Assembly (NCBI GenBank): GCA_001603505.1
Contig: LUZC01000009.1
Span: 1 to 39,549, forward strand
DNA from: Bacteroidales bacterium Bact_11
GTDB lineage: Bacteria > Bacteroidota > Bacteroidia > Bacteroidales > UBA932
Reading direction: 5' to 3'
Length of the DNA stretch: 39,549 nt
A model generated the notes under the pieces. That model was not told the DNA's origin. It was given only the letters and a program-made list of their open reading frames with translations, and searched no databases. The translations under genes were made by a program, and so were the position numbers. Positions 1-39,549 of the stretch are shown here, one piece after another (the first letter of the stretch is position 1; every line of letters begins with the position of its first letter).

Positions 1-920
1 GCCGTACCGCCCGGGGTGCCGGTATAGCGTTCCCAGGTTTTCGGGGTGCTGGTCCAATATTTTTCGATGGCTTCGGGAAGGCCCGGGAGACATTCTGCGG
101 CTTTAAGGATGAGGCTTTCGGCCTGAGATGCCCGGTCATGCCGGGCATGAAGTGCATCACCCCCGACCTGATCGGGGGTCTCGAAAGTGAGCAGGCTGAG
201 TGAACGGGCGAACCCGTCACCGTTGGTCTCTCCAAAATGGATCATTACCTGGTCGTCCAGGAAGATGCTGTGGTTTACCTGCCGCAGCTTCCCGGGAAGG
301 AGCTTTGCGTAAACGGTGAATACGCCGGGTCCGTTCTCCATGCTCTTGATATGCTTGCGATAGGCCGGACGGACCGGGTCGCGCAGCAGGCCGAGGACTA
401 CCTGTGGATGGATGGCGGCCACGACGATGTCGCCCCGGTAGGAGCTTCCGTCGGCACAGGTGACGACATGGTCTTCCAATGCCGTCACTTTTTTATGGAA
501 CAGGATGTCCTGCCCCCGGACAAGGGCGTCGATCAGGGTCTTTCCACCTCCCTCCAGCCGCCAGATGCCCGTGTTGTACGGACCGAGAACGTGCTGTCGC
601 TCGTCTTCCCAGCCGGAAGAAAGGCGGAGGAACGGGCCGGTGCCGCCAATGATTTCGTCGGGTTCCATCTGGATCCAGGGCAGGTCCTCCAGGCCGAGGC
701 GGCGGAAGATAATCTCCAGCGGCTCTCCGGGCCCCAGCCCGCCCACGGAATGGAATCCCGTATCGAAACGGATGCCGTCGCGGACAAAGGTCTGCAAGGC
801 GCCGCCGGCCTGCCCTCCCTGTTCCAGAAGGGTGACTTGCAGGCCTCTGCGGGAAAGGAGTTTCCCACACACCAGACCGCCGAGTCCGGCCCCTACGATG
901 ATGACTTTGTTTTCCGACAT
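1..920 (-). CDS. CrtI/phytoene-desaturase-like FAD-dependent oxidoreductase (C-terminus cut by window edge)
   Basis: The reading frame opens at an ATG on the complement of 918-920 and stays open to base 1, giving about 306 visible residues. The N-terminus has a dinucleotide-binding fold: VIIVGAG-LGGL, then an acidic residue at the end of the second strand (VTLLEQ), then GGxxGG. The FDTGFH motif that follows is typical of the CrtI/NAD(P)-FAD amine-oxidase-like superfamily. Members desaturate, isomerise or saturate polyene chains or retinoids, usually at the membrane. Its divergent position beside an aryl-polyene-like operon suggests action on the polyene product, but this is inference. Related oxidoreductases also occur in carotenoid pathways, and no carotenoid genes (crtB, crtE) are seen here. 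Family call is firm; substrate is unknown. Confidence 0.85.
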   Translation of the reverse strand, partial: MSENKVIIVGAGLGGLVCGKLLSRRGLQVTLLEQGGQAGGALQTFVRDGIRFDTGFHSVGGLGPGEPLEIIFRRLGLEDLPWIQMEPDEIIGGTGPFLRLSSGWEDERQHVLGPYNTGIWRLEGGGKTLIDALVRGQDILFHKKVTALEDHVVTCADGSSYRGDIVVAAIHPQVVLGLLRDPVRPAYRKHIKSMENGPGVFTVYAKLLPGKLRQVNHSIFLDDQVMIHFGETNGDGFARSLSLLTFETPDQVGGDALHARHDRASQAESLILKAAECLPGLPEAIEKYWTSTPKTWERYTGTPGGT

Positions 921-926
921 TGAGGA

Positions 927-934
927 CAAAGGTA
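927..934 (-). promoter_or_regulatory. Bacteroidetes -7 promoter element for the CrtI-like gene
   Basis: On the minus strand this reads TACCTTTG, a full match to TAnnTTTG. Only 6 nt separate its last G from the start codon at 920, so the transcript would have almost no leader. The -33 match (CAGA on the plus strand at 954-957, 19 nt away) is weak. Confidence 0.5.
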
Positions 935-965
935 AGCATTTTTCGGTTTTTTCCAGAATAATGAG

Positions 966-973
966 TACATTTG
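966..973 (+). promoter_or_regulatory. Bacteroidetes -7 promoter element for the aryl-polyene-type operon
   Basis: TACATTTG matches TAnnTTTG exactly, with a T-rich stretch at 939-952 in the place of the -33 element. It lies 26 nt before the ATG at 1000. It overlaps the possible upstream start at 961, which argues that translation begins at 1000. It is the only convincing promoter seen before the 18 co-directional genes that follow. Confidence 0.55.
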
Positions 974-999
974 TAGCTTATATTAGGAAAAGAGCAAGC

Positions 1000-1758
1000 A
1001 TGCAAGAAACCATTCTGATCCCAGGTCCCGCCGGCCGGCTTTCCGCATTGTTACAAAAGCCTTTTCTTCCGGATGGCGGGAAGTGCCCTCTGGTCGTTTT
1101 GATGCACGGTTTCATGGCCAATAAGCGCCTGGAACCGCTCAAGAGCATAGCCCGCACGCTGGAGGAAGCGGGCATCGCCTCACTCCGGTTTGATTTCGAC
1201 GGGCATGGGCGCAGCGACGGGAAGTTCTGCGACATGACGGTCCTGACGGAACTTGCCGATGCGCAAGCGGTGTACGACTATGCTGCCGGGCTGGATTTTG
1301 TGAGCAAGGTGGCGTTGCTGGGCCATTCCCAGGGCGGTGTCGTGGCCGGCATGCTGGCCGGTACGCTGGGCGCGGAGAAAGTGGCCTGCGTGGTGCAGCT
1401 CGCGCCTGCAGCGGTTCTGCGCGACGATGCCCTCCAAGGCGTGCTGATGAACAGGCACTACAATCCCCAGGATCCGCCGGCTTTTCTTCGGGTGATGTTC
1501 CACAAGGTGGGCCGAGGCTATTTCATCGTGGCGCAGACGCTTCCGATCTACGAAAGGAGCGCTGCCTATGAAGGCCCCGTGTGCCTGATCCATGGTACGG
1601 CCGACCGCATCGTGCCCTTCTCCTACAGCGAGCGCTACCACGAGGTTTACAAGAACAGCGAACTGCATCTGCTGGAAGGGGACAACCATATCCTGAGCCG
1701 GAAACGTCGCGAGACCGTGGCGCTGGCGACAGATTTCTTAAAACGCAATCTACTGTAA
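1000..1758 (+). CDS. Alpha/beta hydrolase (serine esterase/acyl hydrolase type)
   Basis: The protein is 252 residues and has the alpha/beta-hydrolase layout: an early HGF oxyanion motif, a nucleophile elbow GHSQGG with Ser110, acid Asp202 in the segment GTADRIVP, and His230 in GDNHIL. No signal peptide is present, so it is probably cytoplasmic. The in-frame ATG at 961 is rejected because the promoter element at 966-973 lies inside that extension. It is the first gene of the polyene operon, 27 nt before the methyltransferase. A role in releasing or editing acyl intermediates, like a thioesterase, is plausible but not shown. Confidence 0.85.
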   Translation: MQETILIPGPAGRLSALLQKPFLPDGGKCPLVVLMHGFMANKRLEPLKSIARTLEEAGIASLRFDFDGHGRSDGKFCDMTVLTELADAQAVYDYAAGLDFVSKVALLGHSQGGVVAGMLAGTLGAEKVACVVQLAPAAVLRDDALQGVLMNRHYNPQDPPAFLRVMFHKVGRGYFIVAQTLPIYERSAAYEGPVCLIHGTADRIVPFSYSERYHEVYKNSELHLLEGDNHILSRKRRETVALATDFLKRNLL

Positions 1759-1785
1759 TACATACCTGAACCAAACTTAAGAAAC

Positions 1786-2889
1786 ATGCATCTTAACAGA
1801 TCTTTGGTCGACTATACGAAAGAAACGCTCAGCGCCCGTCAGGCGCAGCGGCTTGCCGAATTCATTGCCTTTGGGCCGATTGTCTTCCAGGCCTGCCGCC
1901 TGCTGGTGGACTATGGCATCCTCGATGCCGTGCGCGATGCCGATGAGGGGTTGACCATTGAAGAGGCCGCCGAAAAGACGTCGGTCTCCGAGTATGCGGC
2001 CCGTGTCCTGCTTGAAGCCGGTCTGTCTGCCGGTGTGGTGCTGGTGGATCCCGAAACCGACCGCTTCCGGATTTCCAAGACAGGCTGGTTTCTGCTCAAC
2101 GATCCGGCTACGCGGGTCAACATGCCTTTCAACCACTATGTGAACTACCTGGGTTTTTACAAGCTGGACGAGGCGCTGCGCGAAGGCCGTCCGGCCGGTT
2201 TGGAAGCGCTGGGCGACTGGCCGACCATCTATGAAGGCCTGTCGAAGCTGCCTGAAAAGGCTCAGAAGAGTTGGTTCGATTTCGATCACTTCTACTCCGA
2301 CCATTCTTTCGAGGAGGCGCTGAAGATTGTGTTCTCATTCCATCCGAAGCGGCTGCTCGACGTAGGTGGCAACACGGGCCGGTGGGCGCTCCAGTGCGTG
2401 GACTATGATTCCGAAGTGCTCGTGACGATTGCCGACCTGCCGCAGCAGATCGGTCTGATGAAGGAGCAGACGGCGGGGAAGCCGGGTGCCGACCGCATCA
2501 CAGGTTATGGTGTGAACCTGCTCGACGAGCAGGCCTCCCTGCCTGCCGCCGAGCCGTTCGACATTGTATGGATGAGTCAATTCCTCGACTGCTTCAGCGT
2601 GGAGCAGATCGGGAGCATCCTGCGCCGGACCGTTGCGATCATGCGTCCCGAAACGCGCCTGTGTATCATGGAGACCTTCTGGGACCGCCAGAGCTTCGAA
2701 CCGGCTTCATTCTGCCTGACGATGACGAGCCTGTATTTTACGGCGATGGCCAACGGAAACAGCAAGATGTACCACAGCGACGAGTTCCTGAAGATTCTGG
2801 CGCGCGTCGGCCTGGAGGTCGAATCCATTCACGATGGCCTGGGACAAGGCCACACCATCCTGATTTGCAAATTGAAACAACAGAAATAG
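1786..2889 (+). CDS. SAM-dependent O-methyltransferase-like protein
   Basis: The protein has 367 residues. Residues about 20-110 form a winged-helix/dimerisation domain of the kind seen in class I O-methyltransferases, with a helix-turn-helix-like stretch at 56-78. The SAM-binding loop DVGGNTG lies at 192-198, followed by the acidic strand end IADLPQQ. Aryl polyenes and flexirubins often carry a methyl or O-methyl group on the aromatic head, and a methyltransferase is a normal part of these clusters. Methylation of the aryl head is therefore the likely job, though the acceptor is inferred. It sits 27 nt after the hydrolase and 12 nt before the first ACP. Confidence 0.85.
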   Translation: MHLNRSLVDYTKETLSARQAQRLAEFIAFGPIVFQACRLLVDYGILDAVRDADEGLTIEEAAEKTSVSEYAARVLLEAGLSAGVVLVDPETDRFRISKTGWFLLNDPATRVNMPFNHYVNYLGFYKLDEALREGRPAGLEALGDWPTIYEGLSKLPEKAQKSWFDFDHFYSDHSFEEALKIVFSFHPKRLLDVGGNTGRWALQCVDYDSEVLVTIADLPQQIGLMKEQTAGKPGADRITGYGVNLLDEQASLPAAEPFDIVWMSQFLDCFSVEQIGSILRRTVAIMRPETRLCIMETFWDRQSFEPASFCLTMTSLYFTAMANGNSKMYHSDEFLKILARVGLEVESIHDGLGQGHTILICKLKQQK

Positions 2890-2901
2890 TTTTTGAATAG
2901 T

Positions 2902-3144
2902 ATGGATATCAACGAGATTAAAGAGAAAGTCCGGTCTTTCCTCATCGACGAGATGGAAATCGAGCCGGAGAAAATTTCCGACGAGGCGCGTCTGAAAGAA
3001 GACATGGGCATCGACAGCCTGGAAGTGGTCGACATCGTCGTGCTGGTAGAACAGGAGTTCGGCTTCAAGATGAAGCCCGAGGATTTCAAGGACCTCAAGA
3101 CCTTCGACGACTTCTGCGGATTCATTCTTTCGCGGATCGGATAG
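2902..3144 (+). CDS. Acyl carrier protein 1
   Basis: This is an 80-residue acidic carrier protein. The phosphopantetheine attachment motif GIDSLE places the prosthetic group on Ser39 (codon 3016-3018). I chose the ATG at 2902 over an in-frame TTG at 2893, which would add three residues. The protein should carry the growing polyene or its starter as a thioester between ketosynthase and dehydratase. It is one of two ACPs in the operon, as in described aryl-polyene systems, where two carriers are encoded. It lies 12 nt before the acyltransferase gene. Confidence 0.93.
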   Translation: MDINEIKEKVRSFLIDEMEIEPEKISDEARLKEDMGIDSLEVVDIVVLVEQEFGFKMKPEDFKDLKTFDDFCGFILSRIG

Positions 3145-3156
3145 CAACTGAGCCCA

Positions 3157-4050
3157 TTGAAGGAGTACACCCATAACGACTGGCGCGGATCGACCGGTGG
3201 CATGCCGTGGATGCAGCGGGCGTTGGTGAAGCTTTTCCGCTTCATCCCGTTGTGGTTTTGCTATGGTGTGATGTCGCTGGTGATTCCTTTCTATATGCTG
3301 TTTGACCGGCGTGGTTACCGGGCGTCATACCGGTTCTTCCGCCGGAGAGTGGGAAGGAGTGCCGTGGGTTCGTTCTTCAGCGTCTATGCCAACGAATTCA
3401 GGATGGGCCAGGTGGTACTCGACCGTTTTGCGTTCTATGCTGGACGCCGGTTCGACCTTCAGATTGAGGGAATGGACCGGTATCTGGCGATGGCCGATGC
3501 CGAGCCCGGTTTCATCCAGGTTAGCAGCCATGTAGGCAATTATGAGCTGGCCGGCTATTCGCTCCGGGCCGAGAAGAAGCGGATTCACGCCCTGGTGTTC
3601 TCGGGCGAGACGGCGACGGTGATGCAGCAGCGTGCCGAGATGTTCCATTCGTCCAACATCGCGATGGTTCCGGTGGCCACCGACATGTCGCACCTGTTCG
3701 TGCTCAATGCTGCACTCGTCGACGGCGAAGTGGTGAGCATGCCGGGCGACCGCATCCACGGTTCGTCGAAAAGCATCGCCTGTCTTTTTATGGGGGCACC
3801 GGCGAAGTTTCCGGCAGGGCCGTTCATGCTGGCTGCCCAACGGGAAGTGGCCATGCTGGCTGTTTTCGTGATGAAGGAAGGACTGCGCCGCTACCGGGTG
3901 TTCGTCCGTCCGCTCGAGGTGGCATCCGATCCGGAGGCTCCGTCACGGAAGCGTGCGGAGGCCCTGGCGGCCTGTTTTGCCGGGGAACTGGAGGCTGTGG
4001 TGCGCCGCTATCCGACGCAATGGTTTAATTTTTACGATTTCTGGCAATGA
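3157..4050 (+). CDS. LpxL/HtrB-like lipid acyltransferase
   Basis: The protein has 297 residues from a TTG start. The TTG start keeps the N-terminal WRGSTGG block, which I recall as conserved in polyene-cluster acyltransferases; the first ATG (3202) would remove most of it. A hydrophobic segment at about residues 28-48 probably anchors it to the inner membrane. The HX4E catalytic pair typical of the LpxL family is seen as His125 and Glu130 in SSHVGNYE. In aryl-polyene clusters such enzymes are thought to attach the polyene acyl chain to a lipid or glycolipid. It overlaps the downstream dehydratase gene by ATGA. Confidence 0.85.
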   Translation: MKEYTHNDWRGSTGGMPWMQRALVKLFRFIPLWFCYGVMSLVIPFYMLFDRRGYRASYRFFRRRVGRSAVGSFFSVYANEFRMGQVVLDRFAFYAGRRFDLQIEGMDRYLAMADAEPGFIQVSSHVGNYELAGYSLRAEKKRIHALVFSGETATVMQQRAEMFHSSNIAMVPVATDMSHLFVLNAALVDGEVVSMPGDRIHGSSKSIACLFMGAPAKFPAGPFMLAAQREVAMLAVFVMKEGLRRYRVFVRPLEVASDPEAPSRKRAEALAACFAGELEAVVRRYPTQWFNFYDFWQ

Positions 4051-4487
4051 TCGGGTTCGACCGGATTCCCATCGGCAATGTGCTTCCACAAAGGGCTCCT
4101 TTCCTCTTTGTCGACAAGCTCGTGCATTACGACGAAGCTGTGACGCGGACGACTTTCCGGGTTCCGGAAGCGGGCATTTTTGTGGAGAACGGCGTGTTCC
4201 GTACGGCCGGGCTGGTAGAACACATGGCCCAGTCGAGCGCGGCGCGGATCGGCTACATCTGCCGGTACATTCTTCATGTTCCGGTGAAGGTGGGTTTTAT
4301 CGGCAGTGTGCGCAAGCTCAAGGTCGAGCGTCATCCTGCTGTCGGCGAATTGCTGGAAACGACCGTTTATTTCCGCGAGGATATTTTCGGCATCACCCTG
4401 ACCGATGTGGAAGTATGCTGCGGCGGTGTGCCGATTGCTTCAGCGTCGCTCAAGACGGCTCTTACCGACAAGGAGATGGAACTATGA
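4047..4487 (+). CDS. Hotdog-fold dehydratase-like protein (FabZ/FabA family), catalytic His not evident
   Basis: The protein has 146 residues. It starts with a block like FabZ (LPQRAPFLFVD) and has the helix LVEHMAQSS where FabZ enzymes carry their acidic residue. The usual HFPG histidine segment before this helix is replaced by NGVFRTAG, so the standard catalytic His is not visible. A second hotdog gene at 9426 does have that His. The two could form a mixed dimer, as proposed for the paired dehydratases of other aryl-polyene systems, with this one as a structural or modified partner. It overlaps both neighbours by four bases. Confidence 0.8.
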   Translation: MIGFDRIPIGNVLPQRAPFLFVDKLVHYDEAVTRTTFRVPEAGIFVENGVFRTAGLVEHMAQSSAARIGYICRYILHVPVKVGFIGSVRKLKVERHPAVGELLETTVYFREDIFGITLTDVEVCCGGVPIASASLKTALTDKEMEL

Positions 4488-5620
4488 GCAAGCCCCGTGT
4501 CATCGCCTTGTCCGGCAATATCGTGTCCCCGCTGGGACTCACCGCCCGGGAGAATTTCCTGGCCGTGGTGGAAGGTCGCAGCGGCGTTGCCCCGCATCGG
4601 GAGACTTTCGGCATCCCAGAGCCCTTCGCCGCATCTCTATTTGACCGCAAGGCCGTATTCTCCGAGGCTGCTTCGCAGGGTGTTTCCGGATACAATCTAT
4701 TTGAAACAATCCTGATCCTGTCGATCCGGGATGCCGTGCAGCGTGCCGGCATCGACCCGGCATCATCCCGCGTCGCCTTCGTGATTTCTTCCATCAAAGG
4801 CAACGTGGAGGCGCTGAGCGAGGAAGAGGAGCGCGTCCCCGTTTCGGTTTCAGCCGACCGTGTGGCTGCATTCTTCGGGCAGCCGAATCCGCCGCTGGTG
4901 GTGTCGAATGCGTGTATTTCCGGTCTTACCGCGCTGATTCATGCCCGCCGCATGTTGCTTTGCGGCCAGTGCGACCAGGTGGTGGTGGCCGGTGCCGAGG
5001 TGCAGTCGCGCTTCATCGTGTCGGGTTTTCAGTCGCTGAAGGCCCTTTCCCCGGAGCCCTGCAAGCCGTTCGACGCGGCCCGGAAAGGCCTGAACCTGGG
5101 CGAGGCGGCCGCGACAATGATTCTTTCCCGCACCGATGCGGTGGCGGCCGGCCAATGGGAATTGGTCGACGGGGCCACGCGCAACGATGCGAACCATATT
5201 TCCGGGCCTTCCCGGACGGGCGAGGGTAGTTACAACGCCCTGCGCTATGTCCTGCCGGCCTGTACCGTCGAGGAACTGGCCTTCGTGAATGTCCACGGCA
5301 CTTCTACGCCTTACAACGACGAGATGGAGTCGATTGCACTCAACCGCGCCGGTCTTTCGCAGGTGCCTGTCAATGCGCTGAAAGGCGTGTTCGGCCATAC
5401 AATGGGTGCCGCCGGCATCCTCGAATCGCTGGTTTCGATGCAGGCGGTCGATGCCGGCGTCGTTCCGGGTACGATGGGGTTCGAGGAGCTGGGCGTGTCT
5501 TGCCCTGTGAATGTGAGCCGGGAGAACCGTCCGACCGACAAACGGGCCTTCATCAAACTGTTGTCGGGATTCGGCGGTTGCAATGCGGCGATGTTGTTCA
5601 GAAAAGGAGGTGCGCGATGA
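4484..5620 (+). CDS. Beta-ketoacyl-ACP synthase 1 (type II KS, complete Cys-His-His)
   Basis: The protein has 378 residues when started at the ATG overlapping the previous stop; a longer in-frame reading back to 3953 is antisense-like filler over other genes. All three KS active-site residues are present: Cys144 in SNACISG, His271 in NVHGTSTPYND, and His305 in FGHTMGAAG. It performs decarboxylative condensation of malonyl-ACP with the growing chain. It is directly followed by a short KS-like protein, so it may work as a KS/partner pair. It is one of two full KS enzymes in the operon. Confidence 0.93.
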   Translation: MSKPRVIALSGNIVSPLGLTARENFLAVVEGRSGVAPHRETFGIPEPFAASLFDRKAVFSEAASQGVSGYNLFETILILSIRDAVQRAGIDPASSRVAFVISSIKGNVEALSEEEERVPVSVSADRVAAFFGQPNPPLVVSNACISGLTALIHARRMLLCGQCDQVVVAGAEVQSRFIVSGFQSLKALSPEPCKPFDAARKGLNLGEAAATMILSRTDAVAAGQWELVDGATRNDANHISGPSRTGEGSYNALRYVLPACTVEELAFVNVHGTSTPYNDEMESIALNRAGLSQVPVNALKGVFGHTMGAAGILESLVSMQAVDAGVVPGTMGFEELGVSCPVNVSRENRPTDKRAFIKLLSGFGGCNAAMLFRKGGAR

Positions 5621-6228
5621 AGATTGTACGCTATGTAAGCATCCGTCCCGACGCCGCGTGGCTCAACGGTGTGCCCGTTCCCGTGGAGAGCAAGGGCCTC
5701 GCCCTGCTGACCGACCTTTATCGCTTACATGTAAAAGACTATCCCAAGTTCTTCAAGATGGACCTCCTCTCGAAGTTGGGCGTAGTCGCCACCGAACTGC
5801 TGGTCGAAGACGAACCGGGCCGGTTCGATCCGCGCGAAGACCGCGCCGTGCTGCTCTTCAGCCGCACCGGTCCGCTTTGCAACGACCGCAATTATCAGCA
5901 TACCATCGCGGAAGGCGAGTATTTCCCCAGTCCCGCACTGTTCGTCTATACATTGGCGAACATTGTGACCGGTGAGATCGCCATCCGGAACAAATATGCC
6001 GGCGACACGACGGCCTATGAACTGTCGTCGTTCTCACCGGAACACTTTGTCGCGGCCGTACGCGCCGCGTTCGACGACCGCATCACAACCTCGGCTATCT
6101 GCGGCTGGGCGGAAGCGCCCGATCCGGATCATTTCGAGGCTTTCATGATGTTGGTGCAGCAGGATGCGCCCGACGGGCTTCCTTTCTGCGAAGAAACCCT
6201 CCGACAAATCAATCCAAACTTACGATAA
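5617..6228 (+). CDS. Truncated ketosynthase-like protein without active-site Cys
   Basis: The protein has 203 residues. The middle part (SRTGPLCND, then SPALFVYTLANIVTGEIAIR) resembles the N-terminal thiolase-fold half of ketosynthases of the Ketoacyl-synt_2 type. Where the catalytic Cys would be expected the sequence runs on to TTAYELSS, with no Cys, and the His-containing C-terminal half is absent. Such proteins appear in flexirubin and aryl-polyene clusters and are best read as structural or chain-length partners, not active enzymes. It follows the first complete KS by an ATGA overlap. A strong AAGGAGG (5604-5610) precedes its ATG, which is rare in this window. Confidence 0.7.
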   Translation: MKIVRYVSIRPDAAWLNGVPVPVESKGLALLTDLYRLHVKDYPKFFKMDLLSKLGVVATELLVEDEPGRFDPREDRAVLLFSRTGPLCNDRNYQHTIAEGEYFPSPALFVYTLANIVTGEIAIRNKYAGDTTAYELSSFSPEHFVAAVRAAFDDRITTSAICGWAEAPDPDHFEAFMMLVQQDAPDGLPFCEETLRQINPNLR

Positions 6229-6485
6229 TGGAAGAACTGATCAAGAATCTCAAACTTCAGATCATCGAAGCGCTGAACCTGGAAGGGATGACCCCCGACC
6301 AGATTGACGACAATGCGCCGCTGTTCGGCGACGGCCTCGGCCTCGACTCGATCGACGTGCTGGAACTCATTGTCTTGATGGAGAAGAACTACGGAATCCG
6401 GCTCACCAGTCCCGCCGAAGGCAAGCAGGTGTTCCAGTCCGTGGCCGTGATGGCCGATTATATCGCCAAAAACCGGAAGAAGTAA
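6228..6485 (+). CDS. Acyl carrier protein 2
   Basis: This is an 85-residue carrier protein with the phosphopantetheine site at Ser41 in GLDSID. Its start shares one base with the stop of the previous gene (TAATG), which implies translational coupling. Its sequence differs clearly from ACP 1, so the two probably serve different steps such as starter loading and chain extension. The gene sits between the first KS pair and the second KS pair. Confidence 0.93.
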   Translation: MEELIKNLKLQIIEALNLEGMTPDQIDDNAPLFGDGLGLDSIDVLELIVLMEKNYGIRLTSPAEGKQVFQSVAVMADYIAKNRKK

Positions 6486-6489
6486 CCGC

Positions 6490-7686
6490 ATGATTCCCAT
6501 TCCCATCACAGGTGCGGGCGTGGTGTCCGCCGTCGGAATCGGAAAGCGACAGTCGCTCCCGGCCCTGCGCTCCGGGACGACCGGCATTGCGCCGGTCCGC
6601 TATCTGACGACGGACGACACGGATTTCCTGGTCGGCGAGGTGCCGCTCAGCAACGATGCCATGAGGGCGTCGCTGGGCTTGCCCGCCGATGCCGTCGTTT
6701 CCCGCACGAGCCTGATGGGAATCCTGGCCCTGCAGGAGGCGCTCGAACAGGCCGGCCTGCAGCGCGACGATCTGCGCGAGACCGTTCTGATTTCCGGAAC
6801 CACCGTCGGTGGGATGGACTGCACCGAACGGTTTTACCGCGAATTCCTGTCGGACCGCCACGACCATGACGCCTACGTTGCCATCCACGACTGTGGCGCC
6901 TCTACCGATGCCATCGCCGCCTATTTTGGCGGATTCTCTTTTGCGACGACCCTTTCGACCGCCTGCTCTTCGGCGGCGAATGCGGTGATCCTGGGTGCCA
7001 ATCTCATTCGTGCCGGACGGGCTTCCCGCGTGGTTGTCGGCGGCACGGAGAGCCTCTCCAGTTATCACCTCAACGGATTCAATTCCCTGATGATCGTGGA
7101 TCGCGCGCCCTGCCGGCCGTTCGACCGGACCCGTGCCGGCCTCAATCTGGGCGAAGGAGCTGCCTTCCTGGTGCTGGAATCGGAAGCCTCCGCGAAAGCG
7201 CGGAGAGCCCAGCCGTTGACGTGGCTCTCCGGCTACGGCAATGCGTGCGACGCCTTCCATCAGACGGCTTCGTCGGAAAACGGAGAAGGTCCGTACCGGG
7301 CCATGTGTCGGGCGCTGGAACTCGCTGGTATCGGTCCCGAAAAAGTGGATTATATCAACGCCCATGGTACCGGGACCCCCAACAACGATGCCAGCGAAAG
7401 CACGGCCATCCGCCGCGTGTTCGGCGACTCGCTTCCTCCGGTGTCTTCGACCAAGCCGTTCACGGGTCACACGACAAGCGCTTCGGGGTCGATCGAGGCG
7501 GTGTTCTGCCTGCTGGCCATGGAGCACGGATTCATCCCGGCCAACCTGAATTGGAAGCAGCCCGACGAGGCCTGCCTGAGGCCGGTCGTCAGCTTGCAAG
7601 AGGGTGTCCGGCTGCGGCACATACTGTGCAATTCGTTCGGATTCGGAGGAAACGATTCCTCCCTGTTGTTCTCTCAAATCGGCTGA
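6490..7686 (+). CDS. Beta-ketoacyl-ACP synthase 2 (FabF-like, complete Cys-His-His)
   Basis: The protein has 398 residues and full KS length. The active site reads Cys159 in STACSSAAN, His292 in NAHGTGTPNND and His327 in FTGHTTSASG. The C-terminal glycine-rich strand NSFGFGGND is typical of FabF/KAS II enzymes. With the truncated KS-like protein that begins 3 nt after its stop it resembles the KS:chain-length-factor pairs known from aryl-polyene synthesis. It probably elongates the polyene chain. It starts 4 nt after ACP 2. Confidence 0.93.
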   Translation: MIPIPITGAGVVSAVGIGKRQSLPALRSGTTGIAPVRYLTTDDTDFLVGEVPLSNDAMRASLGLPADAVVSRTSLMGILALQEALEQAGLQRDDLRETVLISGTTVGGMDCTERFYREFLSDRHDHDAYVAIHDCGASTDAIAAYFGGFSFATTLSTACSSAANAVILGANLIRAGRASRVVVGGTESLSSYHLNGFNSLMIVDRAPCRPFDRTRAGLNLGEGAAFLVLESEASAKARRAQPLTWLSGYGNACDAFHQTASSENGEGPYRAMCRALELAGIGPEKVDYINAHGTGTPNNDASESTAIRRVFGDSLPPVSSTKPFTGHTTSASGSIEAVFCLLAMEHGFIPANLNWKQPDEACLRPVVSLQEGVRLRHILCNSFGFGGNDSSLLFSQIG

Positions 7687-7689
7687 CGC

Positions 7690-8484
7690 ATGGAACGCAA
7701 GGTATATGTCAAGTCGCTGGCGCGAATCTCCGCCTGTCATCCCGATCCTGACTACAGCGGGATGTTCAGCGTGATGGAGGCGCGGCGCATGTCCCGTTTG
7801 ATGAAGCGGGCGCTGGCCTCTTCGCAGCAGGCGCTCTCGCAGGCGGGCCTTGCTGTCCCCGATGCCGTGATTACCGGCACCGGCCTGGGCTGCATCGAGA
7901 ATACCGAGCATTTCCTCAAGTCGCTGACAGGCATCTCCGACCAGCCGCTGCGCCCGACGCATTTCATGCAGTCTACCCACAACACCATCGGTTCGCTGAT
8001 TGCCATCCGACTGGGATGCCACGGCTACAATGCCACGTATTCACAGGGTGCCGTCTCTTTTGAGAGTGCGCTGCTCGATGCGTTTGTGCAGCTGCAGATG
8101 GGTTTGCTGGAGAATGCCCTGGTGGGTGCCTTCGAAGAGATGACGCCCGATTTTGCGGCGATCCTGGCGAAGACCGGCCGTACCGGTGCTGTGCTGCCCG
8201 ACGGCCGTCTGTCCGAAACGGCCGTTTCGATGGTGCTGGGCACATCGCCCGAGGGGGCGCTGTGTGAACTCGCCGCCGTGACCTTGTGTTCCCCGGCTGC
8301 GACCGGGCATCTCACCCGGTCGGCGTGCATGGCCCGATACGGCGACAACTTCTGCCTTTCCGCACTGGGTATCTGCGATGCCGTGGACTTATTGCGGAAG
8401 GAGCATTTGGAAATGGTACGGTTCGTGAATGATCATGAAACGACCCAAGCAACGACAGAACTGAAAAGCGTATGTGGAAAATAG
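7690..8484 (+). CDS. Ketosynthase-like chain-length-factor-type protein
   Basis: The protein has 264 residues, about two thirds of a normal KS. It keeps a KS-like core (TGTGLGCIEN, MQSTHNTIGSLIAIRLG). At the nucleophile position it has ATYSQGAVSFE in place of TACSSG, so the Cys is missing, and no His-containing C-terminal half follows. This matches the Ketoacyl-synt_2 proteins that act as chain-length factors in aryl-polyene KS heterodimers. It lies 3 nt after the second complete KS, its likely partner. Its 3' end overlaps the small transporter gene by 13 nt. Confidence 0.75.
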   Translation: MERKVYVKSLARISACHPDPDYSGMFSVMEARRMSRLMKRALASSQQALSQAGLAVPDAVITGTGLGCIENTEHFLKSLTGISDQPLRPTHFMQSTHNTIGSLIAIRLGCHGYNATYSQGAVSFESALLDAFVQLQMGLLENALVGAFEEMTPDFAAILAKTGRTGAVLPDGRLSETAVSMVLGTSPEGALCELAAVTLCSPAATGHLTRSACMARYGDNFCLSALGICDAVDLLRKEHLEMVRFVNDHETTQATTELKSVCGK

Positions 8485-8825
8485 TACCCTTGGCGATTTT
8501 GCAAAGCCTCTTCCTGTGCGGAGGTCAGGTCCTGTTGAAACTGGGCCTAGCGGCTTCCGGCCCGTTCGAGTGGTCGTGGTCGTTCTTCCGCGCGCAATTG
8601 ACGAACTGGTGGTATCTGGGCTGCGGCCTTTCGTTTGGCGTAGCCACAGTACTGTGGTTGTACATTCTAAAGCATTTCCCGTTCAGCATCGCCTATCCGC
8701 TGTCGAGCCTGAGCTACCTGTTCGGCGTTTTTGCGGCGCTGCTGGTTTTTCACGAACAGGTGGGCTGGACCCAATGGGTGGGCGTGCTGCTCATCATGGC
8801 GGGTTGTGCCCTGATGGTAAAATGA
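8472..8825 (+). CDS. Small four-TM transporter of the DMT/EamA-SMR type
   Basis: The protein has 117 residues and four predicted membrane helices (about 4-22, 45-65, 70-92 and 97-115). Size and layout, with an early GGQVLLKLG segment and later AYPLSSLSYLFG, resemble SMR/ArnE-F-like members of the drug/metabolite superfamily. Such small proteins act as dimers in the inner membrane and can flip lipid-linked substrates, as ArnE/F do for undecaprenyl-aminoarabinose. Within a polyene-lipid cluster a flipping role is possible but inferred. It begins inside the end of the KS-like gene. Confidence 0.75.
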   Translation: MWKIVPLAILQSLFLCGGQVLLKLGLAASGPFEWSWSFFRAQLTNWWYLGCGLSFGVATVLWLYILKHFPFSIAYPLSSLSYLFGVFAALLVFHEQVGWTQWVGVLLIMAGCALMVK

Positions 8826-8832
8826 TGCTGCG

Positions 8833-9426
8833 ATGAAGAGATTGTTTTTGGTAATTGCCTTGCTGGGCTGTATGTTTCCGCTGCCGGCGCAGACGCCGGT
8901 AAAGCTGGAAGGCGATGCCCGGGCCAAGGCCATCGCCGCTGTGTTGAAGGCCAACGACCTGCAGACCAGCCTTCGCTTTCGTTTCACGCAGGTGCGACAC
9001 AGCGCCCTGCTGACGGAAGACCTTGTGAGCAAGGGTCGCGCCGCCTTCGTTTTCCCCGAAAAAGTGCGATGGGAGGTGGAGCAGCCGCACGCCAGCGTGT
9101 TCGTGATGAACGGCCTGGACGCGGGCGACCGCCGGCAGCAGGCCCTGATGCGCAATCTGTCGAAACTCAGCGGAAAAGGGCTGATCAACGAAGACGATTT
9201 TGTGGTCACTGTGTATGCCGCACCCGGTCAGTGGCAGATCGACCTGGTGCCGTTGCGTCGCGACCTCGGTCAGCTGTTTGCCCGCATCACCCTGCTCACC
9301 CGTCCTGATACCGGTGAACTGCGCAGTGTCCTGCTTTCCGAAAAGGGCGGTGACCTCACAGAGATTCATCTGCAGAACCTGGAAAAAGGCGTGGCCCTTT
9401 CCGATGATTTGTTCCAAAAGCCCTGA
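8833..9426 (+). CDS. LolA-like outer-membrane lipoprotein carrier protein
   Basis: The protein has 197 residues with an N-terminal signal (MKRLFLVIALLGCMFPLPAQ). Cleavage after the Ala-Gln region is likely; an LLGC segment could also serve as a short lipobox, so the mature form is uncertain. The rest resembles LolA: FRFTQVRHS near the start of the mature part and FPEKVRWEVEQP, the part of the LolA barrel that follows. LolA homologues are a standard component of aryl-polyene clusters and are believed to carry the hydrophobic polyene lipid across the periplasm with the MMPL protein. It is spaced 7 nt after the transporter gene. Confidence 0.85.
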   Translation: MKRLFLVIALLGCMFPLPAQTPVKLEGDARAKAIAAVLKANDLQTSLRFRFTQVRHSALLTEDLVSKGRAAFVFPEKVRWEVEQPHASVFVMNGLDAGDRRQQALMRNLSKLSGKGLINEDDFVVTVYAAPGQWQIDLVPLRRDLGQLFARITLLTRPDTGELRSVLLSEKGGDLTEIHLQNLEKGVALSDDLFQKP

Positions 9427-9791
9427 TGCCTATGCTGCGCAACGAACTATACGAACTTCAGGAAGTCCGTTCCACGGAACAGGGAGGTACGGCGCATGTC
9501 CTGCTGCTGCCCCAGAGCGCCATCTATGCCGCCCATTTCAATGGTTTTCCCGTGACACCGGGCGCCTGCCTGGTGGAGATGGCCTGTGAACTGGCGGCGG
9601 AGGTGTTTGGTGTGGCGGCGGATGTCAGCACGGCTGCCGACATCCGGTTCCTGAAGCCGGTGATTCCGGATGAGGTTACTGAACTGGATTTTGAGCTGGC
9701 GGGTTCCGCTCCCGGCGCATGCCTCGTGCGGGTTGTCAGCGGCGAGACGCTTTGTGCCCAAATGAAATTGACGCTCGGCGGACAGGAATGA
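9426..9791 (+). CDS. Hotdog-fold 3-hydroxyacyl-ACP dehydratase with catalytic His
   Basis: The protein has 121 residues. The motif AAHFNGFPVTPG puts the FabZ-type His at residue 37, and the following helix ACLVEMACELA carries Glu51 at the expected place. It should dehydrate 3-hydroxyacyl-ACP during polyene growth. The start shares one base with the stop of the LolA gene; a second ATG at 9432 is possible. It complements the hotdog protein at 4047, which lacks the His. A thioesterase function within the same fold cannot be excluded, but the PVTPG segment favours a dehydratase. Confidence 0.82.
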   Translation: MPMLRNELYELQEVRSTEQGGTAHVLLLPQSAIYAAHFNGFPVTPGACLVEMACELAAEVFGVAADVSTAADIRFLKPVIPDEVTELDFELAGSAPGACLVRVVSGETLCAQMKLTLGGQE

Positions 9792-10525
9792 AGGATCAGA
9801 AGGATATCTGCATAATCATTCCGACCTACAACAATGCAGGCACGGTGGTCGATGTGGTGCGGCGGGCGCTGGCCTGGTCGCTTCCGGTAATCGTGGTCAA
9901 CGACGGCAGCCCTGATGCGACGGCATCGCTGCTGGCTGAAGCCGACCTGCCGGTGACCGTGCTGGCCCACGAACACAACTGCGGCAAGGGCATGGCACTC
10001 AAGACCGGCTTCCAATACGCCCTGGGCGAGGGATTCCGGTACGCCATTACACTCGATGCCGACGGGCAGCATTTTCCGGAAGACATCCCGATATTCCTCG
10101 CGGCCATCGAACGCTGTCCCGGTGCACTCATTGTGGGAAGCCGTAATCTCCAGGCCGAAAACATGCCGGGCGGCAATACGTTTGCCAACCGGTTCTCGAA
10201 TTTCTGGTTCCGGGTGCAGACCCTTCGCCGTCTCCCCGACACGCAAACGGGTTACCGAGCCTATCCGTTGCGGTCTTTGCCGAATTTGCAATTGTTGACC
10301 GCCCGTTATGAGGCGGAACTCACGCTGCTGGTGTTTTCTGCCTGGAAGGGTGTGCCTTTGGAACCGGTGCCGGTGCAGGTGTGGTATCCTTCCGCCGAAG
10401 AACGGGTGTCGAGTTTCCGGCCGTTCCGCGACTTTTTCCGAATCAGCGTGCTCAACACGGTGCTCTGTGTACTGGCGCTCCTGTACGGGTATCCCAGACT
10501 GTTGATCAACCGACTGTCCCGATGA
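9788..10525 (+). CDS. Family 2 glycosyltransferase, membrane-associated
   Basis: The protein has 245 residues. It shows the GT-A nucleotide-sugar fold: IIIPTYNNAG at the start, VVNDGSPD, the metal-binding DADGQH and, later, DTQTGYRAYPL, as in dolichyl-phosphate-mannose-synthase-like enzymes. The C-terminus has one hydrophobic segment (LNTVLCVLALLYGY) that could anchor it in the inner membrane. GT2 enzymes are regular members of aryl-polyene clusters and probably add a sugar to the lipid carrier or to the polyene. It overlaps both neighbours by four bases (ATGA). Confidence 0.88.
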   Translation: MKDQKDICIIIPTYNNAGTVVDVVRRALAWSLPVIVVNDGSPDATASLLAEADLPVTVLAHEHNCGKGMALKTGFQYALGEGFRYAITLDADGQHFPEDIPIFLAAIERCPGALIVGSRNLQAENMPGGNTFANRFSNFWFRVQTLRRLPDTQTGYRAYPLRSLPNLQLLTARYEAELTLLVFSAWKGVPLEPVPVQVWYPSAEERVSSFRPFRDFFRISVLNTVLCVLALLYGYPRLLINRLSR

Positions 10526-13500
10526 AAGAAGCCATCCTCCGGGTACACGATTTCCTTGCCGCGCGCAAATGGCTGGTATGGGTGATGCTCCCTGTCCTGT
10601 TGGCGCTCTTCCTGCTGTCGGCCTCGCGGATGGGTTACCAGGAAGATATATCGGCCTTCCTGCCGCGTGATGCGGAGGCAGAGAAGTATTCCGAAATTTA
10701 TATGCGGCTGGGCGGGCAGGAGAAGATTGCCGTGTTTTTCGAATCGAAAGACACGGCGTCCCCGGTGGAGACCGACCGCCTGATCGATGCGATGGAGTGT
10801 TTTGGCTGGCAATGGGCTGAAGCCGACACGGAAGGCTGGGTGCCCGACCTGCAGGTGTCGGTCGACGGCAACCAGACCTGGGAGGTTTTCAATTTCATAG
10901 CGGCGCATACGCCGTATTTCCTGGAATCGTCCGACTATGCCCGGATGGATTCGCTGTTGGCGCAGCCCAATTACATCGCCACGCGGCTTGACGAAGTCAA
11001 AGCCGGATTGTACGCGCCCGGACTGGCCTTTTCTTCCGCATGGCTGCGGAATGATCCCCTGAACCTCTTCTCCCCGGTGCTCAGCCGCCTGTCGGAATTG
11101 AACCCCACCGCGGGCAACCGGATGGAGGACGGCTATCTCTTTACGGCCGATGGCTTGACAGGTGTCGTGTTCTTTGATTCGCCTTTCGGCGGCAGCGAAA
11201 CAGGCCGGAATGCCGAATTGTCGGCTTTGTTGAAGGGCGTCTCGGCGCAGGTTGAGGCGGAATGTCCCGGCGTGAAGGTGTTTGCGACGGGCGGGCCGCT
11301 GGTGGCCGTGGAGAACGCATCCCGCATCAAGCGCGACAGCCTGCTGGCGGTGGCTATCGCTCTGCTGCTGATCGCCCTGGTGCTGTATTTCTCGTTCCGG
11401 CGCTTCTCCGACGTGCTGTGGATCGGGGTGACCATCCTGCTGGGTGCCGCGTTCGCCCTGGGAATCATCGCCCTGTTCAAATCGTCGATATCCATCATCG
11501 TGCTGGGCATCGGTTCGATGATCATCGGCATTGCCGTGAACTATCCGCTCCACTATGTGGACCACCTGAAATTCCAGCCCGACAAGCGCAAGGCCCTGGC
11601 TGACCAGATCAATCCGCTGCTGGTGGGCAACATCACCACGGTGGGCGCATTCCTTTCGCTGCTGCTGCTCAAGGCCGATGCGCTCCACGACTTTGGGGCG
11701 ATCGGCGCACTGATGCTGGCGGGAACCATTCTTTTCGTGCTCTTTTTCCTGCCGGTGCTTGTGCCCTCGGCCCGAAAGGAGCGCAGGACCATCAAGCTCG
11801 ATTGGGACCGCCACCTGCACCCTTCGCAGCGGACCCGCCGGATCGTGTTCGCGGCGTTTCTGGTGCTGACCGTCGTGTTTCTGTTCCTGAGCCGCCGTAT
11901 CTCGTTCGATGCGGACATGCAGCACATCAATTACATGACGGCCGACGAGCGACGTGGTTTTGCGTTGCTTGCCGAAATGGGTGAAAGCATACCGGGCTAC
12001 GAAACGGTATATGCCGTTTCGCAGGCTGCGACAGCCGAAGAGGCCCTCTCCTGCAACGATGCGCTGGTGCAAGAACTGTCGCAGGCGGGAGGCGCGGTGC
12101 ATTCGCTGGCTGCCTTTCTCCCTTCGGAAGCCGAGCAGCAGCGACGCCTTTCGCTGTGGCGCGACTTCCTTTCGCGGCATCCCGACCTGCAGGAGGGTGT
12201 ACAGCGGGAAGCGAAGGCGCGGGGTTTTGCCGCCGCCGCATTTGAACCGTTTTTTACGGTACTCGCTCAGAAATGGGATGTGAGGCCGGTGGATTGGTTC
12301 GATCCGGTGACGCGCCTGCTCGGCGGGGCGATGTTTCTCCCGGAAGAGGGAAGGACCAACCTCGTCAATTACGTGCAGGTGCCGCTCTCCGATGCGGATG
12401 CCTATAAGCAGCACTTGCGGGAGAGGTTGCGGCAGAAGCAGATGGATGACTGTTTCTGCTTCAGTTCGACCGACGTGGGCAACCGTCTGGTAAGCGCCCT
12501 TTCCGACGATTTCGATAAGATCGGTTTCCTCTGCGGACTGATCGTGTTCCTGTTCCTCTGGCTCTCGTTCCGGAGCCTGGAACTGAGCCTGATGTCGTTC
12601 CTGCCGTTGGCAGTGGGTTGGGTGTGGATCCTGGGCATCATGCAGCTGTTCGGCCTGCAGTTCAACATCGTCAATATCATTCTGGCTACATTTATTTTCG
12701 GCCAGGGCGACGATTATACCATCTTCATCACGGAAGGATTGATGTACGAACACGCCTGCGGCAAGAAGATCCTGCCTTCCTATAAGAACTGTGTGATGCT
12801 TTCCGCGCTGATCATGTTCATCGGCATCGGCGCACTGGTCGTGGCGCGGCATCCGGCGATGCGTTCGCTCGGCTATGTGACGGTCATCGGGATGCTGACC
12901 GTAGTGGTGATGGCTTACTACCTTCCGCCGCTGGTGTTCCGCTGGCTGACGCGCCGGCGCAGTGGCGAGCTCCGCAAGGTGCCGTTTACGCTCGGCGGCC
13001 TGGCTGCGACGGGGTGGATCAGCCTGGTGTTCGGAACCACCATGCTGCTGGTCAGCATCGTTGCACCCGTGTATTTCCTGTTCGGCAAGGACTCGGAACG
13101 CAAGCGGCTGCGCTACCACCGCTTCCTGCAGCGGATGTGCAGGATTGCGCTCCGCCTGATTCCCGGAGCACATTATACGCTGGCCAATCCGTATGGTGAG
13201 GATTTCAGTAAGCCGGCCATCTATATCTGCAACCACCAGTCGCACCTGGATTCGCTGGCGCTGCTGGCGCTGCAGCCGAAGCTGGTGTTCATGACCAACG
13301 ACTGGGCCTGGCGGGCCTATGGCCCCATCATCCGGAAGGCGGAGTTCTATCCCGCTTCCTATGGCCTGGAAAAACACAGCGAACACGTGAAGTCGCTGAT
13401 GGAGCGCGGCTATTCGATCGCCATTTTCCCGGAAGGGACGCGGAGCCTGGACTGCCATGTCCAGCGCTTCCACCGGGGTGCCTTCCTGGCGGCGAAAGAC

Positions 13501-14046
13501 CTGGGCATGGATATCCTGCCGTTCTACATCCACGGATTCGGCTATGCGCTGCCCAAGCACGACTACCTGCTGCGCAAGGCCGGCCTCTATATGGAGGTGG
13601 GGCGCCGTATTCCCGCCGAATCCATTCCCGACGACGTGAAGACGTTCGTCAAGCAATACCGACATGCCTTTGCGGCCGAGTACGACCGTATCCGGCGGGA
13701 GCGTGAGACAGCCGCCTACGTTGCTCCGTTTGTGCGCTACCAGTACCTGTATAAAGGGGAAGATGTCCAGCGGGAATGCGCTTCCGTGCTTCGCCGTGAC
13801 GTGTACGAGCAGATCGACCGGCTGGACGGAGAAGCCCGCACGGTAGCTGTGGAGAACAGCGGCTTCGGCGTATTCGCCCTGCTGCTGGCCCTGACGCGCC
13901 GCGACAAGGAAGTCTATGCCTACGAGACGGATGAAGAGAAATACCTGACGGCGATTCGCTGCCAGGGCGTGCCTGATAACCTGCATTATGTGTTGCAAAC
14001 CGCTGCGACCATTCCAGTGGCCGCTGATATACTGTTGAAGCGATGA
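10522..14046 (+). CDS. Trifunctional MMPL transporter / PlsC acyltransferase / methyltransferase-like fusion
   Basis: The protein is 1174 residues. Residues about 1-830 form an RND/MMPL exporter: one N-terminal helix, a periplasmic domain, a helix bundle near 270-420, then the second half with helices near 665-820. Residues about 850-1050 are a PlsC-type acyltransferase with HX4D (His905 to Asp910, NHQSHLD) and FPEGTR at 969-974. The C-terminal 110 residues resemble a class I methyltransferase fold, but the SAM loop reads ENSGFG (1111-1116), so binding is doubtful. This domain order is known in Bacteroidetes annotations. It probably exports and acylates the polyene lipid. The start at 10522 overlaps the GT2 stop. 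Confidence 0.88.
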   Translation: MKEAILRVHDFLAARKWLVWVMLPVLLALFLLSASRMGYQEDISAFLPRDAEAEKYSEIYMRLGGQEKIAVFFESKDTASPVETDRLIDAMECFGWQWAEADTEGWVPDLQVSVDGNQTWEVFNFIAAHTPYFLESSDYARMDSLLAQPNYIATRLDEVKAGLYAPGLAFSSAWLRNDPLNLFSPVLSRLSELNPTAGNRMEDGYLFTADGLTGVVFFDSPFGGSETGRNAELSALLKGVSAQVEAECPGVKVFATGGPLVAVENASRIKRDSLLAVAIALLLIALVLYFSFRRFSDVLWIGVTILLGAAFALGIIALFKSSISIIVLGIGSMIIGIAVNYPLHYVDHLKFQPDKRKALADQINPLLVGNITTVGAFLSLLLLKADALHDFGAIGALMLAGTILFVLFFLPVLVPSARKERRTIKLDWDRHLHPSQRTRRIVFAAFLVLTVVFLFLSRRISFDADMQHINYMTADERRGFALLAEMGESIPGYETVYAVSQAATAEEALSCNDALVQELSQAGGAVHSLAAFLPSEAEQQRRLSLWRDFLSRHPDLQEGVQREAKARGFAAAAFEPFFTVLAQKWDVRPVDWFDPVTRLLGGAMFLPEEGRTNLVNYVQVPLSDADAYKQHLRERLRQKQMDDCFCFSSTDVGNRLVSALSDDFDKIGFLCGLIVFLFLWLSFRSLELSLMSFLPLAVGWVWILGIMQLFGLQFNIVNIILATFIFGQGDDYTIFITEGLMYEHACGKKILPSYKNCVMLSALIMFIGIGALVVARHPAMRSLGYVTVIGMLTVVVMAYYLPPLVFRWLTRRRSGELRKVPFTLGGLAATGWISLVFGTTMLLVSIVAPVYFLFGKDSERKRLRYHRFLQRMCRIALRLIPGAHYTLANPYGEDFSKPAIYICNHQSHLDSLALLALQPKLVFMTNDWAWRAYGPIIRKAEFYPASYGLEKHSEHVKSLMERGYSIAIFPEGTRSLDCHVQRFHRGAFLAAKDLGMDILPFYIHGFGYALPKHDYLLRKAGLYMEVGRRIPAESIPDDVKTFVKQYRHAFAAEYDRIRRERETAAYVAPFVRYQYLYKGEDVQRECASVLRRDVYEQIDRLDGEARTVAVENSGFGVFALLLALTRRDKEVYAYETDEEKYLTAIRCQGVPDNLHYVLQTAATIPVAADILLKR

Positions 14047-14963
14047 GAATTAGGGGAATCCTGCTTCTGCTGCTTCTGCTTCTGCGGCTGTTGCTCAGTT
14101 GCGAATTGTCGGCTCAGCCGGTCCGCATCTGGAGCGGCACGCCTGTCCGGGCGCGCGAAGTGATGCTGACGCCTTATTTGCCGGATATACCGGGACCTGC
14201 TCCCGCCGTGATTGTCTGCCCGGGCGGCAGCTATTTCTGGCTCGATGTCGAGCACGAGGGCGAGATGGTGGCCGAATGGCTGCGTCGTGAGGGATTTGCG
14301 GCATTCCTGCTGCAGTACCGCACGGGAGGCTGGTTCAATTTTGTGTTTCATAGCCGCTGGATGCTTGATGGTTATCGTTTTCCTGACATGATGGAAGATA
14401 TCCAGCGTGCCATTCAACTGGTGCGCCAGGGTGCATCCGGGTATGGGGTAAATCCCGACAGGGTCGGAGTCATGGGCTTTTCGGCTGGCGGGCATCTGGT
14501 TATGCTTTCCGCGGAACTTGCCGATACCGATTTCCTGGCGAAGCAGGGAATTGAGGCTGGCGTGTCGTTGCGTCCTGATTTCGTTGCGCCCATCTATCCG
14601 GTGGTTACGCTGCAGGACCGGGAAGAAACACACAAGCGTTCCCGCAGGGGTTTACTGGGCGAAGGGCGCACGCACAACCTGTCGCTCCGCGACTCTCTCT
14701 CACTCGAGAAACATGTACATCCCGGTCTGCCGCCGGTATTCCTGCTCAATTGCGTGGACGACCCGATTGTGGATTACCGCAATTCCGAGTTGCTCGATTC
14801 TGCGCTTACGGCAAACAAAGTACCTCATTTATACGTACAATATAAAATTGGCGGTCACGGTTTCGGCGCCGATCCGGAAAAGTTCAGCGATGAAACGAAA
14901 CAGTGGCAAGCCACGTTCCTGCATTGGTTCAACGATCTGATTACGAAGAAGAACGATGAATAA
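14043..14963 (+). CDS. Secreted alpha/beta hydrolase (acetyl-esterase-like)
   Basis: The protein has 306 residues and a strongly leucine-rich signal sequence over residues 1-25. Either an LLSC lipobox-like site or a type I site near SAQ could be used. The catalytic set is visible: oxyanion motif CPGGSY, nucleophile GFSAGGH, acid in CVDDPIVDY and GGHGFG for the His. This is the BD-FAE/acetylxylan-esterase-like branch. In this operon, between the exporter fusion and the ligase, it may trim acyl groups from the exported lipid in the periplasm; that is inference. It overlaps the upstream gene by ATGA and the downstream gene by 8 nt. Confidence 0.82.
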   Translation: MRIRGILLLLLLLLRLLLSCELSAQPVRIWSGTPVRAREVMLTPYLPDIPGPAPAVIVCPGGSYFWLDVEHEGEMVAEWLRREGFAAFLLQYRTGGWFNFVFHSRWMLDGYRFPDMMEDIQRAIQLVRQGASGYGVNPDRVGVMGFSAGGHLVMLSAELADTDFLAKQGIEAGVSLRPDFVAPIYPVVTLQDREETHKRSRRGLLGEGRTHNLSLRDSLSLEKHVHPGLPPVFLLNCVDDPIVDYRNSELLDSALTANKVPHLYVQYKIGGHGFGADPEKFSDETKQWQATFLHWFNDLITKKNDE

Positions 14964-16263
14964 AGACATAGAATTCGCCTCGCCTGCCGAGATCCGGGTA
15001 TTTCAGGAGAACCTGCTTCACGAAGCCCTGGCCTATCTGCAGGCACACTCTCCCTATTATCAGCAAATGTTCCGCGATAACGGCATCGACGTGTCGAAGA
15101 TCCGGCATCTGGAAGACCTGACGGCACTTCCTTTTACGGAGAAAAAGGACCTGCAGTTGCGCAATTGGGATTTCCTGTGCTGCCCGCGGGAGAAGATTGT
15201 CGATTACGTGACGACATCGGGTACGCTGGGCGAGCCGGTAACCTTTGCCTGCACCGACAAGGACCTGCAGCGCCTGGCCTACAATGAAAAGAAATCCTTT
15301 GCCTGTGCCGGCCTTGGCCCGGGCAACGTCCTGCAGCTGATGACTACCATCGACAAGCGGTTCATGGCGGGCCTGGCCTATTTCCTGGGCATCCGGGAAC
15401 TGGGCGCCGGCATCATCCGCGTGGGCAACGGTATCCCGGAACTGCAGTGGGACACCATCCAGCGCCTGCACCCCGATGCCATCATGTGCGTGCCATCCTT
15501 CATCCCGCGCCTGATCCAGTATGCCGAGGACCACGGGATCGACTACCGGTCGAGCAGCGTACGGAAGATCATCGGCATCGGCGAGGGCATGCGCGACCAG
15601 CACTTCAATCTGAACCTGCTGGGCCGCCGCATCAAGGAAAAATGGGACGTGGATCTCTACGCCACGTATTCCTCCACCGAGATGGGCGCCACGTTCGCCG
15701 AATGCGAATACGGCTGCGGCGGCCATGTCCATCCCGAGCTGATCATCGTCGAAATTATCGGCGAGGACGACCAGCCCGTGAAGGACGGCGAGGTGGGAGA
15801 GATCGTGGTCACTACGCTCGGCGTGGAAGGCATGCCGCTGCTGCGGTTCCGCACGGGCGACATGGCTGCCAAGATCACGGAGCAATGCCGCTGCGGACGC
15901 TGGTCGTACCGCCTAACGCCGCTGGTGGGCCGCAAGAACAACATGATCAAGTTCAAGGGCACTACGCTCTATCCGCCCATGATCATCGATGTGCTCGACA
16001 ACGCGTCGGAGATTGCCAACTACCAGCTGGTGCTCGGTCTCAACGACCTGGGCAATGATGACGTGCTGGTGCGCATCGGGCTTCCCGCGCCCGATCCCGA
16101 CCGCGATGCCGGCCTTATTGCCGACCTCAAGAATACGTTCCGCGCCAAGATCCGTGTGGCTCCGCGCATTGAAGTGTGCCGCGCCGATCTGCTGGCCAAA
16201 GACATCTACCGGGAAGCAAGCCGCAAGCCCGTAAAAGTGGTGGACCTCCGCCCTAAAATGTAA
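14956..16263 (+). CDS. PaaK-like AMP-forming acyl/aryl-CoA ligase
   Basis: The protein has 435 residues, the length of phenylacetate-CoA ligases. The P-loop-like adenylation motif TTSGTLGEP starts at residue 86, YSSTEMG marks the A5 region, FRTGD lies at 298-302, and the C-terminal SRKPVKVVD carries the late catalytic lysine region. Cysteines in EQCRCGRW fit PaaK-family zinc knuckles. It should activate a carboxylic acid to an acyl-AMP and pass it to CoA or ACP. In aryl-polyene synthesis a ligase loads the aromatic starter acid, so this gene is a good candidate for that step. It overlaps the esterase gene by 8 nt. Confidence 0.87.
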   Translation: MNKDIEFASPAEIRVFQENLLHEALAYLQAHSPYYQQMFRDNGIDVSKIRHLEDLTALPFTEKKDLQLRNWDFLCCPREKIVDYVTTSGTLGEPVTFACTDKDLQRLAYNEKKSFACAGLGPGNVLQLMTTIDKRFMAGLAYFLGIRELGAGIIRVGNGIPELQWDTIQRLHPDAIMCVPSFIPRLIQYAEDHGIDYRSSSVRKIIGIGEGMRDQHFNLNLLGRRIKEKWDVDLYATYSSTEMGATFAECEYGCGGHVHPELIIVEIIGEDDQPVKDGEVGEIVVTTLGVEGMPLLRFRTGDMAAKITEQCRCGRWSYRLTPLVGRKNNMIKFKGTTLYPPMIIDVLDNASEIANYQLVLGLNDLGNDDVLVRIGLPAPDPDRDAGLIADLKNTFRAKIRVAPRIEVCRADLLAKDIYREASRKPVKVVDLRPKM

Positions 16264-16269
16264 ACGCCT

Positions 16270-17403
16270 ATGATCCAGCTTCCTGAAGAATTCGACGATA
16301 TCCGTCCGTACTACGATTCGGAAATTCCTGCCGCCATGGAGCGGATGGCCTCCGATCCCATTCTGACGCCTGCCCTCCGGTTCGTCGACGAGCGGATGGA
16401 CGTCGATGCGTTCCGGGCGAAACTGCGTCGTATCCGTACGTCCGACCAGTTCCAGCACGAGGTGATGCTGCCCATGTGCAACGCACTCGTTCAAAAGACG
16501 ATGACAAGCTTTACCTCGTCGGGTGCCGACCGGATCGATCCTTCCTATGGGACGCTTTATATCTCGAACCATCGAGACATCGTGATGGATGCTTATCTCC
16601 ATCAGATCGTACTCGACGAGTACCACATCCCGACTTGCCACATCACTTTCGGCAGCAACCTCATGGACCCGCAGTTCGTGGTCGACTTCGGCATGTCGAA
16701 TAAGATGTTCAAGACCGACCGCAAGACGAGCGACGTACGGAGTTTCCTGAGATCGTCGATCCATTTGTCGGCCTACATCAACTACGTGGTGTCGCACGGC
16801 GAATCGCTTTGGATCGCCCAGCGCAACGGCCGCACGAAAGACGGCATCGACAAAACCGACCAGGGGCTTGTGCGGATGCTGCTGATGAACGGCGGTGCCA
16901 AGGCCCAGGTGGCAGCGTTGCATATCACGCCGCTGGCGATTTCATACCAATGGGAGCCCTGTGACATCCTCAAGGCGGTGGAACGCTACCGCACGATGGA
17001 TGGTTCTCCCTATGTGAAGGCCCAAGGGGAAGACCTGCAGAGCATCATTACGGGTATCACGCAGCCCAAGGGTGATGTGCATCTGGCTTTCGGCCATCCC
17101 ATCGATGTCTCGGGATTCCACGACCCGTTGCGCCGCGAAGACATTGCGGCCATCGTGGAGCAGATCGACGCCCAGGTGTACCGCAACTACCGGTTATGGG
17201 ACACCAACTACCTGGCCTGGGACTTGCTCAACGAGAGCAGCCGTTTCGCAGGAAAATACTCTCCCGGGCTGCGGGAACAGTTCCTGGAGAAGATGCAGCA
17301 CCATTTGGCCAGTTATCCTTCTTTCGAGGCGAATAAATTGCGGGAGCTGTATTTGAAAATCTACGCGGGCCCGGTCTATAACAGTCCCGAAGCCCTCCGC
17401 TAG
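16270..17403 (+). CDS. Glycerol-3-phosphate/lysophospholipid-acyltransferase-like protein
   Basis: The protein has 377 residues with no signal peptide. The motif SNHRDIVMD (His101, Asp103, Asp107) resembles the acyltransferase motif I of a Bacteroidetes PlsB-like family, although the spacing is not the strict HX4D. Other segments (GESLWIAQRNGRTKDG) fit motif III of the same superfamily. It likely transfers an acyl chain to a lipid acceptor, either for the polyene lipid or for normal membrane lipids. It is the last gene of the operon. Its stop (17401-17403) shares the CTAG palindrome with the stop of the convergent EnvC-like gene. Confidence 0.78.
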   Translation: MIQLPEEFDDIRPYYDSEIPAAMERMASDPILTPALRFVDERMDVDAFRAKLRRIRTSDQFQHEVMLPMCNALVQKTMTSFTSSGADRIDPSYGTLYISNHRDIVMDAYLHQIVLDEYHIPTCHITFGSNLMDPQFVVDFGMSNKMFKTDRKTSDVRSFLRSSIHLSAYINYVVSHGESLWIAQRNGRTKDGIDKTDQGLVRMLLMNGGAKAQVAALHITPLAISYQWEPCDILKAVERYRTMDGSPYVKAQGEDLQSIITGITQPKGDVHLAFGHPIDVSGFHDPLRREDIAAIVEQIDAQVYRNYRLWDTNYLAWDLLNESSRFAGKYSPGLREQFLEKMQHHLASYPSFEANKLRELYLKIYAGPVYNSPEALR

Positions 17404-18569
17404 CGCTTGAGCCAGCGCTCAGGGTCCTGTTTCTCCGTGCCGTTCCACAGCTGGAAATGCAGCGTGGAGTGGTTTCCATCGGCTTCCAGCGTGCCGAGCT
17501 TGTCGCCTGTCGACACCTTCTGTCCGCTTTTTACACCCACCTTCGCCAGTTTGCAATATAGGGTGAAATAAGCACCGTGCTGCACCAATACGCATTGGTT
17601 GTAGCCCGGCATCACGAATACTTTTCGTACTTCACCGTCGAAAACGCAGAAGACATCGGCGCCCTTGGTGGTGGAGAAGGTGACGCCAGGATTGTCGGGC
17701 AACTTGAGGTTGGTATATACCGGATGGTTGTGTACGCCGAAATGCTCGGTGATGACGCCCTGTTTCAGGGGCCAGGGCAGTTTGCCCCTGTTTTGTGCGA
17801 ATTGTCCCGACAGGGCTTCGTCGACCTTTGTGTTGTCTTTTTTCTGCTCGGCCACCGTGGTCTTGAGCATCTTCTGGATTTCCCGGTTGAGGCGGTCCAT
17901 TTCCTTCTTCTTGGCAGCCAGTTCGGCACGGTACTGCTTCTCGCTCTTGGAGAGCCGCTTCATGTCTTCCTTCGACTTCTTCTCCTCCTCCACCAGTTTG
18001 CGGTATTCCTTTTCGCGTTCCGCCTTGGCGGCTTGTGCCTCCTTTTTCATTTCGGCGAGTTGTTCGCGTTCCTTCCGCAGTTCTTCCTGTTTTTCCCGAA
18101 TCTTGGAAGCCTGCGTGCTTACTTCCCCGGCGAGGCTCCTGAGGAAAGAAAGGCGACGGTAGCCCTGGCCGATGCTCTGGCTGGAGAGAATGTAGAGAAA
18201 CCAAACCTTGGTATTGCGGTTCTTGTAGGTGTTATAGATGAGCTTGTTGTAGTAAGTCTCCAGCGTATCGAGTTCTTTTTGGAGCCGGTTGATGCCGCGC
18301 TGTTTCTCGGTCAGTTGGTCGTTGATTACCGCGATTCGCTTGTCGAGATCGTTGATGAGCGATTTGCGGTTCGACACCCGCTTGCGGATGAGCGTCAGCT
18401 GTTCGGTGGTGGCTTTTTGCTTGGTGGTGATCGATTTGAGCTGGTTGTCGATGAAATTGATCTCCTCCTCGATCCGGCGCTTGCGCTCGGTCTGCTCCGA
18501 AACGTCCTGCTGCCCGAAAGCGGAGGTTCCGGTCAGCAGCAGTACAAGGAGTAGCAGGAGTCTTTTCAT
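17400..18569 (-). CDS. EnvC-like murein hydrolase activator (coiled coil plus degenerate LytM domain)
   Basis: The protein has 389 residues: a signal peptide (MKRLLLLLVLLLTGTSAFG), long charged coiled-coil segments from about 25 to 260, then a peptidase-M23/LytM domain. The zinc-binding residues of active LytM enzymes are not all there: the first motif has no HxxxD, and the last motif reads LHFQLW. This matches EnvC-type activators, which open amidase active sites during cell separation and do not cut peptidoglycan themselves. It acts in the periplasm. It lies 10 nt after the TPR gene and is probably co-transcribed with it. Confidence 0.87.
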   Translation of the reverse strand: MKRLLLLLVLLLTGTSAFGQQDVSEQTERKRRIEEEINFIDNQLKSITTKQKATTEQLTLIRKRVSNRKSLINDLDKRIAVINDQLTEKQRGINRLQKELDTLETYYNKLIYNTYKNRNTKVWFLYILSSQSIGQGYRRLSFLRSLAGEVSTQASKIREKQEELRKEREQLAEMKKEAQAAKAEREKEYRKLVEEEKKSKEDMKRLSKSEKQYRAELAAKKKEMDRLNREIQKMLKTTVAEQKKDNTKVDEALSGQFAQNRGKLPWPLKQGVITEHFGVHNHPVYTNLKLPDNPGVTFSTTKGADVFCVFDGEVRKVFVMPGYNQCVLVQHGAYFTLYCKLAKVGVKSGQKVSTGDKLGTLEADGNHSTLHFQLWNGTEKQDPERWLKR

Positions 18570-18579
18570 CGGCAGGGTT

Positions 18580-20226
18580 TTAGTCGTCCTGGCTCATGGA
18601 TGCGGCCTGGTTGAAGTAGATATTGGCCAGATCCTTCTCGCCGAGCGCCTGCAGCACGGTGGCATAGTGCTCGAGGATGGTGCGGCTTTCCTTGCCGCCG
18701 TAAAGCATGGCGTGCTTGAAATAGGATTTGGCTTCGAGGTCGTCGCCCATCAGATGCAGGATCCAGGCGTAGGTGTCGAGATAGGTGGGGTTGTCGGGCT
18801 CGCTGGTGATGGTCTTGCGGCTCATCTCCTTGGCTTTCTTCAGGTTCTTACCTTCCAGCGAGAGGTAGTAGGCGTAGTTGTTGAGCACCGGGTTGTAGTC
18901 AGGATCGATCTTGAGGGCCTTTTCGTAATGCTTGTAGGCCTGTTTCGCATCGCCGAGGCGGTGGTACACGTCGCCGATGGAGGCATACGTGGTCTTGCGC
19001 ACGGTCGTGTCTTTCGGGTTGAGGGCGAGAATGGCCTGATAGTCTTCCACGGCGGCCTGGTATTCCTTCAACTGGGTGTTGGCGATGGCGCGCAGCTGCA
19101 GCATGTCAGGACTGTCGGGGAAGCGTTGGATGGCTACCGTAGCCTGGTCGGCAAGAGGCTGCCACATCTGCTGGTAGTAGAGCAGGATCAGGAAATCGAA
19201 GGCGGCCTGGGGATCTTCGGGGTGCTGCTCCATGTTGGAAAGCATGACCGCGATGGCATCGCCGGGTCGTCCCGTCCGGTAGTAGTAGCTGCCGATCAGG
19301 GTGTTGATGGTGCCGTCGGTGGGATGGGCGGCATGCAGGTCGACCATCATCCGGTCGAAGTCGTCGGCGAAGGTACGTACGAACTGCGGGTTGGCAAGCA
19401 TCTGTTCAACCTGTGCCGCCTTGGCTTCCGGCTGAACATAGGGGTCGCGCAGTATATGTGAGAAACTGTCGAAGAACTTGTCGTACTGTCGCAGCACCTG
19501 ATACAGGCCGGCCTTTCCGAGCCATGCAGGCGTGTAGTCGGGATCCAGGGAAAGGGCCTCGTCAAAATAGTGCAATGCCAGCGAGTCGCGGTAAGTGGCG
19601 GAATAATAGTCGCCCAGCGCGGAGGCGATGCGGGGGGTCTTGCAGTCTTCGTAATAATCGGCAAGCGCTGTATAGACGCTGTCGGGGTTGGAACCTTCGC
19701 GTTTCAGCAGCAACTCGGTGCGCGTAAGGGCCACCACTTCGTTGTGGCCTTTCAGCGCTTCAATCTTGTCGAGCATGCCGACCGCCTTGTCGATGTCGTT
19801 GTCTGAAAGATATACGTTGACCAGGTCGAAATACAGGTCGCTCCGCTTCGGATAGTCGGCCGCCAGACGCTCGAGCATGGGAACGGCAAGTTCTTGCCGG
19901 TCGGTGTGCAGGTAGAGCATGGCGAGCGTGTATTGGTACCAGAAATTGTCGGGTGAGAGCGAGACGGCCTGTTTAAGCCAGGTTTCGGCTTCGTTCTCCC
20001 GGCCGGGGACGGACGCGCAGATGGAGGAGATGTAGTAGCAGGCAGCATCGTTGGAGGGGTTGTCGCGCACCTCCTGCCGGAAGAGTTTCAAGGCTTCTTC
20101 CAGTTCGCCCTGCTGGTAATATTTCAAAGCGTCGATGTATTGGGAAGACTGGGCCAGAAGGCCAAAGGATGCGCACAGGAAGGCGAATCCGCAAACTATC
20201 GCACGCAAAAATCTTGGACTATGCAT
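18580..20226 (-). CDS. Secreted tetratricopeptide-repeat protein
   Basis: The protein has 548 residues from the ATG at 20226; this start gives a clean signal peptide ending near GLLAQ, and a longer in-frame start at 20280 would overlap the promoter and disrupt it. Nearly the whole mature part is helical TPR repeats, with typical units such as YYQQGELEEALKLFRQEV near the start and ALKIDPDYNPVLNNYAYYL near the end. TPR proteins serve as protein-binding scaffolds, here most likely in the periplasm. It is placed directly before the EnvC-like gene. The partner is unknown. Confidence 0.85.
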   Translation of the reverse strand: MHSPRFLRAIVCGFAFLCASFGLLAQSSQYIDALKYYQQGELEEALKLFRQEVRDNPSNDAACYYISSICASVPGRENEAETWLKQAVSLSPDNFWYQYTLAMLYLHTDRQELAVPMLERLAADYPKRSDLYFDLVNVYLSDNDIDKAVGMLDKIEALKGHNEVVALTRTELLLKREGSNPDSVYTALADYYEDCKTPRIASALGDYYSATYRDSLALHYFDEALSLDPDYTPAWLGKAGLYQVLRQYDKFFDSFSHILRDPYVQPEAKAAQVEQMLANPQFVRTFADDFDRMMVDLHAAHPTDGTINTLIGSYYYRTGRPGDAIAVMLSNMEQHPEDPQAAFDFLILLYYQQMWQPLADQATVAIQRFPDSPDMLQLRAIANTQLKEYQAAVEDYQAILALNPKDTTVRKTTYASIGDVYHRLGDAKQAYKHYEKALKIDPDYNPVLNNYAYYLSLEGKNLKKAKEMSRKTITSEPDNPTYLDTYAWILHLMGDDLEAKSYFKHAMLYGGKESRTILEHYATVLQALGEKDLANIYFNQAASMSQDD

Positions 20227-20246
20227 CTTTTTTTCTAAATTCGTTA

Positions 20247-20281
20247 CAAAAATAGTGGTAAAACACTTAACAAAAAACAAA
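20247..20281 (-). promoter_or_regulatory. Promoter for the TPR-EnvC unit
   Basis: On the minus strand 20254-20247 reads TATTTTTG, a TAnnTTTG match, 20 nt before the ATG at 20226. Candidate -33 elements (TTTG on the minus strand) lie at 20271-20274 and 20278-20281, with spacers of 16 and 23 nt, which bracket the usual 19-21. Confidence 0.45.
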
Positions 20282-20303
20282 CCAGAATTTTTTTTCCGGG
20301 GAG

Positions 20304-20330
20304 ACGCAACATTCCGCCCCCTTTCTGCAT
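20304..20330 (+). promoter_or_regulatory. Putative ECF-type autoregulatory promoter of sigma/barrel pair 1
   Basis: ACGCAA (20304-20309), 12 nt, then TTTCTGCAT (20322-20330), 16 nt before the sigma start at 20347. Nearly the same arrangement, ACGCAA, 11 nt, TTTCCGCAT, stands before the second sigma gene at 33713-33688 on the other strand. No good TAnnTTTG element precedes this gene. The promoter role is inferred from the repeat of the motif. Confidence 0.4.
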
Positions 20331-20346
20331 CTATTTATGGCAAGCG

Positions 20347-20904
20347 ATGAGTGAAACTGCGAAATACGATGAGGCAGAACTGATTGCCGCCTGTACCCGT
20401 GGGGACAGAAACGCACAGAGGATGCTGTATGAGCGGTACTCATCGGTCATGTACCCGGTTTGCGTCCGTTATTTGGGCAGGGAAGAGGCGAGAGACGTTT
20501 TGCAGGACGGCTTCCTGACGGTCTTTGACAAGATTGGTACTTTCAAGGGAGAAGGCTCTTTTGAGGGATGGATGCGGAAGATTTTCGTCAATGCCTCGCT
20601 GATGCATCTTCGCAAAGCGGATGCGTTGCGGTATACGGAAGACATCACCGAGTCGCCCGAGTTGGGCGGGGTGATGGAGCATGGCGTGATGGAGCAGATC
20701 GGGACGAAGGAGATTCTGGATCTGGTGGCGCAGCTGCCGTCCGGATTGCGAAGTGTTTTCAACCTGTTTGTACTGGATGGCTACTCCCACGCGGAAGTGG
20801 GGGCGATCCTCGGCATCACCGAGCAATCGTCCCGCTCCCAGGCAAGCCGTGCGAGAAGCCTTTTACAAGAAAAGATAAAAAAGTTATATAATGGAAAACA
20901 TTGA
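20347..20904 (+). CDS. ECF-family RNA polymerase sigma factor, pair 1
   Basis: The protein has 185 residues. Region 2 is visible as EARDVLQDGFLTVFDKIGTF with the following GWMRKIFVN, and region 4 as LPSGLRSVFNLFVLDGY followed by the helix-turn-helix HAEVGAILGITEQSSRSQASRARS. It should direct RNA polymerase to a small regulon and be held by the protein encoded just downstream, whose start lies 14 nt inside this gene. It resembles the Bacteroidetes ECF sigma factors encoded with outer-membrane-barrel anti-sigma proteins. It differs in sequence from the second sigma factor at 33103. Confidence 0.92.
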   Translation: MSETAKYDEAELIAACTRGDRNAQRMLYERYSSVMYPVCVRYLGREEARDVLQDGFLTVFDKIGTFKGEGSFEGWMRKIFVNASLMHLRKADALRYTEDITESPELGGVMEHGVMEQIGTKEILDLVAQLPSGLRSVFNLFVLDGYSHAEVGAILGITEQSSRSQASRARSLLQEKIKKLYNGKH

Positions 20905-22078
20905 GTTCGACAAGATCCTTCGGGATCGACTCGAAGGAGTGACTGAGGCGGCGCCCGATGTCTGGGAAGGCATCAGCCAGGGGTTGGCACGACGTCATCG
21001 CCGCGTGGTGATGCGCCGTTTCTCCATGGCTGCCGTGGCTGCCGCTGCCGGTCTGGCGATCGCCCTGCTGGTCATCCGCGATCCGCGCGACGGGAAGTTG
21101 CCAGAAACACCGGTACGTACGGCCCATGCGCTGCAGCAGGAGCAACCGGCTGCCGAAACCCCGGCCGTGGACGTGCTTCCGATTCAGAAGCAGATCGCTG
21201 CATTTACCAGGAACCAGGTCACAGCCCAGGCTGTCGTCGAAAAGCCCGCCGACATGGCGGTAGTCCCGCCGATGGTCTCCGAAGAAGAGACGGTCGCAAC
21301 GGCCGAAACGGCCGAAACAGCCGAAACGCCTGAGACCCCCGCGGCCGAAGAGGTCCGGGATCAGGAGACGCAGCCGTCGCAGGATCATCTGCTTACCGAA
21401 GCGGATCTTCCCGCCGGTTTCTGGACGGCCGAAGACGAAGCCATTTCCCGCAAGACACACACATCCAACATATCCATATTATCCAATCTTACGACGGTCG
21501 GTTCCGACAACGACCTGATCTACAAGGCCAGTCCGATGCACTCCTCGTCGCAGACCGGCAACCGGGCATCGTCGATGGTGGAACCCTATTCGGATTCTCC
21601 GAAGTTCTTTTCTCCGCTGAGCCTGGGTCTTCAGGTGGAAATCCCGATCGTCGACAGGCTCTCCGTTTCGACGGGCCTGACCTATTCTTACCTGGTGTCG
21701 CAGTACGACATGCTGGTCGACAAGGTGCTCTACGAAGGAGCCTACAACCAGCTCCATTACGTGGGCATTCCGCTGACGCTTTCCTACCGTTTCGTGGAGA
21801 CCCCCCATTTCGGTTTCTACGTGTCGGCAGGAGCAGCGGCCGAGAAATGCGTGTCGCAGCGCTATGTGTTCGGCAGTAACGTGCTCCACGAGAAAGTGGG
21901 CGGCCTGCAGTGGTCGGCCAAAGCGGGGTTGGGTGCCGAATACTGGTTCGTTCCGCGTTTCGGTTTGTATTTCGATCCGAGCCTGGTGTACTTCTTCGAC
22001 AACAGCCAACCGTTCAGCATCCGCACGCAGCAGCCTCTTCAGGCACGGTTTGAAGTGGGCTTGCGCTTCAAGATTTAA
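20891..22078 (+). CDS. Envelope-spanning anti-sigma-like protein with outer-membrane beta-barrel (Dma-like), pair 1
   Basis: The protein has 395 residues in four parts. Residues 1-43 are a short cytoplasmic domain (FDKILRDRL, DVWEGI) of the kind seen in Bacteroidetes anti-sigma factors. Residues 44-62 are one inner-membrane helix. Residues about 65-225 are a Pro/Ala/Glu/Thr-rich periplasmic linker with a TAE repeat. The rest is a beta-barrel of the porin/PorT type, with alternating strands from about residue 233 to the C-terminal RFKI. One chain would then link inner and outer membrane. This matches dual membrane-spanning anti-sigma (Dma) proteins reported in Bacteroides. It starts inside the sigma gene. 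Exact orthology is not established. Confidence 0.8.
   Translation: MENIEFDKILRDRLEGVTEAAPDVWEGISQGLARRHRRVVMRRFSMAAVAAAAGLAIALLVIRDPRDGKLPETPVRTAHALQQEQPAAETPAVDVLPIQKQIAAFTRNQVTAQAVVEKPADMAVVPPMVSEEETVATAETAETAETPETPAAEEVRDQETQPSQDHLLTEADLPAGFWTAEDEAISRKTHTSNISILSNLTTVGSDNDLIYKASPMHSSSQTGNRASSMVEPYSDSPKFFSPLSLGLQVEIPIVDRLSVSTGLTYSYLVSQYDMLVDKVLYEGAYNQLHYVGIPLTLSYRFVETPHFGFYVSAGAAAEKCVSQRYVFGSNVLHEKVGGLQWSAKAGLGAEYWFVPRFGLYFDPSLVYFFDNSQPFSIRTQQPLQARFEVGLRFKI
21299..21334 (+). repeat. Four tandem 9-nt units in the periplasmic linker
   Basis: Units acggccgaa, acggccgaa, acagccgaa and acgcctgag encode TAE, TAE, TAE and TPE at residues 137-148. The unit length is a multiple of three, so slippage would alter linker length and keep the frame. 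Confidence 0.85.
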
Positions 22079-22124
22079 GGCTGATTCTTTCCTGGGAAAC
22101 ACGCATTTTTTTGGTTTTTATAAT

Positions 22125-22153
22125 AAACGGTTAATCTTTTAACCGTTTTTTTT
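22125..22153. terminator. Intrinsic terminator after the sigma/barrel pair 1
   Basis: A perfect 10-bp stem (AAACGGTTAA with TTAACCGTTT) and a 4-nt TCTT loop is followed by a run of T to 22153. It lies 47 nt after the barrel stop at 22078 and reads on the plus strand. The stem is AT-rich, but the T-run is strong. Confidence 0.8.
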
Positions 22154-22171
22154 CTTGTAGGCTGTCCCGCT

Positions 22172-22179
22172 TATCTTTG
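22172..22179 (+). promoter_or_regulatory. Bacteroidetes -7 promoter element for yifB
   Basis: TATCTTTG matches TAnnTTTG and lies 25 nt before the ATG at 22205. The likely -33 element falls in the T-run at 22146-22153, which is also the terminator tail. An AGGGACGG stretch 4 nt before the ATG could assist initiation. Confidence 0.6.
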
Positions 22180-22204
22180 CAGGCGTACCAAATAGGGACG
22201 GATC

Positions 22205-23761
22205 ATGCTGAACAAATGTTATTGCGCCACCTGCATCGGGGTTGAGGCGGTGGTGGTGACGGTTGAGATAGACCTTTCTTCCACGGGAATCGGCATCCAT
22301 CTGGTGGGGCTGCCCGACAGCGCCGTGCGGGAAAGCCTGCTTCGGGTGGTCACGGCGCTTACTTCCTATGGCTTCCGGATTCCGGGGCGAAGGCTTGTGG
22401 TCAATCTGGCACCCGCCGACATCCGAAAGGAAGGCTCCGCATATGACCTGGCTATTGCGCTGGGAATCCTGGCCGTGTCGCAGCAGATTGAAATACCCTC
22501 GTGCGGCGATTTCATCATCATGGGGGAACTGGCGCTGGACGGTCGTCTGAGGCCGGTCAACGGCATCCTTCCGGTAGCGTTGCAGGCACGAGAGGAAGGG
22601 TTTCGGGGGTGTATCTTTCCCGCGGAATCGGCGAAGGAAGCGGCGGAAGTGGAAGAACTCGACGTGTATGCCGTCTCCACGCTGGCGGAGGCAATTGAAG
22701 TGTTGACCCGCCCGGAGGAATGTTCCCATCTCAAAGTGCGACCGATGCCTTCAGCGGTGGAGCCGTGTCTTTCACGGAATGATTTCAAACAAGTCAGGGG
22801 ACAGGCGGTGGCCAAGCGGGGACTGGAGATTGCCGCTTCGGGCAGCCATAATCTGATTTTAGTCGGCAGCCCGGGAAGTGGCAAGAGCATGATGGCCTCC
22901 TGCCTGCCATCCATCTTGCCGCCGATGACGCGCGACGAAGCCATTGAAACGGGTAAAGTATATTCGGTGGCAGGGCGGGGTTCGGGCTTTTCAGGATTGA
23001 TGCGGGAACGTCCTTTCCGGGCTCCGCACCACAGCGCGAGCCTGGTGTCGCTGGTGGGCGGCGGGCCGCAGGCTGGTCCCGGGGAAATCAGCCTGGCGCA
23101 CCACGGGGTTCTCTATCTCGACGAAATGGCACAATATCCGCGCAGTATCCTCGATGCGCTCCGGCAGCCGCTGGAAGACGGATGCGTGACGATTTCGCGG
23201 GCCAAATATAAGGTGATGTATCCGGCTTCGTTTATGCTGGTGGCTTCGATGAATCCCTGCCCCTGCGGATACTACGGTGATGATTCTGGGCGCTGTACCT
23301 GTCCGCGAGGGGCTGTGGAAAGCTACCTGTCGCGGATTTCCGGCCCGATGATGGACCGGATCGACTTACAGATCTTCGTACGGAGCCTGTCTCCGGCGGA
23401 GTTGCTCGGGCGGACGGATGCTTCCGGTGCCACGGCAGCAGGGGAGAGTAGTGCGGTAATTGCCGCGCGTGTGGCCCGGGCCCGGGCCATTCAGGCCCGT
23501 CGCTTCGCAGGAACGGGAATCTTTACCAATGCGGCGATGAGCGCCCGGCAACTGGAACAGTTCTGTCCGCTGTCGCCGGAATGCCGCACGACGCTCGAGA
23601 AGATTCTCGACCGGATGGGCCTCTCGGCCCGGGCCTACACGCGCATCTTGAAGGTGGCCCGTACGATCGCCGACCTCGCAGGTGCGACCGACATCCAGCC
23701 GGCGCATCTCCTCGAAGCCGCCGGCTTCCGCTTCCTCGACCGGAAACGGATGATCGATTGA
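22205..23761 (+). CDS. YifB/ComM-family AAA+ ATPase (Mg-chelatase-like)
   Basis: The protein has 518 residues, the normal size. An N-terminal Lon-protease-like fold (residues about 1-170, with GLPDSAVRES and KEGSAYDLAIALGIL) precedes the AAA+ module. Walker A is GSPGSGKS at 221-228 and Walker B is LYLDEMAQ. The segment MNPCPCGYYGD and the C-terminal helical domain are typical of this family. ComM-type proteins act as hexameric branch-migration helicases in recombination and transformation. It is a single gene with its own promoter. Its stop lies 15 nt from the convergent SIS gene. Confidence 0.93.
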   Translation: MLNKCYCATCIGVEAVVVTVEIDLSSTGIGIHLVGLPDSAVRESLLRVVTALTSYGFRIPGRRLVVNLAPADIRKEGSAYDLAIALGILAVSQQIEIPSCGDFIIMGELALDGRLRPVNGILPVALQAREEGFRGCIFPAESAKEAAEVEELDVYAVSTLAEAIEVLTRPEECSHLKVRPMPSAVEPCLSRNDFKQVRGQAVAKRGLEIAASGSHNLILVGSPGSGKSMMASCLPSILPPMTRDEAIETGKVYSVAGRGSGFSGLMRERPFRAPHHSASLVSLVGGGPQAGPGEISLAHHGVLYLDEMAQYPRSILDALRQPLEDGCVTISRAKYKVMYPASFMLVASMNPCPCGYYGDDSGRCTCPRGAVESYLSRISGPMMDRIDLQIFVRSLSPAELLGRTDASGATAAGESSAVIAARVARARAIQARRFAGTGIFTNAAMSARQLEQFCPLSPECRTTLEKILDRMGLSARAYTRILKVARTIADLAGATDIQPAHLLEAAGFRFLDRKRMID

Positions 23762-23776
23762 CGCCGAAGGCGATGG

Positions 23777-24550
23777 TTACACGCCGGCGACGCGGGTGCG
23801 GTATTCCTTGATGCAGGCGTCGAGGCGTTCGTGGGCGGTGGTGTCGCCCGGCACGTTGTGCGACGGGTGGATGTAGAGCTTGACGCCGCGCTGCTCAAGG
23901 ATTTCAGCCACGGTGCCGAGCGTCATCCACACGGTGGTAACGAATGCCATGGTCGAAAGCGGGCCGATCTTGTCGAACTCCTTGTCCATCTTCACGGAAG
24001 CGTCCTGCAGCGGGCAGCAGGAATCCACCACGTAGTCGGCAATCTGGAAAAGGTTCTTGCCGCAGGAGTGGCGCGGAACCTTTTCGCCGGTTTCCGAGGC
24101 GGAGCCGAACACGATGACCTTCATGCCGAGGCGCTTGGCTTCGAGGGCGACGTCGATGTTGACGGCGTTGATGCCGGTGTGCGAGAAGATCCATACGCAG
24201 TCGCGCTTGTCGAAGTTCCAGCTGCTCATAATGGTCTTGCCGTAGCCTTCGGTGCGTTCCAGGAACAGGAACTGGTTGATACCCATTTCACCGACAATGT
24301 GGGTGAAAAAGGTCAAAGGGATTTCGCAAAGGGGATGGAAGCCCACGAATCCGCCGATGCGGGGATACATCTCCTCGATGGGCAGGTTGGCGTGGCCGCA
24401 GCCGAAGGTATGGATCCAGCGACCGGCCTCGATGGTGTCGGCCATCACTTCCGCCACCTTGCGGATGTTTTCCATCTGGGTGTCTTCGATCTTGTCCATC
24501 ACGGCGATGGCGTTCTTTTTCCACTCTTTTGCGTACTTTTGGGTAATCAT
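23777..24550 (-). CDS. SIS-domain phosphosugar-binding protein (COG4821-like)
   Basis: The protein has 257 residues and one SIS domain. It has FGCGHANLPIEEM after the first strand and FSHTGINAVNIDVALEAKRLG, the phosphosugar loop and following helix, later. The size fits the UPF0309/COG4821 group, not MurQ etherases, which are near 300 residues and have a GAGTSGRLG motif. Members bind phosphorylated amino sugars and may act as isomerases. It is the last gene of the unit with NamZ, GH18, ROK and MFS, so its substrate may be a phosphorylated amino sugar made by the ROK kinase. An etherase or isomerase role is a guess. Confidence 0.75.
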   Translation of the reverse strand: MITQKYAKEWKKNAIAVMDKIEDTQMENIRKVAEVMADTIEAGRWIHTFGCGHANLPIEEMYPRIGGFVGFHPLCEIPLTFFTHIVGEMGINQFLFLERTEGYGKTIMSSWNFDKRDCVWIFSHTGINAVNIDVALEAKRLGMKVIVFGSASETGEKVPRHSCGKNLFQIADYVVDSCCPLQDASVKMDKEFDKIGPLSTMAFVTTVWMTLGTVAEILEQRGVKLYIHPSHNVPGDTTAHERLDACIKEYRTRVAGV

Positions 24551-24561
24551 ATCGGTGTTCG

Positions 24562-25716
24562 TTATTTGTTGTTCTTATTGGCAGATTTGAGGGCGATGGG
24601 CACGATGACCATCATCGCAACGATGGCGGTGAACATCAGCGCCGGAAGGGTGGCGTAGCGGCCGAGCACGAAGGCGTTGCCGGTGAGCCGGTTGAAGGTG
24701 AACTGTCCCAGCAGGGCGATGAAGATGGCGATCGACATGGCCGTGCCCGACTGGCTGCGGAACGCACCGCCGATGTAGTTGAGCACCACCGGGAACGTGG
24801 CGCCCACGCCGAATCCGATGAGGGTCATGGCGATGCAGGCGCCCGTAGCGCCGTTGCAGAACGTATAGAGCACCACGCCGCCCAACGCCACGGTCAGATA
24901 GGTATAGAGGGTGCCGATCGCCTTGAGCTTCCGCTGGATGGCGCCCAGCGGGAAGCGTCCCGCCATCATTCCGATGGTGAACCAGGTCATCGCCAGTGTG
25001 GCGGCCTTCGTGCCCATGGGGGTGGTCTGGTTAAAGAATTCCACCGTGTAGCTGCCGCTGCATCCCTCGAAGCCGCTCTCGAAGAAGAGGACGACCGCGA
25101 ACAGCAGCAACGCCGGATACTTCAGCAGCCCCAGCGACTTGCTCAGCGACACGTTCTCCGACGGCTTGGCGGCCGGGAAGGCGATGAGGCAGAAGAACAC
25201 GATAAACAGGGCCATCACGCCCGAAATCGCATTCAACGGGATGCTGTAGTCGGGAAGGAATACGTTGAGCAGGGTCCAGAGCAGGGCGCCGATGCAGTAG
25301 AAAGCACCCAGCACACCGAGCCGGCCGCCGCGCTTGTCATCGTCGTAGATATCGGCGACCACGGCGTTGGTCAGGCCGTTGAGGATGCCGCCGCCCAGTC
25401 CGAGACAGAAAATCGATCCGTGCAGCAGGTAGAGATCGCCCAGTCGCGCCAGTCCCTGGATGCCGGCCAGCGCCAGGACGGAACTGATCACCAGCAGCCA
25501 CTTGTAGCCGAAACGGTCGACGACTGGCCCGAAGATCACCGTGCCCAGGATGATGCCGATCGACATGGTGGAAGGCAGGGAAAGGGCGCCCTCGCCCGCG
25601 ACGAGCTGGAGCTTGCCCAGGATGGGGGCCAGCGAAAGCATGGTCACCCCGAAAAAAGCCATTCCCGCGCAGGCGGCCACGAAAACGGCGGTGGTGTTAT
25701 AGGTTTTAGCAGTCAT
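24562..25716 (-). CDS. MFS sugar transporter
   Basis: The protein has 384 residues and about twelve hydrophobic segments. The loop between helices 2 and 3 reads GPVVDRFGYKW, which fits the MFS signature GxxxDRxGR/K. The second half starts near residue 195 (LLKYPALLLFAVVLFFESGFEG), as in fucose-permease-like sugar transporters. It should import a sugar across the inner membrane by cation symport. Its position between the ROK kinase and the SIS protein points to uptake of the sugar released by the NamZ and GH18 lipoproteins. Gaps are 6 nt to the kinase gene and 11 nt to the SIS gene. Confidence 0.85.
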   Translation of the reverse strand: MTAKTYNTTAVFVAACAGMAFFGVTMLSLAPILGKLQLVAGEGALSLPSTMSIGIILGTVIFGPVVDRFGYKWLLVISSVLALAGIQGLARLGDLYLLHGSIFCLGLGGGILNGLTNAVVADIYDDDKRGGRLGVLGAFYCIGALLWTLLNVFLPDYSIPLNAISGVMALFIVFFCLIAFPAAKPSENVSLSKSLGLLKYPALLLFAVVLFFESGFEGCSGSYTVEFFNQTTPMGTKAATLAMTWFTIGMMAGRFPLGAIQRKLKAIGTLYTYLTVALGGVVLYTFCNGATGACIAMTLIGFGVGATFPVVLNYIGGAFRSQSGTAMSIAIFIALLGQFTFNRLTGNAFVLGRYATLPALMFTAIVAMMVIVPIALKSANKNNK

Positions 25717-25722
25717 ATCCTG

Positions 25723-26634
25723 TTACTTTTCTGTTTCCCAGATGGCCAGGAAGGCGGCACCCAGCAGGGCGGCGTCTCCGCCGGTTTCCGCCGCGCAGAA
25801 GCGTACCTCGCGCATGGAGATCGGCTGTCCCCAGCGGCAGGCTTCGGTGTAGATCCGGTCGATGAATGCCGTGGCGGGACCGAATACGCCGCCGCCGAAG
25901 ATCACTTTCTGCGGATTGAATAGGCTCACGAGGTTGGCGGCCCCCATGCCCCAGAGCTGAATGGCCTTGTCGAGGATCTGCGTAGCGACGGGATCCTTGC
26001 CATAGCCGGCGAACACGTCGTAGCTGCTCTTTGCCGGATCGGCGTACAGCAGCTGCGCCTGATGGCCGATGCCGTTGCCGGAAGCGTAGTATTCAAAGCA
26101 GCCCACGGGCCCGAATTCTTCGCGCCAGGGCGATTCCAGTGCCATCCAGCCGGTGGCGCCCACGATGTCGCTGGCCCCGTGGATCACCCTGCCGTCGAGC
26201 AGGATGCCCGCGCCGATGCCCGTCCCGACAGCCAGATAGATGGCATCGGTGCATCCGCGGGCAGCTCCTTTCCAGACCTCGCCGAGGATGTAGCAGGTGC
26301 GGTCGCTTTCAATGGCCACGCGCACCGAGGGATCGCCGATGGCCTCTTCCAGTTCCCGCTGCAGGGGATAGTCGTCCCATCCGGGAATATTGGGCGCCCA
26401 CACGGTGCCTTTTTTCGAGTAGACGATGCCGGGCACGCACACGCCCACCGCTTCCACCGGCAGGTCGGGCCGCTGCCTGCGCAGGTCCGTGACTGCTTCG
26501 GCCACGAGCCCGCCCACGGCGGAACCACTGGCGCCTTCCAGCAGCCGGTACGATTTGCAGATGATTTCGCCGTTGCGGTCGAACAGGGCCGCCGCAATCT
26601 TCGTTCCTCCGAGGTCGATGCCGATGACAGCCAT
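25723..26634 (-). CDS. ROK-family sugar kinase-like protein with altered sugar/zinc motif
   Basis: The protein has 303 residues. The ATP-binding loop GIDLGGTK is at 5-12, and a second phosphate loop AVGTGIGAG is at 135-143. Asp111 in IESDRTC is at the place of the catalytic base. The usual ExGH motif is replaced by ATGW at 160-163, and of the zinc-binding cysteines only Cys179 remains (FGPVGCFE). The sugar pocket therefore differs from glucokinase and GlcNAc kinase. It should phosphorylate the sugar brought in by the adjacent MFS protein, but the substrate is not readable. It follows the GH18 gene by 9 nt. Confidence 0.8.
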   Translation of the reverse strand: MAVIGIDLGGTKIAAALFDRNGEIICKSYRLLEGASGSAVGGLVAEAVTDLRRQRPDLPVEAVGVCVPGIVYSKKGTVWAPNIPGWDDYPLQRELEEAIGDPSVRVAIESDRTCYILGEVWKGAARGCTDAIYLAVGTGIGAGILLDGRVIHGASDIVGATGWMALESPWREEFGPVGCFEYYASGNGIGHQAQLLYADPAKSSYDVFAGYGKDPVATQILDKAIQLWGMGAANLVSLFNPQKVIFGGGVFGPATAFIDRIYTEACRWGQPISMREVRFCAAETGGDAALLGAAFLAIWETEK

Positions 26635-26643
26635 ATGCAGAGG

Positions 26644-27804
26644 TTAGTTCGTCATGACGGCGTTCCAAACGGCCGTGCGGAGCGTTCCTTTGGCGTCGTC
26701 CTGGTCGTATTCCCAGTACATCAGACCCAGCATGCCTTTCTGGCGAACCCAGTCGCCCTTGATGGCGATGCTGCGCGGGTTGTCGTAGCCGCAGAAGAAG
26801 TCGCCGCCCATGGTTTCCACATAGGGGCACTGGGCGATCTCGTCCCACTGGTTGCGGCGGTACTTGGTGCGGTCGTAGGTAAGGATGCTCTTGTAGGTGA
26901 TGGCCGTCGGCTTCTGGCTCCAGGAATGGCGTCCGTAGAAGGGGATGCCCAGCACCAGTTTCTTCGGCGATACGCCGGCGTTGAGATAGGCCTGGACCGA
27001 ACGCACGCAGTCCTTGTATGCCCGGGAGTCACTCAGCGCGGAGTGGTGGTGCGGCGCCTCGTCGAGGTCGTAGGTCATGATGTTCACATAATCGACATAT
27101 GGGTCCATCCCCTTGATGTCGACGTAGCGGTATCCGCCGGTAACGGCCACCTTGTCGGTGCAGTAGCCGGCGTAGGAAAGTTCATAGTCGGATCCCAGCG
27201 TCTCGCGGAGCTGTTTGACCAGCAGCACGTAGTTGTCGGTGTCGCAGGAAGGGTCGCACTCCGCACCGCTCCACGACAGGCCGGGGAACTCCCAGTCGAG
27301 GTCGATGCCGTCGATGCCATATTTCTGCAGGAAGGCAAGGCAGTCTTCCGCAAAGGCCTTCCGGTTGGATTCGCTCTTGGACAGGGCCGAGAAGCTGCCG
27401 CCCTGCTTGTTGTCGGAGTTCGACACGCCGTGGGTGAAACTCAGGCAGATCTTCAGGTCGGGATTACTCAGCTTGAGCGCCACGATGCTCTCGAAGCGGG
27501 CCTCCTTGCCCTGCAGCTTGAATCCCTGGTACACGCCGTCCACCATGTAGAGTTCCGCAAAGGCATAGTTGATGTGCGTCACGATGTAGGCGTCGGGAAT
27601 CAGGGAACCGTAGTAGGTCACGTAGGCCGTGGCGTGACGGCCGTCGTAGATGGGCTTGTTGCGCGCCACCACCGGCTCGACGATTTCCGGATCGACCTCC
27701 GGCTCCGGCGTGGGTTCCGGCTCGGCACCGAGAGGATCTTCGCAACCGACGGTCATCCACAGCGCGGTGAAGAGGCAGAGGAACGGGATGAATCTATTCT
27801 TCAT
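26644..27804 (-). CDS. GH18 lipoprotein (chitinase/endo-N-acetylglucosaminidase type)
   Basis: The protein has 386 residues. The start at 27804 gives a lipoprotein signal with lipobox TVGC (Cys21); a longer frame to 27885 is rejected. An acidic proline linker (residues 28-44) leads to a TIM barrel with the GH18 motif DGIDLDWE at 165-172, Glu172 being the acid/base. The strand motif VDYVNIMTYDLD and the late MYWEYDQD are also typical. It acts on beta-1,4-linked GlcNAc polymers or glycans at the cell surface or in the periplasm. Its start overlaps the NamZ gene by 11 nt, which suggests that both act on the same substrate. Confidence 0.88.
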   Translation of the reverse strand: MKNRFIPFLCLFTALWMTVGCEDPLGAEPEPTPEPEVDPEIVEPVVARNKPIYDGRHATAYVTYYGSLIPDAYIVTHINYAFAELYMVDGVYQGFKLQGKEARFESIVALKLSNPDLKICLSFTHGVSNSDNKQGGSFSALSKSESNRKAFAEDCLAFLQKYGIDGIDLDWEFPGLSWSGAECDPSCDTDNYVLLVKQLRETLGSDYELSYAGYCTDKVAVTGGYRYVDIKGMDPYVDYVNIMTYDLDEAPHHHSALSDSRAYKDCVRSVQAYLNAGVSPKKLVLGIPFYGRHSWSQKPTAITYKSILTYDRTKYRRNQWDEIAQCPYVETMGGDFFCGYDNPRSIAIKGDWVRQKGMLGLMYWEYDQDDAKGTLRTAVWNAVMTN

Positions 27805-28990
27805 ACAGCAGATACGGTTTTCGTTGTTCCTGGAAGCTGGCCACGTCATCGGCCCACATGGCCTTGATCTCGTCGGCAGAGGCACCTTCCTTGATCATCC
27901 TGCGCACATAGTCGCGGCCGATGAGCAATTCGAAGAACGAACGGAAGAAATGGTCGTCTAGGTTGAGGTTGCGGTAGGCGTCGATTACGTAGGTGAGGTT
28001 GATGCCTTCGGCATTGACTTCCTCATCGGAGGGAACGGTTCGCAGGTCAACGCCGTAGCACTTGCGGTCGAGTTGCGGCGGATTCTTGGCGCCCTCGATG
28101 CTGCGGGGCGTAAAGGAGAAGCGGTAGCCCAGCATGTTCGGATGCCCGTATACCTGGAAGGGCGCGCTTGTGCCCCTGCCAAGGCTTACCGGGGTTGCCT
28201 CGAAATAGCAGAGCGAGGGGTAGAGGTAGATCGACCGCATGTCGGGCAGGTTGGGTGAGGGTTTGACCGGGAGCACGTAATGCGACCGGTGGGTGTAATT
28301 CCGGCAGGGGATCACGGTCAGGTCGCAGCGGATGCCGTCGGGCAGCCAGCCTTCGCCGTTGATCATCAGTGCCAGTTCGCCGAGCGTCATGCCATGGCAC
28401 ACCGGAATAGGCCAATATCCCACACCGGACTTGTATTTCATGTCGAGGATCGGGCCGTCCACATAGAAGCCGATGGGGTTGGGCCGGTCGAGCACAACCA
28501 TCTTCTTGCCGTGCTGCGCGCAGACACCCATCATCTTGCCCATCGTCACGTTGTAGGTGTAGAAGCGGCAGCCCACGTCCTGCAGGTCGAACACCAGCAC
28601 GTCAAATTCCTCCACGGCTTCGTCGGAAGGGACACCGCCCTTGCCGTCGTAAAGCGACCGGATGGGAACGCCCGTCGGGCCGTCCACCGAGTTGCTCACC
28701 AGCTCGCCGGCGTCGGCCGTGCCGCGGAACCCGTGTTCCGGCGAAAAGATCGACACCACATTCACGCCGAGGGAAAGCAGCGTGTCGAGGACGTGCCTGT
28801 CGGAGGTAATCATGCCTGTCTGGTTGGAGAGGATCGACACCCGCTGTCCTTCGAGCAAGGGCAGGTATGCCCCAATATCCGTCGCTCCGGGAAGGATGTC
28901 GGGCGTAGGGGCATATACGCGCGGCTGCGTAGCACAGGAAGCGAATGTCGCCAGCAGGGCCGCAAACAGGAAGATTTTTTTCATATCCAT
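27794..28990 (-). CDS. namZ: NamZ-type exo-beta-N-acetylmuramidase lipoprotein (DUF1343/GH171)
   Basis: The protein has 398 residues. The signal MKKIFLFAALLATFASC gives a lipobox FASC. The start at 28990 shares a base with the tsaE stop; an ATG two codons later (28984) is equally good. The DUF1343 pattern is clear: VSILSNQTGM, SPEHGFRG, FDLQDVGCRFYTY, VLDRPNPIG and GRGTSAPFQ. NamZ enzymes remove MurNAc from the non-reducing end of peptidoglycan fragments, as shown in Bacillus and Tannerella. The family covers the full length here. With the downstream GH18, kinase, transporter and SIS genes it points to cell-wall sugar salvage. Confidence 0.88.
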   Translation of the reverse strand: MDMKKIFLFAALLATFASCATQPRVYAPTPDILPGATDIGAYLPLLEGQRVSILSNQTGMITSDRHVLDTLLSLGVNVVSIFSPEHGFRGTADAGELVSNSVDGPTGVPIRSLYDGKGGVPSDEAVEEFDVLVFDLQDVGCRFYTYNVTMGKMMGVCAQHGKKMVVLDRPNPIGFYVDGPILDMKYKSGVGYWPIPVCHGMTLGELALMINGEGWLPDGIRCDLTVIPCRNYTHRSHYVLPVKPSPNLPDMRSIYLYPSLCYFEATPVSLGRGTSAPFQVYGHPNMLGYRFSFTPRSIEGAKNPPQLDRKCYGVDLRTVPSDEEVNAEGINLTYVIDAYRNLNLDDHFFRSFFELLIGRDYVRRMIKEGASADEIKAMWADDVASFQEQRKPYLLYEE

Positions 28991-29403
28991 TAAAATAACA
29001 AGGTTCTTGTGTCGGCGTCTTCCACCAGGATCTGTACGTTCAGCGTCTCTTCGGGCAGGATCTCTTCGATCAGTTCCGGCCATTCGATCAGGCAGAGCGC
29101 CCCGGAATCGAAGTACTCGAAAACGCCGATGTCCAGCGCCTCGGAGAGGTGGCCTATGCGGTAGAAGTCGAAATGATAGACGGGTTTTCCCGCGCCGTTA
29201 CGGTATTCGTTGACCAGCGTGAAGGTGGGGCTGTTCACCACGTCCTGTACACCCAGCGCTTTGCACACGGCAGTGATGAAGGTCGTCTTGCCCGCACCCA
29301 TCTGTCCGTGGAACGCCACGATGGTGTGGTCGCCTAGATGGTCGAGGAAGGCCCGCGCCGCCCGCGGCAGATCGCCCGTTCCGTTGATGATAATCTCCGT
29401 CAT
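28990..29403 (-). CDS. tsaE: TsaE, ATPase of the t6A tRNA-modification complex
   Basis: The protein has 137 residues. Walker A is GQMGAGKT at 33-40, followed by NSPTFTLVNEY, HFDFYRIG and LIEWPELIEE, all typical of TsaE. It acts with TsaB and TsaD to make threonylcarbamoyl-adenosine at position 37 of ANN-decoding tRNAs in the cytoplasm. It is the first gene of the minus-strand unit leading into namZ, with which it overlaps by one base. This puts a near-essential tRNA enzyme under the same promoter as the sugar-salvage genes. Confidence 0.95.
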   Translation of the reverse strand: MTEIIINGTGDLPRAARAFLDHLGDHTIVAFHGQMGAGKTTFITAVCKALGVQDVVNSPTFTLVNEYRNGAGKPVYHFDFYRIGHLSEALDIGVFEYFDSGALCLIEWPELIEEILPEETLNVQILVEDADTRTLLF

Positions 29404-29409
29404 ATCCTA

Positions 29410-29417
29410 CAAAGTTA
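29410..29417 (-). promoter_or_regulatory. Bacteroidetes -7 promoter element for tsaE-namZ unit
   Basis: The minus strand reads TAACTTTG, a TAnnTTTG match, 6 nt before the start codon at 29403. TTG at 29442-29440 on the minus strand could be the -33 element with a 22-nt spacer. The mRNA would be almost leaderless. Confidence 0.55.
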
Positions 29418-29452
29418 GCAAAAAAAACCATGGGCGTCACAATTTCTTGGTA

Positions 29453-29483
29453 TTGACTCTTGTGGGAAAAATGGTGACCTTTG
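29453..29483 (+). promoter_or_regulatory. Promoter for feoAB
   Basis: TTG at 29453-29455, a 20-nt spacer, and GACCTTTG at 29476-29483 (one mismatch to TAnnTTTG) lie 19 nt before the ATG. I saw no obvious Fur box in this short region. Confidence 0.45.
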
Positions 29484-29502
29484 CAACATTAATTGAGCAA
29501 GA

Positions 29503-31830
29503 ATGACACTGAATGAGCTGAAGGTTGGCGGATGGGCGCGCATCGTGAAGGTAGGCGGCGGCGGATCGTTGCGCCAGCATTTTCTCGATATGGGCGTGAT
29601 TCCCGGAACGGTGCTGAAACTCACGAAACTGGCCCCGCTCGGCGACCCGATGGAGTTTTTGGTGAACGGCTACGCCTTGTCGCTGCGCAAGGCCGATGCG
29701 GCCGAAATCGAAATCGAGGAGGCTGAACCGGTCGATCCGGTCAAGGCCCCCGACGAACCCCATGAAGACGAACACCCCGGCTTGGGCGAGGGTGGCAAAT
29801 ACCACGACAAAAGCCACGAACACGCGCTCCCCGCCGGCACGGTCCTGACCTTTGCGCTGGCAGGCAACCAGAACTGCGGCAAGACCACGCTCTTCAACCA
29901 ACTCACCGGTTCCAACCAGCACGTCGGTAACTTCCCGGGCGTGACGGTCGACCGCAAGGACGGTGTTATCCGCCGTCATCCCGACACTCGCATCACCGAC
30001 CTGCCCGGTATCTATTCACTGGCGCCCTATACCTCGGAAGAAATCGTCTCGCGCGACTTCATCCTGAAAGAAAAACCTCACTGCATCATCAACATCGTGG
30101 ATGCGGGCAACATCGAGCGCAACCTCTACCTGACCATGCAATTGATGGAACTCGAAGTCCCGATGGTGCTGGCACTCAATATGATGGACGAGGTCCGCGG
30201 CAACGGCGGCAGCATCCGTGTGAATGAGATGGAGGAGGCGCTCGGCTTTCCCGTCGTGGCGATTTCCGCCGCCAAGAACGAAGGTATCGAGGAGCTCGTG
30301 GAGCACGCCGTGCACATCGCCCGCTACCAGGAGAAGCCGGGCCGTCAGGACTTCTGCGACAAGGATGACCACGGTGGCGCCGTGCACCGCTGTCTCCACG
30401 GCATCATGCACCTGGTGGAAGACCATGCCAAAAAGGCGGGCCTTCCGGTGCGATATGTGGCCAGCCGCCTGATCGACGGCGATCCGGCGGTGGAAGCGGA
30501 ACTCGACCTCCAGCAGAACGAAAAGGAGATGATCGAGCACATCATCGTGCAGATGGAGGAAGAACGCGGCCTCGACCGCAACGCGGCGATGGCCGACATG
30601 CGCTTTGCCTTCATCCGGAAGCTTTGCGCCAAGACGGTGGTCAAGCCGCACGAAACCAAGGAATATCAGCGCAGCCGCCGGGCCGACCGCATCCTGACCG
30701 GCCGATGGACGGCTATTCCGATCTTCCTGGCGGTTATCTCGCTGGTTATCTGGCTGTCGATCGACGTGCTGGGCGCCCCGCTCCAGGACTGGCTTGCCGA
30801 CGGCATCCGGTGGCTGGGGGCGAAGGCCGACACGGGGATGGAGCGTTGGGGCGTGGTTCCCGCTGTCCGTTCGCTGGTGGTCGACGGCATTTTCGGCGGC
30901 GTGGGTACGGTGGTCAGTTTCGTGCCGATCATCATCCTGCTGTTCTTTTTCCTGTCGCTGCTGGAAGACAGCGGCTATATGGCGCGTGTGGCGTTCGTGA
31001 GCGACAAGCTGCTGCGCCAGATTGGCCTGACAGGGCGGAGCATCGTGCCGCTGCTCATCGGCTTCGGCTGCAGCGTACCGGCCGTGATGAGCACCCGCAC
31101 GCTTCCTTCTGCCCACGACCGTCGCCTCACGGTCATGCTGACGCCTTTCATGAGCTGTTCGGCGAAGATTCCCATTTACGCTTTCTTCACGGCGGCGTTT
31201 TTCCCGGGTCACGGCGGCCTGGTGCTGGTGGTCCTGTATCTGTCGGCCATCCTGGTCGGCATTCTGGTGGCGCTGATTTCCAAACGGATCCGTCCGGACC
31301 GCGAGCCGGCGCCGTTTGTGATGGAGCTTCCCAACTACCGGTTGCCGGGCCTCAAGAACGTGGGGCATCTGCTCTGGGACAAAACCAAGGACTTCCTGCA
31401 GCGGGCTTTCACGGTGATCTTCGTGGCGTCGATCGTCATCTGGTTCCTTCAGTCTTTCAACTTCCGCCTGCAGATGGTGGAGGGGGGCGAAGGCAGTATG
31501 CTGGCGCAGATTGCCGGCGTGATCGCCCCGCTCTTCCAGCCGCTCGGCCTGGGCGATTGGCGCATCGTCACGGCGCTGATCACCGGTTTCCTGGCCAAGG
31601 AGGCGGTGGTATCGACGATGGAGGTGCTCGGCGTCGCGACGGCGCTCACGACCGTCACGGCCGTGGCGATGCTGGCTTTCTGCCTGCTCTACACGCCCTG
31701 CGTGGCGGCAATCGCCGCAGTCAAACGTGAACTGGGTGGAAAGAGGGCCGTCTGGATGGTGGTGTTCCAATGTGTCCTGGCCTGGCTGGTGGCTTGGCTG
31801 GCCTATAACATAGCGGAGATGCTCGTATGA
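29503..31830 (+). CDS. feoB: FeoA-FeoB fusion, ferrous iron transporter
   Basis: The protein has 775 residues. Residues 1-73 are a FeoA-type SH3-like domain. A linker (74-112) is rich in acidic residues and has five His (87, 91, 101, 105, 107). The FeoB G domain follows with G1 GNQNCGKT (121-128), switch segment GVTVDRKDG, G3 DLPG (166-169) and G4 NMMD. The membrane part starts near residue 400 and has the Gate motifs GFGCSVPAVMSTR and SCSAKIPIYA. It imports Fe2+ across the inner membrane. FeoA-FeoB fusion is common in Bacteroidetes. The gene overlaps the next by ATGA. Confidence 0.95.
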   Translation: MTLNELKVGGWARIVKVGGGGSLRQHFLDMGVIPGTVLKLTKLAPLGDPMEFLVNGYALSLRKADAAEIEIEEAEPVDPVKAPDEPHEDEHPGLGEGGKYHDKSHEHALPAGTVLTFALAGNQNCGKTTLFNQLTGSNQHVGNFPGVTVDRKDGVIRRHPDTRITDLPGIYSLAPYTSEEIVSRDFILKEKPHCIINIVDAGNIERNLYLTMQLMELEVPMVLALNMMDEVRGNGGSIRVNEMEEALGFPVVAISAAKNEGIEELVEHAVHIARYQEKPGRQDFCDKDDHGGAVHRCLHGIMHLVEDHAKKAGLPVRYVASRLIDGDPAVEAELDLQQNEKEMIEHIIVQMEEERGLDRNAAMADMRFAFIRKLCAKTVVKPHETKEYQRSRRADRILTGRWTAIPIFLAVISLVIWLSIDVLGAPLQDWLADGIRWLGAKADTGMERWGVVPAVRSLVVDGIFGGVGTVVSFVPIIILLFFFLSLLEDSGYMARVAFVSDKLLRQIGLTGRSIVPLLIGFGCSVPAVMSTRTLPSAHDRRLTVMLTPFMSCSAKIPIYAFFTAAFFPGHGGLVLVVLYLSAILVGILVALISKRIRPDREPAPFVMELPNYRLPGLKNVGHLLWDKTKDFLQRAFTVIFVASIVIWFLQSFNFRLQMVEGGEGSMLAQIAGVIAPLFQPLGLGDWRIVTALITGFLAKEAVVSTMEVLGVATALTTVTAVAMLAFCLLYTPCVAAIAAVKRELGGKRAVWMVVFQCVLAWLVAWLAYNIAEMLV

Positions 31831-32000
31831 ACATCCCCACTTTGATCGTTCTTCTGCTGGTCGTCGCGGCGCTCGTATTGGCCCTCATCCTGGGCCGCCG
31901 TACGGACGATCCCTGCCGCGGTTGTCACGGATGTGACCATCTTCAAAGCGTAAAGCGCAAACCCGTCCGCAAGTCGAACGAGAAAGGGTGCTCCCGGTAG
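31827..32000 (+). CDS. FeoB-associated Cys-rich small membrane protein
   Basis: A 57-residue frame starts at the ATG overlapping the feoB stop (ATGA). Residues 4-23 form one membrane helix (TLIVLLLVVAALVLALILG). The tail has CRGCHGC (Cys30, 33, 36), a further Cys55 and many basic residues. Size, position and CxxCxxC motif fit the FeoB-associated Cys-rich membrane proteins, which may bind iron or a cluster next to FeoB. Its last 58 nt overlap the convergent barrel gene on the other strand. The strict coupling and motif make it a real gene despite its size. Confidence 0.85.
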   Translation: MNIPTLIVLLLVVAALVLALILGRRTDDPCRGCHGCDHLQSVKRKPVRKSNEKGCSR

Positions 32001-33106
32001 TAACTTGGGAGCGTGCCTTTCATTGCGAAGTGCCAGGACACACCGGGTTCCGCGTACAGGCTGAGTCGGGAGGACAAGTTTACGTCGATGCCTGCCGCTC
32101 CCATCAGCGAATACTGGAAAGGATGCTCGTTGACGCACACGGCAACCGTTTTTTGACCGTCTTTTGATACGAAGCATCCGGCAGCCAGCCATTCGGCTTC
32201 GGCTCCCGCCGTCGCGTAGGCTTGCAGACGGTTCCATTGGCCAAGCCTGAGGGATGCCTTGAGCGGTATGCCGATGTAATGAAAGCTGTAGGAGCGGGTC
32301 TCTTGTTGCAGGGTTCCGGGAACCTTCTGCCCGCGGCCGTGGTGGAAACTATAGTCCATGCCGCTTTCCAGGCCGAAGACCGGGGTGATTTGATACCGCA
32401 GGGACAGGCCGGCCTTGATGGGGAGATCGTAGTCCCACAGATAGTTTTCCAGTGTCTTGAACCATTCGTCCTTCTCTGAAAAGGCGTTGGCATAGATGGC
32501 GTTCGAGAGGGCATTGGCCAACACTTCGATCTCGCCGATATCGTAGGGTGGAGTGGAAGATGTGGTCTGGTTGGCCGGTAATCCCGCAGAGGCAAATCCG
32601 TTGCGGGTTTGGAACTGTGTAAACAGCTGGGCGCTCCAGCGCCGGGCGGGGTTGTCCGGTTCTTCGGGCCAGAAGGCGTGTTGTCCGGTTGTCGTCTGTG
32701 GCGTGGATTCTGCCAGCGTTTCCGGCATATCGTCGTCCCGGGCAGGGACGTCGTCGCGTTGCGGGAAAGACGGCGTTTCGACGGGATTCTCCAGCAGGAG
32801 GGAGCTCGAAATAAAATCCGGGGATTGTGAGAGGTGACGCCGGGATGATTCGGGTATCGCCCGGGGACGGGACAGTTTTTCCGCCAGCAGGGTGACGGGT
32901 TGTTCGCCCATGAAGGCCGACGGGTATTGCAGGTCGGGACTCTTCTTGCGGCCGGGCAGCAGCAGGAAGACCGCCGCAACGGCAGCGGCGGATGCCAGTA
33001 GCCAGGGCCAGACTACACGGCGTCCGGACACTGCGTAGTCTGCCGGCACATCCAGTTCATATTCGTTCAGCCGGTCTTGAAACGATGATCTCCAGGAATC
33101 TTTCAT
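31943..33106 (-). CDS. Envelope-spanning anti-sigma-like protein with outer-membrane beta-barrel (Dma-like), pair 2
   Basis: The protein has 387 residues from the ATG at 33106, which overlaps the sigma stop (ATGA); a start at 33133 is less likely. A short cytoplasmic part (1-30, with SSFQDRLNEYELDVP) is followed by one helix at about 31-51. Residues about 52-190 are a low-complexity periplasmic linker, and a beta-barrel then ends in RTGLRFTL. The order matches the protein at 20891, but the sequences have diverged strongly. It should hold the partner sigma factor until a signal from the outer membrane. Its 3' end overlaps the Fe-associated small gene. Confidence 0.78.
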   Translation of the reverse strand: MKDSWRSSFQDRLNEYELDVPADYAVSGRRVVWPWLLASAAAVAAVFLLLPGRKKSPDLQYPSAFMGEQPVTLLAEKLSRPRAIPESSRRHLSQSPDFISSSLLLENPVETPSFPQRDDVPARDDDMPETLAESTPQTTTGQHAFWPEEPDNPARRWSAQLFTQFQTRNGFASAGLPANQTTSSTPPYDIGEIEVLANALSNAIYANAFSEKDEWFKTLENYLWDYDLPIKAGLSLRYQITPVFGLESGMDYSFHHGRGQKVPGTLQQETRSYSFHYIGIPLKASLRLGQWNRLQAYATAGAEAEWLAAGCFVSKDGQKTVAVCVNEHPFQYSLMGAAGIDVNLSSRLSLYAEPGVSWHFAMKGTLPSYYREHPFSFDLRTGLRFTL

Positions 33107-33663
33107 AAGGCTTTCCGATATTCGTGGATCCACTTGGTCAGGAGGGCCTTTGCCCTGTGAAGGTCGGAAGCGGAAGAGCTTTCGGCGATGCCGAGCAAGG
33201 TGGATATTTCTTTATGGCTCATTTCTTCGAAAATATACAGGTTGAATACGGTGCGGTAGCGGTCGGGCAGGCGGCGGATCATGTCGAGCAGTTCGTGTTG
33301 CGGTATGGCGGCGACATCGGGCGACTCATCCGGTTCCGGAAGGTCGCCCAGATTCTCGAGGGGCACGGTAGCCAGCCGCTTGGCGGCCCGCAGATGCTGC
33401 AACGCCTCGTTGACGGCAACCCGGCGGCACCATGCCTTCAGGGAACCGGTACCTCGGTTCTCAAACGTGTCGATACGTGTGTAGATACGGATAAACACCT
33501 CCTGCAGCAGATCCTTGATATCTTCGTCTTTTGGGGCATAGCGACTGCAGACCGCCGCCAGATAGCGGTGGTACAACTCGTAAAACAAGCGCTTCGCAGC
33601 GGGTTCCCCCCTGCGAAGCGCATCTATCAAGGCTTTCTCTTTCTCTGCAGAGAGCGGAATCAT
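33103..33663 (-). CDS. ECF-family RNA polymerase sigma factor, pair 2
   Basis: The protein has 186 residues. Region 2 is seen in DLLQEVFIRIYTRIDTF and AWCRRVAVNEALQHLR, and region 4 in LPDRYRTVFNLYIFEEM and SHKEISTLLGIAESSSASDLHRAKALL. It is of the same class as the sigma factor at 20347 and has the same layout, with the barrel anti-sigma-like gene directly downstream by ATGA overlap. The target promoters are probably related to the ACGCAA/TTTCYGCAT motif upstream of both sigma genes. Confidence 0.92.
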   Translation of the reverse strand: MIPLSAEKEKALIDALRRGEPAAKRLFYELYHRYLAAVCSRYAPKDEDIKDLLQEVFIRIYTRIDTFENRGTGSLKAWCRRVAVNEALQHLRAAKRLATVPLENLGDLPEPDESPDVAAIPQHELLDMIRRLPDRYRTVFNLYIFEEMSHKEISTLLGIAESSSASDLHRAKALLTKWIHEYRKAL

Positions 33664-33687
33664 CCGTCGTATGTTCTGCTATACCAA

Positions 33688-33713
33688 ATGCGGAAAAGCC
33701 TCATTCCTTGCGT
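33688..33713 (-). promoter_or_regulatory. Putative ECF-type autoregulatory promoter of sigma/barrel pair 2
   Basis: On the minus strand ACGCAA (33713-33708), 11 nt, then TTTCCGCAT (33696-33688), 24 nt before the sigma start at 33663. It repeats the motif before the first sigma gene (20304-20330) with one base change and a 1-nt shorter spacer. No TAnnTTTG element is seen in this 60-nt gap. Confidence 0.4.
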
Positions 33714-33723
33714 GGCGTGTGCA

Positions 33724-34959
33724 TCATTTTCCCGTATATTTTCCGGCGAAAAGAATCGAGCCGGTGTTGCCCTCCACAATCATGTAGAGGAACGGATGGT
33801 CGGCGTGGAAGTCGATGACCTTCGGCGGTTCGGGGATGGCGGTAGCCCCCATCATTCCACCGACGGTGACGGCAGCGGCTTCGGAGCCTTCTTCATCTAC
33901 CTTGATGACGGCGTCTTGCTGCACGAAATCGAGCCAGAGGGCATCTTTCGACATCTCCTTGAAATCAGCCATCTTGCTGAAAGCCGTCGGCATGCCCATA
34001 TCGCAGAGAATGTCGTTGAGCCTGATGTGGTATCTGGTTTCGAAAGGCGGCAGCCAGAGATTGATCTTCGTGTCGCTGTACATCCGTTTGCGGAGATCCT
34101 TCCAACTGTCGGCATCGAGCGAAGCGATGATATCAGCCACCGAATGTCCCTTCTTGGGCAGCAGCACATACATCGTGAAGGCGCCTTCACCATACGGAAG
34201 GCGGACGCGCTGGCAGATTTCGTTTTCACTATAGGAGAACTTCCGTTCCTTCTTCATCATCGGAACCTGTTTCGTTTCGCCCGATTCGAGATAGAAGGTT
34301 TCCTCCTGTGTCGATCTCTTATTGAACGGATACATCCAGGTTCCCTTGAAATAGAGGGCGTTGAGCAGATAGGCTAACATGTCGGGATCCACGTCGCTCA
34401 GAACGGAGGGAATCAGGCCGTTGGTCTTTTTGTCGCACCAACCGTTGATGATGCCCAGTGTCTTGTCCTTATTCTTGAAGTCCAGGCTCTCTATTTCTGC
34501 GTCGTAGGCTTTTTCCACGCGTTTCCGGTAGGATGGCCTAATTTCCATCTGCTTGTTGAAGAAGATGGCGTTGGCCAGCGTCAGCTTCGTGGCTTTGTCT
34601 CGCCGGGGCAGTTCCGAAAGCATCTTGCGGCAATAGGCATCGATCGCTTCGGTCTCTCCGGCCGGATAGCCGAGCGTCTGGCAGATCTCGTCGGCGGTTG
34701 CGCCGTCAGCACCGTCCAGCACCATGCCGAGCAGGAACTGAAGGCTCAGCGGCGATACAAACCAGTCTTTCTGTTCGACGGAGTCGATCTGGGACAGGAA
34801 CCGGAAGGTAAAATCGTTGCCGGCAGCGGCATAGGTTGTCTCGTGCTCGTCCAGCACGATCGGCTTGGATTCGTCGTCATTGGTCACGGGTTTCTGCGTG
34901 GCGCAGGACCCGAAAAAGGGGAAAGAAATCATCAGGGACAGGATCAGGATGTTTTTCAT
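33724..34959 (-). CDS. Serpin-family protease inhibitor, lipoprotein
   Basis: The protein has 411 residues. A lipoprotein signal ends in FGSC (Cys19). The serpin core is complete: FVSPLSLQFLLGMVLDGADG, LTLANAIFFNKQ, LNALYFKGTW and, near the end, DHPFLYMIVEGNTGSILFAG. The reactive-loop hinge EEGSEAAAV is small-residue rich, as needed for inhibitory serpins. Counting from the hinge places the P1 residue at or near Ala-Thr in GGMMGATAIPEP, so elastase-like targets are likely; this is an estimate within about two residues. It starts 4 nt after the stop of the S9 peptidase gene and should be co-expressed with it. Confidence 0.9.
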   Translation of the reverse strand: MKNILILSLMISFPFFGSCATQKPVTNDDESKPIVLDEHETTYAAAGNDFTFRFLSQIDSVEQKDWFVSPLSLQFLLGMVLDGADGATADEICQTLGYPAGETEAIDAYCRKMLSELPRRDKATKLTLANAIFFNKQMEIRPSYRKRVEKAYDAEIESLDFKNKDKTLGIINGWCDKKTNGLIPSVLSDVDPDMLAYLLNALYFKGTWMYPFNKRSTQEETFYLESGETKQVPMMKKERKFSYSENEICQRVRLPYGEGAFTMYVLLPKKGHSVADIIASLDADSWKDLRKRMYSDTKINLWLPPFETRYHIRLNDILCDMGMPTAFSKMADFKEMSKDALWLDFVQQDAVIKVDEEGSEAAAVTVGGMMGATAIPEPPKVIDFHADHPFLYMIVEGNTGSILFAGKYTGK

Positions 34960-34963
34960 GGCA

Positions 34964-37423
34964 TTAATCGTTGTTCATCTCCCGGATGTCCACCTGGTCA
35001 CGGTGAGACTTGCCAAGCAGCCACTCGCTGTACCAGTCGGCCATGCGCCAGAAGAAGTACTCGTTCATATCACCAAAACTGTGCCGCTGTCCGGGAAGGA
35101 CAAGCATCTCGAAGCGTTTGTTGGCACGGATCAGTGCGTTGACCACGCGGATCGTGTTGCTTGGGCTCACGTTGTCGTCGATGTCGCCCGTGACCAGCAT
35201 CAGATGGCCCTTGAGATTGCCTGCGATGTCCTGGTTCTTGTCGATGCTGTACTTGAAGGTGGTGTCGCCCGCCGCGGTGATCTCTTCGAGCACGCCGTGG
35301 TGCTGCTCGCTCCACCAGCGGTTGTAGATGCTGTTGTCGTGGTTGCCGGCGCAGGAGACGGCCGCCTTGAAGAAGTCGGGGTACTTGAGGATGGCCGCGG
35401 TGGACATGAAGCCGCCGCCGCTGTGTCCGTGGATGCCCACGCGGTTGATGTCGATGAACTTGTTGCGGGCGGCCAGCTGCTGGATGGCGTACTTATGGTC
35501 TTCGAGCGGATAGTCGCGGAGGTTGCCGTAGCCGAAATTATGGTACCACTTAGAACGGTTCGGATGACCGCCCCGCTGGCCTACGGTAATCACGATGAAG
35601 CCGATCTGGGCGAGCCGGTCGGTGCGGGTGAAGTTCTTCGACCAGTACTCGAAGTTGCCCTCGACCTGCGGACCCGGATACACGTAGTCGATGATCGGAT
35701 AGGTCTTGGTGGAGTCGAAATCGAACGGCTGGTACATGTAGCCGTAGAGGTCGGTCACGCCGTCGGCGGCCTTCACCTTGAACGGGGTGGGGAACTTGTA
35801 GCCGGCTGCCAACAGCTGCGAGAAATCGGCCTCGTGCAGATGCAGCACCTGGCGTCCGGTCGCGTCGAAGAGGGCAACCTGCGGCGTGGCGTCGACGCGT
35901 GAGTAGTTGCTCACGAAGAATTTGGCGTCGTCGCTGAAACTGTTGGAGTAGGCGTTGTAATCGGCGGCGTCGATCTGCTTGAGTCCGGTGCCGTCGAAGC
36001 CGATACGGAACACATGGCCGTTGTACGGGTTTTCGTCTTTGTTGACACCCATCGCCAGGAAATAGATGGTGCGGGTGGCTTCATCCACGGCCAGCACATC
36101 TTCCACGTGATAGGCGCCGGAGGTGATCGGGCGCTTCAGTGTGCCATCGGCTCCATAGAGGTAGAGCTGTGCCCAGCCGTTGCGTTCGCTCCACCAGATG
36201 AATTCCTTTCCGCCGGCGATAAAACGGGGGTTGCGCGTCTCTACATACGTGTTGAGCGTTTCATGGACAACGGTACGGGCGCTGTCGGCGCTGACGTCGA
36301 TACGGAGCAGGTCGGTGCGTTTGAGGTCGCGGCTGCGACGGATCATGTAGAAACCGTCGTTATCGCCCATCCAGATGCTTTTGCGCCAGTCGTCGTACTG
36401 GTCGGCGTTCTTGGAGGTACGGCGCAGGAGGTCAGTGTCCTGATCCTTGTAGGCGGCCATGTTGATCTCGCGGAAACTGCCGTCTTCCATGTCGAAGAGG
36501 AAAAGATGGTCGACGGGGCCGGGCTCTCCGGGCATCTGGTATTTATAGGTCTGCAGCGTGGGACGCGGCTGGGCCACGGAGTTGATGACCCAGAGTTCCT
36601 TGACCTTGCTCAAGTCGTATTTCTCCACGGCGAAATGCTTGGAGTCGGGCGACCAGAGCACATAGTTCGGGGTACGCTTGGTGGTGTCTTTCATTTCGGC
36701 GCCGCGATAGTTGCTGCCGCCCCAGTAGAAGTCCTTGGTACCGTCGGAGGTCAGGCGATGGTCCACCACCGTGGAATCCTTGTCGTCTTCCATCAGTTTC
36801 TTCACATCGTCGATGGACATCCAATAGATGTCGTACCCCTTGGAATAAACGGCTTTGGTTCCGTCGGGCGAGATGCAGGCCCACATCGGGTAATCCTTCT
36901 CCTCTTCATTCTCGGTCACGTCAACCAGCTTGCCGGAGGCAAGGATGTATTCGAAACGATAAATCTTGTTCTCTTTCTGGGGTTTGCCCTTGGGCTTTGC
37001 CTTCGTGGTGTCGGCTTCGCTTTTCTTCTTCTCTTTCTTTTCCACCATCTGGGTACTCTTGATCTCGAAAGTGAACTTGGTGTCGTCTTTCAGCTTGAGT
37101 TTGCGGAGCGGAAGGTGTTGCGCGTCGAACGGATCGCCCACGATGGAAGTGATTTCCATGGCGAGACGCTCCATGTCGAAGGCCTTGACTTTGGTTTTGG
37201 CCACCGGATCCACGATGTAGTATTCGGTGCCTGCTGCCGTCTTCCACTCATACCAGAATTTGTCGGAGTTCTTGAACCAGTTGGGACGGATGGATGTGCT
37301 GTAGACCATGTTGCCGATCTTCTTGGCGGAAAACCGGTCGGCCAGTTCGTAGTTCGGCTCCTGGGCCGGGGCTGCGACGCAGAACAGCATGGCTGCGAGG
37401 CAGAGGAAAAGCAGTCGTTTCAT
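34964..37423 (-). CDS. DPP-IV-like S9 serine peptidase
   Basis: The protein has 819 residues with a signal peptide ending near APAQ. An N-terminal beta-propeller (about 60-560) includes the lysine-rich segment 127-155, which looks like an insertion. The C-terminal alpha/beta-hydrolase domain has Ser668 in GHSGGG, Asp749 in GDIDDN and His781 in GQRHSF. The family removes N-terminal dipeptides, usually Xaa-Pro, in the periplasm. YHNFGYGNLRDYPLEDH is typical of Bacteroidetes DPP-IV homologues. No promoter is visible in the 29-nt gap to the upstream gene, so it may be read from the HGSNAT-like gene. Confidence 0.92.
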   Translation of the reverse strand: MKRLLFLCLAAMLFCVAAPAQEPNYELADRFSAKKIGNMVYSTSIRPNWFKNSDKFWYEWKTAAGTEYYIVDPVAKTKVKAFDMERLAMEITSIVGDPFDAQHLPLRKLKLKDDTKFTFEIKSTQMVEKKEKKKSEADTTKAKPKGKPQKENKIYRFEYILASGKLVDVTENEEEKDYPMWACISPDGTKAVYSKGYDIYWMSIDDVKKLMEDDKDSTVVDHRLTSDGTKDFYWGGSNYRGAEMKDTTKRTPNYVLWSPDSKHFAVEKYDLSKVKELWVINSVAQPRPTLQTYKYQMPGEPGPVDHLFLFDMEDGSFREINMAAYKDQDTDLLRRTSKNADQYDDWRKSIWMGDNDGFYMIRRSRDLKRTDLLRIDVSADSARTVVHETLNTYVETRNPRFIAGGKEFIWWSERNGWAQLYLYGADGTLKRPITSGAYHVEDVLAVDEATRTIYFLAMGVNKDENPYNGHVFRIGFDGTGLKQIDAADYNAYSNSFSDDAKFFVSNYSRVDATPQVALFDATGRQVLHLHEADFSQLLAAGYKFPTPFKVKAADGVTDLYGYMYQPFDFDSTKTYPIIDYVYPGPQVEGNFEYWSKNFTRTDRLAQIGFIVITVGQRGGHPNRSKWYHNFGYGNLRDYPLEDHKYAIQQLAARNKFIDINRVGIHGHSGGGFMSTAAILKYPDFFKAAVSCAGNHDNSIYNRWWSEQHHGVLEEITAAGDTTFKYSIDKNQDIAGNLKGHLMLVTGDIDDNVSPSNTIRVVNALIRANKRFEMLVLPGQRHSFGDMNEYFFWRMADWYSEWLLGKSHRDQVDIREMNND

Positions 37424-37452
37424 ATTGTCGGATTGTGTTGTATTTCAGTGTT

Positions 37453-37950
37453 TTAATTATTTCTGGGCCATTCGCCGACTTCCATGTCTTTCAGCTGCCC
37501 GTTTTCGATACGGAAACGGAGGGCGGTGCGGACGAGGTGGAAGCCCTGTATCCCGGCAGCCCCCGGGTTGAGGACCATCATGTCGTAGTGGGGGTCGTGG
37601 ACGACTTTGAGGATATGGGAGTGGCCGCACACGAATACTTGCGGTCGGTAGGCTTCGATCAGGCGCAGCGCCCGGTAGTCGTAGCGGCCGGGGTAGCCGC
37701 CGATGTGCGTCATCAGGACGATCATGCCATCCTGTTCGAAGCAGCGCATCACCGGATGGTAGTCGCGCACGTCGTAGCCGTCGCAGTTGCCGTACACGCC
37801 CACGAGCGGTTTGAAGGCGGAGATTTCCTGCATGGTGGCTCCGTCGCCGAAGTCACCCGCGTGCCACACCACGTCGACCGGTTCGAGGAACCGGCGCACC
37901 TTTTCGTCGAAGTACCCGTGGGTGTCGGAGATCAGTCCGATGTAGGCCAT
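37453..37950 (-). CDS. YfcE/MJ0936-type metallophosphoesterase
   Basis: The protein has 165 residues. The metal motifs of calcineurin-like phosphoesterases are all seen: DTHG near the start, GDFGD, GNCD, THIGG and GHSH. YfcE-type enzymes hydrolyse phosphodiesters with Mn2+ or other divalent metals in the cytoplasm. The natural substrate is not known. Its start shares one base with the stop of the HGSNAT-like gene (TAATG), and the DPP-IV-like gene follows after 29 nt. Confidence 0.93.
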   Translation of the reverse strand: MAYIGLISDTHGYFDEKVRRFLEPVDVVWHAGDFGDGATMQEISAFKPLVGVYGNCDGYDVRDYHPVMRCFEQDGMIVLMTHIGGYPGRYDYRALRLIEAYRPQVFVCGHSHILKVVHDPHYDMMVLNPGAAGIQGFHLVRTALRFRIENGQLKDMEVGEWPRNN

Positions 37951-39125
37951 TATAGTTTTATAATGATCTTTTTACGATAGAGCCACATCGCCATTCCGAG
38001 GAAGAGGGCGACGTAGCAGAGGGCATACATCAGCGAGGCATATTCGTTGTCGCCGAAGATACTGACGCAGCAGTTGCGGTAGAACCAGTTCAGGCAGTTG
38101 GTGCTCTTGCCGTCGGGCAGGGTCCAGTGGATGACGCGTCCGAACGTCTTGGCGATGAGGCCGGCCATCACGAAGGCGAAGAGCGGGTTCATGCCCATGG
38201 CCTTGAACGGGGTGAAGGCTTTTTCCTTTCCTTTCACGTCGATGAACCAGACGAAGAACGCCAGGCAGAGGATGGCCCAGCCGCCGGCGTAGAGCACGTA
38301 CGAGCCGGTCCACAGCGCCTTGCTGATGGGAAGCCAGATGCTCCAGATGCAGCCCAGCGCCAGGCAGATGACGGCGGTCGTATAGAGTTTGGCCACGGCC
38401 TCGGTCTTGTCTTCCGTATGGCGGATCAGCTGGCCGATGAAGTAGCCGAGCAGCACGGTACCCGCGCCGGAGAGGGCGCCGAGCAGACCTTCCGGATCGA
38501 AGGGGTATCCCTGATAGCCGTGATATACGTGGTTCTCGCCTACGAGGGCAACGTCGATCTTGCCCGAAATGTTGCCCTCCAGCGTCGCCCAGCCGGGCTC
38601 CGCGCCGAATACGTAGAGGATCAGCCAGTGGAGGCAGGTAACGCCCGCTATGCCCAGGAGAATGCGTTTCGGTGTCTTGAGGATGAGGGCCAGGAACCCG
38701 CCGAGGACGTAGCACATCGCGATGCGCTGCAGCACGCCGAAGATGCGGTAGTGCTGGATCCAGTACACCCAGTTCTGTCCGAAGGTCCAACTGGCGTCGT
38801 GCGGCGAGGTGGGGTAGAAGGGGAACAGGTTGAGGAGCGTGCCCACGAGGAAGATCAGGATGCCGCGCTTCACCAGTTTCCATGCGCTCTGCCTGTTGAG
38901 GCAGTCGCCGTATTTCGCGAAGGAGAAGGCCATCGCCACGCCGACGCAGAACAGGAAGAACGGGAACACGAGGTCGGTGGGCGTGCAGCCGGTCCAGGGA
39001 GCGTGCTTGAGCGGCGGGAAGATGTGGGCCCAGCTGCCCGGGTTGTTGACCAGGATCATTCCGGCCACCGTCATCCCCCGCAGCACGTCGAGGGCGACAT
39101 ATCGTTGGGTTTTCGTTTGTGCCAT
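37950..39125 (-). CDS. HGSNAT/NagX-like membrane acetyltransferase (DUF5009 type)
   Basis: The protein has 391 residues from the ATG at 39125; an ATG three codons earlier is in frame but overlaps the -7 element. It has about ten to eleven membrane helices. The opening RYVALDVLRGMTVAGMILVN, followed by HAPWTGCTPTDLVFPFFLF, is typical of the heparan-alpha-glucosaminide N-acetyltransferase family. The human enzyme moves acetyl groups from cytosolic acetyl-CoA to glucosamine across the lysosomal membrane; bacterial relatives may acetylate amino sugars in the periplasm. The substrate here is unknown. It is the first gene of the unit with the phosphoesterase, S9 peptidase and serpin. Confidence 0.85.
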   Translation of the reverse strand: MAQTKTQRYVALDVLRGMTVAGMILVNNPGSWAHIFPPLKHAPWTGCTPTDLVFPFFLFCVGVAMAFSFAKYGDCLNRQSAWKLVKRGILIFLVGTLLNLFPFYPTSPHDASWTFGQNWVYWIQHYRIFGVLQRIAMCYVLGGFLALILKTPKRILLGIAGVTCLHWLILYVFGAEPGWATLEGNISGKIDVALVGENHVYHGYQGYPFDPEGLLGALSGAGTVLLGYFIGQLIRHTEDKTEAVAKLYTTAVICLALGCIWSIWLPISKALWTGSYVLYAGGWAILCLAFFVWFIDVKGKEKAFTPFKAMGMNPLFAFVMAGLIAKTFGRVIHWTLPDGKSTNCLNWFYRNCCVSIFGDNEYASLMYALCYVALFLGMAMWLYRKKIIIKL

Positions 39126-39131
39126 AACATA

Positions 39132-39158
39132 CAAAGATACAAAAAAACCGTATCTTTG
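39132..39158. promoter_or_regulatory. Overlapping divergent -7 elements forming a 9-bp inverted repeat
   Basis: CAAAGATAC (39132-39140) and GTATCTTTG (39150-39158) are perfect inverted copies 9 nt apart. Each contains TATCTTTG facing outward: 6 nt before the HGSNAT-like start (39125) and 7 nt before rsmE (39166). No clear -33 elements are seen. Confidence 0.6.
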
Positions 39159-39165
39159 TCTTCCG

Positions 39166-39549
39166 ATGGAACTCTTCTACTCAAAAACCATTTCCGAAGG
39201 CGGCAGGACGCTCGATCCCGACGAATCGGGCCACTGCGTCAAGGTGCTGCGACACCGCGCGGGCGACACGATCCACGTGGTGGACGGCCACGGGATGCTG
39301 TACCGCTGCACGGTCGTGGACGACAATCCCCGCGCCGTGGGGTTTACCGTGGAGGAGTGGGTGGAGAACTATGGCAGCCACGACTACCGGCTCCACATGG
39401 CGGTATGCCCGCCCAAGAACATCGACCGGTTCGAGTGGTTCGCCGAAAAGGCCACGGAAATCGGCGTCGATATCATCACGCCGCTCTTCGGCGACTATTC
39501 CGAGCGGCGGGTGTTCAAGCCCGAGCGCATCGAACGCCTGCTGGTGAGC
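39166..39549 (+). CDS. rsmE: RsmE, 16S rRNA m3U1498 methyltransferase (3' end cut by window edge)
   Basis: The frame runs from ATG at 39166 to the window end, 128 residues. The N-terminal PUA-like part has HCVKVLRHRAGDTIHVVDG, and the SPOUT domain begins with the conserved ICPPKN-like AVCPPKNIDRFEW, AEKATEIGVD and SERRVFKPERIERLL. These are typical of RsmE, which methylates N3 of U1498 in 16S rRNA using SAM. The knotted C-terminal part lies outside the window. The -7 element stands 7 nt before the start codon. Confidence 0.93.
   Translation, partial: MELFYSKTISEGGRTLDPDESGHCVKVLRHRAGDTIHVVDGHGMLYRCTVVDDNPRAVGFTVEEWVENYGSHDYRLHMAVCPPKNIDRFEWFAEKATEIGVDIITPLFGDYSERRVFKPERIERLLVS

Follow-up and report, generated by a model that had tools for sequence, protein, structure and literature searches.

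The sigma-E/RseA system of Escherichia coli is built around an envelope ECF sigma factor that controls itself, a periplasmic folding factor and short RNAs (MicA/RybB). The recently described Dma proteins combine an N-terminal anti-sigma domain, a transmembrane (TM) helix, a disordered tether and a C-terminal barrel, and are encoded next to an ECF sigma gene (PMC13088901). In the reported dma2 deletion of Bacteroides thetaiotaomicron the genes of the dma2 operon were among the most induced, as autoregulation predicts; the published work describes altered vesiculation and effects on polysaccharide loci, and leaves the direct mechanism open (PMC13088901). Elsewhere, a protease-inducible serpin of Bifidobacterium breve is described under a two-component system (PMC8012564), and the Rfp18 RNA of Flavobacterium is reported to act on metalloprotease mRNAs (PMC9723704).

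We analysed a stretch of 39,549 nucleotides (the window) from a gut bacterium, Bacteroidales bacterium Bact_11. The computations covered gene anatomy, promoter motifs with their distribution and downstream genes, the conservation of a short RNA (RNA-A), and the linkage to serpins. A sequence-only reading had proposed two pairs of the Dma kind, at 20347-22078 (+) and 33663-31943 (-). Both are real: in each, an ECF sigma gene is overlapped, by 14 bp and 4 bp respectively, by a gene whose product has a TM helix, a linker and a barrel. The first pair, A, and its upstream element have the following features.

20304 to 20332, + strand: copy of motif A (ACGCAACATT-N13-GCATCT) lying 14 nt upstream of the sigA ATG, a presumed promoter for autoregulation
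20347 to 20904, + strand: sigA, ECF sigma factor of 185 aa (Sigma70_r2 5e-12, Sigma70_r4_2 1.6e-12)
20891 to 21019, + strand: N-terminal segment of dmaA (residues 1-43), presumed to be cytoplasmic and to bind the sigma
21020 to 21076, + strand: dmaA TM helix, residues 44-62 (hydropathy peak 2.46 at residue 44)
21077 to 21454, + strand: A/E/T/P-rich linker of dmaA, about residues 63-188
21455 to 22078, + strand: dmaA C-terminal barrel region by profiles, including a presumed first strand and loop (strand limits by eye)

The best PDB match of sigA is 1or7, a sigma-E chain. The gene dmaA spans 20891-22078 (+). Its barrel alone falls under the Pfam cut-off (3.7e-4); six of the eight A-type Dma proteins match the barrel profile at 0.01 or better (best 1.9e-7). 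Pair B lies on the opposite strand, downstream of a serpin and a peptidase gene.

34964 to 37423, - strand: S9 peptidase of DPP IV type by sequence, directly upstream of the serpin
33724 to 34959, - strand: serpin with a lipoprotein-like N-terminus, directly upstream of sigB (PF00079 6.7e-106)
33686 to 33711, - strand: motif B variant (GCAAGGAA-N12-GCATTT) matching the generic pattern, 22 nt upstream of the sigB ATG and presumed to be the promoter of sigB
33103 to 33663, - strand: sigB, ECF sigma factor of 186 aa (Pfam sigma regions)
33017 to 33106, - strand: N-terminal 30 residues of dmaB, from the corrected start at ATG 33106; presumed to bind the sigma
32957 to 33016, - strand: dmaB TM helix, residues 31-50 (hydropathy peak 2.18 at residue 31)
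32642 to 32956, - strand: dmaB linker, about residues 51-155
31943 to 32641, - strand: dmaB C-terminal barrel region (OMP_b-brl_2)

The list of open reading frames opens dmaB at GTG 33133. We place the gene at 33106-31943 (387 aa), because a start at ATG 33106 overlaps the sigB stop by 4 bp (ATGA) and agrees with the B-type relatives, which begin with MKD/MND. The dmaB barrel is above the Pfam cut-off (OMP_b-brl_2, 1e-7), and W5, F9, Q10, L13 and E17 of the N-terminal segment are invariant in 10 B-type proteins. What appears by eye to be the same S9 peptidase gene ends before the first serpin in several relatives.

Both sigma factors score above the Pfam cut-offs in region 2 as well as region 4, and both partner proteins have a neighbouring ECF sigma gene, a single TM helix and, by sequence profiles, a barrel, as in the Dma family. 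A profile alignment of the A-type and B-type Dma proteins covers 155 barrel columns at 99.7% probability. The domain order thus bears out the proposed Dma layout by hydropathy, Pfam and profile alignment, in agreement with the published description (PMC13088901). A linker of 140-160 residues had been claimed; between the TM end and the barrel we count 143 residues in dmaA and 148 in dmaB, by subtraction with the barrel assumed to be 190 residues, since the barrel profile extends into the linker and is hence unusable for this purpose. The smallest linker lengths stem from proteins cut by the end of the locus, and we claim no minimum. The layout recurs beyond chance: a TM peak, called by hydropathy only, occurs within the first 130 residues of 82 of the 83 distinct proteins adjoining Dma-type sigmas. 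Column identity in the eight A-type proteins is 0.79 for the N-terminal segment (residues 1-36), 0.81 for the barrel and 0.39 for the linker; the B-type values are 0.67, 0.45 and 0.20. The N-terminal segment is thus kept as well as the barrel or better while the linker drifts, which is the pattern to be expected of a tether between two ends that each bind something. In composition, length and low conservation the linkers would fit a long disordered tether.

The identity between A and B is 37% for the sigmas and 21% for the Dma proteins. Together with their separate orthologue groups, this rules out that one pair arose recently as a copy of the other. With the different promoter motifs and gene sets described below, it also upholds the earlier idea of two divergent, parallel circuits. 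The genome has a third sigma/Dma pair on contig C39, cut by the contig end, with neither motif within 160 nt upstream. Besides an RpoD-like match on C14, there are nine PF04542 matches in the genome: three are the Dma pairs (A, B and C39), and the other six were rejected as such, having no ORF of at least 200 aa just downstream.

What is new here is what the two pairs would probably control, as read from promoter motifs and linked genes. An ECF-like promoter element precedes each of sigA and sigB, and these are the only two matches of the generic pattern in the window. In the genus, 18 of 40 genomes contain motif A (ACGCAACRTT-N-GCATCT), with 112 sites in total, and the reversed control contains none. 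Motif A is present in 17/17 A-type genomes (those with a dma of at least 59% identity) versus 0/20 others (Fisher 6e-11), and motif B in 11/13 B-type versus 1/24 other genomes (1e-6); since the genomes are related, these P-values overstate independence. The strict motif A stands at 15 of the 17 A-type sigA loci, with a close variant at the other two. Eleven genomes have an orthologue of greater divergence (38-45%); in nine of them ATGCAACATT takes the place of motif A before the sigma gene.

The 107 distinct motif-A sites precede sigA (14), RNA-A (15), tmRNA (8), chaperones with SurA_N_2/PPIase domains (7, so assigned in all seven scanned), one short lipoprotein-like family (6) and other coding genes (55); two have no gene. 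The coding targets are mostly of exported type: a hydrophobic N-terminus is found in 54 of these 55 genes versus 7 of 28 window genes at an equal threshold. Eight of the 54 are serpins, and the 55th gene encodes another ECF sigma factor. The six lipoprotein-like proteins fall short of the hydropathy threshold, at 1.62. No SusC/SusD-type gene was recognised by eye among the targets of the 107 sites of motif A and the 19 of motif B, a minority of which had a Pfam scan. Because counting began only after the motifs had been spotted by eye in front of sigma and serpin genes, independent evidence comes from RNA-A, tmRNA and the chaperone but not from those two gene classes. Judged by promoter motif only, the layout is that of a sigma-E-type regulon: the sigma gene, a chaperone of the periplasm and a short RNA share one ECF motif upstream.

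RNA-A is 67-70 nt long, preceded by motif A and ended by a terminator; in this genome it lies outside the window, at C36:63580-63647. Matches of at least 74 bits occur in 17 of the 18 motif-A genomes. No Rfam 15 family was reached at gathering scores for 20 loci, 15 of them RNA-A. In the alignment 97.6% of cells are paired, 6 of 14 pairs changed on both sides, and covariation is 0.372 versus 0.268 when shuffled (0/500). The hairpin with these compensatory changes ends in a T-run (15 aligned sequences); it is absent from the terminator scan output in L200. We read 13 weaker matches, from this genus and from four further genera of its family: GCATCT stands immediately upstream of each, and GCAAC accompanies it in 12. 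A 16-nt core, GGTTTAGGTTTTAGTA, is identical in the 15 aligned sequences and the 13 weaker matches, other genera included. The complement of the 5' core was not found near 1778 start regions above the level of three shuffles. The MFS gene of the window was considered as a target and rejected, its 10-nt match at the gene start being at chance level.

Motif B has 19 sites in 12 of 40 genomes (one in the reversed control), and a serpin lies downstream at eight of them. In this genome it stands before one lipoprotein gene and before sigB itself, where the element is outside the strict pattern and fits the loose generic one only. The motif directly precedes sigB in only two of 12 B-type loci checked; in most B-type relatives it precedes the serpin that lies before sigB. 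The window serpin has no motif match of its own, the element sitting between it and sigB. It has the serpin domain and a hinge, EEGSEAAAV, two conservative changes away from the P17-P9 consensus ExGTEAAAA of inhibitory serpins (PMC8233489), and so has both marks of an inhibitory serpin. A looser hinge pattern is fitted by 58 of 86 full-length serpins.

Serpins and Dma proteins are linked in the genus. Within 5 kb of a Dma match lie 58 of 107 serpins (2.1 expected), and 49 do not. Their counts per genome correlate (Spearman 0.85, 37 genomes), and the four genomes of the 37 without a Dma match have no serpin either. The serpin is upstream of sigB in 13/13 B-type loci; other arrangements are downstream (15) and convergent (4). 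An A-type dma has a serpin within 5 kb in one of 17 genomes (G003). Beyond the genus, no serpin was found in flanks of about 1.5 kb at 27 class-search loci, and 3 of 13 serpin regions contain an adjacent Dma-type pair, divergent and in three other families. Some serpins away from any Dma match carry motif A. The motifs were rejected as an explanation of every serpin, since the generic pattern occurs in just 12 of 86 serpin upstream regions.

We consider it likely that each pair in the window is a sigma/anti-sigma switch of its own, of the Dma kind, and that SigA would read motif A and SigB motif B. We infer the reading of these motifs, the binding of the sigma by Dma, the spanning of the envelope and the signal. 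By family precedent, the Dma N-terminal segment would hold the ECF sigma at the inner membrane, the flexible linker would tie this segment to the outer-membrane barrel, and a change at the barrel would release the sigma. SigA would then act on motif-A promoters (its own operon, the SurA-like chaperone, tmRNA, many lipoproteins and outer-membrane proteins, RNA-A and, in several relatives, serpins), in a circuit resembling that of E. coli sigma-E with RNA-A in place of MicA/RybB. SigB would act on motif-B promoters. The gene sets suggest that pair A may run an envelope-care programme including RNA-A, and that pair B goes with serpin genes. For the serpin-linked pairs the likeliest signal, judging from linkage only, would be proteolytic attack at the surface. 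More tentatively, and with rather more doubt than belief, we propose that Dma switches are the Bacteroidota answer to sigma-E, a barrel serving as outer-membrane sensor and anti-sigma at once and governing a chaperone/tmRNA/lipoprotein regulon that includes a conserved regulatory RNA, and that sister copies have specialised as sensors of protease attack that switch on surface serpins.

Vesicle control finds no support in these data, as the motif-linked genes would point to envelope care and serpins. Dma/Das pairs could still serve mainly vesicle formation and the control of polysaccharide loci, with serpin and envelope genes as side effects: the layout is shared with Dma2/Das2, whose deletion is reported to alter vesicle output (PMC13088901), and many motif-A targets resemble lipoproteins or outer-membrane proteins. 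Yet chaperone, tmRNA, RNA and serpin genes are among the motif-A and motif-B sites, SusC/SusD-type genes were not recognised there by eye, and the word serpin is absent from the main text of the Dma2 paper (PMC13088901). We regard this explanation as distinctly unlikely. Less probable by a shade is that serpins and Dma pairs are neighbours as a jointly inherited old cluster with no regulatory link. Most cases do fall in one genus, with an arrangement that follows the pair type, but the adjacency recurs upstream, downstream, convergently and, in the three other families, divergently, and motif A also precedes serpins not near a Dma match.

The Dma proteins are presumed to bind the sigmas; alternatively, the barrel proteins would be co-transcribed envelope proteins while another protein controls the sigmas. 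Against this stand the near-constant TM peak, the N-terminal segment as conserved as the barrel beside a drifting linker, the overlap or near overlap of the Dma and sigma genes, and the genetic evidence reported for Dma2/Das2 and, through a citation in the same paper, for Dma1/Das1 (PMC13088901); we give this the lowest probability of the alternatives. For RNA-A, an attenuated leader or a by-product of the motif-A promoter would fit target predictions at chance level. The compensatory changes in a hairpin ending in a T-run, and a core unchanged across 15 + 13 sequences, speak for a regulatory RNA instead, and we think the by-product unlikely, if less so than the other alternatives.

The promoter motifs define two directly testable gene sets for this family, and RNA-A might act after the sigma is freed and before the envelope changes. 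If serpins are indeed tied to sensing at the outer membrane, this would tell the purpose of some sensors in protease-rich guts.

The proposed system resembles sigma-E/RseA in that an ECF sigma of the envelope would act on its own gene as well as on a folding factor of the periplasm and a short RNA. It differs in its sensor, here a barrel tethered to the presumed anti-sigma and in E. coli a protease cascade, and in its targets, which here include many lipoproteins, serpins and tmRNA. RNA-A and Rfp18 are both small RNAs of Bacteroidota, the latter linked to protease expression; the comparison is by description, and the account of Rfp18, as far as available, names no Dma-type sigma (PMC9723704). 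Miropin of Tannerella forsythia (PMC8233489) is the best solved match of the window serpin (5ncs, 6e-66), and a sigma linkage of miropin was not seen among the matches listed. As in B. breve, a serpin gene adjoins a signalling system (PMC8012564); in that Gram-positive it is a two-component system, whereas here it is an ECF sigma with a barrel partner, and protease induction is only hypothesised. The likeness to Dma2/Das2 of B. thetaiotaomicron lies in the domain order and the neighbouring ECF sigma gene (PMC13088901), whereas the promoter motifs, the set of chaperone, tmRNA and RNA-A, and the serpin linkage are features of the pairs described here.

Both ECF sigma/Dma-type pairs that the sequence-only reading had placed in the window are present, as judged from Pfam sigma regions and gene overlaps. 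A third pair lies elsewhere in the same genome.

20347-20904 (+): sigA, ECF sigma gene of pair A
20891-22078 (+): dmaA, its proposed anti-sigma partner
33663-33103 (-): sigB, ECF sigma gene of pair B
33106-31943 (-): dmaB, its proposed anti-sigma partner, start codon ATG at 33106
L005 (contig C39), 3076-end: third pair, Dma gene truncated by the contig end

In SigA (185 aa) and SigB (186 aa), sigma regions 2 and 4 both score above their Pfam cut-offs, and the sigma and partner genes overlap by 14 bp (pair A) and 4 bp (pair B). The domain order proposed for the partners, i.e., an N-terminal segment, a single TM helix, a linker and a C-terminal barrel domain, was borne out by prediction in both; the linkers are rich in P, E, T, S and A. 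The barrel assignment comes from sequence profiles: for OMP_b-brl_2, dmaB was above the cut-off and dmaA below it (3.7e-4), and 6 of the 8 A-type proteins (orthologues of pair A) and 8 of the 10 B-type ones (orthologues of pair B) matched at 0.01 or better. The A-type and B-type profiles matched each other with 99.7% probability, in an alignment confined to the barrel. Searched by sequence against the PDB, dmaA had no match, and the B-type profile had just three, to cullin-1 (E 0.37-0.53). Conservation among orthologues is high in the N-terminal segment and the barrel, not in the linker. Among 83 Dma proteins, 67 have more net positive charge on the N-side of the TM helix, which fits the expectation for an N-inside topology, and 16 lack this excess.

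The region between the two pairs (23777-29083, -) encodes a SIS-domain protein, an MFS transporter, a ROK kinase and a NamZ exo-muramidase, probably a peptidoglycan-recycling cluster. Divergent from sigA are genes for an M23 peptidase and a TPR protein (17400-20280, -). By eye, ORFs similar in size and start adjoin sigA in L012-L018, so its location is stable.

The window is contig C9 of a genome of 1.88 Mb (105 contigs, 81% completeness). Pair A has seven named orthologues (60-70% identity), all from Bacteroidales or Bacteroidia MAGs, three of which have the omasum of water buffalo, sheep or goat as named source. Matches were found in 40 of 61 genomes with the dmaA query and in 37 of 61 with dmaB, own genome counted. 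The Dma alignment A1 retrieved 17 of the 149 genomes of a class-wide sample, again counting our own. Nearly all loci at which ORFs were read had a Dma-type sigma gene immediately upstream. The 37 genus genomes gave 86 merged Dma hits (0 to 7 per genome), a count that retains weak barrel-only matches.

Among the upstream regions listed, a bipartite element (motif A, ACGCAACRTT-N-GCATCT) stands before sigA genes and before several serpins, with a variant at B loci (motif B). A generic, looser pattern matched 13 times in the own genome (reversed control: 2), twice in the window, each time immediately before a sigma gene; at least three of the 13 fall within long ORFs and may be due to chance. The 40 genus genomes contained 112 strict motif A sites, distributed over 18 of them (reversed control: 0); the motif was present in all 17 genomes with an A-type pair vs none of 20 without, a comparison that leaves out G209-G211, absent from the Dma search. 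It precedes sigA at 15 of 17 A-type loci, the other two having a variant. The form ATGCAACATT-N-GCATCT has 18 matches spread over 15 of the 40 genomes (1 in the reversed control), before 12 Dma-type sigma genes, 2 Pfam-confirmed serpins and 3 other ORFs, with 1 site lacking a gene.

Since five contexts are common to G033 and G036, the 112 sites represent 107 distinct contexts. With the downstream gene defined as the longest ORF whose start lies no more than 300 nt away, these comprise 14 sigA, 15 copies of a candidate small RNA (RNA-A), 8 tmRNA, 7 SurA_N_2/rotamase chaperones (identity confirmed in all seven), 6 members of one short lipoprotein-like family, 55 other coding genes and 2 sites without a gene (L206, at a contig end, and L319). 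The tmRNA genes (L209, L210, L212, L216, L222, L229, L284 and L332), which have motif A directly upstream, were all recognised by ARAGORN, and the three submitted to Rfam were all recognised there too. If functional, this arrangement would place ribosome rescue under the control of an envelope sigma factor. A hydrophobic N-terminus was predicted in 54 of the 55 other products, the remaining one being another ECF sigma; 7 of 28 window genes pass the same threshold, and the six lipoprotein-like proteins fall below it. Eight of the 55 are serpins (seven by position, L217 by Pfam). The genes linked to the presumed SigA motif resemble a sigma-E regulon.

Some individual sites deserve mention. In G036 (contig C7, L226), motif A before another ECF sigma gene hints at a sigma cascade. 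At L201 (own genome, C40), it is followed by a row of radical-SAM-associated lipoprotein genes (TIGR04134) and a radical-SAM-like ORF. At L231, L271, L302, L311 and L326, the GCATCT element lies just 7 nt upstream of a serpin start codon, so the transcripts may have little or no leader.

RNA-A is 67-70 nt long, starts 4 nt past GCATCT at fifteen motif-A sites, carries an invariant GGTTTAGGTTTTAGTATATTA near its 5' end and has a GC-rich hairpin terminating in T. Pairing was retained in 97.6% of cells, with both-side changes at 6 of 14 pairs, and every slid control was lower; structure and alignment derive from the same sequences, which biases these values toward structure. Of the 18 motif-A genomes, 17 gave a covariance-model score of at least 74 bits (RNA-A was not found in G024, 83% complete), and scores of 30-45 bits occurred elsewhere in the genus and in other genera of the family. 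At 0.001 the model matched 42 of 100 genomes, with five hits outside the family. The 13 weaker hits inspected (L351-L363) all had GCATCT just upstream, 12 also GCAAC. None of the sequences reached the gathering score of an Rfam family.

The gene upstream of sigB is a serpin, with miropin as its closest solved relative. Of the 107 serpin hits in the 37 genus genomes, 58 are located 5 kb or less from a Dma hit vs 2.1 expected, and 37 at 1.5 kb or less vs 0.9, expectations being computed from rounded genome sizes, ignoring kinship, with partial contig-end serpin hits retained. Conversely, 43 of the 86 Dma hits lie no more than 5 kb from a serpin, and serpin and Dma counts correlate by genome (Spearman 0.85). 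At each of the 13 B-type loci, a serpin gene immediately precedes the pair on the same strand (a contig-end fragment in one case). Of the 19 serpins no more than 500 bp from a Dma hit, 15 follow it in the same orientation and 4 are convergent with it. Outside the genus, 3 of 13 serpin regions, a set omitting two weaker hits (G057:C107 and G056:C7), have an adjacent divergent Dma-type pair, in three different families. Against this linkage, 49 genus serpins are unlinked at 5 kb, some sitting at contig ends, and serpins are absent from the flanks of all 27 class-search Dma loci. Several relatives of the third pair on C39, which has neither motif A nor motif B upstream, have a serpin immediately downstream.

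Strict motif B was found 19 times, in 12 of the 40 genomes, against once in the reversed control; it is present in 11 of 13 B-type genomes vs 1 of 24 others. All 19 contexts are distinct, although G033 and G036, which contribute some of them, are nearly identical. The motif lies ahead of 8 serpins, at a distance of up to 32 nt in seven cases and of 176 nt in the eighth; the other sites precede one sigB, genes for small lipoproteins and further ORFs. Relatives with two or more serpins usually carry motif B before a later one in the row serpin-serpin-sigB-dmaB; it lies immediately before sigB at 2 of 12 B-type loci checked (excluding L021, a near copy of L020). The window's element is a loose match located after the sole serpin and directly before sigB, so the putative control of this serpin by sigB is without motif support. 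A DPP IV-type S9 peptidase gene (34964-37423, -) lies directly upstream of the serpin, and peptidase, inhibitor and sigB-dmaB might share one transcript.

Most likely, each Dma protein would retain its sigma factor at the inner membrane while being tethered to the outer-membrane barrel, whose disturbance would release the sigma factor to read its own motif. The signal is the weakest step of this scheme. For serpin-linked pairs it may be surface proteolysis, by analogy with the serpin system of B. breve, described as protease-inducible (PMC8012564). Searches of open-licence PMC papers brought up none that links serpins or small RNAs with Dma-type or ECF sigma factors in this way. As far as their sequences tell, both window pairs share the layout described for the Dma family (PMC13088901).
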